Part shown: positions 1-46,749 of the stretch, piece after piece | Numbering within the stretch: position 1 is the first letter of the stretch | Layout: every line of letters starts with the position of its first letter | Source: Sediminispirochaeta bajacaliforniensis DSM 16054 | GTDB taxonomy: Bacteria; Spirochaetota; Spirochaetia; DSM-16054; Sediminispirochaetaceae | Assembly (NCBI RefSeq): GCF_000378205.1 | Contig: NZ_KB899416.1 | Span: 1 to 46,749 of the forward strand | Direction of reading: 5' to 3' | DNA: 46,749 bases | Translations under genes and position numbers: made by a program | The notes under the pieces: generated by a model | Told to the model about the DNA's origin: nothing | The model's database searches: none | What the model saw: the letters and a program-made list of their open reading frames with translations, nothing else

Positions 1-1
1 G

Positions 2-829
2 CTGGATGAGCATGAGCTTGATAATGACGACGACCTGGTGGAACATACGAGAGCGGTGATGGATGCCATGGATATCTGGGCGGGGATAAAGGATCTTCCC
101 GGGATTGATAACGCTGCGCAGCTGTGGCATGTGCACCCGGTCTATTTTCTGCAGCACCTCAGGAAGATGGGGCTGTGGGAGATGAATCCGTATGCGGGGC
201 ATACCATATCCTGTTCCCCGCGGATCGAGGTGAATATTCGTGATAACCCCGGCTTTGCACCGAGGGTGAGGGAGAGGAGTCCATACACATGGGAGCGATC
301 AGGGGGAGAGGAGTATTACGCGGGGATATCGACGCTGTTTAATGATCCGTATACCCCGACCTGGACCCATGATGGCGTGGACTTTGTGGCATCCAGGGAA
401 ACTCCGGTAATATCCTTTATCCACGGGAGGGTGGTTGAGAGGGGAGACCAGGGGAATGACCACTATGGGAAGTTTCTGATAATAAAAGATGAATTACAGC
501 GGGAAGGAGAGAATCATATCTTTTATCTGCTGGGGCATCTGTCATCCTTTGAAGGAAGCACGATTGGCAGTGTTGTCGGACCGGGACAGGTTGTGGCGCT
601 TGTGGGCAATACGGGCCACTGTATGACGGGAAATCCACCCCATGATCTGTCGGCCCGGGAGCGGAGAGATGGACGGGGGGCACACCTGCATGTGGGGTTT
701 TTTAAGGCAGTAGAGCCTCAAGACATTTATCTCACCGAAATAAATGATTTTGATTATGAAAAATATCCAACCCTATGCTTTAATCCCTTCAACCATACCG
801 AAGGGTATATCCCAAGGGATCAGCTATGA
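2..829 (+). CDS. M23-family metallopeptidase, C-terminal part (5' end outside window)
   Basis: This is a LytM/M23 zinc endopeptidase-like protein, a family that usually cuts peptide cross-links of peptidoglycan. The Zn-site pattern is present: HxxxD in 'THDGVDF' (His codon at 368), a 'YLLGHLSS' segment matching the usual 'YaHLs', and HxH in 'AHLHVGF' (His codons at 683 and 689). The reading frame is open to the left edge, with acidic codons before the first GTG (38), so the gene very probably starts upstream and only its C-terminal ~275 residues are seen. The segment 'LWHVHPVYFLQHLRK' (codons near 122-166) resembles the 'WHfHPvaFi' linker in some type VI secretion-related peptidase or spike proteins; that is a recollection, not proof. 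The stop overlaps the next start by 4 nt (ATGA), implying co-translation with the SH3 protein. Confidence 0.75.
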   Translation: MDEHELDNDDDLVEHTRAVMDAMDIWAGIKDLPGIDNAAQLWHVHPVYFLQHLRKMGLWEMNPYAGHTISCSPRIEVNIRDNPGFAPRVRERSPYTWERSGGEEYYAGISTLFNDPYTPTWTHDGVDFVASRETPVISFIHGRVVERGDQGNDHYGKFLIIKDELQREGENHIFYLLGHLSSFEGSTIGSVVGPGQVVALVGNTGHCMTGNPPHDLSARERRDGRGAHLHVGFFKAVEPQDIYLTEINDFDYEKYPTLCFNPFNHTEGYIPRDQL

Positions 830-2058
830 GAAAATACCTATTTATTCTTTTTCTGACGGCATCTGCCCTTAGCTCTTTATCCTCAAGAGACTGGGATATT
901 CAGTATGAATGTATCCGGGAGACCTACGCTTATGATGATACCGTTGGGAACGACGTAGTGTTTTCATTGCCCAAGGGTTCGATCCTTAATTCAAATGGAA
1001 GATGGTCTGGATATCCTGCACGTTTCTGTTTTTTTCAAGAGGGAAAAGAGTATTGGGTCCCTGCAATTGACATTAAGCCGGTAGAATCAGATACGTTACC
1101 GGAAATATTTACCGAGGATTTGGGATCACATTGGATTACCAGTTATGTGTTATCAGCATTATATGTATCAAAACCACGGGAGTTTCTGTATCAATACGAA
1201 CCCTATTGGCGAGACGATTATAATGCCCAGGGGCAATTTGATTGGTGGAATAGTTGGAACCCTAATATTTTAGACTCTTATAATTCGCTCCTTAAATTTT
1301 ATTCTGTTACCTTTGGTTTTACTAAATTACTTGTGACCAGAATTACTAAAGCTGACAACTCAATGTATACTATCGATGCAATTGTTACTGATGTGGACGT
1401 ACCATCAAGACAAAAATCTAATCCTATTTTCTCAGAGCTGGAAAACCAGGAAGTAAAGCTAATCCTCGAATTCGATGGTGATTACCTTGATATCTATTTA
1501 AACGATACATCAACTCATTTTGCTCAGTTGGTTCGAATTGACAAAGATCTTGAGGATGCAATCATTCAAAAGATGAAACTGGAGCCAGTGGATCTCTCCG
1601 GCCTCCACTGGCCCACCCGGGCAGACGGTTCCATGCATTATCCCAAAATACCGGCTGACCTCACTGATTTCTCACCGACCCATACCACCACAGCCAACCT
1701 TCGCCTCAGAATACAGCCCGATACCTCAGCTGGCTTTTTTACCACATTGCCTGAAGGAACAAAAGTGCAGGTAACAGAAGAAGGGGAAACTGAAACCATA
1801 GACGGTATCACCGCCCCCTGGCTCGAGGTGATAAGCGAATCAGGTTATAAGGGATGGTGCTTTGGCGGATATCTTGCAGAGATGGCAACCGAAAAGCCGG
1901 AGGATTCCCGGCAGGAACCGGTTACAAGTGAAGATGAGGCATCATCAAATTCGACAATGAACCAGCTGCAACCATCCTGGCTGCTCTCTGTAGTTGGTGC
2001 CGGTGTACTGCTGGTAATTGTCGCGGTTATCGTGGTCATTTTGAGAAAGAGAAAGTAA
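826..2058 (+). CDS. Exported SH3b-domain protein with C-terminal membrane anchor
   Basis: The product has 410 residues. It starts with a signal peptide (MRKYLFILFLTASALSSLSS). A large middle part rich in Trp, Tyr and Asp, which I do not recognise, follows. Residues ~287-350 form a bacterial SH3-like domain ('TANLRLRIQPDTSAGFFTTL' through 'WLEVISESGYKGWCFGGYL'), a fold that binds cell-wall peptides. A polar linker leads to a single transmembrane helix at ~383-406 (SWLLSVVGAGVLLVIVAVIV) followed by RKRK. Topology is therefore outside or periplasmic with a short cytoplasmic tail. It overlaps the M23 peptidase gene by ATGA, which suggests a two-protein wall-binding and wall-cutting unit, possibly an effector with its partner or immunity protein. 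The first two thirds are more AT-rich than the SH3 part, hinting at mosaic origin. The specific function is unknown. Confidence 0.75.
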   Translation: MRKYLFILFLTASALSSLSSRDWDIQYECIRETYAYDDTVGNDVVFSLPKGSILNSNGRWSGYPARFCFFQEGKEYWVPAIDIKPVESDTLPEIFTEDLGSHWITSYVLSALYVSKPREFLYQYEPYWRDDYNAQGQFDWWNSWNPNILDSYNSLLKFYSVTFGFTKLLVTRITKADNSMYTIDAIVTDVDVPSRQKSNPIFSELENQEVKLILEFDGDYLDIYLNDTSTHFAQLVRIDKDLEDAIIQKMKLEPVDLSGLHWPTRADGSMHYPKIPADLTDFSPTHTTTANLRLRIQPDTSAGFFTTLPEGTKVQVTEEGETETIDGITAPWLEVISESGYKGWCFGGYLAEMATEKPEDSRQEPVTSEDEASSNSTMNQLQPSWLLSVVGAGVLLVIVAVIVVILRKRK

Positions 2059-2082
2059 TGCAGGAGGATGTAGTTCTTTCCC

Positions 2083-2238
2083 GCGGCAGGGATTGGAGCG
2101 GAAACCCTGGAGCCCCGCGGGGACGAGGAGGGCGATCGGGAGTGAGCCCGTGCCCGAGTCCCGGAAACGCGGGGCGAAGCGTTGGAGCGCAAAGCCCGGC
2201 CCCGCGCAGCGGGGAGCCGCCCCGAAAAAAAACGAAGC
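2083..2238 (+). repeat. GC-rich intergenic element, copy A
   Basis: This is a non-coding, very GC-rich block between the SH3 protein and hcp. It contains the stretches 'TTCCCGCGGCAGGG', 'GGAGCGGAAACCC', 'GGAGTGAGCCCG' and several short complementary G/C runs, for example CCCCGCGGGG near 2113. Open frames across it encode only Arg/Gly/Pro-rich junk. A second block of the same character (43280-43432) shares the opening 'GTTCTT(T)CCCG' and the core 'GGAGCGGAA', then 'GAGCCC(G)'. I read both as members of a dispersed intergenic repeat family. The relationship was judged by eye. Confidence 0.45.
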
Positions 2239-2248
2239 GGCTTATCTA

Positions 2249-2268
2249 CTGTTTCGAATCCTGGTGGT
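2249..2268 (+). repeat. Short dispersed motif, copy 1 (TTCGAATCCTGGTGGT)
   Basis: This is one of four intergenic copies of a motif with consensus TGTTCCGAATCCTGGTGG. It lies directly after the GC-rich block and reads GTTTCGAATCCTGGTGGT, differing at one base from the consensus core. The other copies are at 10721-10742 (minus), 25046-25070 and 33203-33230. Its role is unknown. Confidence 0.5.
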
Positions 2269-2337
2269 CGAATGACCGCAACTCCTTTTTCAGAAGTCAA
2301 TTGAGAACACTATTATGGAAGAAAGCAGGCACCGGCT

Positions 2338-3954
2338 TTAGGTTTCCCCCATAATGGCTGGAAGGTCGGACTGGACATCTGCAATCGGTTTTATGTCGAA
2401 GTTTTCCACCAGTATGTTTGCGACATTCGGGCTTAGAAAGGCGGGAAGCGTCGGCCCCAGGCGTATGCCTTTGAAACCGAGGTAAAGCAGTCCGAGTAAA
2501 ACGGCTACGGCCTTCTGTTCGTACCAGGCAAGATCAAAGCTGATGGGAAGCTGGTTGAGGTCCTCCAGCCCGAAGACTTCTTTCAGCTTCAGTGCGATGA
2601 TTGCAAGGCTGTAAGAGTCGTTGCACTGGCCTGCGTCCAGGACCCGGGGGATGCCGCCGATATCTCCAAGATTCAGTTTCAGGTAGCGGTATTTTGCACA
2701 GCCGGCCGTGAGGATAACGGCGTTGTCGGGAAGGGCCTCGGCCAGTTCGGTAAAGTATGATCTGCCCTTTTGCCGTCCGTCGCAGCCAGCCATGACCACA
2801 AAGCGGCCTATGGCCCCGCTTTTGACTGCGTCGACGATCTTATCGGCCAGCGCAAGGGTTTGGGCATGGGCAAAGCCGCCGGTGATGCTTCCTGTTTCCA
2901 GTTCTGTTGGAGGGGGACAGCTTCGGGCCTGTTCTATGATGGAGGAGAAGTCTTTCCTCCCTCCATTTTCTCTGTCGGGGATGTGGCGGACGCCCGGGTA
3001 GCCTGCCATCCCTGTTGTGTAGATGCGATCTTTATAGCTTTCTTTGACCGGGACGATGCAGTTTGTGGTCATCAGAATAGGGCCGTTGAAGGATTCGAAT
3101 TCCTTATTTTGATGCCACCAGCTGCCGCCGTAGTTGCCTGCAAAGTGTGCGTATGCCCGAAAGGCTGGATAGTAGTGTGCGGGCAGCATTTCACTGTGGG
3201 TATAGATGTCGACGCCGCTGCCTTCGCTTTGCTGCAACAGCTCTTCCAGGTCTTTCAGGTCGTGGCCGGATATGAGGATACCGGGATTGTTCCGTACCCC
3301 GATATCGACCTGGGTGATCTCCGGATTTCCATAGGCCGAGGTATTTGCTTTGTCCAGAAGTTCCATCGCCTTGACCGCTGTTTTACCGGTTGCCATGACA
3401 AGGTCGATAAGCTTTTCCGGGTTCCGTTCTGCGGCGAGATCTGCAAGTAGGGAGATAATCGTGTGATAGTGTTCTGTATCTTCCACTCCGAGAACAGCCG
3501 CGTGGTCGGTATAGGCCGCGATTCCCTTGAGGCCGTAGATTGCCAGTTCCCGGAGGGACCGTACATCCTCATTCTCTTCTTCGAGGATACCGGATCCGGG
3601 ATGGGGCATATCGGCAGCATAACGCGCACAAGCTGGGGCCTTTGTAAACGTGGCATCGTCAAGGCCTTTCTGTAATTTCTCCAGCCTTCCGCAGCTTTCT
3701 TCGAGCAGGACAGATATCCTGTTGTCGTCGAAATTGGCGTTGGTGATGGTGGCAAAAAGCGAGCGTACCGTAAAGAGTCCGAGATCGGGCTGAAGCTTTT
3801 CCCATTGGCCGAGTTTTTTCGCACACCATGCGCAGCCTTTTAGCGAATAGATGAGAAGGTCCTGAAGATCGGCCGTCGATCCCTGCTTTCCGCAAACGCC
3901 GCGAACCGTACATCCCTTGTTCCCTGCGGTTTCCTGGCATTGAAAACAAAACAT
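2338..3954 (-). CDS. hcp: Hydroxylamine reductase / hybrid cluster protein
   Basis: This is hybrid cluster protein (538 aa). In vitro it reduces hydroxylamine to ammonia, and in vivo it is linked to NO detoxification and S-nitrosylation in anaerobes. The N-terminal cluster motif is C3-x2-C6-x8-C15-x5-C21 ('[15 protein letters not shown]...GVCG'), the class I form of strict anaerobes. Hybrid-cluster ligands are recognisable in '[13 protein letters not shown]' (His), '[13 protein letters not shown]' (Glu), 'LMTTNCIVP', '[10 protein letters not shown]', '[19 protein letters not shown]' and '[10 protein letters not shown]' (Cys). The open frame extends upstream to 4173, but I chose the ATG at 3954. 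It begins the conserved MFCFQC, has GGAGG 8 nt ahead, and leaves room for the divergent promoter. It is divergent from a CRP/FNR-family regulator, the classical HcpR arrangement. No hcr reductase gene is adjacent. Confidence 0.96.
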
Positions 3955-4016
3955 ACTACACCTCCGTTTGGGTTTTGGTATGGTATTAAGTCTTATGGAT
4001 CCGAAAAAAAAGTGCA

Positions 4017-4030
4017 GTACCATATGGTAC
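4017..4030. promoter_or_regulatory. Perfect 14-bp palindrome, candidate operator of the HcpR-like regulator
   Basis: GTACCATATGGTAC is a perfect palindrome in the 105-bp region between hcp (minus) and the CRP/FNR-family gene (plus). CRP/FNR proteins bind such dyads. Its GTACC-N4-GGTAC form resembles, from memory, the GTAAC-N4-GTTAC motif proposed for HcpR in some anaerobes. On the minus strand it sits about 40-50 bp upstream of plausible hcp transcription starts (a TAATAC -10-like box is at 3983-3988), fitting activation of hcp. An ATG at 4024 lies inside it and is an unlikely start. Confidence 0.55.
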
Positions 4031-4059
4031 GGATCTCTGTGGTCGGCTATAGTGTTGTG

Positions 4060-4758
4060 ATGGAAGCGTGGATGCGATCGACCCTTAAGCGGTGTCCGCT
4101 CTTTCGCGGACTTTCGGACGACCGCTTTGATCAAATCTCCGGATTGCTCTCTGTCGGTGTGCGCTCTTTCCATGCCGGTTCTCAGGTGGCCTTTCGAGGA
4201 GATGCCTATGAAGATCTATTGATTATTCTCTCGGGTTATCTCAACGGTGAGTTCCGTGACTATTCGGGAAAGGTCCTGAAGGTCGAAACGCTCCATGCGC
4301 CTGATACCGTAGCGTCGGCGGTGCTTTTTGCTCCCGAGAACGTCCTGCCGGTGGATCTTGTTGCGGTCAGCGATGTGGATCTTATATCGCTTTCCCGCAG
4401 AGTGGTCCTTACCCTGTTCCATGAGGAGGAACAGATCCTTCTGAATTATCTTTCCGACAACGGCCAGAAACTGACCCTTCTTGCCGAGAAGCTGCGATTC
4501 ATTCAGTTTTCAACCATAAAGGAAAAGATTGCAAACTATCTTCTCGATCTGTCGAAGCGCCAGGATACGGAGACTCCCGAGCTTCGGATTACGAAAGAGA
4601 AGCTTGCCGAGGTGTTCGGTGTAACCAGGCCCTCTCTTTCCCGGGGATTCCAGCAGCTTTGTGATGCCGGTGTTATCTGCCAGGAAGGAAGCCATATCCG
4701 CCTTTTACAAAGGCGTGAGCTTGAATTTCTTGTACACAAAGAGGAAAAGCAACGATGA
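4060..4758 (+). CDS. CRP/FNR-family transcriptional regulator, HcpR-like
   Basis: The product is a 232-aa regulator when started at 4060 ([15 protein letters not shown]), the usual length for the family. The N-terminal half is a cyclic-nucleotide-binding-type beta-barrel ('[19 protein letters not shown]', '[16 protein letters not shown]'), followed by a long dimer helix and a C-terminal winged helix: '[24 protein letters not shown]' is the recognition HTH. There is no FNR-type Cys cluster. Divergence from hcp suggests an HcpR-like nitrosative-stress activator. The frame is open from 3940, but earlier ATGs fall in the hcp leader or the 4017-4030 palindrome, and no strong ribosome site decides between 4060 and 4072. 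The stop overlaps the alr start (ATGA), so the two genes are co-translated. Confidence 0.85.
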
Positions 4759-5963
4759 ACAACAGTGAAAACAACCATCCCCTGCGAAGAACCCGGGCAG
4801 AAGTGGACCTCGATCTTCTTTCGAAAAATATTCGTACCCTCTGGAACCGTTCCGGTTGTGAGGGCTATCTTCTCCTTTTGAAAGCCAACGCCTATGGCCA
4901 CGGCTCCATCGCCTGCGCGAAGATGGCGGAAGAACTTGGTGTCACCTTCGGCGGTGTGGCCGCCTATCAGGAGGTGCGTTTCCTGAGAAGTGCGGGGGTC
5001 CGGCTTCCTCTTTTATTGCTTGAAGATCTTTTCGATGATGAAATCGCTCCGGCCTTTGATGCAGGGGTGAGCTTTTCCGTTTCTTCCCTTGCATATGCCG
5101 AAAAGGTGGCGAGGGTTGCAGAAAAGGCGGGAAAGGTCGGAAAGATCCACCTCAATGTGGATACGGGCATGGGACGGCTCGGCTGTTTTCCCGATGAGTT
5201 GATGAAGGTTGCCGAGTACGTACATCATAGCCGGTGGCTCGCTCTGGAGGGGCTTTTTTCCCACTTTCCCTCCTCTGATGAGGGGGACCTTACCGTTCCG
5301 ACGGCACAGATAGAGCTGTTTTCGCGTCTCGACAGAGAACTTGAGGGCGCAGGTATCAGGCCGAAATGGCGACACTTTGCCAACAGCGGTGCTGTTATCG
5401 ATTTCCCCGCGGCATCCTCCTTTGATATGATCCGGCCCGGTGTCTCGTCCTTCGGCATCTATCCCAGCAAAGAAGTTGCCCACGATGTGGGGCTGTTTCG
5501 GGTCTTGTCGCTCAAAAGTGCGATCTTGTCCATACGGACCTTCCCGAAGGGAGCGAAGATCGGCTACGGTTCGACCTTTGTCACCGAACGGGAAAGCCGT
5601 ATCGCCGTTGTTCCCATCGGTTATGGTGACGGCTACGTCAGGGCTTTTTCGAACAATAGCGATGTTCTTGTTCATGGGCGTCGGGTTCCCGTGGTCGGTC
5701 GAATTTCCATGGATATGATTACCGTTGATCTTACGGAGCTTCCTGAATCGGTCGGTACTGGGGATGAAGCAGTCTTGGTGGGAGCGCAGGCCTGGGAGGA
5801 TAGAAGCGGTGAGATCGATGCCGAAGACCTTGCTGCGCGGATCGGGACAATCAGCTACGAGGTGACTTGTCTCCTCACCGCCAGGGTGCCTCGCGTCTTT
5901 TTCAGGGGAGGCAAGGCCGTGGCGGTGCAGGAGATGTCGGAACACTTTTACCGGGAGTACTAA
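4755..5963 (+). CDS. alr: Alanine racemase
   Basis: This is a PLP-dependent racemase that interconverts L- and D-alanine for peptidoglycan precursors in the cytoplasm. The PLP lysine is K43 in 'LLKANAYGHG'. The fold-III barrel continues with 'LNVDTGMGRLG', 'HFANSGAV' and 'MIRPGVSSFGIYP', whose Arg holds the PLP pyridine. The second catalytic base Tyr is in 'IGYGSTF' (~271), and 'IGYGDGYVR' and 'GRISMDMITVDL' complete the signature. Its 402 aa is slightly longer than usual owing to short N- and C-terminal extensions. It is translationally coupled to the CRP/FNR-type regulator by ATGA, an unexpected pairing of a wall enzyme with a nitrosative-stress-type regulator. Its 3' end overlaps the convergent dehydrogenase gene by 4 bases. 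Confidence 0.97.
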   Translation: MNNSENNHPLRRTRAEVDLDLLSKNIRTLWNRSGCEGYLLLLKANAYGHGSIACAKMAEELGVTFGGVAAYQEVRFLRSAGVRLPLLLLEDLFDDEIAPAFDAGVSFSVSSLAYAEKVARVAEKAGKVGKIHLNVDTGMGRLGCFPDELMKVAEYVHHSRWLALEGLFSHFPSSDEGDLTVPTAQIELFSRLDRELEGAGIRPKWRHFANSGAVIDFPAASSFDMIRPGVSSFGIYPSKEVAHDVGLFRVLSLKSAILSIRTFPKGAKIGYGSTFVTERESRIAVVPIGYGDGYVRAFSNNSDVLVHGRRVPVVGRISMDMITVDLTELPESVGTGDEAVLVGAQAWEDRSGEIDAEDLAARIGTISYEVTCLLTARVPRVFFRGGKAVAVQEMSEHFYREY

Positions 5964-6841
5964 GCCTCTATCCCGTTCAGCCTCTCGAATACTTTATACA
6001 GCCCCTGGGTTCCCAGTTCATCGTAACCGCATGCCGAGGCCGCAAGGTAGAATTGATGGGCGAGGCTCAGCCCCGGGAGGGAGAGCTTCATCCTTTTCGC
6101 CTCTTGAAGGGCAATTCCCAGATCTTTGATAAAGTGCTTGATGAAAAAACCGGGATCAAAATTACCCTTTGCGATGCGTCGGCCGAGGTTGTTGATCGAC
6201 CATGATCCTGCGGCTCCCTTGCCGATAACGTCGATGACCTCGTTCATATCCATGCCCGCACGCCAGGCGTAGAGCAGGGACTCGACGGTACCGATCATCG
6301 TGGTGGCGATGAGTATCTGATTGCTCATTTTGGTATGCTGCCCTTTTCCAGGGCCGCCCATACGGGCGATGTTTTCTCCCAGCACCTCAAAGTAGGGGAG
6401 GAGCTTTTCAAAGGCTTCCTTTTCGCCCCCGACCATGATGGCGAGCTTACCGTCCCTGGCCCCGATATCGCCACCGGAAACGGGGGCATCCAGCACTGCT
6501 ATCCCGCGTTTCTTCCCTTCGTCGGCAAGCCGCTCGGCGAGCGATGGCTCTGATGTGGTCATGTCCACTGCAATGCTGCCTTGCTTCGCGTCGGCAAAGA
6601 TACCCTTTTCTCCAAGGTAGACCTCCTCAACATCGGCCGGATAACCGACGATGGAGAAGGTGATTTCCGATTCGGCGGCAACGGCGGCAGGGGTTTCGGC
6701 CCAATGTGCGCCTGCTTCCAGGAGTTCCCTGGCTCGCTCTTTTGTACGGTTATAAACGGTGAGGCTGTGCCCCGCCTCTATCAGGTTGGCACACATATTC
6801 TTACCCATTACTCCGGTGCCGATCCATCCAAGTTTTGCCAT
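5960..6841 (-). CDS. NAD(P)-dependent beta-hydroxyacid dehydrogenase (3-hydroxyisobutyrate / tartronate semialdehyde type)
   Basis: This is a 293-aa member of the 3-hydroxyisobutyrate dehydrogenase / 2-hydroxy-3-oxopropionate reductase family. The N-terminal Rossmann motif is 'GWIGTGVMGKNMCANL', the substrate loop is 'LDAPVSGGDIGARDGKL', and the catalytic lysine is K171 in 'GQHTKMSNQ', as in characterised relatives. The exact substrate cannot be read from sequence; succinic-semialdehyde or glyoxylate reduction is possible. The start at 6841 has a strong AAGGAGGAG site and lies 34 nt inside the end of creD, so the two are probably one transcript. The family is not normally tied to creD. Confidence 0.88.
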   Translation of the reverse strand: MAKLGWIGTGVMGKNMCANLIEAGHSLTVYNRTKERARELLEAGAHWAETPAAVAAESEITFSIVGYPADVEEVYLGEKGIFADAKQGSIAVDMTTSEPSLAERLADEGKKRGIAVLDAPVSGGDIGARDGKLAIMVGGEKEAFEKLLPYFEVLGENIARMGGPGKGQHTKMSNQILIATTMIGTVESLLYAWRAGMDMNEVIDVIGKGAAGSWSINNLGRRIAKGNFDPGFFIKHFIKDLGIALQEAKRMKLSLPGLSLAHQFYLAASACGYDELGTQGLYKVFERLNGIEA

Positions 6842-8208
6842 GTACTCCTCCTTCTTTTCCCTCTATCTACCATACGCCCCGCGGCCTCCATATTCAAGGG
6901 GGTATCGTACCAGGAGACATTGCGGGTGAGGAACATGATGAGGGCAAGGGCGATAAAGAGGCCTATGGAACCGAGGAGGAGAGCATAGTCCTCCGATGTC
7001 AGGACCACCATGAGATATACATAGGCGATGACGATAATCCCGCCAAGGGTGATCCCTGATTTTTTGCTGCCGAGCACCGCCGATGCATAGGCGGCAATAA
7101 GAAGAGAGCCACCCGAAGCCGCAAGCATATATGCCGTGAAAAAGGGGATATGTTCGGAGAGGCTCAAAAGGAGAAGATAAAAGACGATATCCGCACAACC
7201 GGTAAGAAGATACTGCACGGGATGAACGGCTTCCCCCTTTACTGCTTCAAACACGAAAAAGGCAGCGAAGGGCACAATGAGAAAGAGCCAGGCATATTTT
7301 ACCGATCGTTCGTTCTTGGGATACGGATCATCCGGGTTGAGAAATTTGACGCCGAAGCCCTCAACGTCTATCTCTTCCGAGCGCAGATCGGAGATGAAGC
7401 CAAAGTGCGGCAGGTTTCTGCTTAGGTGGCTGATGCTCCACAAGGCGGAGAATCCCGGTTCAGCATCCCCTCCGTCGTGTCGGATCGGCAAGGCTGATCC
7501 GAAAAAACTGGGATTCTCCCAGTCCGAATGCATAGCCACCTCGGTTTGCCGGGCAACGGGGAGGATGCTGATGCTCTGGCCTCCTCCCATGCGAAGCCTG
7601 AAACGGTAGGGCATGGAACCCTTCAGAGCTTTGGCTGTGAGCCCTACCGGGGACGTAATCCTGTTTCCCCGGAGAACGATATCGGTACCCATCGGCTCCA
7701 ATGTCAGTGTGGAATCTCCGAACATGGCTTCATCGATTGCCCTGATACCGCCAAGCTCTCCCAGGCTCAGGCCGATGCGGATTCCTTCCTCGTCGATGGT
7801 GTAACCGGAAAGTCGTTCGCTCAGCTCCTCCAGTCGAAAGCTTCCTTCCAGCACGATCGATGCATTGTATACCGGAACAGAGAAAATACCCCGGCTGCGT
7901 CTCTCTGTTTCCGCATCGATATCCACATTCAGGCTGTCAGGGAAAAAGAGGGCGGTGCGCTCGATCTTCTGCTGAATAGGTTTTCCTTCTACGCTCCGTA
8001 TCTCTTCGAACCGGTAGACGGGGATCAGGAGATACGGCCCGCTTATGGTGCTCCTTCCTCCCCAGGAATCGATCACTTCCTCCGTTGCTTCCCGGCTGCG
8101 GGATTCACGTTCCCTGACGATTTGCCGGACCATTCTCAAGGGAATGGCAAAAAGTATGAGGAGAATAAGAATGACAATCAACTTTACTCCGTATTTTCCA
8201 GCTTTCAT
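6808..8208 (-). CDS. creD: CreD-family inner membrane protein
   Basis: This is an inner-membrane protein of the CreD (colicin tolerance / envelope integrity) family, induced by CreBC in enterobacteria; its biochemical role is unsettled. At 466 aa it is close to E. coli CreD (450). It has one N-terminal helix (KLIVILILLILFAIPLRMV), a large extracytoplasmic domain with the conserved 'SGPYLLIPV' region near its start, and a hydrophobic C-terminal half with about five helices after 'NPDDPYPKNERSVKYAWLFL'. I chose the ATG at 8208, with AAGGAG 11 nt ahead, over an upstream ATG at 8292. It is divergent from creBC, with the phased repeat at 8264-8303 between them, so control by CreB is likely. Confidence 0.9.
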   Translation of the reverse strand: MKAGKYGVKLIVILILLILFAIPLRMVRQIVRERESRSREATEEVIDSWGGRSTISGPYLLIPVYRFEEIRSVEGKPIQQKIERTALFFPDSLNVDIDAETERRSRGIFSVPVYNASIVLEGSFRLEELSERLSGYTIDEEGIRIGLSLGELGGIRAIDEAMFGDSTLTLEPMGTDIVLRGNRITSPVGLTAKALKGSMPYRFRLRMGGGQSISILPVARQTEVAMHSDWENPSFFGSALPIRHDGGDAEPGFSALWSISHLSRNLPHFGFISDLRSEEIDVEGFGVKFLNPDDPYPKNERSVKYAWLFLIVPFAAFFVFEAVKGEAVHPVQYLLTGCADIVFYLLLLSLSEHIPFFTAYMLAASGGSLLIAAYASAVLGSKKSGITLGGIIVIAYVYLMVVLTSEDYALLLGSIGLFIALALIMFLTRNVSWYDTPLNMEAAGRMVDRGKRRRSTWQNLDGSAPE

Positions 8209-8263
8209 CTTTTCATACTCCTTTCGTATAGTGTTGTACTTGGAAGGATTTTCGGGGATGAGC

Positions 8264-8303
8264 GTGGCAAAAATAGGGCGTGAATGTGGCAATAGTGTGG
8301 CAA
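8264..8303. promoter_or_regulatory. 11-bp-phased GTGGCAA repeats, candidate CreB operator
   Basis: GTGGCAA occurs at 8264-8270, 8286-8292 and 8297-8303. A degenerate unit sharing only GGC sits at 8275, so four positions follow an exact 11-bp period. OmpR/PhoB-class regulators bind head-to-tail half-sites spaced 11 bp, and the E. coli cre-tag (TTCAC-N6-TTCAC) has the same period. The array lies between creD and creB, where a shared operator is expected. Binding is inferred. Confidence 0.6.
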
Positions 8304-8364
8304 ACTCCCTTTTCCTCGAAGCTTGAGTTGACCTTGAGGCGGCAATCTGCCTTAATAATCAGCG

Positions 8365-9075
8365 ATGAACGAGGCAAAACGGATTGCCATTGTCGATGAT
8401 GAAGAGGCTCTTACCGCCACGCTTGCCTTTGCTTTCCGCAGGGAAGGCTTTGAGATCGAGCTTTTTCACGACGGGGCGACGGCCTGGCAACATTTTTCAC
8501 GGAGACTTCCCCATCTTATTGTCCTTGATATCATGATGCCGAAGATGGATGGCCTTGCATTGTGTAAGCTGCTGCGAGGTGAAGGAATGCAGGTGCCCAT
8601 CATTTTCCTTTCTTCACGGGATGATGAAATCGACCGGCTTCTCGGCTTCGAGTCGGGGGGCGACGACTACCTGTCAAAGCCCTTTTCGGTCAGGGAATTA
8701 CTTGCCAGGGTGCGGGCCGTGCTTCGCCGAAGTTCCGGAGTGCAGGAGGGAGGCGTTCCTTCCGTAGTCGATATGGGGGACCTGCAGATTGATACATCAT
8801 CCGCCCGCTGTTTTTTCGGCGATCATAGTGTCCCCCTCACCCTGACGGAACTTCGAATACTGCTCTCGTTGCTGGAACTGCCCGGGGGGATCAAGAGTAG
8901 GGAACAGCTGATGGCTGCCGCCTTTCCCGAGGACCTCTATGCGAACGAGCGGGCCGTCGATAGTCATATCAAACGGATACGAAAAAAGATGACGGCCCTC
9001 GGCCTTCCCTACGATCCGCTGGAAACGGTCTACGGCATGGGCTACCGTTTTACCTCGACGGGGAGTCGCCGGTGA
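8365..9075 (+). CDS. creB: OmpR/CreB-family response regulator
   Basis: This is a 236-aa two-component response regulator. The receiver domain shows the acidic pocket D11/D12, the phospho-acceptor D55 in 'LIVLDIMMPKMDGL' and K105 in 'DYLSKPFSVREL'. The C-terminal winged helix of the OmpR class includes 'LTLTELRILLSLLELPGG', 'SREQLMAAAF' and 'RAVDSHIKRIRKKM', ending in 'VYGMGYRF'. It overlaps the kinase gene by 4 nt (GTGA) and is divergent from creD, which together give the CreBC assignment. It probably binds the phased repeats just upstream of its own gene, giving autoregulation and creD control. Confidence 0.87.
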   Translation: MNEAKRIAIVDDEEALTATLAFAFRREGFEIELFHDGATAWQHFSRRLPHLIVLDIMMPKMDGLALCKLLRGEGMQVPIIFLSSRDDEIDRLLGFESGGDDYLSKPFSVRELLARVRAVLRRSSGVQEGGVPSVVDMGDLQIDTSSARCFFGDHSVPLTLTELRILLSLLELPGGIKSREQLMAAAFPEDLYANERAVDSHIKRIRKKMTALGLPYDPLETVYGMGYRFTSTGSRR

Positions 9076-10667
9076 GGCGAATTTCCTTCCGCCTGCTGAT
9101 ATTCAACCTCCTTCTTTTATTTCTTCCCCTCGGAAGCATGCTTTACCTGAAGACCTACGAGAGGCAACTTCTTGAAAACCAGGAACGGGCGATGGTACAG
9201 GAGGGGCGGATACTTGCATCGGCACTGGCCGATAGAGCCATACAGGATGAGGGCCTGCGCATCCTCACCAATCTCGCAGGGAGAATGGAATCGAGGATCA
9301 GGATTGTGGACCAAGATGGCACACTGCTTGCCGACTCTGCTGTCGATTCCCCTGTTCTCCAGGATGAAAAGATGCAAGCGGCCGGTCGTGGCTACGAAAA
9401 ACAGGAATCGGGAAGGCAGGCTTTCTTGTATCGCCTTGTGGTGCCTCCCGTCAACAGATTCCGGGAGTTGTGTGCGCGCCTTCTGTTTCCTCCGTCGCCA
9501 CGCTTCGAATCTGCAGAGTATTACAGCGGGAAAGACGTACTCGACGGGCCTGAGGTGCGTTCGGCCCTTTCCGGCAGGTACGGAGCAAGTACCCGAATCT
9601 CCTCTGGCGGTCAACGTTCGGTTACCCTCTATTCAGCCATTCCCGTCTACGCTTCCTCCGGTAACGTGAGCGGTGCGGTCGTTGTCAGCCGTTCTACCTA
9701 TCGAATTCTCGAGGATCTCTACCGCATCCGTCTCGACATCATCGTCATATCACTCTATTCCTTTGTCGCCGCGATCGCCATCAGCCTTATCCTCTCCTTT
9801 ACCATTACCAGACCGCTCAGAAGGCTCAAGGATCGTGCGGAAGAGCTTCTTTCTGTACGAAACGATCTTGTCTCTGCGTTTCGGGATGGGTTTCCTGCCC
9901 TTAGGCGGCGTGATGAGATAGGCGACCTGGGGCGGGCCCTGGCCGAGCTGTGGGAACGTCTGGAAAAACGCATAGGGGACATCGACGAATTTACCTCCGA
10001 TACCCTCCACGAATTGAAAAATCCCCTCTCTGCCATACGGAGTGCTGCGGAAGTGGCCTCCTCAGAGGCCGATCGGGAAGGTACGAGTGAACTTTCTGTT
10101 TTTTTCCGGACCATCCTTACCTCCGTGGCCAGAATCGACCGGCTTTTGGGAGAACTCAGGGAGATCGGCAGGATCGATGCGGGTATAGACGACCCTTCTG
10201 CCGAGGCGCTGGATGTGGAATCCCTGGTCAAGCGCCTGAAAGAGATGTATCGCTGTCATAAAAGGATTATTTCCGAAGAGATCGAGCTTCGTATCGACAA
10301 TCGCCTTAGCGGTCGTTCCATTCTGATCAATCCCGAACGGATGCTTCAGCTGGTCGGGAATCTTCTTGATAATGCCCTTGACTTTGCCTCTTCCCGGGTT
10401 GATCTTTCGCTATTTCCCCTTGGCGAGAGGGATGTCGGCATCAGGGTTGAGGATGATGGTCCGGGGATCGATCCGGCCGATGCTCCCCATCTCTTTTCCC
10501 GCTTCTTCTCCGTCCGGGAACGTCGGGGCGAGCATTCCGGCCTCGGACTCTCCATTTGCCGTGCCATTGCCGAAAGATGTGGGGGAGGTGTTGTGCTGGA
10601 AGAAAATCCGGAGGAACATAAGAAGAAAGGAGCCTCTTTCCTTGTCGTGCTTCCCGCTTCCTTCTGA
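9072..10667 (+). CDS. creC: CreC-like membrane sensor histidine kinase
   Basis: This is a 531-aa sensor kinase starting at GTG 9072, which overlaps the creB stop. It has a transmembrane helix at ~5-27, an extracytoplasmic sensor region of ~200 residues ('IRIVDQDGTLLADSAVDSP' is PAS/Cache-like), a second helix at ~220-245 (IIVISLYSFVAAIAISLIL), a HAMP linker, and then the catalytic core. The H-box is 'DTLHELKNPLSAIRSAAEVA' with phospho-His H313, the N-box 'LVGNLLDNALDFA', G1 'VEDDGPGID' and G2 'GEHSGLGLSICRAIA'. The C-terminal ATPase domain is complete. It phosphorylates the adjacent CreB-like regulator. The signal is unknown. Confidence 0.88.
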   Translation: MRRISFRLLIFNLLLLFLPLGSMLYLKTYERQLLENQERAMVQEGRILASALADRAIQDEGLRILTNLAGRMESRIRIVDQDGTLLADSAVDSPVLQDEKMQAAGRGYEKQESGRQAFLYRLVVPPVNRFRELCARLLFPPSPRFESAEYYSGKDVLDGPEVRSALSGRYGASTRISSGGQRSVTLYSAIPVYASSGNVSGAVVVSRSTYRILEDLYRIRLDIIVISLYSFVAAIAISLILSFTITRPLRRLKDRAEELLSVRNDLVSAFRDGFPALRRRDEIGDLGRALAELWERLEKRIGDIDEFTSDTLHELKNPLSAIRSAAEVASSEADREGTSELSVFFRTILTSVARIDRLLGELREIGRIDAGIDDPSAEALDVESLVKRLKEMYRCHKRIISEEIELRIDNRLSGRSILINPERMLQLVGNLLDNALDFASSRVDLSLFPLGERDVGIRVEDDGPGIDPADAPHLFSRFFSVRERRGEHSGLGLSICRAIAERCGGGVVLEENPEEHKKKGASFLVVLPASF

Positions 10668-10673
10668 ATTCTG

Positions 10674-10695
10674 AAAAAGCGCCCACTAAAGGCGC
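10674..10695 (-). terminator. Rho-independent terminator of the amidohydrolase gene
   Basis: Read on the minus strand, GCGCC-TTTAGTG-GGCGC is followed by TTTTT (10674-10678). It sits 45 bp past the amidohydrolase stop, between two converging genes. Confidence 0.6.
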
Positions 10696-10720
10696 AATGG
10701 TGGTATAGAGGTGTATTTTC

Positions 10721-10742
10721 ATCACCAGGATTCGGAACACTA
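10721..10742 (-). repeat. Short dispersed motif, copy 2
   Basis: On the minus strand this reads TAGTGTTCCGAATCCTGGTG, matching the copy at 25046-25070 over 17 bases (TGTTCCGAATCCTGGTG). It includes the last bases of the amidohydrolase gene, supplying its TAG stop. Confidence 0.55.
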
Positions 10743-11942
10743 CCCCCTAATTACCACACCTCCGTGAATCACCGTTCGCCTGCTTTTCCCGCCGATGAGA
10801 GCCTCAACCGGATTGGGAGCATCTACGATTACCATATCGGCTCTACACCCCTGCTTTAGTCCATAATTCGTTATACCCATTGCCCAAGCCGGGGTTTCGG
10901 TGATCATTGCCAGCAGATCCTGGCTGCGGCTGTAGGGGTCAAGCTGGGCCACCTGAGCGGTGAGGAGCAACTCTTCAAGGGGATCTCCGTTGCCGAAGGG
11001 GCGAAAAGGGTCTCTGATGTTATCCGAGGCTACCGCCACCGGCACCCCCGCTTCAATGAGTTCTGTGATTCTGGTCGTACCCCGACGGCGATTCTTGGTA
11101 TCGCTGCGTCCCATGAGAAAAAGATTGCAGGAGGGCAGTGTTACCACATTGACGCCGGAGCTGGCAACCTTTTCGATCACTCGTGCCGCTGCATCCGCAT
11201 CCATTGCCGAAAGAGAGGTACAGTGGCCCGCCGTCACACGGCCGCCCATCCCGTATTCCATGGTTTTCTCGGCAAGATAGTCGAGGGCATCGGCATTTGC
11301 TTCCTCGCTTTCGTCCACATGCAGGTCGATAGGAAGGCCGCTTGTCTCCGCAAGACGAAAGAGTGTGTCGGTAAGCTCCCGATGATTGTTACTCAAGGTG
11401 GGACAGCCGCCGATCGCATCGGCTCCTGCTTCTATGGCTTTTTCCAATAGCTCATATACGGCATCTCCGGGAACAATCTTTTCTACGGCTCCGGGGAAGG
11501 CGACCAATTGAATCGTAATCTCATCCTTATAGTGTTCGCGTATCCTGCAGGCGCTTTCCCAGAGCTTCATGCCGGTGAAACGTTCAAGGGTAATATGGCT
11601 TCTCAGTATCGAGGTCCCGGCTTCGATCGCCATTTCAACCATGTTACAGCCGTTTTCATATAACTCCTCTTCATCGACGTTCCTGAAGTAGGCGTTCATA
11701 CTTTTAATCGCTTCTAATAGGGTGCCTGAGTAATTATGGATGCGACCGGCGGTCATTGCTTTATCAAGATGGGTGTGCATGTCGACAAAGCCGGGGAAAA
11801 CGGTTTTTCCTGAAGCATCAATAATCTTTCGGCCGGCTCCTGTGATGCGGGCAGCCTTTTCCGCAATGAATCCCTCCTTGATGCCAAGATCCATTGTTCC
11901 GTTTCCGTGAATATTACCCTGCTTGATTACTAAATCATACAT
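10740..11942 (-). CDS. Cytosine-deaminase-like metal-dependent amidohydrolase
   Basis: This is a 400-aa amidohydrolase-superfamily enzyme closest in pattern to cytosine deaminase (CodA), which hydrolyses cytosine to uracil and ammonia. Metal ligands are visible as HxH in 'GFVDMHTHLDKA', His in 'IDLHVDESEEANAD', His in 'GRVTAGHCTSLSAM' and the catalytic Asp in 'VAVASDNIRDPFRPFGNGD'. The 'LMGRSDTKNRRRGTTRI' segment parallels CodA 'LQGRFDTYPKRRGITRV'. I chose the ATG at 11942, with AAGGA 6 nt upstream, over an ATG at 11978. It is divergent, over a 75-bp gap, from a nucleoside-type ABC importer and near xanthine-dehydrogenase genes, so a role in nucleobase or related N-heterocycle salvage is likely. 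Other ring amides are possible substrates. Confidence 0.82.
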   Translation of the reverse strand: MYDLVIKQGNIHGNGTMDLGIKEGFIAEKAARITGAGRKIIDASGKTVFPGFVDMHTHLDKAMTAGRIHNYSGTLLEAIKSMNAYFRNVDEEELYENGCNMVEMAIEAGTSILRSHITLERFTGMKLWESACRIREHYKDEITIQLVAFPGAVEKIVPGDAVYELLEKAIEAGADAIGGCPTLSNNHRELTDTLFRLAETSGLPIDLHVDESEEANADALDYLAEKTMEYGMGGRVTAGHCTSLSAMDADAAARVIEKVASSGVNVVTLPSCNLFLMGRSDTKNRRRGTTRITELIEAGVPVAVASDNIRDPFRPFGNGDPLEELLLTAQVAQLDPYSRSQDLLAMITETPAWAMGITNYGLKQGCRADMVIVDAPNPVEALIGGKSRRTVIHGGVVIRG

Positions 11943-11959
11943 ATGAATCCTTAATCTTC

Positions 11960-11988
11960 TTGATGATTTCGAAAACATATAGTAATAT
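11960..11988 (+). promoter_or_regulatory. Sigma-70-type promoter of the BMP transporter operon
   Basis: TTGATG (11960-11965), a 17-bp spacer and TAATAT (11983-11988) lie 29 bp before the binding-protein start, which is preceded by AAGGAGG. The box lies in the 75-bp divergent gap shared with the amidohydrolase gene. Confidence 0.6.
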
Positions 11989-12017
11989 ACCTTTATGCAA
12001 TCTACAAGGAGGAAAAA

Positions 12018-13013
12018 ATGAAAAAAGGATTATTGTTGTTACTGGCTGTTTTACTTCTTCCCGTCGTATCTTTTGCGGAAGGACAAAAGGAGGAAGCGTC
12101 CGGTGATCAATTGAAGGTTGCGGCCCTTTTACCTGGTCCCATCAATGATGGCGGATGGAACACCAACATGTATGATTCTCTTAAGCTTATGGAAAAGGAG
12201 CTTGGTGCAAAAATTGCCTATACCGAGCGAACCCCGGCATCCGACTACGAGGAGATTTTCCGGGGCTATGCCGCAAGCGGATATAACATTGTATTCGGAC
12301 ATGGTTTTGAGTTCGGTGAACCGGCGGAAAAGGTGGCAAAAGAGTTCCCCGAGGTTACCTTTATCATCACCAGCACCAGCATAAGCCAGCCTCCCAATTT
12401 AGGTTCCTTTCTTGTCGACGATTTCCAGTGCGGATTTGTCCAGGGGGCTGTTGCGGCGATCCTCTCAAAGAGCAGAATCGTCGGTTATGTCGGTGGCATG
12501 GAGATTCCACCCATCGTGAATCAGAGCAAGGGCTTTGTCGCCGGTGCGAAGTATGTCGATAAGTCTATCGATGCCAAGGCGCTCTTGACCGGTAGTTTCG
12601 AAGACATCGCCAAGGCGAAAGAGATGTCAAAATCCCTTATTGCCGAAGGTGCCGATATCCTCGTGGCGGATGCCGACGAATCGAACCACGGTGTGATCGA
12701 GGCGGTTGAAGAGGCCGGAGCTCTCGTTATCGGAAGTTCAGGCGACATCTACGAAACAGTCCCCGATGCACGAGATGTTATCCTGACGAGCATGACCGAG
12801 AATATGCCGAAAGGTTTGACTGTTCTTGCCAAGTCGGTCGTCGACGGCACCTTTGAGGCAAAGAACTATATTATCGGTTTGCATGACGGGGCCGTTGCCC
12901 TTGCCCCGTTTCGGGATAACGCGAACCTTGTTTCCGCCGATCAAAAGGCACAGATCGATAAAATCATACAGGATCTGAGAGACGGCACCATCGATCTGAA
13001 TCAGTATAAGTAG
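12018..13013 (+). CDS. BMP/PnrA-family ABC transporter substrate-binding protein
   Basis: This is a 331-aa periplasmic binding protein of the BMP (PnrA/Med) family, whose characterised members bind purine nucleosides (Treponema TmpC/PnrA). The signal peptide is MKKGLLLLLAVLLLPVVSFA, followed by 'EGQKEEASG'. There is no lipobox Cys, so cleavage by signal peptidase I is expected. Family features include 'AALLPGPINDGGWNTNMYDSL' near the start, 'FGHGFEF', 'QCGFVQGAVAAIL', 'GYVGGMEIPP' and 'VADADESNHGVIEA'. It is first gene of an operon with two permeases and a double ATPase. The clustering with xanthine dehydrogenase and a deaminase suggests a purine or nucleobase-type ligand. Confidence 0.9.
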   Translation: MKKGLLLLLAVLLLPVVSFAEGQKEEASGDQLKVAALLPGPINDGGWNTNMYDSLKLMEKELGAKIAYTERTPASDYEEIFRGYAASGYNIVFGHGFEFGEPAEKVAKEFPEVTFIITSTSISQPPNLGSFLVDDFQCGFVQGAVAAILSKSRIVGYVGGMEIPPIVNQSKGFVAGAKYVDKSIDAKALLTGSFEDIAKAKEMSKSLIAEGADILVADADESNHGVIEAVEEAGALVIGSSGDIYETVPDARDVILTSMTENMPKGLTVLAKSVVDGTFEAKNYIIGLHDGAVALAPFRDNANLVSADQKAQIDKIIQDLRDGTIDLNQYK

Positions 13014-13028
13014 CCGTTTAATGCCTTC

Positions 13029-13057
13029 AGCCACGGAGGTGCCCAACCTCCGTGGCT
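13029..13057 (+). other. Intercistronic stem-loop
   Basis: A perfect 12-bp stem (AGCCACGGAGGT / ACCTCCGTGGCT) with a 5-nt loop lies 15 bp after the binding-protein stop, and no U-run follows. In importer operons such structures stabilise the upstream message or partially terminate, giving excess binding protein. It occludes a possible GTG start at 13052, supporting ATG 13076 for the permease. Confidence 0.65.
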
Positions 13058-13075
13058 CCCATATCGGGGAACACT

Positions 13076-14152
13076 ATGAACAGACGATTGAACACTATTC
13101 TTATGCAGTGTGTCTCTATCACTGTGGCTTTTGTCCTTGGTGCCGTCGTGATCAAAATGATCGGGATATCACCGCTTTTTGCCTATGGTGCGCTCCTTAA
13201 CGGCTCTTTCGGAAGCATCAATGCAATCGGAGAAACTCTCGTTAAGATGACGCCCCTTATCCTCACGGGCTTAAGTTACGCCTTTGCCGCCAGAGCCGGA
13301 CTTATCAACATCGGAGCGGAAGGACAGCTCTATATCGGGGGAATTTTAGCCACCCTTGTCGGCTCCAACTTTGCCGGACTGCCTATGATTATTCATGTGC
13401 CTTTTGCCGTTGCCGCTGCTTTTGCAGGCGGAGCAGTATGGGGCGGGTTGGTTGGTCTTCTCAAAGTAAAGTTTGGCGCCAATGAAATCATCACGACGGT
13501 GATGCTCAACTATATCGCCATCTATCTGGTGAGCTTTCTCGTTACCGGTCCGATGAAGGCTCCCCCGGGGACCATGCCCGAGAGCCGACCGATTCTCGAT
13601 TCGGCACACTTGGTGCGGATACTACCTGGGACAAGGCTTCATATCGGCATCTTCATTGCCATTCTTGCTCTGCTTTTTTACTATTTTTTCATATTTAAGA
13701 TGCGGCAGGGTTATGAAATGCGGGTTGTAGGGAACAACATGGAGTCGGCCCGGGCCGCGGGTATGCGACCCCAGCGTACAATGGTTCTTGCTATGCTTCT
13801 TGCCGGAGGAATGGGGGGTCTTGCAGGTGGCGTTGAGATCCTTGGAATCCAGGGACGCCTGCTGCAATCCTTTAGTCCCGGCTACGGATTCGACGGTATT
13901 GCCGTTGCTCTGGTTGGGGTGAACAACCCTGTCGGCATCGTTCTTGGAGCCTTGCTTTTCGGCTTTCTTCGAGCCGGAGGCAACAGAATGCAGCTGGTTG
14001 CCCAGGTACCGGTTTCGGTTATCTACGTCGTTCAGGGATTGGTTATTACCTTTGTGATCATCGGTCAGAATCTGCATGTTTTTCAAAAGGTCGGGGTAAA
14101 CCGCCCCTTTCGTCGGAAGACTGGGGACGGTCCTGCCCCGGAGGTGCTCTGA
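13076..14152 (+). CDS. ABC transporter permease 1 (BMP/nucleoside type, BPD_transp_2)
   Basis: This is an integral membrane permease (358 aa) of the RbsC/BPD_transp_2 family, paired with BMP-type binding proteins. It has about nine hydrophobic helices. Family signatures are 'AFAARAGLINIGAEGQLYIGG', 'ANEIITTVMLNYIAIYLVSFL' and 'GNNMESARAAGMRP', followed by 'GMGGLAGGVEILG' and 'GYGFDGIAVALVG'. I took ATG 13076 (GGGGAA upstream) instead of the GTG at 13052 inside the stem-loop. Its stop overlaps the next permease start (TGATG). The two permeases form the heterodimeric channel. Confidence 0.9.
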   Translation: MNRRLNTILMQCVSITVAFVLGAVVIKMIGISPLFAYGALLNGSFGSINAIGETLVKMTPLILTGLSYAFAARAGLINIGAEGQLYIGGILATLVGSNFAGLPMIIHVPFAVAAAFAGGAVWGGLVGLLKVKFGANEIITTVMLNYIAIYLVSFLVTGPMKAPPGTMPESRPILDSAHLVRILPGTRLHIGIFIAILALLFYYFFIFKMRQGYEMRVVGNNMESARAAGMRPQRTMVLAMLLAGGMGGLAGGVEILGIQGRLLQSFSPGYGFDGIAVALVGVNNPVGIVLGALLFGFLRAGGNRMQLVAQVPVSVIYVVQGLVITFVIIGQNLHVFQKVGVNRPFRRKTGDGPAPEVL

Positions 14153-15075
14153 TGGAACTTCTTAGTTATCTACTGGCGACCGATCTGCGAATGGCCGCTC
14201 CTATTCTCATTGCCGCTCTTGGCCTTCTTTTTATGGAAAAAAGCGGTGTAGTCAATATCGGTTGCGAGGGGATGATGCTCTTCGGGACCTTTTTCGGTGT
14301 TTTCTTTGCCCGGCTTTCAGGCTCACCCTGGATAGGCTTGCTTTTTGCCGGAATGACCGGGATGGTCATTGGCCTCTTTTTTGCATTCATTGTGGTTACC
14401 CTGCGGGCCAATCAGATTGTGACGGGGATAGCCCTAAACATCATTGCTCAGGGGGCCACCTCGACCCTGAATCGGCTTATCTTCGGCGTTTCAAGCCAGG
14501 CGGCCAATGCGCCGGGCTTTGAGGTCGTCCCTATCCCTCTGCTTTCGAAGATTCCCGTTATAGGAGATTCTCTCTTTAACCAGATGGGGCCCATCTATCT
14601 CGCTCTGCTTCTTGTTCCTTTGATCCGCTGGTTTATGATGAAGACAACCATAGGTCTGAAGATCCGTGCCGTGGGTGAACATCCCCATTCGGCCGATACC
14701 GCAGGAATAAATGTACGCTCTGTTCGCTATGGCAGCATTCTGGCAGGGTCCTTTCTCGTGGGGGCTGCCGGAGGATTCCTTTCTCTTGGGATTCTGAGCC
14801 TCTTTTCTGAAAATATGGTGAGCGGAAGAGGATATATCGCTCTGGCCGTCATCATTTTCGGGAAATGGAACTCCTGGGGAGTTCTTGCCGCCGCCCTGGT
14901 TTTTGGCCTCGGGGATGCGGTACAGATTAAGATGCAAACGGCCGGTAGTTCAATTCCCTATCAGTTTCTCATGATGCTTCCCTATATCCTGACGATTCTG
15001 GCACTTTCCGGTTTTGTCGGAAAAGCGGAATCTCCTGCAGCATCGGGGAAACCCTTTCGCAACGACGAGCTATAG
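14152..15075 (+). CDS. ABC transporter permease 2 (BMP/nucleoside type, BPD_transp_2)
   Basis: This is the second membrane subunit (307 aa) of the same importer. It has about nine hydrophobic segments and the family patterns 'LLFMEKSGVVNIGCEGMMLFG', 'RANQIVTGIALNIIAQG', 'IRAVGEHPHSADTAGINV' and 'GRGYIALAVIIFGKWNSWG'. It is translationally coupled to permease 1 (TGATG at 14150-14154) and lies 15 bp before the ATPase gene. Lengths and order match YufPQ/NupPQ-type nucleoside importers. Confidence 0.9.
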   Translation: MELLSYLLATDLRMAAPILIAALGLLFMEKSGVVNIGCEGMMLFGTFFGVFFARLSGSPWIGLLFAGMTGMVIGLFFAFIVVTLRANQIVTGIALNIIAQGATSTLNRLIFGVSSQAANAPGFEVVPIPLLSKIPVIGDSLFNQMGPIYLALLLVPLIRWFMMKTTIGLKIRAVGEHPHSADTAGINVRSVRYGSILAGSFLVGAAGGFLSLGILSLFSENMVSGRGYIALAVIIFGKWNSWGVLAAALVFGLGDAVQIKMQTAGSSIPYQFLMMLPYILTILALSGFVGKAESPAASGKPFRNDEL

Positions 15076-15090
15076 GATTAAGGAGCTGCT

Positions 15091-16608
15091 ATGGATACGC
15101 ATGAAACAGTCCTGGAAATGAGAGGAATTACCAAGATTTTTCCCGGTGTCGTTGCCAATGATTCTATCAATTTTGATCTACGAAAGGGTGAAGTCCACGC
15201 CCTTCTCGGAGAAAATGGGGCGGGGAAAAGTACCCTGATGGGCATTCTTTCCGGGGTTTACCAGCCGACGGAGGGAACAATCGTGTTGGAGGGTTCCCCT
15301 GTCTGTTTCGATTCCGCCAGGGATGCCATCCTCAACGGCATCGGGATGGTCTATCAGCATTTTATGCTGGTGCCGAAACTGACGGTTGCGGAGAATATCA
15401 TGCTTGGGATCAAACGGCCGAAGGAGCCGCTTCTGCAGATCGATAAGGCATCGGAACAGATCGTTGCTTTTGCCCGTACATATGACATGGATTTAGACCC
15501 GGAACAGAAGGTCGCTTCCCTGACCGTCGGACAGCAGCAGCGGGTTGAGATTGTAAAGGCTCTTTTTCGCGGGGCGAAGGTCCTTGTTCTTGATGAGCCT
15601 ACGGCGGTCCTTACACCGAAAGAGACCCATGAGCTTTTCAGTATGATCAAGATGCTTACCGATCAGAACTTTTCCGTTATCTTTATAAGCCATAAGATCG
15701 ACGAGGTTATTGAGATCAGCAATCGTATTTCCGTGCTTCGGCGGGGGAAACTTGAAGCAACCATCGATAACGAGGGAGTTTCCAAGAAAGAATTGGCCGG
15801 TCTCATGGTCGGCCGCGATGTTTCCTTCTGTGTTGAGAAAACTCCCTGCTGTCCGGGAAATTCCGTCCTTGCCCTTGAAGGGGTGGGGCTAAAGGACCGC
15901 GAAGGTCGAGCGCTCCTGAAGGATGTGAACTTTGAGGTACACGAAGGGGAAATTTTAGGGGTAGCCGGTGTCGATGGAAACGGGCAGGACGAATTACTCG
16001 AGGTGATAACGGGTCTTCGATCCGCCTCGGAAGGATCGGTCTGCATCGTCGGCCAGGAGGTCCTGGGCAAAAGTCCCCGCCAGATCCTGGAAATGGGCTT
16101 GGCTCATATCCCTGCGGACCGGCAAGCCCGCGGCCTTGTGCTGAACATGGATATCAAAGAGAATTTTATTATCAATGATTATTACCGCTCTCCGCATAGT
16201 AAACGGGATATCATTTCCTGGCCCTTTGTCAGAAAACATACGAAAGAAAACATCGAGCGCTTCGATGTTAGAACCTCTTCCATCGATACCCCGGTCTCGA
16301 CCCTTTCGGGGGGAAATCAGCAAAAGCTGATTCTTGCCAGGGAGCTTCATGGCAAACCGGTCCTTTTGGCCGCAATGCATGCCACCCGGGGGCTCGATGT
16401 GGGGGCCATTGAATATGTACATCAACGGATACTCGAACAGCGTGCGGCGGGAACCGCGATCCTGTATATTTCGACAGAGTTGGAAGAGCTTATGAGCCTT
16501 TCAGATAGGATTGCCGTGATGTTCAGGGGGGAAATCATGGGGATTGTTCGGCCCGAAGAAGTGACAATTGATCAAATTGGGCTTATGATGGCAGGAAGCA
16601 TAACGTAA
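15091..16608 (+). CDS. ABC transporter double ATP-binding protein (nucleoside importer)
   Basis: This is a 505-aa ATPase with two nucleotide-binding domains in tandem (RbsA/NupO type) that energises the importer. The N-terminal domain is canonical: Walker A 'GENGAGKST', Q-loop 'MVYQHFMLVPKLTV', signature 'LTVGQQQRVEIVKAL' and Walker B 'VLVLDEPTAVLTP'. The second domain has a degenerate Walker A 'GVDGNGQDELLE', an intact signature 'LSGGNQQKLILAREL' and the altered Walker B 'LLAAMHATRGLDVGA', the usual asymmetry of this family. AAGGAG precedes the ATG. It ends 1 bp before the GntR-type regulator gene, so the operon probably continues. Confidence 0.93.
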   Translation: MDTHETVLEMRGITKIFPGVVANDSINFDLRKGEVHALLGENGAGKSTLMGILSGVYQPTEGTIVLEGSPVCFDSARDAILNGIGMVYQHFMLVPKLTVAENIMLGIKRPKEPLLQIDKASEQIVAFARTYDMDLDPEQKVASLTVGQQQRVEIVKALFRGAKVLVLDEPTAVLTPKETHELFSMIKMLTDQNFSVIFISHKIDEVIEISNRISVLRRGKLEATIDNEGVSKKELAGLMVGRDVSFCVEKTPCCPGNSVLALEGVGLKDREGRALLKDVNFEVHEGEILGVAGVDGNGQDELLEVITGLRSASEGSVCIVGQEVLGKSPRQILEMGLAHIPADRQARGLVLNMDIKENFIINDYYRSPHSKRDIISWPFVRKHTKENIERFDVRTSSIDTPVSTLSGGNQQKLILARELHGKPVLLAAMHATRGLDVGAIEYVHQRILEQRAAGTAILYISTELEELMSLSDRIAVMFRGEIMGIVRPEEVTIDQIGLMMAGSIT

Positions 16609-16609
16609 T

Positions 16610-17356
16610 ATGAGGCCCGTAATGAAGGAGTATGGACCACAAGGAAAGAAGTTCCCAAAATATAAAGTTATCAAGCACTACCTGTTGCAGCGGATTAAGG
16701 AGATGAAGCCGGGAGATAACCGTTTGGAAACGGAAGAGGTCCTATCGGAAAAGATGGGAGTGAGCAAGGCGACGGTCCGGCAGGCAATGGATGAGCTGAT
16801 TAACGAGGACTTAATAACACGGCAGCAGGGGAAAGGTGTATTCGGCCATCCCCGAGTCGGGGAATTGAAAATGCATCTTGGCCTCTGGGCCAATTTTCGG
16901 GATTACCTTTCCCGGGCGGGATATCGGGTGTCCGTAACTCAATCTCCGTTTCGGGTAGATATCGCCTCGAAGCATATGGTCGCACGAGCTCCATCTCTTG
17001 AGGGGGCTCATGTGTATGCCTTCGACTGGATTTATTATGCAAACGACAAACCCGTTATCGTTTGCAGGATCGAGGTTCCCATGGATCTTGTTATCAATCC
17101 CCTTCAATCCGAGGTTCCTCCGCTTACCCTTAAAGAGAGCTTGAAGAGGCTGAGCGGGAAAAATTTTTCCTATGCCATCAGCTGGCTTCGCAGTTCTCTT
17201 GACAGGGAGGCTGCCAGGCTCTTCGCTCTTGATGATATGACCGCTTTTTTGGTATGGGATGAAAATTTTTTCGATTTGTACGATAATCATCTTTGTTATA
17301 ACGAGATTCTGTTTCATCCCGATTATCTCGATTTTTCGATTATCTGCCATTTTTAG
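16610..17356 (+). CDS. GntR-family regulator (HutC/UTRA type)
   Basis: This is a 248-aa regulator. The N-terminal winged helix has 'RLETEEVLSEKMGVSKATVRQAMDEL', 'INEDLITRQQGKGVF' and so on, and residues ~85-245 form a UTRA-like ligand domain ('HVYAFDWIYYANDKPVIVCRIEVP'). UTRA domains sense the small-molecule substrate of neighbouring genes. It sits between the importer ATPase (1-bp gap) and the xanthine-dehydrogenase pair (8-bp gap), in the same direction, and probably controls this catabolic operon from within. The start could also be ATG 16622. The C-terminus ('DYLDFSIICHF') is complete. Confidence 0.83.
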   Translation: MRPVMKEYGPQGKKFPKYKVIKHYLLQRIKEMKPGDNRLETEEVLSEKMGVSKATVRQAMDELINEDLITRQQGKGVFGHPRVGELKMHLGLWANFRDYLSRAGYRVSVTQSPFRVDIASKHMVARAPSLEGAHVYAFDWIYYANDKPVIVCRIEVPMDLVINPLQSEVPPLTLKESLKRLSGKNFSYAISWLRSSLDREAARLFALDDMTAFLVWDENFFDLYDNHLCYNEILFHPDYLDFSIICHF

Positions 17357-17364
17357 GAGGTACC

Positions 17365-19617
17365 ATGAGAACCATCGGATCAAGCGTTCCTGTCCATGAT
17401 GCGCAGGCAAAGGTAACAGGTGCCTGCTTGTATACCGACGATTTGGAGCCTGCGGATATCCTTTATGCCAAGTTGCTTTATTCAAAAGAGGCGCATGCAA
17501 AGATTGTATCTGTCGACAGCACTGAGGCCGAGGCAATGGAAGGTGTGGTTGCCGTCCTCTCCTGCTTCAATACCACGCCGCGTTTCTACAACAGTGCCAA
17601 GCGCTTTGATGAGCAGGAGGTGCCCCAGGATGAGCAGATCTTTCCCCGAATCGTCCAGCATGTGGGCGACAGGGTTGCCGCGGTGGTTGCCGAACGTCCT
17701 GAACAGGCTTTGCGGGCCTTAAAGGCAATCAAGGTGGAATACGAGCCGCTTCCTGCTATTTTTGATCCGGAAGAGGCCCTTGCCCTGGAAGATAGTTCCG
17801 GATTATATGCGAAGATTTCGACCTCCGGCGGCGATCTCGAAGCCGGCTTCTCCCAGGCCGATGCCGTTTTCGAGGGAAGGAAAGAGACCGAGGCCATACA
17901 CCATCTCGCCTTAGAGCCCCACTCGGTGATTGCCGAATGCCGGAACGGAAAGAAAGCCACCGTCTGGACCAGTACCCAGACGACCTTTGCGGTAAGGATG
18001 CTCCTTTCCGAACTCTTCGGATTTCCCAGAAGTCGAATCAGGGTTGTTAAACCGGTCATGGGCGGTGGATTCGGTGCAAAGATACCGATGATTCTCGAAC
18101 CCGTGGCCCTTGCCGCGGCGATCAAAACCGGCAGGCCTGTTAAGCTCACCCTTTCGCGAAAAGAGGCCTTTTTTGCCACACGAATGCGGCATGCGTCCAA
18201 AACAAGGATCAAAACCGGGGTAAAGAAAGACGGTACCATTGTCGCACAGGATATCACCATACTCTTCAACGGGGGGGCTTACTGTACTCAAAGCATCAAC
18301 GTCGGTGCAGCTACGGTCCACGATATCGTAAATTGCTTCAGGACCCCCAACATCAAGGTAACGGCGCTTCCCGTGCGGACAAATCTCCCGGTTGCCGGGG
18401 CCATGCGCGGTTACGGATCGCCTCAGATGCACTTTGCCCTCCAGACCCACCTCGCCCAGGTTGCGCGGCAGTTGGGGATCGACTTTTATGCCTTTCTCGA
18501 ACGTAATCTCGTGCGCCCTGATGCGCTCTCTCCCGTGGGAGGGAGAAGTCTCGGAAACCCCAGACCCCTTGATTGTCTGCACAGGGGTGGGGAGCTATTC
18601 GGCTGGAAGGCCAAAAGCGCATTGCCCAGGGAGGTCGGAAAGAATCGCTTTCGCGGTGTCGGTATCGGGGTCGGAACCCATGGGAATGGGGTCTTCGGTG
18701 CTCATCTTGACTATACCGGTATCAGGGTCCGGATGAACGAGGACGATACGGTGCTTCTTTTTACCGGTAGTCACGATATGGGCAACGGATCGGTAACGGT
18801 CCAGAAGATGATCGTCAGCCAGGAACTCAACGTTCCTCTGGAGCGAATTGAGGCGGTGGAATCGGATACCGAAAACTGTCCCTACAACCTTGGCGACTAT
18901 GCCAGCCGCGGCGTCTTTGTCTCTGCCGAGGCGGCAAGGAGGGCAGCCATTTCTCTGCGGGCTTTAATCCTCGAAAAGGGAGGGGGCCTGACCGGTCGCC
19001 CTTCGGCAGAGCTCTCCTTGGGGACCGAGGCCCTTTTGGGAGCTGATGGAAAGGCCCTTATGAGCCGGAAGGATCTGTTTCGGCGGATCAATCAGGAGTT
19101 GCAGCAGGATCTGGAGGTAACCGAAAGCTGGGCGAATGCGGCGGGACGTACCTCCTACGGCGTCCATTTTGCCGAGGTTGAGGTCGACGGTAACAGCGGG
19201 GAGGTTGATATCCTCTCCTACGTGGCGGTCCACGATGTGGGTAAGGTCTTGAACCGACAGGGTATTGAGGGGCAGCTCGAGGGTGGGATTCATATGTCCA
19301 CGGGCTACGCTTTGAGTGAGGAACTCCGTTTCGATGAAAAGGGTGCCGTGGTAAATGGTTCTCTCGGACGTTACAATATCATTCGTGCGAGTCGGATGCC
19401 GAAAGAGCTGATTGTCGATTTCATCGAAGAAGGGGAAGAACCTGGCCCCTACGGAGCAAAAAGTATCGGCGAATGCGCTGCTGTTCCCGGGGCTGCGGCG
19501 ATTGCCAATGCTGTTGCGGACGCCCTTGGGGTCGAGGTCGACCACATCCCCCTTACACCGAAGCGGGTACTTGCCCTCCTTTCCTTAAAGAACGGCGATG
19601 ATATATGTCCGGCTTGA
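17365..19617 (+). CDS. Xanthine dehydrogenase-family molybdopterin subunit
   Basis: This is a 750-aa molybdenum hydroxylase large subunit. These enzymes hydroxylate purines or other N-heterocycles or aldehydes with water at a Mo=O/Mo=S centre. The N-terminal domain ('VPVHDAQAKVTGACLYTDDL' region) is the aldehyde-oxidase a/b hammerhead. The Mo-cofactor part carries 'VMGGGFGAKIPMILEP', 'GAMRGYGSPQMHFAL' (substrate-side Arg) and 'GAKSIGECAAVPGAAA', with the catalytic Glu at ~703. AGGAGG precedes ATG 17365. It overlaps the next gene by 13 nt. It has no FeS or FAD domain itself, so it must borrow the 2Fe-2S domain of the following protein or another partner. Clustering with the nucleoside-type importer suggests purine substrates. 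Confidence 0.88.
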   Translation: MRTIGSSVPVHDAQAKVTGACLYTDDLEPADILYAKLLYSKEAHAKIVSVDSTEAEAMEGVVAVLSCFNTTPRFYNSAKRFDEQEVPQDEQIFPRIVQHVGDRVAAVVAERPEQALRALKAIKVEYEPLPAIFDPEEALALEDSSGLYAKISTSGGDLEAGFSQADAVFEGRKETEAIHHLALEPHSVIAECRNGKKATVWTSTQTTFAVRMLLSELFGFPRSRIRVVKPVMGGGFGAKIPMILEPVALAAAIKTGRPVKLTLSRKEAFFATRMRHASKTRIKTGVKKDGTIVAQDITILFNGGAYCTQSINVGAATVHDIVNCFRTPNIKVTALPVRTNLPVAGAMRGYGSPQMHFALQTHLAQVARQLGIDFYAFLERNLVRPDALSPVGGRSLGNPRPLDCLHRGGELFGWKAKSALPREVGKNRFRGVGIGVGTHGNGVFGAHLDYTGIRVRMNEDDTVLLFTGSHDMGNGSVTVQKMIVSQELNVPLERIEAVESDTENCPYNLGDYASRGVFVSAEAARRAAISLRALILEKGGGLTGRPSAELSLGTEALLGADGKALMSRKDLFRRINQELQQDLEVTESWANAAGRTSYGVHFAEVEVDGNSGEVDILSYVAVHDVGKVLNRQGIEGQLEGGIHMSTGYALSEELRFDEKGAVVNGSLGRYNIIRASRMPKELIVDFIEEGEEPGPYGAKSIGECAAVPGAAAIANAVADALGVEVDHIPLTPKRVLALLSLKNGDDICPA

Positions 19618-22364
19618 TTGGTGAAACGATTCACTTCCGGGTCAACGGCATTGAGCGGGAGGTGAATCCGAAACAGGGAATGAGCCTGATGCGTTATCTC
19701 CGTGAAGAGCTGGGGCTGACGGGTACAAAGTGCGGATGTCAGAGTGGTGACTGCGGCACATGCAAGGTGCTCGTGGATGGTCGGGCGGTCAATTCGTGCA
19801 CCCTTGCTCTGCGGAAACTCGAAGGCCGGGAAGTCGTTACCATCGAGGGGCTTGCCCCCGATGCCACCCGTCCGGGAAGTACCCTTCATCCCGTCCAGCA
19901 GGCCTTTATCGATGCGGGGGCCATACAATGCGGTTTCTGTACGCCGGGGATGATTATCACCACGGTGGCCCTTCTGTCCCGTAACCCCGACCCTTCTTCT
20001 GGTGAAATACGCAAAGCCCTCGATGGAAACCTGTGTCGCTGCACCGGATATCGAAAGATTGTCGATGCTGTTTTACTGGCCGCGCGGTATATGCGTGGCG
20101 GAGCACAAAACACTGAAGAAGGAGGAAGGCCGGCAGGTTCTAACACCATTGCCCTCGGAACTCCTTCTCCGGTTCGGGACGCTCGGAAAAAGGTAACCGG
20201 TCGTCTTTTGTATACCGGTGATCTCAATTTCCCCGGCATGCTGATCGGAAAAATCCTCTATGCACCGGCCGCCCACGGCCTGATTACCTCTATCGATACC
20301 AGCCGGGCAGAGGCCCTTCCCGGCGTCCGGGCTGTGGCGAGCTTTGCGAACAGTCCTGATAAGCCCTATAACAGCCATACCACCCTGCCGTTTCAGAAGG
20401 TTCCCAAAAATGAGCGCATATTCAACCGTCACTTTCGCTTTCATGGCGACAGGATCGCGGCAGTTGCCGCCGAAGATGAGGCAACTGCTCGTAAGGCCCT
20501 CGGCCTTATCGAGATTGAATGGGAACCATATCCCGCAAGTCTCACGATAGAGGATGCTCTTGCTCCTGGTGCCGAACCCATCCATGAGGGCGGAAACCTC
20601 GCCGATACCATACGTGAGGAAGGGGGAACTCCATCCCCAAAGCGGGGAGAACGGTACGAAGGTGTCTTTCGGCTGCCGAGGGTGACCCATGCCGCACTGG
20701 AACGGCACATCTCCATCTCCGATTTCGACGGCGAACGGCTTACCGTCTATTCTTCCTGCCAGAACGTCTTTTGTTACCGGGCCATGCTCGGCGAACTCTT
20801 CGAGCTGCCTCTCAATCGGGTCAGGGTTATCAAACCTGCGGTCGGAGGCGCCTTCGGGGGAAAGTCCGAGATGGTGAGTGAGCCGGTTTCCTCCCTCCTT
20901 GCTCTTATGACCGGAAGACCGGTAAAAGTGGAGCTCTCACGGAAAGAGGTTATGTGTTCAACCAGGACCAGGACCTCCGGACGAATCGAGCTTTCCATGG
21001 AAGTGGACGAGGACAACCGTTTTATATCCCACAATTATCATGCCTATCTGGATCGCGGCGCCTATTTCGGCAGTGCCTACGACCTCGGCTATGCCCTGAT
21101 GGATAAGGCCTTTCGGCTCTATCGCGTACCCAGGATCGATACCTCCGCCGCTCTCGTTTATACCAACAATCAGGCTGCCGGGGCCGTAAGAGGATATGGT
21201 AATCCCCAGATAAGCTTTGCCCGGGAGGTGCTGATCGACCGCATCTGCCGGCAAAGGGGGATCGATCCCATCGAATTCCGGATAAAAAACCTGGTCCATC
21301 CCTGGGACCGAAACCCGGCAAACGGATACTCTCTGGGCAACTGCCGGATCATCGAGTGTCTTGAACTGGGGGCCAGACTCTGCGGCTGGGAAGAAAAGCG
21401 AAAGAGATCGGATTCAGGAACCATTCGCCGGGGAATCGGCCTGGCATGCGGGGTTCACGGCTCGGGGATACACCCGGGATCGGTGGATTACTCGACGGCA
21501 GGGCTGAAGATGAATGGCGACGGAACAGCCTGCCTCTCCATTTCTGCCCATGAAAACGGTCAGGGCAGTAGCGTGGTCATGGCAAAGATCGCCGCCGAGG
21601 TCCTCGGCATTCCCGAGACCTCCATCAGTCTGGTAGAGACCGATACCGAGACCACCTGGTACGACAACGGAAGCTATGCAAGCCGGGAGACCTGGGTCTG
21701 CGGCGGTGCGGTGAAGCGGGCCGCGGAATCGGTGAAGCGGCAGCTGACCGAAGAGGCTGCTGTTATGCTTGGCTGCACGGTGGGGGAGGTTGTCGCTCAG
21801 GCGGGATGCTGCAGAAAGCGGACAGGGGGACCCGATGCTCTACTTAGCTATGGAGATATCATTACCTATGCCCGTTCTCACTACCCCTATCATGATATCA
21901 ATGCGGTGGAAAGTTACGCCTCGCCCATGGACCCCGGCTCCTATTTTGTCAACTTCGCCGAGGTCGAGGTCGATATGGAAAAGCGGACGATCAAGGTTCT
22001 CAAGGTAACCGTTGTTCACGACTGCGGCACCATCATCAACCCAATGCTTATCGAAGGACAGGTAGACGGCGGTATGCATATGGGACTCGGTTATGCCCTC
22101 TGCGAAGAGCTTCTGAGCGACCGGCAGTCGGGAAAACAGCTGACGACAAGTTTCAAGCAGTATAAGATGATTCCTCCGGAGGCTATGCCGGAGGTTGAAC
22201 TTCGGTTTCTCGGAGGAAAGGAGCCGCTTGGGCCTTTCGGCGCCAAGGGAATCGGAGAAGCCACCACTGTTGCTATTGCACCTGCGGTGGCTAATGCTGT
22301 TACTTCCGCCACCGGGTTTGAAATATCATCGTTACCGATTCGTTTTCCGGCTCTGATAAAATGA
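19605..22364 (+). CDS. Fused 2Fe-2S / molybdopterin xanthine dehydrogenase-type protein
   Basis: This is a 919-aa fusion. Residues ~8-165 are the two-cluster iron-sulfur subunit: plant-type 2Fe-2S Cys at 43, 45 (outside the canonical set), 50, 53 and 65 in 'TKCGCQSGDCGTCKVLVDG', and the all-helical 2Fe-2S domain with C109, C112, C144 and C146 ('QCGFCTPGMIITT', 'LCRCTGYRKIV'). From ~180 a full Mo-binding subunit follows, with 'AVGGAFGGKSEMVSEP', 'GAVRGYGNPQISFARE' and the catalytic Glu ~885 in 'GAKGIGEATT'. Such FeS-Mo fusions occur in selenium-dependent xanthine dehydrogenases and some aldehyde/purine hydroxylases. There is no FAD subunit gene in the window, so the electron acceptor is unclear. 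It is followed by a strong terminator. Confidence 0.88.
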   Translation: MSGLIGETIHFRVNGIEREVNPKQGMSLMRYLREELGLTGTKCGCQSGDCGTCKVLVDGRAVNSCTLALRKLEGREVVTIEGLAPDATRPGSTLHPVQQAFIDAGAIQCGFCTPGMIITTVALLSRNPDPSSGEIRKALDGNLCRCTGYRKIVDAVLLAARYMRGGAQNTEEGGRPAGSNTIALGTPSPVRDARKKVTGRLLYTGDLNFPGMLIGKILYAPAAHGLITSIDTSRAEALPGVRAVASFANSPDKPYNSHTTLPFQKVPKNERIFNRHFRFHGDRIAAVAAEDEATARKALGLIEIEWEPYPASLTIEDALAPGAEPIHEGGNLADTIREEGGTPSPKRGERYEGVFRLPRVTHAALERHISISDFDGERLTVYSSCQNVFCYRAMLGELFELPLNRVRVIKPAVGGAFGGKSEMVSEPVSSLLALMTGRPVKVELSRKEVMCSTRTRTSGRIELSMEVDEDNRFISHNYHAYLDRGAYFGSAYDLGYALMDKAFRLYRVPRIDTSAALVYTNNQAAGAVRGYGNPQISFAREVLIDRICRQRGIDPIEFRIKNLVHPWDRNPANGYSLGNCRIIECLELGARLCGWEEKRKRSDSGTIRRGIGLACGVHGSGIHPGSVDYSTAGLKMNGDGTACLSISAHENGQGSSVVMAKIAAEVLGIPETSISLVETDTETTWYDNGSYASRETWVCGGAVKRAAESVKRQLTEEAAVMLGCTVGEVVAQAGCCRKRTGGPDALLSYGDIITYARSHYPYHDINAVESYASPMDPGSYFVNFAEVEVDMEKRTIKVLKVTVVHDCGTIINPMLIEGQVDGGMHMGLGYALCEELLSDRQSGKQLTTSFKQYKMIPPEAMPEVELRFLGGKEPLGPFGAKGIGEATTVAIAPAVANAVTSATGFEISSLPIRFPALIK

Positions 22365-22402
22365 AAACATGGTTATTCCAATAGAAATGGTAACCATGTT
22401 TT
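22364..22402. terminator. Bidirectional terminator after the molybdenum hydroxylase operon
   Basis: A perfect 12-bp inverted repeat AAAACATGGTTA / TAACCATGTTTT with a 15-nt loop starts at the last base of the stop codon. The A-run and T-run ends let it work on both strands. It closes the purine block and may also serve the convergent GntP gene. Confidence 0.75.
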
Positions 22403-22470
22403 GAAGCATACTCATGCGAAGATGACTGAGAAGGAAAACGGGCATTCCCCCTGAAACGTACAAAAGCCAG

Positions 22471-23820
22471 TTATGCCATCGGCAGCACTAAGGATCCCAC
22501 GATGACAATGCATAGAGTCAAAACAGATACTAATGCGCTACCGAGTGTGTAGGTTTTTAGCCCCCCGGTCACCGTTAGTCCTGCCAAGTTTGTCGTCACC
22601 CAGAAGCCACTGTCATTTACATGACCGATACTGATTCCTCCTGCCAAGGAGGCCAATGCGATCCATACAGGATGAATGGCAATGCTCGGCGCAACCGAAG
22701 CCATTAAGGTCATGGTTGTGATTGAAGCTACGGTACCGGACCCTTGTGCAATACGGAATATCATGGCAATACAATAACTTAACAGGATTACGATCAATCC
22801 GGCGTTGGCAGTGTGGCTAATATGTTCCACCAGGAGTGATCCTATTTGTGTTGCCTTGATGACATTACCAAAACTACCGCCGGCACCGGTAATCAACAAA
22901 ACAATTCCGGCTGCTTTGGTTGCCTCTGCTGCAGATTTGTTCATCTCATCCTTCGCCATCGATTTTGATGCTACAATGTAGGCAAAAATCACGCCAAGGA
23001 GTAGAGCGACAATCTTATTACTTATAAATGCCAAGAAACTGGGGAGTTCTCCTGTTATCGCTTTTGTTACCGTACCGCTAAGGATTAATACAATAGGTAA
23101 TATGATTGGGATGATTGAAAGACTAAATGAGGGTGCGTTTTCCCGTTCTGCTTTTCCCTTGTCGAGGTTAAATAGTTCGCTCTCGTCATTATTACTCTTC
23201 CAAAGTCCTTTATCCAGAAGCTTAAAATAGATTTTCATGGCGATAAAAACTACTATCAAGCCTATGGTTCCACCAAAAAGTACCATGATTCCCAGATCGA
23301 AGTTGAATATGCTGGCGGCTGCCAGTGGGTTAGGGGTGGGGGGAACCAAGGTATGTGCAGTTGCTGCTCCGATTACCATGGCTCCGATGATGTACGGAAA
23401 GGGCTTTTTTGTTTCTTGCACCAAGGCAAGGCCAAGTGGAATAAGAATAACAAAGGTCACATCGTAGAATACCGGTATGGAGAGCAGAAAAGCGGTGAAG
23501 CCTATTGCATAAACAGCATTTTTTTCTGATGTTGCTTTTACCAAAGTAGTAGCAATTACCTTGGCTCCGCCCGAGTCTGAAAGTAATTGGCCTAAAATCA
23601 CTCCAAAACCAATCGATAAACCGATTCCTGCCATGAGACCCCCAAAACCGGAGCCAATTTGGTTGACTGTTTCGGCTAATCCGAGTCCGGAAGCTATGCC
23701 CATATACAAGGCTCCGACAATTAAACTAATAGCAGGGTTCAGTTTTAACTTCAGGATCAATAGTAAGATTACAGCTATTGCAATAGCTAAATTTATCACC
23801 AACATAGTGGAAGATACCAT
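22471..23820 (-). CDS. GntP-family (gluconate:H+ symporter-like) permease
   Basis: This is a 449-aa membrane permease of the GntP family, importing gluconate or related hydroxy-acids such as D-glycerate with protons. It has about twelve to fourteen hydrophobic segments. Family patterns include 'LKLNPAISLIVGALYMGI', 'GFGVILGQLLSDSGGAKVIA', 'SIPVFYDVTFVILIPL', 'AATAHTLVPPTPNPLAAA', 'AQGSGTVASITTM' and 'HVNDSGFWVTTNLAGLT'. The start at 23820 is preceded by AAGGAG. It lies downstream of the reductoisomerase-like gene on the same strand, so the substrate may be a branched or 2-keto-related hydroxy acid rather than gluconate itself. Confidence 0.92.
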   Translation of the reverse strand: MVSSTMLVINLAIAIAVILLLILKLKLNPAISLIVGALYMGIASGLGLAETVNQIGSGFGGLMAGIGLSIGFGVILGQLLSDSGGAKVIATTLVKATSEKNAVYAIGFTAFLLSIPVFYDVTFVILIPLGLALVQETKKPFPYIIGAMVIGAATAHTLVPPTPNPLAAASIFNFDLGIMVLFGGTIGLIVVFIAMKIYFKLLDKGLWKSNNDESELFNLDKGKAERENAPSFSLSIIPIILPIVLILSGTVTKAITGELPSFLAFISNKIVALLLGVIFAYIVASKSMAKDEMNKSAAEATKAAGIVLLITGAGGSFGNVIKATQIGSLLVEHISHTANAGLIVILLSYCIAMIFRIAQGSGTVASITTMTLMASVAPSIAIHPVWIALASLAGGISIGHVNDSGFWVTTNLAGLTVTGGLKTYTLGSALVSVLTLCIVIVGSLVLPMA

Positions 23821-23901
23821 TGAATTTCTCCTTAAATTCGTCTTTACAGATCGAGATCGGAGGCTATGCCCATTACATGCGTGACTATTCGTGCCTCAAG
23901 G

Positions 23902-23941
23902 GTATCGACTATCTTTCGGTGTGGCCGTGGATAGTCGATAC
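23902..23941 (-). other. Intercistronic stem-loop between reductoisomerase-like gene and gntP-type gene
   Basis: GTATCGACTATC / GATAGTCGATAC is a perfect 12-bp stem with a 16-nt loop (itself with CGG/CCG). It lies 11 bp past the reductoisomerase-like stop (minus strand) and 81 bp before the permease start. There is no U-run, so it is more likely an RNA-stability or processing element than a terminator. Confidence 0.6.
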
Positions 23942-23952
23942 AGCCATGTTTT

Positions 23953-24936
23953 CTATTCTAATCTTTCTTTTACTCGCTCCTCGGCCTTACTCATTTCATT
24001 GTTGAACGCGGCATTACGTAGCTCTTCGAATTTCACAAGTCCGCTTTTTTGCTCTTTTTCCCATTCCGTTGCAAACATGCCTGAGGTTATTTTTTCATAC
24101 TGAGAAACAATAAATTTTTGTATGAACGACTTGTCGGTTTTTGCAAATCCGGTTAATTGTCCGAACTGGCTGGTATGAGAATGAAACGGAAGTTGCTTGA
24201 AAAGCCCGATGTCCGCCGCTTTCTCCATCATAACCGCGGGCTCTTTTGAGAGGTACATTTCCATCAGGACAGCTTCTTCTGGATGCCCCATTTCCACCTG
24301 GTACTTATACACTTCAGTAAAAACAGCATAGATCAGCGGCCATGTGGCTTGTTCCGCCATAAGATCAAGATAGGTTTCGTCGTTAAAGGTGACTTGGATC
24401 GCTCCCTTTTTGGTTGAGCCGATTGCTTTGGCCAGAGCCAAAGTAATATCCCAGGCCGAACCTGAAGAATCTTGTTGCACGGCGACAAAAGTGGGAAACC
24501 CTTCTCCGCTTTGATAGAGCTCTCTTACTCCACGTCCGATCATCCTCGGTGCCACCATGATAACATCGACTTCATCCGAAGGCTGAATATGCTTGAATGT
24601 AATATTGTAGCCGGAAGAAAAGTTGATAACGTCACCCTTTTTTAGATGAGGTGCTATCTTTTCTTCGTAAATTTGCGGTGCAACTTCATCGGGAATCAAC
24701 AGGAACAGAATGTCCGCTTTAGCAGCTGCCTCATCAATGGAAAAAACAGGAAAACCATCTTTGTTTGCAGTGTTCCAGGATTCATCATTTCTACTGCCTA
24801 CAATAACGTTTTTGATACCGGAATCACGTAAATTCAGCGCTTGCGATCTCCCCTGATTACCATATCCGATAATTGCTATCACTTTCTTTTGTACTAAATC
24901 TACGTTTGCATCTTTGTCGTAAAAAATTTTGGTCAT
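23953..24936 (-). CDS. Divergent ketol-acid reductoisomerase-like protein
   Basis: This is a 327-aa homologue of class I ketol-acid reductoisomerase (IlvC), which normally isomerises and reduces acetohydroxyacids with NAD(P)H and two Mg ions. The Rossmann motif is 'AIIGYGNQGRSQALNLRDSG' with 'VGSRNDESW', and the Mg-ligand region 'LDLMAEQATWPLIYAVF' keeps the Asp...Glu of the canonical 'DLFGEQ'. However, the later active-site segment usually reading 'SNTAEYG' is 'HSHTSQFGQL' here, and the canonical 'CGG' after 'GEQ' is lost. No ilvB, ilvN or ilvD gene is nearby; instead a GntP permease and an FCD regulator flank it. I think it acts on another 2-keto or hydroxy acid. The start at 24936 has AGGAGGAG; an upstream ATG at 24999 overlaps candidate operators. 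Confidence 0.8.
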   Translation of the reverse strand: MTKIFYDKDANVDLVQKKVIAIIGYGNQGRSQALNLRDSGIKNVIVGSRNDESWNTANKDGFPVFSIDEAAAKADILFLLIPDEVAPQIYEEKIAPHLKKGDVINFSSGYNITFKHIQPSDEVDVIMVAPRMIGRGVRELYQSGEGFPTFVAVQQDSSGSAWDITLALAKAIGSTKKGAIQVTFNDETYLDLMAEQATWPLIYAVFTEVYKYQVEMGHPEEAVLMEMYLSKEPAVMMEKAADIGLFKQLPFHSHTSQFGQLTGFAKTDKSFIQKFIVSQYEKITSGMFATEWEKEQKSGLVKFEELRNAAFNNEMSKAEERVKERLE

Positions 24937-24975
24937 GAAACGCTCTCCTCCTATTCGTTGTTTCGTGTTTTGTTG

Positions 24976-25004
24976 ATCAGATATCATAAAATCAGACATC
25001 TGAT
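24976..25004. promoter_or_regulatory. Tandem ATCAGA-N2-TCTGAT-like sites, candidate FCD-regulator operator
   Basis: ATCAGACATCTGAT (24991-25004) is a 6-bp inverted repeat with a 2-bp centre. A related half-conserved copy ATCAGATATCATAA lies at 24976-24989, 15 bp upstream. They sit 40-68 bp before the reductoisomerase-like start on the minus strand, where a repressor of the GntR/FCD class encoded at 25839 could act. Confidence 0.4.
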
Positions 25005-25045
25005 GTAATACTAACAGGGGTTTTATTATAACGCAAGTTTTTTTT

Positions 25046-25070
25046 ACTGTTCCGAATCCTGGTGGTATAC
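25046..25070 (+). repeat. Short dispersed motif, copy 3
   Basis: TGTTCCGAATCCTGGTGGT lies in the divergent intergenic region between the reductoisomerase-like and flavin-reductase-like genes, after a run of T. It matches the minus-strand copy at 10721-10742 over 17 bases. Confidence 0.55.
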
Positions 25071-25229
25071 ATGGCGTTATTTTATGCCAATGCTTGCGTT
25101 TTCATGGTACGCCTTTCGATAGTGGTATCGTGGTTAACTTTTACACCGACATATAGGCAGCTATGACTTTACCTATATGCTGCAAACAATTAATATGACG
25201 TTAATAATAGGACAAAAGGGGGAAATCTT

Positions 25230-25736
25230 TTGCGCTTAGCTGATAGTGTGTTGCAAAATGTACCGCGCATGATGAGCCAGATGAGTGCCGGTGGCCTCTT
25301 TCTTACCACGAAAACGAAGAAATTAAATACGATGGTCATCGGATGGGGAGGAGTTAATGTTTACTTTCGTATCCCAATATTTATCGTGCCTGTTCGATAC
25401 TCTCGATATACGCATGAGCAGATGGAAGAGTCGCAATACTTTACCGTCAGTGTACCACGTGCCGGTTCATTAAAACATGCATTAGCATTTTGCGGATCGA
25501 AGTCGGGAAGGGACTTTGACAAGTTTACAGAGTGCAATTTAACTCCTCTTCCCGGAAGGCTCGTGGATGTTCCGATCGTCGGAGAGTGTCCTTTGCACTA
25601 TGAATGCGAAATTATGTATAAGCAGCACATGGTTCCTGAAAATTTGAACGGAACACTCGATGCAGAGGTCTATCCGGATTCCGATTACCATACATTTTAT
25701 TTTGGAAAGATTCTTTCATGCTATGTGAATGACTGA
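25230..25736 (+). CDS. Flavin-reductase-like FMN-binding protein
   Basis: This is a 168-aa single-domain protein of the FMN-binding split-barrel (flavin reductase-like) family. Recognisable parts are 'GLFLTTKTKKLNTMVIGWG' (the usual 'lvTt...g..N.mti.W' strand), 'PIFIVPVRYSRYTHEQMEES' with 'YFTVSVP', and 'HTFYFGKILSCYV' at the end. It probably binds FMN and acts as an NAD(P)H:flavin oxidoreductase or redox partner. The start is TTG 25230, placed 7 nt after AAAAGGGGGA; no ATG gives the complete N-terminal strand. It lies divergent from the reductoisomerase-like gene and ahead of the FCD regulator. Only a weak GACT/AGTC hairpin with TTTTT follows it (25731-25746). Confidence 0.8.
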   Translation: MRLADSVLQNVPRMMSQMSAGGLFLTTKTKKLNTMVIGWGGVNVYFRIPIFIVPVRYSRYTHEQMEESQYFTVSVPRAGSLKHALAFCGSKSGRDFDKFTECNLTPLPGRLVDVPIVGECPLHYECEIMYKQHMVPENLNGTLDAEVYPDSDYHTFYFGKILSCYVND

Positions 25737-25838
25737 TAGTCTTTTTCGAAAGGTAGTATGCCTGAGTAGCGTAATCCAAAGGTATCATATACAATAAGCG
25801 TTGCAATGATTGATTATTTTCTATAGTAATGGGGCTTT

Positions 25839-26531
25839 ATGGATAGTAATAGTTGGTTATCAAATCCAGTTGAGAAGGGTTCGGTTTCCAGGATTGTTTT
25901 AGAGAGAATTAAAGAAGCATTAATAAATAAACAGTTGCGGCCGGGAGATTTCCTACCGACGGAGAACGAGCTTGCGAAGGGTTTTGGAGTAGGAAAGTCC
26001 AGTATAAGAGAAGCGATTAAAATGCTGGAAGCCATGGGAGTGGTAGAGATCAGGCGGGGCCAGGGAACTGTCATACGCGAACATCCGGATCAACATAATG
26101 TTAATTCATTGGTTTTTCAGTTGCTTCTTCAGGAAGGTGATGTTCAGGAGTTGATAGATCTCCGGGCAATGTTTGAGGTTTCATATACCACAGTGGCCAT
26201 GCATAGGGCCACTGTGGAAGATTTGCAAGCAATTAAGCTGACAATCAACGATTTTGAAGCTAAAATAAAAAAGGGAGAGCATGAACTGGAAGATGACCTT
26301 GCTTTCCATCGTGCAATTTTAGCGAGTACTCATAACGTTTATATCATCAAGATTGGCGAAACGATTTTGCAACTTTTTCGCTCATCAATTCGTAAATCGG
26401 TAGCTCAAACGCCAGAAATCGCTTTAGATGATCATAAAAGGATATTCAAGGCTTTTTGCGAAAAAGATGAAACAGCAATCAAGACGATTATTTATGATAC
26501 ATTAGAGCGATGGCGCGAAAATCTTAGTTAG
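25839..26531 (+). CDS. FadR/GntR-family regulator with FCD domain
   Basis: This is a 230-aa regulator. The N-terminal winged helix is 'LRPGDFLPTENELAKGFGVG' then 'SSIREAIKMLEAMGVVEIRR', followed by a helical FCD ligand domain with candidate metal-site residues in 'DLAFHRAILASTHN' and 'DDHKRIFKAFCEKD'. FCD regulators of this type commonly sense sugar acids or hydroxy acids. Its location beside a GntP permease and a reductoisomerase-like enzyme on the opposite strand makes those genes the likely targets. A short GGGG precedes ATG 25839. A good terminator follows. Confidence 0.87.
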   Translation: MDSNSWLSNPVEKGSVSRIVLERIKEALINKQLRPGDFLPTENELAKGFGVGKSSIREAIKMLEAMGVVEIRRGQGTVIREHPDQHNVNSLVFQLLLQEGDVQELIDLRAMFEVSYTTVAMHRATVEDLQAIKLTINDFEAKIKKGEHELEDDLAFHRAILASTHNVYIIKIGETILQLFRSSIRKSVAQTPEIALDDHKRIFKAFCEKDETAIKTIIYDTLERWRENLS

Positions 26532-26556
26532 AAGCCATTACAAAAGAATGGCTTTT
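26532..26556 (+). terminator. Terminator of the FCD regulator gene
   Basis: AAGCCATT-ACAAAAG-AATGGCTT followed by TT begins directly after the stop codon. The stem is perfect over 8 bp and the T tail is short. Confidence 0.6.
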
Positions 26557-26622
26557 ATCATGGAAACGGTAGAGGATAGAGAGTATGGAGACCGTCACTC
26601 TGAAGTATGATACACTCTAAAA

Positions 26623-27858
26623 GTGAAATCCCTCTCCGATCTTCAGGCAACCCGCCGTCCCTTCTTTCGGGCGGCAGTGGCTATTTTGATTCTTCTCCTC
26701 TATCTCATTGCCTTTCTTTTATTTATATCCAGGAAGCCTCTGCCTGAAGATTACCAGCTCATACGTCGATATGGATGGCATTTTCGCTTACTTTTAGTGG
26801 CGGCCGCCGCCAACTCGATGCTCCTTTTCTTTTCCACCGGTCGGGACCTCTTGACAATGTTCCGTATCGCTCTTTTTTTTCTCATTGCTTATCCTCTTGG
26901 ACTCGGCGACGAGATAAGCGTGCTCATGCTTTTTTCGCTTCTTACCGAGATAGCGTTGTATCACCCTTTTCGTAACGCGGTAATCTACATGCTGCTCTCT
27001 CTTCTTGTCGCCCTTGGTTTGGGGCGTGCCGGTTCGGCCTTTTATCTTACCCGGGCTGCCACTCCAATGCAGAGCAGGCTGTTTATCGGTATCATTGCCT
27101 TCCTTTATGCCTCAGCCCTGCTTACGGCCCGCTGGGCAATAAGCACGGAAAGCTCCCTGGTCGGCAAGGTTCGGCACCTCAACAGCGTCATAGACAGGCT
27201 GTCGGAGGCAAATCTCGATTTCCAGCGCTATGTCCACAGCGTGGAATATTCGGCCGTTAATTCGGAACGGCGACGGCTGAGTCGGGAGATCCATGACAGC
27301 GTCGGCTACTCTCTTACCAATATCCTGATGACCCTGGAGGCGGCCAAGGACCTCATGGAGAGCAATGGCGTTAAGGCACGGGATGCCCTGGACCGTTCCA
27401 TTTCCGAGGCCCGAAGCTGTCTCGAAGAGACCCGCCGGACCATGCGGCGCATACGCTCGGAGGAACTTCGGGAAACGGTAGGATTGCAGGCCATTGCCCA
27501 CCTTACCCGTTCCTTCAGCGAAGGTACGGGCATGCACATTTCAGTGGAATACGGCAATGCTCCGGAAAGTTTGGGGGCGAAGCTGGACCTGGTACTTTTC
27601 CGCATCGTGCAAGAGGGGCTTACCAATGCCTTTCGACACGGCATGGCCTCACAGGTCCGTATCACCCTGTGGGTGGAGGAGGGGGTGCTTCTTGTGACGG
27701 TGAGTGATAATGGAAAGGGGTCGGAGGAGGTTGTCGACGGCCTGGGTCTCAGCGGCATGCGGGAACGGGTCAAAGGGGTGGGGGGCAGTGTCGATTTTCG
27801 CTCGGGGCCGGATGGATTTCGTGTTCAGTCGATGCTTCCCCTGGATCAGAAGGAGTAG
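26623..27858 (+). CDS. NarL/DesK-type sensor histidine kinase (HisKA_3)
   Basis: This is a 411-aa membrane histidine kinase. The N-terminal half has about six hydrophobic helices from residue 15 (FRAAVAILILLLYLIAFLLF) to ~185, with no obvious extracytoplasmic sensor domain. A coiled segment leads to the HisKA_3 dimer/phospho-acceptor motif 'SREIHDSVGYSLTNILMTLE' (H224), then the HATPase with 'IVQEGLTNAFRHGMASQ', 'VSDNGKG' and 'GLGLSGMRERVKGVGGSV'. The start is GTG 26623 with a weak ribosome site, chosen because it keeps the first helix. It is 3 bp upstream of a LuxR/NarL-type regulator, and the sugar importer behind them is the likely target. Confidence 0.87.
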   Translation: MKSLSDLQATRRPFFRAAVAILILLLYLIAFLLFISRKPLPEDYQLIRRYGWHFRLLLVAAAANSMLLFFSTGRDLLTMFRIALFFLIAYPLGLGDEISVLMLFSLLTEIALYHPFRNAVIYMLLSLLVALGLGRAGSAFYLTRAATPMQSRLFIGIIAFLYASALLTARWAISTESSLVGKVRHLNSVIDRLSEANLDFQRYVHSVEYSAVNSERRRLSREIHDSVGYSLTNILMTLEAAKDLMESNGVKARDALDRSISEARSCLEETRRTMRRIRSEELRETVGLQAIAHLTRSFSEGTGMHISVEYGNAPESLGAKLDLVLFRIVQEGLTNAFRHGMASQVRITLWVEEGVLLVTVSDNGKGSEEVVDGLGLSGMRERVKGVGGSVDFRSGPDGFRVQSMLPLDQKE

Positions 27859-27861
27859 ACT

Positions 27862-28539
27862 ATGGCGATGATACGAGTTGTTCTGGTGGATGATCAGCTT
27901 CTTTTTGTGGAGAGCCTGAAAACAGTTCTCGATTTTCGTGCCGACGACATTGAGGTGGTGGGAACCGCTCACAACGGGGAGGAGGGGCTTCAGGTCGTCC
28001 GTGACACCCATCCCGATATCGTTCTTATGGATGTAAGGATGCCGGGGATGGACGGGGTTGAGACCGCCCGCCGCCTTTCCGCGGAGTTCCCGGGTATCAA
28101 GGTTGTAATGCTCACCACCTTCGACGATGACACCTATGTCAGGGAGGCGATGCAGTACAATGCCGTGGGTTACCTGCTGAAAAATATCCCTCCTGAGGAT
28201 TTGATCGGTTCCATCAGGGCCGTGGGCAGCGGAAATATCCTCCTTTCCCCCGATGTTGTGGGAAAAATTCTCGGCAGGGAGGAACATGCACCGGAGCCTT
28301 CCCCTGATGCGGGAGACTTCACCGTTGGGGACTTTAGCCGCAGAGAGCGTGAGGTCCTCTATTTTATTTCCCGGGGCATGGACAATACCGCCATTGCCAA
28401 TAGACTCTTTATCGCGGAGCAGACAGTAAAAAATCATATATCGAAAATCTACGCAAAGCTGGAAACACGTGATCGTTTCAGGGTCGCCGAGATCGGTCGC
28501 GGCCTTCACCTTGAGCACTACTGTTCCTACCTCGACTGA
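27862..28539 (+). CDS. NarL/LuxR-family response regulator
   Basis: This is a 225-aa response regulator. The receiver has D10/D11, phospho-acceptor D57 in 'PDIVLMDVRMPGMDGVE' and K107 in 'GYLLKNIPPEDL'. The C-terminal LuxR-type HTH is 'FSRREREVLYFISRGMDNTA' then 'IANRLFIAEQTVKNHISKIY'. It is the partner of the adjacent kinase. The downstream intergenic region (28540-28708) contains three GGTAC units that could be its binding sites in front of the sugar importer. Confidence 0.9.
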   Translation: MAMIRVVLVDDQLLFVESLKTVLDFRADDIEVVGTAHNGEEGLQVVRDTHPDIVLMDVRMPGMDGVETARRLSAEFPGIKVVMLTTFDDDTYVREAMQYNAVGYLLKNIPPEDLIGSIRAVGSGNILLSPDVVGKILGREEHAPEPSPDAGDFTVGDFSRREREVLYFISRGMDNTAIANRLFIAEQTVKNHISKIYAKLETRDRFRVAEIGRGLHLEHYCSYLD

Positions 28540-28611
28540 CCCTTTCTTCCTGTTCGGCTGCCGGCCGCTTTCTCTTTGCTGGTGAATTCCCCTCTCCTCC
28601 TACCGGAGGAT

Positions 28612-28635
28612 GGTACCAAACCGGTACTTCGGTAC
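28612..28635 (+). promoter_or_regulatory. Repeated GGTAC units upstream of the sugar importer
   Basis: GGTAC occurs at 28612-28616, 28623-28627 and 28631-28635. The last two form an 8-bp direct repeat (CGGTACTT-CGGTACT). They lie 74-97 bp before the binding-protein ATG. They may be operator sites for the adjacent NarL-type regulator or a LacI-type protein; the assignment is speculative. Confidence 0.35.
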
Positions 28636-28708
28636 TATTGCCTCCTGACCATACCGGCCCTACCATGGAAAACGGAAAAAAAGAATTGTTTAAGGAGGAA
28701 AGAACGTA

Positions 28709-30016
28709 ATGAAAAAGCTAGTCACACTTTTAGTCGTATCGCTTTTTGGCCTTACGGCACTGTGGGCCGGTGGACAAGGAGAATCCGCGGGAGCTTCTTC
28801 TGCCCAGTCCGCCCAAACCACAGCACCTGTCACCATCGATTTCTGGACCACTCAGACCCAATCCGACCGGATGGCTACCATCCAGGTGCTTATCGACACC
28901 TTCGAAGCCCTCAATCCCGAGGTGACCATAAAGCTGGTAGCCGTTGATGAAAACGACATGGCCACCCAGCTCAATACCGCTGCGGCATCAAATACCCTTC
29001 CCGGAATGATCGAGTGCGCCGCCGAGAATGCCGTTGCCTTCGGCAGCGAGGGGCTTCTCGACAGCGAATCGATTACGCATCTTATCAATTCCATTGGTAA
29101 GGATAAGTTCTACGCGGGACCCTTGGCCTTAAATGAAAGCAGCACAAAGGGCAGTTACTACGCTGTTCCCTACCATGGTTGGGTTCAGGGAATCTGGTAC
29201 CGGGCCGACTGGTTCGAGGAAGCGGGTCTTAATGCTCCTTCCACCTGGGATGATATTCTTACTGCGGCAAGGTACTTCGACAAGCCGGATCAAAACCAAT
29301 ACGGCATCCTCGTCGGCACCAAGGCAGATGCCTATACCGAACAATGTTTCACCCAAATCGCTATGGCAAATGGTGCTCAGCTTTTCGACGGAAACGGTAA
29401 TCTCATCTTCAATTCGCCGGAAATGAAAGAGGCTGTGGCGTACTATGCCGAACTTGCCAAGAATACCCCGCCGGGACCCCAGGGGTGGCGTGCCAGGGAC
29501 TACTACCTTCAGGGGAAAATGGCGATGTTCTTCTATTCCAGCTATATCATGGATGATTTGGCCATCGAAGAGAACGCCAAGGATTCCCTGACCGGCGACA
29601 ATTTTGCCGATCTCGAAGGCAAGAATTTCGATCCCGAGCTGGTAACCAATACCCGTCTCGCTTCGACCATCACCAATACCCAGGGCGCAGGCTACGGAAC
29701 CATCGTCAGTCTGGCCATTCCCAAACACGGTGATGCGGCAAAGGCCGCGGCAGCCGAAAAGTTCATCCGCTATCTTTTTACCCCCAATGCCTACATCACC
29801 TGGCTTCACATGGCCCCCGGGGGTATGAATCCCGTCCTGAAATCGATCGCCGCGAACGAGCGCTTCCAGAACGATCCCAAGGGCATCTTCAAACACTACG
29901 GCAAGGAGAAGATGGAAGAGATCATCAGCGGGCTGGATAAACCTTCAGCATCGTCGACGGCAAACGGATGGCTGCCGCAAGCTCCATCTACTCCAAGCAG
30001 ATCATTCCCCAAATGA
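28709..30016 (+). CDS. Sugar ABC transporter substrate-binding protein (frameshifted C-terminus)
   Basis: This is a family-1 extracellular solute-binding protein (MalE/UgpB type). The signal peptide is MKKLVTLLVVSLFGLTALWA, followed by 'GGQGESAGASS', without lipobox Cys. The body shows 'VTIDFWTTQTQSDRMATIQV', 'SYYAVPYHGWVQGIWYRADW' and 'EEAGLNAPSTWDDILTAA'. AAGGAGG precedes ATG 28709. At about 29941-29947 the frame breaks. The encoded tail '...DKPSASSTANGWLPQAP' is atypical, whereas the -1 frame continues with the expected 'SIVDGKRMAAASSIYSKQI'. Restoring one base (for example CCTTTCAGC for CCTTCAGC) would extend the protein to 30099. It may still be partly functional, or the break may be a sequencing error. 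It is first gene of a sugar importer whose permeases follow. Confidence 0.85.
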   Translation: MKKLVTLLVVSLFGLTALWAGGQGESAGASSAQSAQTTAPVTIDFWTTQTQSDRMATIQVLIDTFEALNPEVTIKLVAVDENDMATQLNTAAASNTLPGMIECAAENAVAFGSEGLLDSESITHLINSIGKDKFYAGPLALNESSTKGSYYAVPYHGWVQGIWYRADWFEEAGLNAPSTWDDILTAARYFDKPDQNQYGILVGTKADAYTEQCFTQIAMANGAQLFDGNGNLIFNSPEMKEAVAYYAELAKNTPPGPQGWRARDYYLQGKMAMFFYSSYIMDDLAIEENAKDSLTGDNFADLEGKNFDPELVTNTRLASTITNTQGAGYGTIVSLAIPKHGDAAKAAAAEKFIRYLFTPNAYITWLHMAPGGMNPVLKSIAANERFQNDPKGIFKHYGKEKMEEIISGLDKPSASSTANGWLPQAPSTPSRSFPK

Positions 30017-30099
30017 TCTACAAGATTACCCAGGAAGGAATGGCGGTGGATGCGGCCATGACCTGGGCCGAAGGCGAAATGAAGAAACTCATGGAATAG
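29947..30099 (+). pseudogene. Out-of-frame C-terminal remainder of the sugar-binding protein
   Basis: Read in the shifted frame, this stretch encodes 50 residues (SIVDGKRMAAASSIYSKQII ... EGEMKKLME) ending in TAG 30097-30099. It is the natural C-terminal end of the preceding binding protein, typical for the family in ending with a helix of '...WAEGEMKKLM'. It has no start or ribosome site of its own, so a 1-bp loss in the gene explains it best. Confidence 0.75.
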
Positions 30100-30152
30100 T
30101 CTGATGGAGAGGGCTGCAACTTAGCCTTCCCCTGTTCAGACAGAAAAAGAGT

Positions 30153-30195
30153 ACGACTTCGCCGAAGATGCGATATATAGATTCGGCGGAGTCGT
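30153..30195 (+). other. Intercistronic stem-loop
   Basis: ACGACTTCGCCGAA pairs with TTCGGCGGAGTCGT (14 bp, one T-G wobble) around a 15-nt loop, followed by CTTTA. It lies between the binding-protein gene and the permeases, as does the stem-loop in the nucleoside importer operon at 13029-13057. It probably attenuates or stabilises to favour binding-protein mRNA. Confidence 0.65.
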
Positions 30196-30214
30196 CTTTA
30201 CCCCGGAATACAGG

Positions 30215-31117
30215 ATGCAAAGCATGAACGGAGCAAATCTACTATCGTCCAGTGCCCTTGATCTCAAAAAGCGGGAGATATTGCTCGGATGGGCCCTTGT
30301 GCTGCCTGCGGTAGCCGTTATCCTCTCCCTCATTCTCTATCCGATCGTTTATAACATCTATCTCAGTTTTTTCGACGTACGGCCCATGGCCGCAAACACC
30401 TACGTCGGGCTGGAAAACCATCGGAACGTGGTCACCGATCCTACATTCTGGCATTCGGTGCTTACCACCCTTCTCTATGTATTTTTCACCACCATAGGAA
30501 CCACCCTCATGGGGCTTATCGTGGCCCTCGCCATGAACCGCCCATTTCCTCTCCGGGGACTTGTGCGGTCGCTTATCCTCTTTCCCTATGTGGCTCCGGT
30601 CATCTCGGTGGTCTTTGCCTGGCAGTTTATCTTCGACCCCGTCAACGGCATTTTCATGGATATCACCTACGAAAAGCTGGGCCTTTTTTCATCACGATTC
30701 AACCTGATCGGATCGCCGTCAACCGCAGTGTGGGTGGCCATCATCTTCAGCATCTGGAAGAACTTCCCTTTTTCCTACCTCATGATCCTCTCCCGGCTTC
30801 AGGCCGTCGACGCGAACCTCTACGAGGCATCGGAGATCGACGGGGCCTCGGGCTGGCAGAAGTTCCGCTATATCACCTTTCCCGAACTCTACTTCGTCAT
30901 GGGGGCCATCGTTCTTCTGCGTGTTATCTGGAATTTCAATAAATTCGAAGAGGTATTTTTGCTTACCGAAAACGTGAAGGTTCTATCGGTCTATACCTAT
31001 TTCAAGGCCTTTGTCGGTACCATGGAGCTCGGACAGGGCGCCTCACTGGCGGTCATACAATTCCTACTGCTTTTGGTCTTCATTCTCTTCTACGTCAAGA
31101 GGGTACTCAAATGGTAA
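30215..31117 (+). CDS. Sugar ABC transporter permease 1 (MalF/UgpA type)
   Basis: This is a 300-aa membrane permease with six hydrophobic segments, the first at ~25-50 (LLGWALVLPAVAVILSLILY). The cytoplasmic EAA loop that contacts the ATPase is 'DANLYEASEIDGASGWQKFR' then 'YITFPEL'. It overlaps the second permease by 7 nt. It pairs with the MalG-type subunit and the upstream binding protein to import an unidentified sugar or glycoside. Confidence 0.9.
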   Translation: MQSMNGANLLSSSALDLKKREILLGWALVLPAVAVILSLILYPIVYNIYLSFFDVRPMAANTYVGLENHRNVVTDPTFWHSVLTTLLYVFFTTIGTTLMGLIVALAMNRPFPLRGLVRSLILFPYVAPVISVVFAWQFIFDPVNGIFMDITYEKLGLFSSRFNLIGSPSTAVWVAIIFSIWKNFPFSYLMILSRLQAVDANLYEASEIDGASGWQKFRYITFPELYFVMGAIVLLRVIWNFNKFEEVFLLTENVKVLSVYTYFKAFVGTMELGQGASLAVIQFLLLLVFILFYVKRVLKW

Positions 31118-32073
31118 AACGAACAAGTCCGATCAGAAAAATCCTCTTTTTCCTTTTGGTGCTGGGCATTGTGTTTTTTAGCCTTTTCCCTTTTTTTCAG
31201 ATGCTTTCGACGTCTCTGAAGTTCCCTGCCGAATGGGGGGATCCCTCGCTTATTCCCAAACATATCAATCTCGACGCATATAAGGAGCTCTTGAATATTG
31301 GCCAGGGAACCAAGAATGTCCCTGAATCGGTACGTACCCTTTTGGAAGAGACCCCAAATCTCACCACGTCCCAACGCAAGGCAATTTTAGACAAATACAA
31401 GAGTACCGGCGATGTTTTTCCTTTTATTACCTATTTTCTCAACTCGCTGATACTCTCATTTTCCGCCGCCTTTGTGACCGTGCTGCTGGCCATACTCGGG
31501 GCATACTCCTTTAGCCGGCTTCGCTATCCAGGACGGTCCCTTATTCAGCGGGGAGTGCTCTTCGTCTATATGTTCGGAGGCATCCTTCTGCTTATTCCCC
31601 TCTATCGGATGTTCGTAAACCTCGGGTGGGTCAGTATCCCATCGGGAGCTTTCCTGAGCTTGCTCATCATCTATATCGTCCAGACCCTTCCCGTTTCCCT
31701 TTACATGCTGGGAAACTACTTCAGGACCATCCCCTTTTCTATCGAAGAGGCGGCCATGATCGAAGGATCAACCCGTTTCGGTACCATCTGGCGTATCATC
31801 ATTCCCCTCTCCATTTCCGCAATCGTGACGGTCTTTATTTACTGTTTCATGATAGCCTGGAATGAGTACCTCTTTGCCTCGGTCTTCCTGAAGAATTTTC
31901 GAGACCTCTACACCCTTCCCATGGGGCTTAAGGCCCTGATCCATAGCAAAAACGCCATCTGGGACAGGATCATGGCCGCATCGGTGCTCACTGCCACGCC
32001 GGTCATCGTTCTCTTCATGACCGTTCAGAAAAACCTTGCCGGAGGCATGACCGAAGGAGGGGTCAAGGAATAG
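31111..32073 (+). CDS. Sugar ABC transporter permease 2 (MalG/UgpE type)
   Basis: This is a 320-aa permease with six helices. The EAA loop is 'IPFSIEEAAMIEGSTRFGTI' then 'WRIIIPLS'. Between the first and second helices (~residues 45-105) there is a long polar insertion ('NVPESVRTLLEETPNLTTSQ' and onward), making the protein longer than the usual ~280 aa; it is an extra loop facing the binding protein. No ATPase gene follows, so the complex must use a shared MsmK/UgpC-type ATPase encoded elsewhere. A terminator lies 23 bp downstream. Confidence 0.9.
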   Translation: MVKRTSPIRKILFFLLVLGIVFFSLFPFFQMLSTSLKFPAEWGDPSLIPKHINLDAYKELLNIGQGTKNVPESVRTLLEETPNLTTSQRKAILDKYKSTGDVFPFITYFLNSLILSFSAAFVTVLLAILGAYSFSRLRYPGRSLIQRGVLFVYMFGGILLLIPLYRMFVNLGWVSIPSGAFLSLLIIYIVQTLPVSLYMLGNYFRTIPFSIEEAAMIEGSTRFGTIWRIIIPLSISAIVTVFIYCFMIAWNEYLFASVFLKNFRDLYTLPMGLKALIHSKNAIWDRIMAASVLTATPVIVLFMTVQKNLAGGMTEGGVKE

Positions 32074-32096
32074 CTCTTTCCTTTGATTGCGAGTAT

Positions 32097-32131
32097 CCCC
32101 CGGCTTCGGTTTCGAAACCGGGGGCGCTTTT
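32097..32131 (+). terminator. Rho-independent terminator of the sugar importer operon
   Basis: CCCCCGG (32097-32103) pairs with CCGGGGG (32118-32124) around CTTCGGTTTCGAAA. CGCTTTTA follows. It also abuts the stop of the convergent aldo/keto reductase gene. Confidence 0.7.
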
Positions 32132-33158
32132 AGTATTTGCTCGATTCCGCCCAGAGGTTGATGCCTCCCTCCTGGGCCCATCTGTCGATCTCGGCAAGCT
32201 CGTCGCTGGAAAAGGTAAGCTTACCCACAATTTCGGCATTTTCTTCGATCTGCTTCGGGCTGCTTGCCCCGATCAGAACCGAGGTCACCTGGCTGTTTCG
32301 CAGGTTCCAGCTCAGCGCCATCTGGGCCAGGGTCTGGCCGCGGGCGGCGGCAAGCTCGTTGAGTTTTGCGATGTGGCTAAGGTTTTCCCTGGTCAGGAGC
32401 GAGGCATCCAGGGCCGTATTGCTCTTTGCTGCCCGGGAGCCTGCCGGAATTGCCTTGAGATATTTATCGGTAAGCATTCCCTGAGCCAGAGGACTAAACG
32501 TGATGCAGCCCACACCCTCTTCTTCCAGGGCGGCAAGCAGCTCTTTCTCAATCCAGCGATTGAGCATGGAGTAGCTGGGCTGATGGATCAAAAGGGGCAC
32601 GCCCATGCCACGGAGAATCGATGCCGCCTCTTTCGTTTTTTCCGCACTGTAACTGGAAATTCCCGCATAAAGGGCCTTCCCCTGTTTCACTGCCGAAGCC
32701 ATGGCTCCCATGGTTTCTTCAAGCGGTGTCTCCGGGTCGAAACGATGGCTGTAGAAGATGTCGACATAATCGAGACCCATCCGGGAAAGACTTTGGTCCA
32801 GGCTTGCGAGAAGATACTTTCTGCTACCCCAGTTCCCGTAAGGGCCCGGCCACATATCGTAGCCTGCCTTGGTTGAAATGACCAACTCGTCTCGATAGGG
32901 GAGGAAATCCTGCTTGAAGATCTTCCCGAAGTTTTCCTCCGCCGATCCGTAAGGCGGTCCGTAATTGTTTGCCAGATCAAAGTGGGTGATTCCGAGATCA
33001 AAGGCACGGTGCAGCATGGCCCGCCCATTCTCAAGGGTATCAACCCCGCCGAAGTTATGCCAGAGGCCCAGACTTATGATCGGCAGCTTCAAACCGCTTC
33101 TACCGCAACGGCGGTACTCCATCCGTTCGTATCGTTTTTCGTCTGCTTGGTAATTCAT
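32130..33158 (-). CDS. gpr: Aldo/keto reductase, YghZ/Gpr type (L-glyceraldehyde 3-phosphate reductase-like)
   Basis: This is a 342-aa NADPH-dependent aldo/keto reductase very close in sequence pattern to E. coli YghZ (Gpr), which reduces L-glyceraldehyde 3-phosphate and methylglyoxal. Shared stretches include 'LSLGLWHNFG', 'DLGITHFDLANNYGPP', 'GSAEENFGKIF', 'ISTKAGYDMWPGPYG' and 'LGLDYVDIFYSHRFD'-like positions. The catalytic tetrad is recognisable as Asp and Tyr in 'FDLANNYG', Lys in 'STKAGYD' and His in 'FYSHRFD'. The cofactor end includes 'TSVLIGASSPKQIEEN'. It is a single gene with its own 5' region, convergent with the sugar importer. It is probably a general carbonyl-detoxifying enzyme. 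Confidence 0.93.
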   Translation of the reverse strand: MNYQADEKRYERMEYRRCGRSGLKLPIISLGLWHNFGGVDTLENGRAMLHRAFDLGITHFDLANNYGPPYGSAEENFGKIFKQDFLPYRDELVISTKAGYDMWPGPYGNWGSRKYLLASLDQSLSRMGLDYVDIFYSHRFDPETPLEETMGAMASAVKQGKALYAGISSYSAEKTKEAASILRGMGVPLLIHQPSYSMLNRWIEKELLAALEEEGVGCITFSPLAQGMLTDKYLKAIPAGSRAAKSNTALDASLLTRENLSHIAKLNELAAARGQTLAQMALSWNLRNSQVTSVLIGASSPKQIEENAEIVGKLTFSSDELAEIDRWAQEGGINLWAESSKY

Positions 33159-33202
33159 TCTTTCAATATATAAAAAAGCGGGAAAGCGGACAAATTTGCA
33201 TG

Positions 33203-33230
33203 TAGTGTCCGGAATCGTGGTGGTGATATA
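33203..33230 (+). repeat. Short dispersed motif, copy 4 (diverged)
   Basis: TAGTGTCCGGAATCGTGGTGGT is a variant of the motif at 10721 and 25046, with one base missing and two changed. It lies in the divergent region between the aldo/keto reductase and NSS transporter genes. Confidence 0.4.
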
Positions 33231-33312
33231 TCCTTTTTACCGAGATTACTCCAAATCGGTTGACGGATTGTCTTCAAACATTGGAGAATAGCCACCCGCA
33301 GGAGGATAGTAC

Positions 33313-34809
33313 ATGAAACGAGAAACATGGGGTAGCAGGGCAGGATTTATCCTTGCTGCTGTCGGTTCCGCAATCGGTCTGGGAAATATCTGGCGATTTC
33401 CCTATATGGCCTTTGAAAACGGAGGGGGTGCTTTTCTTATCCCCTATTTCTTCGCCTTGGTTACAGCAGGAATTCCTATTTTGATTCTGGAGTTTTCCCT
33501 CGGGCATAAAATGAAGGGGAGCGCTCCCTTTACCTTTGCAAAACTTAACAGAAAATGGGAATGGCTTGGTTGGTGGCAGGTGTTTATCAGTTTTGTCATC
33601 GCCGTCTATTATGTGGTTATTGTAGGCTGGGCCATCAGCTATGTGGGCTACTCCTTTACTCTGGCGTGGGGTGATAAGACGGTTGCCTTTTTTACAGGAG
33701 ATTTTTTAGGTCTCACCGATAGTCCCTTTCACTTAGGGGGCTTCCGATGGGGAATCGTTGCAGCAACCCTTTTCGCATGGCTTGTAAGTTTTGTTGTGCT
33801 CTACGCAGGTGTAAAGTCGGGAATTGAAAAGGCTAACAAGATCTTCATGCCACTTTTAATTGTTATTCTGCTGATCGTTATGGTTCGCGGCGTTACCCTT
33901 CCCGGGGCCGCAGACGGCCTTGAACGGCTCTTTCGTCCTGATTTCAGCAAGATGCTCAGCGGCAGGGTCTGGATTGCCGCCTATGGTCAGATCTTTTTCA
34001 GCCTGAGTATTGCCTTTGCCATCATGCTCACCTATGCAAGCTATCTCCCGGAGAAGTCGGATATCGTCAATAATGCCTTTATGACGGGATTGCTGAATTG
34101 TGGTTTCAGCATTCTTTCGGGGATCACCGTGTTTAGCATTATCGGCTTTATGACACAGCAGGCGGGGGGACAACTTCCTGAAAAACTGAGCGGGGTCTTT
34201 CTTGCTTTCGCCACCATTCCCCAGGCAATCAACCAACTCCCGACAATGAGTGTCCTCGTGGGAATCCTCTTTTTTCTCTCTTTGACCTTTGCCGGGCTTT
34301 CGTCGTTTATATCGATTAATGAGGTCCTTGTCTCTTCTTTTGCCGACAAGCTTAATCTTCCCCGGAAAAAAGTGGTTGTCGGCTATACCCTCATTGCAGG
34401 CCTGGTAAGCCTTGTATTTACCACCGGCGCCGGGCTGTATATTCTCGACATCGTCGATCACTGGGTCAACAACTTTGGCGTCGTATTGTCTGGCTTGACG
34501 GAGCTTATCTTTATCGGTTGGATCTGTAAGCTCATTACGTTACGTGATCATTTCGAGCCCGTTTCCGACTTTAAAGTAGGCATGTGGTGGGAGTTGACCG
34601 TTAAGTTCGTCACCCCTTTTGTTTTAGCCGTTACCGCGGTTCAGGGCTTTATTCAGGAGTTTACCAGCCCCTATGGTGGTTACCAGCTTGGACCGCTTAT
34701 CGCATACGGTTGGGCCGTTGTATTGCTCATCGTCATCTTGGGTGTCGTCTTCGGTAAAACAAAGTGGGCCGATCCCGGAGCCTTCGCACCATCGAAAGCA
34801 AAGAGCTAA
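33313..34809 (+). CDS. Neurotransmitter:sodium symporter (NSS) family transporter, MetP-like
   Basis: This is a 498-aa Na+-coupled amino-acid transporter with about twelve helices (LeuT fold). The first helix 'RAGFILAAVGSAIGLGNIWR' then 'FPYMAFENGGGAFLIPY' contains the Na+ and substrate-binding unwound segment. Later family features are 'SYVGYSFTLAW', 'GQIFFSLSIAFAIMLTYASY', 'LSGITVFSIIGFM' and 'LSLTFAGLSSFISINEVLVS'. AGGAGG precedes the ATG. The next gene encodes a 33-aa MetS-like partner, which in Corynebacterium is needed for the methionine/alanine importer MetP, so a neutral amino-acid substrate is likely. Confidence 0.93.
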   Translation: MKRETWGSRAGFILAAVGSAIGLGNIWRFPYMAFENGGGAFLIPYFFALVTAGIPILILEFSLGHKMKGSAPFTFAKLNRKWEWLGWWQVFISFVIAVYYVVIVGWAISYVGYSFTLAWGDKTVAFFTGDFLGLTDSPFHLGGFRWGIVAATLFAWLVSFVVLYAGVKSGIEKANKIFMPLLIVILLIVMVRGVTLPGAADGLERLFRPDFSKMLSGRVWIAAYGQIFFSLSIAFAIMLTYASYLPEKSDIVNNAFMTGLLNCGFSILSGITVFSIIGFMTQQAGGQLPEKLSGVFLAFATIPQAINQLPTMSVLVGILFFLSLTFAGLSSFISINEVLVSSFADKLNLPRKKVVVGYTLIAGLVSLVFTTGAGLYILDIVDHWVNNFGVVLSGLTELIFIGWICKLITLRDHFEPVSDFKVGMWWELTVKFVTPFVLAVTAVQGFIQEFTSPYGGYQLGPLIAYGWAVVLLIVILGVVFGKTKWADPGAFAPSKAKS

Positions 34810-34818
34810 GGAGGATAT

Positions 34819-34920
34819 ATGTCTATTGGAGCCATTATTTTTATGATTTTCGGGCTTCTGCTCACCTGGGGTGGGGCCGCAGTTTGTATTTCCATTGCAT
34901 TGCGCAAGAGGAATTTGTAG
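34819..34920 (+). CDS. MetS-like NSS transporter small subunit (33 aa)
   Basis: This is a tiny single-helix membrane protein: MSIGAIIFMIFGLLLTWGGA followed by AVCISIALRKRNL. The pattern of a hydrophobic helix with 'LTWGG' and a basic tail matches the methionine/alanine-import NSS small subunits (MetS). A textbook AAGGAGG starts at the stop codon of the NSS gene, and the gap is 9 bp. It probably stays bound to the transporter in the membrane. A terminator follows 25 bp later, so these two genes form the operon. Confidence 0.85.
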   Translation: MSIGAIIFMIFGLLLTWGGAAVCISIALRKRNL

Positions 34921-34944
34921 ATTCTGGGAATACATGAACCAGTG

Positions 34945-34974
34945 GGGACGGACACGTTCCGTCCCTATTTTTTT
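34945..34974 (+). terminator. Rho-independent terminator of the NSS operon
   Basis: GGGACGGA-CACGT-TCCGTCCC followed by TATTTTTTT. The perfect 8-bp stem and long T run make this the clearest terminator of the window. An ATG at 34934 ahead of it is therefore not the start of the next gene. Confidence 0.85.
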
Positions 34975-34993
34975 ACCATGGAGCGTACTGAAA

Positions 34994-35794
34994 ATGAAAT
35001 CGTACGACATTGCCGCATACCCTGCATCAAGGCTTGCCACCTTTGATGTTGGGACCATTGCCCGCAGACGACATGATATTGCGGGGCTTATCGAGGTTGA
35101 TGTCACCCTTGCCCGGCAGAGGATTCGGAAACGTATCCGATCAGGGGAAGATATCAGCTTTATGGCATGGTTTCTCAAGGTTTTAGCCAAAACCTTAGAA
35201 GAGTATCCGCACATGCATGCGATCAATGCCAGGCGATGCCGACAGGTGCTGTTCCACGATGTCGATATCTCGCTGCCGATTGAGCGGGAGCTTGAGGGAA
35301 AGCGGGTGCCTCTTGTTACCCTTGTCAGGCACGTCAACAAGAAGACAATAGAAGAGATCGGCAGGGAGATCCGCTGTGCAGCCAGCAAAAGCATCGACAG
35401 TGAAAAGGACTACATTCTTTCAGACGCAGCGAGAAAACGGGGGGCGTGGAAGAGCACGCTCTTTTATCGGTTTCCCCAGTGGCTTCGAATGATCGTCTGG
35501 AAAGGTATCATGAGGAATCCCTTCGTCATACAAAAACATATGGGTACGGTCATTGTGACGAATGTCGGAGGAAGCGGGCGTTTCCCCGGATGGATTATTC
35601 CCAAGACCATACACAATCTTTGTGTGGGCCTTGGATCGATTACAAAAAAACCGTGGGTTGTGGGCAATGAGATTGTTGTCAGAGAGATCCTCCACATGAC
35701 TTTATTGTTTAATCATGATGTGGTCGACGGAGTCCCTGCAGCGCGTTTTTCAGGAAAACTGACGGCCCGCCTCGAGCAGGCTGACGAGTTGTAG
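34994..35794 (+). CDS. Stand-alone E2-type (2-oxoacid dehydrogenase) acyltransferase catalytic domain
   Basis: This is a 266-aa protein corresponding only to the catalytic core of dihydrolipoamide acyltransferases (CAT-like fold), with no lipoyl or E1/E3-binding domain. The active-site motif HxxxDG is present in 'LLFNHDVVDGVPAARFSG' near the C-terminus, and 'MGTVIVTNVGGSGRFPGWII' corresponds to the 'gTftisN.G..G' strand. An unusual basic insertion lies around 'ARKRGAWKSTLFYRFPQWLR'. Without a lipoyl domain it may act as a CoA-dependent acyltransferase of unknown acceptor. I chose ATG 34994 (GGAG 11 nt upstream) because earlier in-frame ATGs lie within the NSS terminator. No E1 or E3 genes are nearby. 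Confidence 0.8.
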   Translation: MKSYDIAAYPASRLATFDVGTIARRRHDIAGLIEVDVTLARQRIRKRIRSGEDISFMAWFLKVLAKTLEEYPHMHAINARRCRQVLFHDVDISLPIERELEGKRVPLVTLVRHVNKKTIEEIGREIRCAASKSIDSEKDYILSDAARKRGAWKSTLFYRFPQWLRMIVWKGIMRNPFVIQKHMGTVIVTNVGGSGRFPGWIIPKTIHNLCVGLGSITKKPWVVGNEIVVREILHMTLLFNHDVVDGVPAARFSGKLTARLEQADEL

Positions 35795-35855
35795 AAGTGT
35801 AGAAGATTCCCTGCACGAAAATAATGAAGCTCAAACCGCATTGGACGATTTTTTA

Positions 35856-35864
35856 TGGTATACT
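35856..35864 (+). promoter_or_regulatory. Extended -10 promoter of the WYL regulator gene
   Basis: TGG-TATACT gives an extended -10 (TGnTATACT). A T-run follows, and the ATG at 35904 is preceded by GGAGGAAGG (35886-35894). No good -35 hexamer lies at 16-18 bp. Confidence 0.5.
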
Positions 35865-35903
35865 TTTTTCTGAACACAAAATGTATGGAGGAAGGTACGT
35901 GCC

Positions 35904-36914
35904 ATGTCCCGTTCTCTGCGATTTCCCCAGATCGAGCAGCTGCTGCTTGACCACCCGGAAGGCCTGCATCGGGCAGAGATCGCCCGACGCCTTGGCGTGC
36001 ATAAATCCACCATCGGCCGGGATATCACCCTGCTTACCAGCCAGCTGCCCCTGATCGAAGAATCCGACGGCCGTATCCGCCTGGATCGCCACGGCTATCT
36101 CCACACCATTCACCTTACCATGCATGAGCTTGAGGCGCTTCATCTTTCTGCCAGACTCTTTTCCAAGGTAATGCGATTTCCCTTTCCCCATGCCTCGGCT
36201 GCCCTACGTAAACTGGCCGATGCCCAGGGGCGGGTAAGCCCGGCCCTGGCAGCTCGAATACGGGATACCGCAGAGGAGCTGGATGAATTTATCTCAGAAT
36301 CTTCGGGAGATTACGATGCCTACCGGCAGGTGATCGAAGAGCTCGGCATTGCAATATCCGAAATGCGACCGGTGAAGATCAGCCATTTTTCCCGGGAGAA
36401 ACAAAGTACGAGACAATTTCACCTCTTTCCCGTTACCCTCGAACCCCATCCCGAAGGCAAGGCCGTCCATCTCATTGGTTGGGACCTGAATGCCTGTCCG
36501 CCTTTTTTCCGCACCATCAAAACCGAACGGATCGAATCGGTAATGCTGGGGCCCCCTGATCCTGAGCTTTTTGCCGGCATCCCCACCGAACGCATGATGG
36601 CAGGACTCCGCAACGCCTGGAGCATCTGGAGTACCGATGCTCCTCCCATTCCGGTACGGCTCTGCTTCTCTTCGGTGGTGGCGGACCGGGTTGCCGAGAC
36701 CCAGTGGCACAGCAGCCAAAAGCTCGACTACCTGCCCGACGGACGTCTCATCTGGTCCGCGCTCATCGCCGAACCCAAAGAAATGTACCCCTGGATCCGC
36801 GGCTGGGGTCCCGATGTCGAAATCCTCGAGCCCGAAGACTTACGCCTGCGACACAGAAGAGATTTTGAACGCGGGGTCGCGCTTTATGCCGAAAAGGGGA
36901 CAACGGATGTGTAG
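35904..36914 (+). CDS. WYL-domain transcriptional regulator
   Basis: This is a 336-aa regulator. The N-terminal HTH is 'FPQIEQLLLDHPEGLHRAEI' then 'ARRLGVHKSTIGRDITLL' (DeoR/HTH-11 type, with 'IGRD' in the recognition helix). A helical linker (~70-150) and a WYL-type domain follow ('MRPVKISHFSREKQSTRQFH', 'LFPVTLEPHPEGKAVHLIGW', 'DLNACPPFFRTIKTERIESV'), then a WCX-like C-terminal extension ('VRLCFSSVVADRVAETQWHS', 'GWGPDVEILEPEDLR'). WYL proteins often sit beside CRISPR-Cas and other defence loci and control them. Here it lies 122 bp upstream of the first cas-related ORF on the same strand. Its composition is that of the host backbone and not of the AT-rich cas genes, so it probably predates the interference cassette. 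Confidence 0.85.
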   Translation: MSRSLRFPQIEQLLLDHPEGLHRAEIARRLGVHKSTIGRDITLLTSQLPLIEESDGRIRLDRHGYLHTIHLTMHELEALHLSARLFSKVMRFPFPHASAALRKLADAQGRVSPALAARIRDTAEELDEFISESSGDYDAYRQVIEELGIAISEMRPVKISHFSREKQSTRQFHLFPVTLEPHPEGKAVHLIGWDLNACPPFFRTIKTERIESVMLGPPDPELFAGIPTERMMAGLRNAWSIWSTDAPPIPVRLCFSSVVADRVAETQWHSSQKLDYLPDGRLIWSALIAEPKEMYPWIRGWGPDVEILEPEDLRLRHRRDFERGVALYAEKGTTDV

Positions 36915-37036
36915 GAGCTTTCCTTTCCGCAAGAAAAAAATTGCAGAAAACTATTTTGGGTTGCGGTAGATGCAACGGGGGTGGGGGAGAATGTTATCAG
37001 AAATTTTTGAGACTTCTGGAATTGAGGGGGGAGTGT

Positions 37037-37171
37037 ATGCATGATGATAGAGCTATAGCACATGAAGGGCAGACACTAAGGGATCACCTCAAAAGCGTTG
37101 GTGCATTAAGTAGAAGGAATGCAGCAAAGATAGGATACTATGTAAAACTAAAAAGGAGCGCTTATGAATAA
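37037..37171 (+). pseudogene. Severed Cas3 HD-domain N-terminus (44-aa ORF)
   Basis: A strong GGGGGGAG site precedes ATG 37037. The product MHDDRAIAHEGQTLRDHLKS then VGALSRRNAAKIG resembles the first ~35 residues of Cas3'' HD nucleases ('.AH...WQTL.eHL..V..LA..fA.kiG'), including the first metal-ligand His region. It then ends abruptly in 'YYVKLKRSAYE'. Its stop overlaps the cas5 start by 8 nt, so it remains in the operon. In textbook subtype I-C, cas3 sits exactly here, before cas5. I read it as the remnant of a deleted cas3, while a complete cas3 now lies at 40863. The match is by eye and short. Confidence 0.5.
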
Positions 37172-37817
37172 ATACGAAATATCAATGGAAATAGCTGGAC
37201 CTTTTGCAATGTGGTCAAGACCAGATACAGGGGCCACTCCCACAAGCTATCCTGTCCCAACATGGTCTGCAGCTAAAGGGATTTTTGAATCTGTGGCCTT
37301 TTATAATGATGGAAAAGCTTGGATACGGCCAGCAAAGGTAGAAATATGCAAAAAGAAAAATACCCATTGTGGTGAATTAAGATTTCAACGATATACAACA
37401 AACTATAGAGGACCATTAAAAATAAAAGCTAAGCCCAATTTCCAGTTTAACGCTTTAATCCTTTCTGATGTTTGCTATCGCCTGTATGCTGTTATTGAGA
37501 ATGGAAGTGGGCAGCATTTAGAAAAAAGAAATAATCCCTGCCATGCTTTGCAGGCAATGTTTAAAAGACGGCTTGCAAATGGACAATGTTATAAAACACC
37601 TTCATTAGGATGGAATGAATTTGTGCCCAGCTATTGGGGTCCTTTACGCAATACAGATCAAGATTCGGAACAAACAGAAATCGATACCGATATCAGTCTA
37701 AATATGGTATCCGTTTTAAATCAGGTTTTTGATAGAGCGATTAGTGGATTTTATAACCCCCAATTTATACAGAATGATAAATCCGTTATTCAAAATGGAG
37801 AATTTTATTATGATTAA
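37164..37817 (+). CDS. cas5: CRISPR-associated protein Cas5 (atypical, I-C-related)
   Basis: This is a 217-aa RAMP-fold Cascade subunit. The N-terminus 'MNKYEISMEIAGPFAMWSRP' then 'SYPVPTWSAAKGIFESVAFY' is a Cas5 signature, and 'GELRFQRYTTNYRGPLKI' and 'FKRRLANGQCYKTPSLGWNE' follow. In subtype I-C, Cas5 also processes pre-crRNA with a Tyr-Lys-His site. The segment where canonical Cas5c has a Lys-His pair before 'MFxRR' reads 'NPCHALQAMFKRRL', a Cys-His. No cas6 is in the locus, so either this protein still cuts the repeats or processing is by a trans enzyme. The start is ATG 37164 with AAAAGGAG. It is AT-rich, and its 3' end overlaps cas8 by 8 nt. Confidence 0.85.
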   Translation: MNKYEISMEIAGPFAMWSRPDTGATPTSYPVPTWSAAKGIFESVAFYNDGKAWIRPAKVEICKKKNTHCGELRFQRYTTNYRGPLKIKAKPNFQFNALILSDVCYRLYAVIENGSGQHLEKRNNPCHALQAMFKRRLANGQCYKTPSLGWNEFVPSYWGPLRNTDQDSEQTEIDTDISLNMVSVLNQVFDRAISGFYNPQFIQNDKSVIQNGEFYYD

Positions 37818-39936
37818 TGAACTTTATTCTGTCTATCAGGGATTAAATGATGTTGGAGAAGAACCAGAGATCAAACATAATGATATTGTCTCTCCTGGAA
37901 AAGGAACAACATTTAGAATCAGCCTCTCAAAGGAGGGGAATATTGACAATATTGAATTATTAACAAAAGAAAAAATAAAAGATATATGGTCTATACGAGA
38001 TGGGCAACAGAATCAATTTCCAGCTGCGAAATTTGAATATCCTTTTATTCCAGATGGGAATAAAGACTATGCTGAATGGAGGAAAAATAGCAAAAATTCT
38101 GATGCTACCGCATATCGAGATATGATTAATAATTTGCTCAATCAGTATAGTGTTACTATTCCCAAGATTAAAAGTTGGCCAAGCTACCGCAAGAGAATTC
38201 TAGAACGTAAAGAGCAACTCAAAGAGCCACTACTAAGAAATCAGGAAGGTTCTTACATATATGATCTTTTTGAACGCTATAGTAAAGCTGGGAACAATGG
38301 GTTATCAATACTTTATCAATTTGCAGAAAAATTGAAGTCTTTGGTGAATATTATTGACAATAAGGAGAAATTGAAAATTATTGCAAACACATTTTTTGGT
38401 GATTCAATAAATGCTAAAGGTAAGATAAAAGATGGCAACAGGGTAACTCTTCTGATTGATTGTATGCCTCAGAAGGATATTGATGTTTATGCGTCATCAA
38501 AAAGACGAATCTCTATTTTATCAAAAGCATTATATGAAGCAGAACATGGCAAACAAATTAAGCGAGCTATTTGTGCATTGACGAATAGTGAGGGAGAAGT
38601 AATTTCTGGTAGTTTTCCTTCTGAGAATTTGAATGTAGTCGGTCAGACTTTTCTTCTTGCAAAAAGTGATACAACAAGCGGTCCTACTGTAAGACGATAT
38701 GGCAAAGCCGGAACTGATTCATTCTCGTTAAATAGATTAATAGGAGAAAAGTTAGCAGCCTCTATTACTTTTCTAACCAAGGATAGTCTGGAAGGAAAAA
38801 CCTGGAAGAAAATACCTTCATCTACCGGATCATCAGCAAGTCTTCTTATTGGTTATTGTAAAAGTAATTTTGACTTAACAATTACCCCGATAATTACCGG
38901 AGGTGATATTGATGATTTTGACGATTATCAGAATGCTACTAAAACCGTTCTTGATCTTTTTAACAAAAGTAACTGTACTCCAGATGATGTTGTAGAAATT
39001 GCAGAAATCAAAGTTCTTGATAAAGCAAATAGAAAAATAAATTATGCCACATCTGCGACAATAGAAACTCTCAGAAAAGCTGCAAATGAATGGATCAAAG
39101 CATGCAATAACTGTCCTGATTTTAAACTTTTTGCTAAAATAAAGGCAACTAGTAAACTACTGAGTCCATGGGCAATAGCTCCTATCGAAGCAACCTATCT
39201 GACCCAAAACAAGTACATACGTGATGGTTTATCATCTACATCAGTAATCCCGATGAGTTTCACAGATACAATGACACTTTTTATATCTCAATCTGACAGT
39301 GTTAAACCAGCAGCATTAAGAAATCTTCAGAAACTTGCAAACCAGATTGAGCCTTTGTTTCGATACTGTGCATTGAGTAAGAATCAGTGGCCTTTATCAA
39401 AAAATAATCAACAGGTTGTGACAAAATCAGATAAAAATAGCCTTGCTTTGAGGGTAGCAACATTATTTGCAGTTCTTTTGTACAAAGCCGGAAGAAAAAA
39501 GGAGGAATATATGGATAGTTTTGCTTATCAATTAGGTCAGCTATGTTCTGCAATGGATGAATTACATATAGGCTATTGTCAGGACATGAGAAAGGGGGAT
39601 ATTCCCAACACACTTATTGGAAATGCTACTTATAATATTGCTTTACAAAGTCCAATAAAAGCATTGGCATTCTTAGCTTCTCGAATCAAACCTTATAAGG
39701 TATGGGCTAAGAAAAAGCGGGCAGAGAATAAAGAAATTACTGATAAGGCAATTATTGCCGGTTTATCTGCCTCTGTTTGGCTGGAAAGCCATTCATCGAA
39801 TATAGAAAAGCATCTATCAGATAATTCTCAGTTAGTGAACGATACATATAAGACGGAGCTTATGCTGGGATATTTAGCTGGAAGGCCTTTTGGAAAAATG
39901 GAAAAAGAAAACAATGCAGAAGGAGTAGAGAAATGA
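37810..39936 (+). CDS. cas8c: Cas8c/Csd1-like large subunit of Cascade (divergent)
   Basis: This is a 708-aa protein between cas5 and cas7, the position of the PAM-reading large subunit. The start at ATG 37810 (MINELYSVYQGLNDV) resembles the Csd1 opening 'LyxyYqrL'. The central segment 'VRRYGKAGTDSFSLNRLIGE' then 'KLAASITFL' parallels the Csd1 'sYGkeqs.NaPvse..a..y...L' region. The C-terminal 'MLGYLAGRPFGKMEKENNAE' recalls the 'lG.LlAv' helix of Cas8c. At ~700 aa it is longer than usual Csd1 (~600) and otherwise poorly conserved. An earlier ATG at 37729 is embedded in cas5 and less likely. The stop overlaps the cas7 start (ATGA). It is strongly AT-rich. Confidence 0.72.
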   Translation: MINELYSVYQGLNDVGEEPEIKHNDIVSPGKGTTFRISLSKEGNIDNIELLTKEKIKDIWSIRDGQQNQFPAAKFEYPFIPDGNKDYAEWRKNSKNSDATAYRDMINNLLNQYSVTIPKIKSWPSYRKRILERKEQLKEPLLRNQEGSYIYDLFERYSKAGNNGLSILYQFAEKLKSLVNIIDNKEKLKIIANTFFGDSINAKGKIKDGNRVTLLIDCMPQKDIDVYASSKRRISILSKALYEAEHGKQIKRAICALTNSEGEVISGSFPSENLNVVGQTFLLAKSDTTSGPTVRRYGKAGTDSFSLNRLIGEKLAASITFLTKDSLEGKTWKKIPSSTGSSASLLIGYCKSNFDLTITPIITGGDIDDFDDYQNATKTVLDLFNKSNCTPDDVVEIAEIKVLDKANRKINYATSATIETLRKAANEWIKACNNCPDFKLFAKIKATSKLLSPWAIAPIEATYLTQNKYIRDGLSSTSVIPMSFTDTMTLFISQSDSVKPAALRNLQKLANQIEPLFRYCALSKNQWPLSKNNQQVVTKSDKNSLALRVATLFAVLLYKAGRKKEEYMDSFAYQLGQLCSAMDELHIGYCQDMRKGDIPNTLIGNATYNIALQSPIKALAFLASRIKPYKVWAKKKRAENKEITDKAIIAGLSASVWLESHSSNIEKHLSDNSQLVNDTYKTELMLGYLAGRPFGKMEKENNAEGVEK

Positions 39937-40862
39937 AAGCAGAATTTAACAGACATGTAGGATTACTTGTATTAGATGTTACCATGTCCAACCCCAACGG
40001 AGATCCGGATATGGAATCGGAACCTAGAACCAGAGAACTGGATGGCTTGGGAATGATCAGCCCTGTTTCCTTGAAAAGAAAATTCCGGGATTTGGTAGGA
40101 GAAGAATCTGAGGTTTTTAATGCAGCAAAAGAAAAATTGAATTTAGGATCATCAACCAAGAATTCTTTTAGAATTTTAGAAGAACGTGGTCGTGACCGCG
40201 ATGAAATAAAAAGTATGAATAAAGAGTTATTTCAGAAAATGTTCTGGGATGCTCGATTGTTTGGTAATACTTTTTTGGAATCGCTAAAAGACTCAGAACT
40301 TGATGCAGAACAAAAAGAAAAAAAGAAAGCAGGTGGATATAATCATTTGATTAATACTGGCGCAATGCAAATAGGTGTAGGTCTTTCAGTAGCCCCTATT
40401 GATGTCGTTCGAATGACCAATACAAATAAATCTGGAGTTGAGGCAGATAAAGATCGAGGAATGGCTCCTTTAGCTTTTCGGGTTGTTCAGCATGGTATTT
40501 ATACAATTCCTATTTTCGTGAATCCAAGCATTGCTCAAAAGACGGGAGCAACGGCAGAAGATTTGGAATTATTTAAGTTTATATTACCCTATGTGTATCA
40601 GCATACTGCTTCTGCAATTAGACCTCAAATTTCCATTCTGCATGCATGGTTTGCGGAACACAAAAACGCATTGGGATCTTGCCCTGAGCATTTATTTATA
40701 AAGGCATTGACTCCTAAAGTTAAAGAAGAAATTAAGGAAAAGGTTAAAAACGGGGTTTCCAAACCATCCTCTATGGAAGATTATTATATTCCGTCAAAAA
40801 GTGATTTAGGTGATCTAATGAATCGTTTCAACAAAGTTGAAGATCTGATGGAGAATATTTAG
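39933..40862 (+). CDS. cas7: CRISPR-associated protein Cas7 (Csd2/Csh2 family)
   Basis: This is the 309-aa backbone subunit of Cascade, several copies of which coat the crRNA. The hallmark 'GLLVLDVTMSNPNGDPDMES' then 'EPRTRELDGLGMISPVSLKR' is the Csd2/Csh2 signature, followed by 'WDARLFGNTFLE', 'NTGAMQIGVGLSVAP' and 'HGIYTIPIFVNPSIAQ'. The C-terminus is lysine-rich. It is coupled to cas8 by ATGA, and its stop is immediately followed, without gap, by the cas3 ATG. The tail is shorter than in some I-C members. Confidence 0.9.
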   Translation: MKAEFNRHVGLLVLDVTMSNPNGDPDMESEPRTRELDGLGMISPVSLKRKFRDLVGEESEVFNAAKEKLNLGSSTKNSFRILEERGRDRDEIKSMNKELFQKMFWDARLFGNTFLESLKDSELDAEQKEKKKAGGYNHLINTGAMQIGVGLSVAPIDVVRMTNTNKSGVEADKDRGMAPLAFRVVQHGIYTIPIFVNPSIAQKTGATAEDLELFKFILPYVYQHTASAIRPQISILHAWFAEHKNALGSCPEHLFIKALTPKVKEEIKEKVKNGVSKPSSMEDYYIPSKSDLGDLMNRFNKVEDLMENI

Positions 40863-43265
40863 ATGAATTATATCGCTCATACTCCACCTTCAGAGAAACC
40901 AGAATTACAGCCTCATTTGTACTCTTCTCATATCAAAGAGATGGTGGAGTATGGTTGTCCTTTATTAAAGTATCTTCTGTCTTTTTCAGAAATAGATGGA
41001 GAACAAAAAAAGATACTGTTACAAACGTTTAAGGCTGCCTTAATGTTACACGATATGGGTAAGCTTGATGAAGAAAATCAATCTGTGTTAAGGGGTGAAC
41101 GAAAAGGTAGATTACCTGTAGACCATCTCGATGCCGGAGTCGCTATTGCAGATTCTATGCAGAATGAATTGGCAGCATGGATTATCAGAGGTCATCATTC
41201 TCCTGGATTATCTAGTAAAAAATCTGAAAAGTATTTTATACGACAACTGACAGCTGAAACAGGAATGAAGCTCTCTACAACCAGTTTGCGTGGGTTGCGG
41301 CATAAAAGATTAGCAAATGGCAATTCTCTAGTGAAGGAAGATTTCTTAAGACATTTTGATGCTATAAAAAAAACAGATTCAAATATTAACAACTATATTG
41401 CCAGACAAAAAGAATGCTGTGGAGTTTGGCCGGATGTCTCAATGCGACTGCCTGAGAGTGGTCTAACAACTAGGCTGATACTTTCATGTCTGGTTGATGC
41501 CGATCATGGCAGCGCAGGAGCATATTCTTTAGGTACCTCGTTGCAGCCTTTTGTACCACTTAATACTTTATGGAATAAACGTTTGTCTGCACTTGATAAA
41601 TATATCAGATCATTAAGAAAGGACGTTACAGGCTTAGAGAAAGAACGAAATGAATTGCGTGAGTTATTTTATCAACATTGTTACACCGATGAATTACTCA
41701 AATCGAAATTAGCTATGTGTTCAGCCCCTGTCGGGTTGGGAAAAACAACATCTGTGATGGCTTATCTGTTAAGAAAATCCATAGAGAATAATGCAAGCAG
41801 GATAATTGTTATAGCTCCATTTTCAAACATTATTGATCAAACTGTTAAAGTCCTTCGTAAAGCTATTGTTTTAGAAGGAGAAGAACCTGAACAAATTGTT
41901 GTGGCACATCATCATAAAGCAGATTTCAGCGACAAGGATATGCGGCAATATACTGTGCTTTGGCGTGCTCCTATAGTAGTGACCACTGCTGTTCAGTTTT
42001 TTGAAACCCTTGCAAGTGCTAATCCTACAAAGTTGAGGAAGTTACAGGCTGTTGTGGGGGCCTCAATCTTTATTGATGAATCACATGCCTGTCTTCCTGC
42101 CTGGCTGCTAAAAATAAGCTGGCATTGGCTGCGTGAATTATCGAATAGTTGGGGCTGCAATATTGTTTTTTCTTCCGGATCAATGGTGGAATTCTGGAAC
42201 GATAGATATCTAATCGGAGAGGAAGAAGTACAGCAGTTGCCTGACCTTTTTTCCAAGAATCTACAAAAGAAGGCAATGGTAGCGGAAACTAAAAGGGTCG
42301 AATTTAGAGAATTTGAAGATGCGTTATCGCTAAATGACATTATTGATAAAATTCAGGATATACAGTTATGGAATGGGCTTCATAAGCAGATAAGACCATC
42401 ATGTTTGATAATTATGAATACGGTACAATCAGCCGCTGTAGTTGCCTATAGTTTAGCGTCTGTTTTAAACGATATGGGCAATTCTTTACAAAATAAGCAA
42501 GTTCTTCATCTTAGTACAGCCCTTGCTCCTAAAGACAGAGATATTATCTTAAAAGAAATCCAGAGAAGACAGGAAGATAGCGAATGGAATCAAAGTCGTT
42601 GGTATCTGATCGCAACAAGTTGTGTGGAAGCAGGAGTTGATCTGGATTTTTCAATTGGATTTCGTGAAAGATGTTCTGTAACAAGTTTTCTGCAAGTGGC
42701 AGGAAGGATAAACCGGCATGGATTACGTTCAAGTGGATTACTTTATGACTTTAGTATTGTACCTGAGAATGGTTTAAATAAACATCCTGGTTTTGAAGAC
42801 GCAAGTATTGTGTTCTTGGAATTATGGAGTGATATAATTCGACCAGAAATATCATTAGCAGAATTATCGACAACGGCTATTCGAAAGGAATATTCTAGAA
42901 TTAATGAAAAAGATAAAGAAGGATCTGATAATATTTTTTTTGAAGAGAAAAAGCTTGATTTTCAGGAAGTAGAAAGGGAATATCATATTATTAAAACGGA
43001 TACCGCAACTGTAATTATAGATGCAGATGTAGTTCAAAAACTGGAATTAGGAATACCAGTTAGTTGGCAAAACATACAGGAAAGCTCTGTTCAATTATGG
43101 TCGAATAAAATTCAAAAGTGGCATTTACATCCGGTAGCACGTTGTAAAAATGATGATATATTTTCATGGACGGATACATATGAATATGATTCATCCTTTC
43201 TTGGGATTATGGGTGGAATTCTTAAAATAGATAAATTTTTTAAGAATGAAGGTGGCATCATCTGA
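40863..43265 (+). CDS. cas3: Cas3 HD nuclease-helicase
   Basis: This is an 800-aa effector that unwinds and shreds target DNA after Cascade binding. The N-terminal HD nuclease has 'ALMLHDMGKLDEENQ' (H63-D64), 'PVDHLDAGVAIAD' (H88), 'IIRGHHSPGL' (H111) and 'LVDADHGSA'. The SF2 helicase has Walker A 'APVGLGKTT' (288-296), DExH box 'FIDESHA' (405-408), 'FSSGS' motif III, 'TSCVEAGVDLDF' (585-596) and motif VI 'QVAGRINRHG' (611-620). All catalytic motifs appear intact. It directly follows cas7 with no gap, whereas in ordinary I-C loci cas3 is first. It shares the AT-rich composition of cas5-cas8-cas7. Confidence 0.93.
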   Translation: MNYIAHTPPSEKPELQPHLYSSHIKEMVEYGCPLLKYLLSFSEIDGEQKKILLQTFKAALMLHDMGKLDEENQSVLRGERKGRLPVDHLDAGVAIADSMQNELAAWIIRGHHSPGLSSKKSEKYFIRQLTAETGMKLSTTSLRGLRHKRLANGNSLVKEDFLRHFDAIKKTDSNINNYIARQKECCGVWPDVSMRLPESGLTTRLILSCLVDADHGSAGAYSLGTSLQPFVPLNTLWNKRLSALDKYIRSLRKDVTGLEKERNELRELFYQHCYTDELLKSKLAMCSAPVGLGKTTSVMAYLLRKSIENNASRIIVIAPFSNIIDQTVKVLRKAIVLEGEEPEQIVVAHHHKADFSDKDMRQYTVLWRAPIVVTTAVQFFETLASANPTKLRKLQAVVGASIFIDESHACLPAWLLKISWHWLRELSNSWGCNIVFSSGSMVEFWNDRYLIGEEEVQQLPDLFSKNLQKKAMVAETKRVEFREFEDALSLNDIIDKIQDIQLWNGLHKQIRPSCLIIMNTVQSAAVVAYSLASVLNDMGNSLQNKQVLHLSTALAPKDRDIILKEIQRRQEDSEWNQSRWYLIATSCVEAGVDLDFSIGFRERCSVTSFLQVAGRINRHGLRSSGLLYDFSIVPENGLNKHPGFEDASIVFLELWSDIIRPEISLAELSTTAIRKEYSRINEKDKEGSDNIFFEEKKLDFQEVEREYHIIKTDTATVIIDADVVQKLELGIPVSWQNIQESSVQLWSNKIQKWHLHPVARCKNDDIFSWTDTYEYDSSFLGIMGGILKIDKFFKNEGGII

Positions 43266-43279
43266 ATGAAAATGGTTCT

Positions 43280-43432
43280 TCCCGAGGTCTCCGGGGCTTT
43301 GCCCCGGAGAGGGGGGAGCGGAAGACTCCCCGTCGGGGCCGGGCGGCGCGAGAGCAAGCCCGGTGAGCCCCGGCGATAAGGGAGGCTGGAGCGAGGGGGA
43401 GACTTCCCCCTTCAAAAACTCTTTTTCTGATT
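43280..43432 (+). repeat. GC-rich intergenic element, copy B, inserted between cas3 and cas4
   Basis: This sharply GC-rich non-coding block lies between the AT-rich cas3 end and the following ORF. It starts 'GTTCTTCCCGAGG', then carries a perfect hairpin TCTCCGGGGC-TTT-GCCCCGGAGA (43288-43310), the core 'GGAGCGGAAGACTCCCCG', 'GTGAGCCCCGG', and ends with GGGGGA-GACT-TCCCCC near 43396-43412 and a CTTTTT. Copy A at 2083-2238 shares the opening, the GGAGCGGAA core and GAGCCC. It may be a mobile or recombination-prone intergenic repeat, and it marks the junction of the two cas modules. Confidence 0.5.
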
Positions 43433-43507
43433 GATGCCAACTGTAGTGGCGAATATTATAATAATCGCTAACACTATTGGCGATTATAAGAAAATATGGG
43501 AACCTAA

Positions 43508-43675
43508 ATGAGTACATACCACAAACCACTAGATAACCTTTCTCCTGTATCCGCTGGAGGGAAGAGCTCAAAGTCGGGATGGACGCCCTTTTGCTATCAT
43601 ATGATAGCCGAAAGGGATTCCTTTCTCAAACAGCTCTGCTTCGATGGTGTTATTGAGGGTATGGAAGATGGTTGA
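43508..43675 (+). CDS. 55-aa ORF coupled to cas4, possible Cas3 HD remnant
   Basis: The small ORF MSTYHKPLDNLSPVSAGGKS ... SGWTPFCYHMIAERDSFLKQ ... EGMEDG ends in TGA 43673-43675 and overlaps the cas4 start by 8 nt, the same overlap as remnant-cas5 and cas5-cas8. 'GWTPFCYHMI' resembles the 'W.PL..HmiDva' first HD segment of some Cas3 proteins, after which similarity is lost. It may be a second severed cas3 start or a tail of the gene that once preceded cas4. No good ribosome site is visible. Both function and coding status are uncertain. Confidence 0.35.
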   Translation: MSTYHKPLDNLSPVSAGGKSSKSGWTPFCYHMIAERDSFLKQLCFDGVIEGMEDG

Positions 43676-44342
43676 TGAAGACGAGCTTATTCCCATTTCT
43701 GCTTTACAGCATGTTCTGTTCTGCGAACGACAGTATGCGCTGATCCACCTTGAACGGGTTTGGGAAGAGAACCGTTTTACCGCCGAAGGGAATATCCTGC
43801 ATGAGCGGGTGGATATTGAGCACCATGAGAGTCGAAGGAACTACAAGGCGGAATATGGCTTGGCCATACGATCACTTTCTTTCGGTCTCATAGGGAAGGC
43901 CGATGTGGTCGAATTCGAAAAGGATGATGCGGGTCGGATTGTTTCGATTGTGCCTGTGGAATTTAAGCGGGGTAAAAACAAGGAAGAGGACCCCGACCGT
44001 GTGCAGCTCTGCGCTCAGGCCCTGTGCCTGGAGGAGATGTTTGACTGCGAGATAAGCGAGGGACAGTTGTATTATCTGGGGGAACACCGCAGGCGGTCGG
44101 TTGAAATTTCGGAGCAACTTCGCGAAAAGACCTCAGGCTTAATCGAGCGAATCCGGATCATTGCTGCTTCTGGGGCCACGCCTGAAGCGGTATACGAAAG
44201 GCGAAAGTGTGACCGTTGTTCCCTTTTTGATCTTTGTATGCCGAAGACCGTGGACGGTGGCGGCAAGAATGTTGCCCGTTATGTACAGAATCAGATACGA
44301 AAGAGTTTGCATGATGAAGATACATGTAAGGAAGATGTGTAA
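43668..44342 (+). CDS. cas4: Cas4 exonuclease, subtype I-C adaptation
   Basis: This is a 224-aa RecB-family nuclease with an iron-sulfur cluster that trims prespacers and helps choose PAM and orientation. Cluster cysteines are C19 ('HVLFCERQYALIH') and C181, C184 and C190 ('RRKCDRCSLFDLCMP'). Nuclease residues are visible in 'GLIGKADVVEF' (Asp), 'VPVEFKRGK' (Glu-x-Lys) and the following 'QLCAQALCLEE' helix. The opening 'DELIPISALQHVLFCERQ' is typical of I-C Cas4. I used ATG 43668; the frame is open back to 43644, but those residues are not conserved. The composition is GC-richer than in cas5-cas3. The stop overlaps the cas1 start (TAATG). Confidence 0.92.
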   Translation: MVDEDELIPISALQHVLFCERQYALIHLERVWEENRFTAEGNILHERVDIEHHESRRNYKAEYGLAIRSLSFGLIGKADVVEFEKDDAGRIVSIVPVEFKRGKNKEEDPDRVQLCAQALCLEEMFDCEISEGQLYYLGEHRRRSVEISEQLREKTSGLIERIRIIAASGATPEAVYERRKCDRCSLFDLCMPKTVDGGGKNVARYVQNQIRKSLHDEDTCKEDV

Positions 44343-45373
44343 TGCGAAAATTGCTGAATACCCTCTATGTCGCCACGCAAGGTAGTTATCTGCGCAAGGA
44401 AGGGGAGACCGTCGTTATCGAGCAGGGCGGTGAAAAGGCCTTGCAGTTGCCGATCCATACTCTGGGAGGGATCGTTGCCTTCGGCAACGTGCTCTGTTCC
44501 CCTTTTTTATTAGGCTTCTGTGCCGAACGGGATATCACCGTCTCCTTTTTAAGCGAACACGGCCGTTTCCTTGCCGCGGTCCGGGGACCGGTTAGCGGGA
44601 ACGTTCTGTTACGCCGGACCCAATACCGGCAGGCTGATGACCCACGGGTAACCCGGGATGTTGCAAAAAACATCATCGAGGCAAAACTCGCCAACTCCAG
44701 GCTCGTGGTCAACCGTGCCATCCGTGACCATAAGGAGCGGGTCGATGACTCGGCACTCTCCGATGCTGCGGCTCAGATTGCCAGATATCTTCAGCAACTT
44801 GAACGGGCCAAGAACGCCGATGAGGTCCGCGGTATTGAGGGGATCGGGGCGGCACTCTATTTTGGGGTCTTCAACCATTTGATTGTGGATCAGAAGCACG
44901 ATTTTACCTTTTCGGAGCGAAACCGCCGGCCTCCCCTGGATGAGGTCAATGCCCTGCTTTCGTTTACCTATACCCTCCTTGCCCATGACGTGCGATCGGC
45001 CCTGGAAACCGTCGGCCTGGACCCGGCTGTCGGCTTCCTGCACCGGGACCGACCGGGGCGTCCCGGTCTTGCCCTTGATCTGATGGAGGAGTTTCGCTCC
45101 GTCATTGCCGACCGCCTGGTCCTCTCGTTGATCAACCGCCGACAGGTTGCCAAGTCGGGTTTCAAACGGGCTGAGAATGGTGCCGTGATCATGGATGATA
45201 AAACCAGAAAGACCCTATTGGTGGAATATCAAAATAGGAAACAAACCGAGGTCTTTCATCCCTATATTGAGGAAAAGATTCCCATCGGCCTGCTCTTTTT
45301 TGTACAGGCGAATCTAATGGCCCGTTTTTTGCGCGGGGATCTCGATGGCTATCCGTCCTTTTTCTGGAGGTAA
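44342..45373 (+). CDS. cas1: Cas1 integrase, subtype I-C
   Basis: This is the 343-aa metal-dependent integrase that inserts new spacers with Cas2. The catalytic triad is recognisable as Glu ~166 in 'EVRGIEGIGAALYFGVFN', His 234 in 'VGFLHRDRPGRPGLALDLME' and Asp 246 in the same stretch. The N-terminal beta domain starts 'MRKLLNTLYVATQGSYLRKE', typical of I-C Cas1. It overlaps cas4 by one base and is 5 bp from cas2. The composition matches the host backbone. Confidence 0.96.
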   Translation: MRKLLNTLYVATQGSYLRKEGETVVIEQGGEKALQLPIHTLGGIVAFGNVLCSPFLLGFCAERDITVSFLSEHGRFLAAVRGPVSGNVLLRRTQYRQADDPRVTRDVAKNIIEAKLANSRLVVNRAIRDHKERVDDSALSDAAAQIARYLQQLERAKNADEVRGIEGIGAALYFGVFNHLIVDQKHDFTFSERNRRPPLDEVNALLSFTYTLLAHDVRSALETVGLDPAVGFLHRDRPGRPGLALDLMEEFRSVIADRLVLSLINRRQVAKSGFKRAENGAVIMDDKTRKTLLVEYQNRKQTEVFHPYIEEKIPIGLLFFVQANLMARFLRGDLDGYPSFFWR

Positions 45374-45378
45374 AAAGT

Positions 45379-45669
45379 ATGATGGTATTGGTCAGCTATG
45401 ATGTTGCCGTCACCACCCCAGGTGGTACCAGACGCCTTCGTAAGGTCGCTAAGGCATGCCTCAATTATGGGCAGAGGGTACAGCACTCGGTATTTGAATG
45501 CGTGATTGATCCTGCCCAATGGGTTAAACTCAAGCACCAACTCGAGACGATCGTTGACCCTCAGGAGGACAGCCTTCGCTACTATTTTCTCGGATCAAAT
45601 TACAAGCGTCGGGTTGAGCATTTCGGTGCGAAACCCTCCCTTGATGTCGATGGACCGGTTATCGTTTGA
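45379..45669 (+). CDS. cas2: Cas2, subtype I-C
   Basis: This is a 96-aa ferredoxin-fold protein forming the central dimer of the Cas1-Cas2 integrase. The start 'MMVLVSYDVAVTTPGGTRRL' and the 'NYGQRVQHSVFECVIDPAQW' segment are diagnostic, with the acidic residue of 'SYDV' conserved. GGAGG lies 9 nt upstream of ATG 45379. It is the last cas gene before the leader. Confidence 0.96.
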   Translation: MMVLVSYDVAVTTPGGTRRLRKVAKACLNYGQRVQHSVFECVIDPAQWVKLKHQLETIVDPQEDSLRYYFLGSNYKRRVEHFGAKPSLDVDGPVIV

Positions 45670-45847
45670 TGCTGCGAACCAAAATGATACATAAAAACCC
45701 CGACCTTTCGCATCGTTGATAATTCTTTATATGGTAATGATCTTTGAAAATATAGAGAAGGAAGTGTTCCTTTTTTTGCGATTATGCATACTGTTCGCAG
45801 ATATGGCCTCTTAACTTTTTCCCCTGAAAAAAGATATACTGCAGCCT
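45670..45847 (+). promoter_or_regulatory. CRISPR leader
   Basis: This is a 178-bp AT-rich non-coding stretch between cas2 and the first repeat, the place of the leader that contains the array promoter and integration signals. It holds AT runs such as TTCTTTATATGGTAATGATC and GAAAATATAGAG, and ends CTGCAGCCT at the first repeat. The repeat orientation (3' end ATTGAAAC away from the leader) agrees with transcription from here. Confidence 0.7.
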
Positions 45848-46115
45848 GTCGCACCCCTCGCGGGTGCGTGGATTGAAACGAGGTTGAGGGAGTCGCCGAC
45901 GGAGAGTCCGTCGGGTCGCACCCCTCGCGGGTGCGTGGATTGAAACTTGCTCTCTCATCTGTTTTCGCTGCCTCATTCCCTGTCGCACCCCTCGCGGGTG
46001 CGTGGATTGAAACGAGGTTGAGGGAGTCGCCGACGGAGAGTCCGTCGGGTCGCACCCCTCGCGGGTGCGTGGATTGAAACTTGCTCTCTCATCTGTTTTC
46101 GCTGCCTCATTCCCT
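45848..46115 (+). repeat. Tandem duplication of two repeat-spacer units in the array
   Basis: The 134-bp block 45848-45981 (repeat, spacer 1, repeat, spacer 2) recurs exactly at 45982-46115. It is leader-proximal and includes two 35-bp spacers per copy. Unequal recombination between repeats, or an assembly error, would produce it. Confidence 0.95.
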
Positions 46116-46749
46116 GTCGCACCCCTCGCGGGTGCGTGGATTGAAACATGTCGGGGCCGACGGCATCAAGGACTTCTTCGGGTCGCACCCCTCGCGGGTG
46201 CGTGGATTGAAACTGGCCCTAAGAGTTATTAGCCTCCTCTCTTGGGGGTCGCACCCCTCGCGGGTGCGTGGATTGAAACTATAATTATAGTAACGACGTA
46301 TCCTACTCAGTACAGTCGCACCCCTCGCGGGTGCGTGGATTGAAACTATAGTATAGGCCCATTGGGCCTATGTGTCAACTGTCGCACCCCTCGCGGGTGC
46401 GTGGATTGAAACATTGGAAGTCCTTATAAATATGTCCGCCGACGGAGTCGCACCCCTCGCGGGTGCGTGGATTGAAACGTAGGCTGCTGCGTTGGCTGCG
46501 TGGGCTGCGTAGGGTCGCACCCCTCGCGGGTGCGTGGATTGAAACAGCGCACACGATGTATACCTCAACAATTACGCCATGTCGCACCCCTCGCGGGTGC
46601 GTGGATTGAAACTCAGGCTTATTACTCGACCGCGGAACAGCAAACCGTCGCACCCCTCGCGGGTGCGTGGATTGAAACAAGAATTGGTATAATGGCAATA
46701 AGGAAACCGACGCGTCGCACCCCTCGCGGGTGCGTGGATTGAAACGTAA
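45848..46749 (+). CRISPR. Type I-C CRISPR array, 14 repeats in window, continues past right edge
   Basis: The 32-bp repeat begins GTCGCACCCCTCGCGGGTGC and ends GTGGATTGAAAC. The arms CGCACCC/GGGTGCG form a 7-bp hairpin, and the ATTGAAAC end is typical of I-C. Repeats start at 45848, 45915, 45982, 46049, 46116, 46182, 46248, 46315, 46381, 46447, 46514, 46581, 46647 and 46714, and all look identical. The 13 complete spacers are 34-35 bp. Spacers 1 and 3 are identical, as are 2 and 4, giving 11 distinct sequences. A 14th spacer begins at 46746. The perfect repeats indicate a recently active array. Confidence 0.99.

What the first reader, a model, noticed from the sequence alone, without database searches (positions are those of the whole stretch)
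23953..24936. Reductoisomerase homologue with altered active site in a sugar-acid-type cluster
Mg-ligand Asp/Glu are kept, but the 'SNTAEYG' region is 'HSHTSQFG', and the neighbours are a GntP permease, a flavin-reductase-like protein and an FCD regulator, not ilv genes. It may be a new ketol-isomerase/reductase for a C4-C6 keto acid in a catabolic path.
Basis: partly seen in the sequence, partly recalled or inferred. Interest (0 to 1): 0.5.

Follow-up and report, generated by a model that had tools for sequence, protein, structure and literature searches.

The report
Catabolic relative of ketol-acid reductoisomerase
The gene looks like the valine/isoleucine-making enzyme IlvC but belongs to a separate, widespread branch with an altered active site and sits beside an acid importer and its own regulator, so it probably helps a spirochaete use a small sugar acid rather than make amino acids.

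Summary
Confirmed: 23953-24936 (-) encodes a 327-aa KARI-fold protein with Mg ligands kept and HSHTSQFG for SNTAEYG, among GntP, flavin-reductase-like and GntR/FCD genes. The host has a canonical ilv locus elsewhere; a 99%-complete related spirochaete has only the variant and no acetolactate synthase hit. FCD and KARI-like genes recur together in Spirochaetota and Bacillota, often with GntP, and share a palindromic operator (15 of 15 upstream regions with FCD nearby, 0 of 9 without); its only exact copy in the host genome is this promoter. Best reading: an inducible, probably NAD(H)-linked KARI-type (oxido)isomerase/reductase for a small polyhydroxy acid. The substrate is unproven; some neighbourhoods elsewhere in the clade point to C3-C4 sugar acids (glycerate, threonate), but most tested loci gave no such hit. 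Sso-KARI, a clade member, has solved structures, so the branch is not unknown; its physiological role is. New variant of a known kind.

The parts
23953..24936 (-). KARI-like (oxido)isomerase/reductase, 327 aa; variant clade with S108, R131, D51, E226-x5-E232, HSHTSQFG
   Evidence: Pfam KARI_N and KARI_C; alignment and residue counts; tree; AlphaFold2 pLDDT 96.9, Foldseek best Sso-KARI
22471..23820 (-). GntP-family permease, downstream of the KARI-like gene on the same strand; presumed importer of the substrate
   Evidence: Pfam GntP_permease 320.1 bits; homologue near 8 of 89 variant loci
25839..26531 (+). GntR/FCD regulator, presumed to bind the operator
   Evidence: Pfam GntR and FCD; homologue within 2.4 kb in 15 of 89 variant loci
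24991..25004 (-). operator-like palindrome ATCAGATGTCTGAT; a second half-site at 24976-24985
   Evidence: k-mer enrichment, inverted repeats, scoring of 24 upstream regions, genome scan
24943..24952 (-). ribosome-binding site (AGGAGGAGAG) of the KARI-like gene
   Evidence: read from the sequence
25230..25736 (+). small flavin-reductase-like protein; possible accessory part, a homologue also lies near the gene in L049/L126 and L125
   Evidence: Pfam Flavin_Reduct 56.9 bits

Best explanation
The gene encodes a member of a deep, non-canonical branch of the KARI family that has been moved from branched-chain amino acid synthesis to the use of an external small hydroxy acid. An FCD regulator senses the acid (or a product) and acts at the palindromic operator upstream of the KARI-like gene; GntP brings the acid in; the enzyme binds it through two Mg ions as KARI does and, with NAD(H) rather than NADPH, interconverts a 2,3-dihydroxy acid and a 2-hydroxy-3-oxo acid, with H or a hydroxymethyl group in place of the methyl/ethyl that migrates in the IlvC reaction. 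The product joins central metabolism through housekeeping enzymes, which would explain why the unit is so small. Shown here: clade, residue changes, recurring operon, shared operator, separateness from ilv genes. Inferred: NAD(H) preference, polar substrate, regulator-operator pairing, direction. Guessed: the substrate. The two best candidates are C3 (tartronate semialdehyde or hydroxypyruvate to D-glycerate, which has the same 2R configuration as the KARI product) and C4 (threonate/erythronate to 3-oxo-tetronate, which loses CO2 to dihydroxyacetone); both are chemistry by analogy.
For: (1) Phylogeny: 86 variant rows split from canonical and class II KARIs at 100/100 with a stem of 1.21; the window lies in a 22-row Bacillota/Spirochaetota subclade (100/97). 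(2) Active site, window numbering: R131 86/86 (canonical K 9/9), S108 71/86 (canonical H 9/9), H252 84/86 (canonical I/V), S256 83/86 (canonical A), Q257 83/86 (canonical E), D51 in the cofactor loop 82/86 (canonical S/G); D191 85/86, E195 86/86, E226 85/86, E232 86/86, S253 86/86 kept; two-residue insertion between E226 and E232 in 86/86. In BurG, a KARI-fold enzyme, Asn48 and Asp51 shut out the NADP phosphate and NAD+ is used (PMC9359912, passages). (3) Separate from ilv genes: of 21 genomes checked, 12 hold a canonical class I copy; it lies within about 6 kb of ilvB and/or ilvD in 7 of 12, the variant in 0 of 12. ilvB within 6 kb of the variant in 1 of 89 loci, ilvD in 0 of 89 (47 of 89 have full 6-kb flanks). 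(4) G036, 99% complete, has the variant as its only KARI and no acetolactate synthase match. (5) Operon: window-type FCD homologue near 15 of 89 loci, GntP near 8 of 89, all in the window's subclade or (L124, L125) 62-67% identical to it; L043/G036 repeats FCD-KARI-GntP. (6) Operator: ATCAGAT in 13 of 15 upstream regions against at most 8 in 50 shuffles; best match 11-14 of 14 in 15 of 15 regions with FCD nearby, 8-10 in 9 of 9 without; one exact copy in the 4.57-Mb draft host genome, this promoter, none for the reversed control; the three 1-mismatch host copies lie inside ORFs. (7) Neighbours elsewhere in the clade: HpcH/HpaI aldolase 28 bp upstream in G008; enolase-superfamily dehydratases, APH-family kinase and enolase in Haladaptatus L128 and Halomarina L129, with a GarL-like aldolase 2.9 kb off in L128; glycerate kinases near L050 and in Sulfitobacter L131, which also has an FCD regulator; threonate-kinase-like DUF1537 in L060 and L066, with PdxA and TRAP in L066.
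Against: The clade includes Sso-KARI, which I recall as active on acetolactate in vitro with NADH and NADPH, and whose structures hold NADPH and the ligand CPD (titles), so the changed residues need not abolish IlvC activity. One His-keeping member outside the window's subclade, L083, lies beside ilvB and ilvN. Neighbour evidence is thin and mixed: 53 of 89 loci gave no hit to my 28 reference proteins, no background rate was computed, and most named neighbours score under NCBIfam equivalog cut-offs. The glycerate link: of the three testable relatives L050, L051 and L052 only L050 has the kinase next door (L057 ends too soon); genome-wide glycerate kinase occurs in 20 of 26 carrier or near-carrier genomes against 74 of 150 in one family; L107 has a GarR-like gene beside aldolase and KARI. 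GntP is missing next to several subclade members with FCD (L039, L040, L050, L051, L052, L124). Operator-like sites with one mismatch also occur elsewhere in other carriers (for example 9 in G392, 6 each in G062 and G066, the KARI promoter's own included); I looked at three of those and all lie in ORFs.
Confidence: 0.66

Rival explanations
1. A plain NADH-dependent reductase: the enzyme has lost the isomerase step and simply reduces a small keto acid (hydroxypyruvate, tartronate semialdehyde) to D-glycerate, filling the place of GarR.
For: BurG reduces hydroxypyruvate to glycerate at a rate its authors liken to other KARIs (PMC9359912, passages). GarL-like aldolase, APH-family kinase and enolase lie near the gene in Haladaptatus; Halomarina has kinase and enolase; glycerate kinases lie near L050 and in L131. 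The canonical Lys and, mostly, His are replaced.
Against: The ligands of both Mg ions are kept in nearly all members, which simple reduction would hardly need. L107 has a GarR-like gene beside the pair. The minimal GntP operon has no aldolase to make such a substrate.
Confidence: 0.25
2. Reverse KARI on a branched sugar acid, for example D-apionate to 3-oxo-isoapionate, with a hydroxymethyl group migrating.
For: D-apionate is the KARI product with both methyls hydroxylated (chemistry, from knowledge); the pocket is more polar; a D-apionate oxidoisomerase, EC 1.1.1.421, is known (PMC11747546, passage); L059 has SDR, KARI and a gluconolactonase-like gene in a row.
Against: No apiose-pathway model was among the NCBIfam hits of the KARI (whether the library holds one for this enzyme is unknown to me); OiaK-model scores on the DUF1537 neighbours are far below cut-off. 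The known oxidoisomerase could not be compared: its paper is not held.
Confidence: 0.1
3. A second, bona fide acetolactate reductoisomerase that serves branched-chain amino acid synthesis or salvage under special conditions.
For: TIGR00465 over cut-off; same fold, Z 38.3 and rmsd 1.4 over 322 residues to Sso-KARI 6jd2; L083 lies beside ilvB and ilvN.
Against: Host has canonical ilv genes together on C8; G036 has no acetolactate synthase match; FCD/GntP linkage and shared operator.
Confidence: 0.12

Closest known systems
Sso-KARI, 'putative ketol-acid reductoisomerase 2' of Saccharolobus solfataricus (PDB 6jcv, 6jcz, 6jd2)
   Same: Same clade; SGYN, PRMxG, E-x5-E and HSxTSQYG all shared; 42-43% identity, best Foldseek hit.
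   Different: Archaeal; described (from memory) as an acetolactate KARI in vitro; its genome context and physiological role were not tested here.
Canonical class I KARI (IlvC)
   Same: Fold, domains, Mg ligands, substrate Ser.
   Different: Lys131, His108, cofactor loop, Mg-ligand spacing, SNTAEYG and ilv linkage all differ.
BurG cyclopropanol synthase (KARI family)
   Same: KARI fold turned to another task, NAD+ used, oxidises its dihydroxy-acid substrate transiently, reduces hydroxypyruvate (PMC9359912, passages).
   Different: 32-33% identity; natural-product pathway; its sequence was not in my tree.
D-apionate oxidoisomerase (EC 1.1.1.421)
   Same: Would be the same overall chemistry (NAD+ oxidation plus carbon migration in a sugar acid).
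   Different: Sequence not compared; I recall it as belonging to another family; source paper not held.
GarR tartronate semialdehyde reductase in the GarL-GarR-GarK route (recalled)
   Same: Possible same place in a pathway with an HpaI/GarL-type aldolase (L037, L128).
   Different: HIBADH-type enzyme without Mg chemistry (recalled).

Membership tests
KARI family (fold and domains) | KARI_N and KARI_C domains over Pfam cut-offs | tested here: met
   212.3 and 68.1 bits
KARI family (fold and domains) | KARI fold | tested here: met
   AlphaFold2 pLDDT 96.9; Z 36-39 over 320-326 residues for the top 36 rows, all KARI-family entries
KARI family (fold and domains) | two-Mg ligands Asp, Glu, Glu, Glu and substrate Ser | tested here: met
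   D191, E195, E226, E232, S253
IlvC equivalog (acetolactate reductoisomerase) | active-site Lys of APKxPG and His of HGF (roles recalled from KARI literature) | tested here: not met
   R131 and S108; canonical K and H in 9 of 9
IlvC equivalog (acetolactate reductoisomerase) | score over NCBIfam equivalog cut-offs | tested here: inconclusive
   over TIGR00465 (252.5 against 226.15), under PRK05479 (274.3 against 336)
IlvC equivalog (acetolactate reductoisomerase) | groups inside the canonical clade | tested here: not met
   100/100 split
IlvC equivalog (acetolactate reductoisomerase) | linked to ilvB, ilvN or ilvD | tested here: not met
   window neighbours; ilvB near 1 of 89, ilvD near 0 of 89 variant loci
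IlvC equivalog (acetolactate reductoisomerase) | acetolactate activity | not testable with these tools
   needs the protein
Sso-KARI-type variant clade | R131, D51, E-x5-E, HSxTSQ(Y/F)G | tested here: met
BurG-type cyclopropanol synthase | groups with BurG | not tested
   BurG sequence was not in the tree; structural hit at 32-33% identity only
D-apionate oxidoisomerase | homology to the characterised enzyme | not tested
   paper not held, sequence not available

The most novel reading that the evidence does not exclude
A whole, widespread branch now annotated ilvC is a family of catabolic NAD+-dependent oxidoisomerases for polyhydroxy acids: the KARI alkyl shift has become a hydride or hydroxymethyl shift, so that one enzyme does the work of the separate dehydrogenase and isomerase in known threonate/erythronate or glucarate routes, and a three-part unit (FCD sensor, GntP importer, KARI) is a minimal sugar-acid pathway.
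Probability: 0.35. Interest if true: 0.68.

Novelty: new variant of a known kind. Interest (0 to 1): 0.5.

Why it matters
Genes of this branch in Bacteria and Archaea are called ilvC and credited with isoleucine/valine synthesis (for example the GO terms on the four annotated records). If they are catabolic, amino-acid prototrophy is over-called from genomes, a known fold gains a new physiological role, and the clade-wide changes give engineers a natural set of probably NADH-type KARI scaffolds with a polar pocket. The operator, with one exact copy in the host genome, makes the inducer, and so the substrate, directly findable.

Tried and rejected
Rejected: (a) duplicate biosynthetic IlvC, because of the ilv locus elsewhere, G036 and the operon. 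(b) IlvD in G036 as proof of a BCAA route: its hit is under the TIGR00110 cut-off (575.4 against 618.15 bits) and a KDPG/KHG aldolase lies in the same run of genes. (c) Glycerate kinase linkage as proof of a glycerate product: not conserved in L051 and L052 and common in one background family; kept only as a lead. (d) GntP subtype as a substrate clue: the three proteins scanned score below every NCBIfam cut-off listed. (e) LarA neighbours as a clue (8 of 89 loci): several NPN groups; those of L050 and L051 pass the lactate racemase cut-off, so perhaps another pathway. (f) Larger samples gave few new loci, the centre genome counted in each: 5 of 397 in the family of G062 at E<=1e-100, 1 of 400 in that of G071 and 3 of 394 in that of G093 at E<=1e-90. 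(g) Literature: searches for KARI with Sulfolobus solfataricus, apionate, GntP, nickel-pincer, ilvC plus Saccharolobus, tartronate semialdehyde, sugar acid plus paralog, threonate and for oxidoisomerase and D-apiose listed no title or abstract start on a catabolic KARI clade; the lists were capped (for example 10 of 675) and most subscription journals are not held, so this is not proof of absence.

Papers: passages only of PMC9359912, PMC4353338 (its authors suggest the dehydrogenating direction for promiscuous Streptomyces KARI copies), PMC11747546, PMC6302742, PMC8615647, PMC13430628, PMC12611868, PMC10444878 (no mention of KARI); outline and passages of PMC5940873. Carter 2018 (D-apiose) was not held and is recalled, as is the Sso-KARI enzymology.

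Caveats on counts: the 86 variant rows are 80 loci plus window, L002, L005, L006, L007 and PDB 6jcv; L005 and L043 are the same genome (identical) and there are further near-duplicates. The 80 loci were the best of 551 confirmed by tblastn, found with the patterns YGNQGR[SA]Q or the N-terminus, which do not cover the residues counted. The 89 loci are the 80 plus window, L034, L037, L124, L125 and L128-L131. The operator was found and scored on the same 15 regions, with simple letter shuffles, so the 9 regions without FCD and the genome scan are the controls. Neighbour ORFs were called by a mechanical script and many were named by eye unless a family search is cited. After the submission check I ran and mended the score range of regions without FCD (8-10), the place of the Haladaptatus aldolase, the wording on the 551 relatives and several capped or by-eye statements; confidence in the best explanation went from 0.68 to 0.66 for the thinner neighbour evidence.

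Full report
What is there. The gene at 23953-24936 (-) is a 327-residue, class I-sized KARI-family protein: KARI_N and KARI_C both pass Pfam cut-offs, and it passes one NCBI ilvC model but not the stricter one. Downstream on the same strand lies a GntP permease; divergently upstream lie a flavin-reductase-like gene and a GntR/FCD regulator.

Not the IlvC of this organism. The host genome (4.57 Mb, 75 contigs) has three KARI genes: a canonical one on contig C8 (220 bits, SNTAEYG) with an IlvH/N-like ORF (by eye), ilvB and ilvD beside it, a second variant on C15 (HSTTSQYG) and the window's. G036 is in the same class as the host and its contig is that of the named 'uncultured Spirochaetales' record L043 (same length and same protein), which places the window in a spirochaete.

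The clade. In a tree of 101 rows, 86 variant rows, all 80 among them, split from canonical and class II sequences with 100/100 support and a long stem (1.21); the window is in a 22-row subclade of Bacillota and Spirochaetota (100/97), nearest by path to a Christensenella MAG, and Sso-KARI is inside the wider variant clade. The gene is rare and patchy in the families sampled: 5 of 397, 1 of 400 and 3 of 394 genomes, each including the genome used as centre, with different queries and E limits.

The active site (window numbering). Against 9 canonical sequences, the 86 variant rows keep D191 (85), E195 (86), E226 (85), E232 (86) and S253 (86), but have R131 for Lys (86), S108 for His (71; 13 keep H, 2 have T), H252 for I/V (84), S256 for Ala (83), Q257 for Glu (83) and D51 in the cofactor loop (82); E226 and E232 are six apart in 86 of 86, the canonical pair four apart in 9 of 9. 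The roles of the Lys, the His and the pocket residues are recalled from the KARI literature. An Asp in this loop in BurG excludes the NADP phosphate (PMC9359912, passages), so NAD(H) use is a fair inference; the polar pocket suggests a polar migrating group. The AlphaFold2 model (pLDDT 96.9, 63 sequences) is a standard KARI fold: Foldseek puts Sso-KARI first; VIA-align gives Z 39.0 to 8ep7 (rmsd 1.5, 323 residues) and 38.3 to 6jd2 (rmsd 1.4, 322 residues), which are tied.

Not driven by acetolactate supply. Of 21 genomes checked for ilvB and ilvD, 12 have a canonical class I copy; in 7 of these it lies within about 6 kb of ilvB and/or ilvD, the variant in none. G036 (99% complete) has the variant as its only KARI and no acetolactate synthase match. 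G071 shows the same, with unknown completeness.

The operon and its switch. Window-type FCD homologues lie near the gene in 15 of 89 loci and GntP in 8 of 89, all in the window's subclade or, for L124 and L125, 62-67% identical to it. FCD-KARI-GntP stands in that order in L042, L043 and L044 (spirochaetes) and in L041 and L045 (Faecalicatena). In G392 (L125) and Treponema socranskii (L049/L126) an SDR (gluconate-5-dehydrogenase-like, under cut-off, scanned for L125) and a flavin-reductase-like gene join. Counting a second FCD type (the Sulfitobacter one, FCD domain confirmed), 20 of 89 loci have such a regulator nearby. Upstream of the gene, 7-mer ATCAGAT occurs in 13 of 15 regions (shuffles: mean best 6, maximum 8). 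The 14-mer ATCAGATGTCTGAT is matched at 11-14 positions in 15 of 15 regions with an FCD gene nearby and at 8-10 in 9 of 9 without. In the host genome it occurs once exactly, at 24991-25004; three copies with one mismatch lie inside ORFs; the reversed control pattern has none in 11 genomes. In the host the regulator therefore seems to serve this one promoter, which would mean that transport plus this enzyme suffice with housekeeping enzymes. Other carriers hold further one-mismatch sites (up to 9 in all, in G392), of which I looked at three, all in ORFs.

What it acts on. Informative contexts elsewhere in the clade are of the sugar-acid kind: on Haladaptatus and Halomarina plasmids annotated mandelate racemase/muconate lactonizing-family genes, an APH-family kinase and enolase, and in Haladaptatus a GarL-like aldolase 2.9 kb away; in G008 an HpcH/HpaI aldolase 28 bp upstream and an NPN isomerase (group 22), a TIM-barrel protein and DhaK/DhaL downstream; in Sulfitobacter an FCD regulator, TRAP, aldehyde dehydrogenase and a MOFRL-type glycerate kinase; in Halanaerobium threonate-kinase-like DUF1537, PdxA and TRAP genes; in Alicyclobacillus DUF1537; in the host's C15 copy an FCD regulator, TctC, TctA, Fe-ADH and a galactonate-dehydratase-like enzyme. 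These agree on small polyhydroxy acids but not on one compound; most score under the equivalog cut-offs; and 53 of 89 loci gave no hit to the 28 reference proteins (47 of 89 have full flanks). Tartronate semialdehyde is the smallest possible ketol acid (H for both methyls of acetolactate), and tetronates or apionate are the next steps up; this is chemistry by analogy, not data.

Against. Sso-KARI is, as I recall, active on acetolactate; a His-keeping member lies beside ilvB and ilvN (L083); the glycerate lead is not conserved among close relatives and its genome-wide co-occurrence is modest (20 of 26 against 74 of 150). By contrast the 35%-identical plasmid hit H9 is a plain IlvC between ilvB and ilvD, which shows what a canonical neighbourhood looks like.

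Verdict. Observation confirmed and widened; interpretation partly supported. A new variant of a known kind: a KARI-family, non-IlvC enzyme in what looks like an inducible acid-uptake unit.

Noticed in passing
G000 contig C15:11052-12065 (L034): Second variant KARI of the same genome, beside an FCD regulator, TctC/TctA, Fe-ADH and a galactonate-dehydratase-like enzyme: a separate sugar-acid cluster.
   Followed up: partly
window 17365-22364: Two long ORFs that look like xanthine-dehydrogenase-type molybdenum subunits, the second with an N-terminal 2Fe-2S part (by eye).
   Followed up: no
L083 (archaeal MAG) 10001-14279: A variant KARI that keeps the active-site His lies just upstream of ilvB and ilvN, and the genome's canonical IlvC lies about 4 kb away on the same contig: a possible intermediate between biosynthetic and catabolic forms.
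   Followed up: partly
L046 2496-9726 (L047 similar): Variant KARI between a glycyl-radical enzyme with an activase-like gene and a molybdopterin oxidoreductase; the L046 radical enzyme is below all NCBIfam cut-offs listed.
   Followed up: partly
L133 (G000 C1:358000-374000): Another FCD-GntP unit of the host, this one with a glycerate kinase about 0.7 kb on, so a GntP-type permease is tied to glycerate in this genome.
   Followed up: partly
window 25150-25179: A second perfect inverted repeat CATATAGG/CCTATATG in the same intergenic region, nearer the flavin-reductase gene.
   Followed up: no

Follow-up and report, generated by a model that had tools for sequence, protein, structure and literature searches.

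Organization of the motif copies in the window

The window, that is, the whole stretch of DNA analyzed here, comprises 46,749 nt of the Sediminispirochaeta bajacaliforniensis DSM 16054 genome. Allowing up to 3 mismatches to TGTTCCGAATCCTGGTGG, we found exactly four matches in it (Table 1); the shuffled window contained 0.04 matches on average, and none of 100 shuffles reached 4. The original prediction had described four near-identical copies at 2249, 10721, 25046, and 33203 and had considered an 18-base match to be far beyond chance. The shuffles agree with the latter point and the four sites are right, but the positions were off by 1 to 3 bases and "near-identical" is too strong for the copy at 33206, with its 3 mismatches. 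All four copies lie between the main open reading frames (ORFs), as had been noted, and the 151-amino-acid antisense ORF (1845-2300) that overlaps the copy at 2250 is spurious. The copies at 25048 and 33206 are located between divergent genes, and the other two are located between convergent genes. The minus-strand copy does run into a stop codon, as first described: its flanking TA plus G (10742-10740) forms the TAG codon of ORF 10740-11978 (minus strand). The unit common to the copies extends beyond the 18 bases to 22 bp, TA[G/C]TGTTCCGAATCCTGGTG[G/A]T.

Table 1. Motif copies in the window and the element remnants to which they belong
Feature	Position	Strand	Evidence
Motif copy	2250-2267	+	1 mismatch
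Motif copy	10722-10739	-	1 mismatch
Motif copy	25048-25065	+	0 mismatches
Motif copy	33206-33223	+	3 mismatches
Decayed half-MITE (profile positions 57-149)	2247..2339	-	nhmmer E = 6e-18 on the window
Solo terminal inverted repeat	10720..10742	-	Exact 17-base core
Decayed MITE end, TA at 25045-25046	25045..25106	+	Exact motif; profile positions 2-82, E = 7e-7
Decayed MITE or insertion-sequence end, TGTCCGGAATCGTGGTG type, TA at 33203-33204	33203..33245	+	Profile positions 1-43, E = 3e-6

The motif bounds a 149-bp element

Many copies of the motif form inward-facing pairs spaced by 125 to 126 bp, and roughly one in two sampled copies belongs to such a pair. The alignment of 27 distinct full-length elements revealed a 149-bp unit with 22-bp inverted repeats, TA at both ends, and an alignable interior. 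As is characteristic of MITEs, these 27 elements are short, lack a coding gene, and are bounded by terminal inverted repeats, and their ends and subterminal DNA are common to an autonomous element present in the genus. A ~149-bp MITE thus has the motif as its terminal inverted repeat, in line with the initial proposal of an end of a larger decayed repeat. The suggestion of a small-RNA target fared less well: in the aligned MITE, the only RNA structure is the pairing of the two terminal repeats, with no pairing in the interior, and neither an Rfam family nor a tRNA was found for the repeat element.

The numerous short copies in intergenic DNA, some of them single and others forming inverted pairs, are reminiscent of REP-like single-stranded repeats, which a RAYT (Y1 tyrosine) transposase disperses. 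However, the motif is non-palindromic and forms no hairpin of its own; the only possible pairing is that of one element end with the other. Moreover, the spacing of the pairs is fixed, TA flanks them, and their ends match an insertion sequence (IS) that encodes a protein with a predicted integrase fold, which makes a REP/RAYT origin scarcely credible.

The MITE profile recovers all four window copies, of which only that at 2247-2339 is a clear half element, the scores of the other three coming mostly from the repeat itself. In the half element, the motif constitutes the right terminal inverted repeat, with the outer TA at 2247-2248, and the orthologous place in S. smaragdinae matched profile positions 21-149. 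The copy at 25045-25106 retains some MITE interior, with a local alignment score of 18 versus 9 outside (95% background, 11), and little or no interior is left in the copies at 10722 and 33206. For the solo repeat at 10720-10742, the profile matched over positions 1-125 at 24 bits, a score that derives mostly from the repeat; the extension of this match down to 10627 is weak and doubtful, and local alignment detected no interior similarity for this copy. S. smaragdinae carries the same repeat at the orthologous place, and its orthologue of the copy at 33203-33245 aligns over positions 1-106 (E = 7e-6).

A G+C-rich intergenic repeat (cccgcggcagggattggag ... gcccgg; window 2078-2225) is immediately next to the half element at 2247. 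For each of the two genomes, the sampled DNA contains single additional copies of this repeat, which also lies beside MITE copies in loci L004 and L017.

An insertion sequence of the same genus has related ends

The first IS that we saw with such ends is a 1.2-kb S. smaragdinae element whose transposase gene is frame-broken. S. smaragdinae contains ten IS copies, nine of 1,224 to 1,233 bp and one of 2.5 kb. Their ends (TGTCCGGAATCGTGGTG or close variants) are related to the MITE ends, and TA is present on both sides in 10/10 copies. The left 79 bp of the IS match the last 79 bp of the MITE (positions 71-149; E = 4e-8), and the right end of the IS matches MITE positions 1-37, a weak match. With both of its ends matching IS ends, the MITE is most readily interpreted as a member of this IS group that has lost part of its interior. 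Judging from these alignments, it looks like a derivative of the ~1.23-kb IS, and it was most likely spread by the IS found in the same spirochete genus. We estimate at about 0.92 the probability that the motif represents the 22-bp terminal inverted repeat of non-autonomous ~149-bp elements, a family that arose as an internally deleted IS derivative.

The MITE family and its parent IS are an ordinary, known kind of element. Like the Correia elements of Neisseria and other bacterial MITEs, the Sediminispirochaeta MITE is a short noncoding unit with terminal inverted repeats and TA flanks that occurs in many intergenic copies, with internally deleted and solo remnants (PMC10969869, PMC2229807), but its sequence and parent IS are different. 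Spirochetes are unmentioned in the 2024 review of bacterial MITEs that is among these two sources.

Of 198 genomes in the class, 42 encode homologues of the IS transposase (380 to 392 amino acids); intact copies are present in both Sediminispirochaeta species, so IS-type transposase genes are also found in S. bajacaliforniensis itself. The protein comprises a zinc ribbon, a helix-turn-helix, and a predicted integrase-like catalytic domain. Its structure model, which is of high confidence (pLDDT 88.6), gave retroviral intasomes and ISCth4 as the best fold matches (E about 3e-4, with low TM-scores). D124 and D214 are invariant in 25 transposase sequences and are candidates for two of the acidic residues of an RNase H-like integrase fold.

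The transposase has no match in Pfam, and none was found in plasmids. It resembles the IS1 family (NCBIfam NF033558) weakly, over the zinc ribbon and helix-turn-helix (29.8 bits, E = 5e-7), and with 29.8 to 32.8 bits at best against a 100-bit cutoff, we rejected membership in this family. IS1 measures about 0.77 kb, uses a frameshift, and generates 8- to 9-bp target duplications, whereas the element described here has a single ORF of 380 to 392 codons in ~1.23 kb and TA flanks. The IS630/Tc1-mariner group is similar with respect to the TA at both ends (10/10 IS copies) and the preference for CTAG but differs in that the present transposase contains a zinc ribbon and lacks both a DDE_3 domain and any Pfam match. 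We discarded IS630 as the parent, as no DDE_3 domain (PF13358) was found in S. bajacaliforniensis, S. smaragdinae, or the genomes G018 and G042. Being absent from Pfam and far below the NCBIfam cutoff, the IS group may be undescribed.

Fragments of the transposase gene occupy many contig ends of the S. bajacaliforniensis assembly (C1, C23, C24, C27, C30, C35, and C36); therefore, IS copies probably caused these assembly breaks. A 1.1-kb S. smaragdinae segment bounded by terminal inverted repeats (L088/G001:C1:1319636-1320760) was rejected as an autonomous copy, since it contains azlC/azlD-like transporter genes and no transposase between two inward-facing MITE-type ends with IS-like spacing. 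It is possibly a transposase-less cassette.

The genome G042, from another spirochete family, has its own MITEs and a transposase gene flanked on both sides by a different but related repeat. In this second genus, too, MITE and IS ends match each other, which favors the same reading of the MITE. The G018 pairs (~102 bp apart) and the 105-bp elements of G042 represent other MITE families, with the related repeats TASTGNTCCGAATCCTGTTG and TASTGNYCCGAATCCTGTGG.

Target site

When the IS sites were rebuilt with a single TA, CTAG was obtained in 6/10 cases. This tetranucleotide is scarce in the sampled DNA (320 occurrences in 1.77 Mb, 0.43% of TA dinucleotides); it is very rare in both genomes, yet it is the favored IS site. 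IS630 has been reported to prefer CTAG (reference cited in PMC2170065). Joining the flanks yielded no clean pre-insertion site, either for the ten IS copies compared with the S. bajacaliforniensis genome or for 59 elements compared with all sampled DNA. The TA duplication is therefore putative; formally, the flanking TA might instead be part of the element itself.

Copy numbers and position of the copies relative to genes

The original prediction had proposed a genome-wide count of the motif, which for the core within two mismatches gave 76 + 69 = 145 copies in the 4.57-Mb S. bajacaliforniensis genome versus 3 + 3 = 6 for the reversed pattern. S. smaragdinae (one contig of 4,653,970 bp) contained 186 copies of the 17-base core. 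Two genomes from another genus of the same family had one core copy each, about the control level, and the 19-base motif had two matches across 85,000 genomes of other species, which is about chance, neither of them with a partner repeat.

Statistics were computed on 0.79 Mb of the S. bajacaliforniensis genome and 0.98 Mb of S. smaragdinae. The predicted intergenic enrichment was present, with 71 of 84 sampled copies outside ORFs, though ORFs cover 91 to 94% of that DNA. In these position counts, genes are ORF calls only and orthologous copies of both genomes are counted twice. The intergenic location, along with the two window copies (25048 and 33206) that lie between divergent genes, would be compatible with an operator bound by a host regulator near promoters, as first envisaged. 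Yet the other two window copies have convergent neighbors, and in the sampled DNA convergent gaps are over-used (23/71 intergenic copies versus 16.6% of intergenic bases) and divergent gaps are under-used (12/71 versus 28.4%), and among 33 repeats with a gene at most 20 bp away on their outer side, 27 adjoin the gene's 3' end. Furthermore, pairs with a fixed spacing, TA flanks, and identity with IS ends are unexpected for an operator, which we consider very improbable. The copies are found where insertion harms least, the opposite of a promoter site.

Because the base that follows TA in the repeat can be G, an insertion at the TA of a stop codon regenerates TAG. Several repeats coincide precisely with a stop codon, including the one at 10740-10742 in the window.

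Most mapped copies are orthologous, and many have probably lost one end

S. smaragdinae has orthologous copies for three of the four in the window and for most others with mappable flanks. The copy at 25048 lies in the window region 22341-26602, which is missing from S. smaragdinae at a place where the two genomes are otherwise collinear. Among 76 TA-flanked ends, 39 lack a partner up to 280 bp away; most of the 39 show no interior similarity, yet their repeat is near-perfect. Because the partner scores are two-peaked, deletion is a likelier cause of solo ends than slow decay. At site 3857980, a full MITE in S. smaragdinae corresponds in S. bajacaliforniensis to a left repeat joined to the right flank, so that a full element in one species is directly seen as a solo end in the other. 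Another orthologous site has a full IS in S. smaragdinae versus a short remnant in S. bajacaliforniensis. Overall, similarity to the MITE is higher in the interiors of solo copies than in their outer flanks (P = 0.0003), but most interiors are no longer recognizable. We also searched for inward-facing partners up to 6 kb away, as halves of large passenger-bearing elements would have, and found no clear excess.

The two-peaked scores and the near-perfect solo repeats common to both species, with unrelated interiors, could also mean that the solo ends, about half of the copies, were kept by selection after the MITE had spread, as domesticated binding sites or gene-end signals. Divergence between the species was 2.3% for repeats, 7.6% for interiors, and 4.6% for outer flanks, in a set of sites chosen by their repeat and hence biased. 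Because of this choice, the low repeat divergence is no proof of selection; once it is allowed for, repeats diverge about half as much as the flanks (4.6%), as neutral change in one lineage would produce. Since, in addition, one solo end corresponds to a complete element in S. smaragdinae, we regard selective retention as unlikely. The four window copies are single, old, decayed element ends and not regulatory sites.

Proposed history of the element and implications

We propose that the transposase binds the ends that, like the subterminal sequence, are observably common to the IS and the MITE, and that it would thus act on the MITE as well. It would excise the element in a cut-and-paste manner and reinsert it at a TA, presumably with duplication of the TA; TA is observed on both sides, and the IS copies favor CTAG. 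Most sampled insertions would be older than the separation of the two Sediminispirochaeta species, whose old copies are orthologous. Many copies would then have lost one end and the interior, presumably by deletion also at solo ends other than that at 3857980. The window copies would be remnants of this kind, which persist because their location between genes, observed for most copies, makes them tolerable.

Together, our results explain a repeat found across the intergenic DNA of Sediminispirochaeta; in sequence analyses, these ends should be masked instead of being taken for regulator sites. They also point to a widespread IS group of spirochetes that combines IS630-like TA/CTAG flanks with another transposase.
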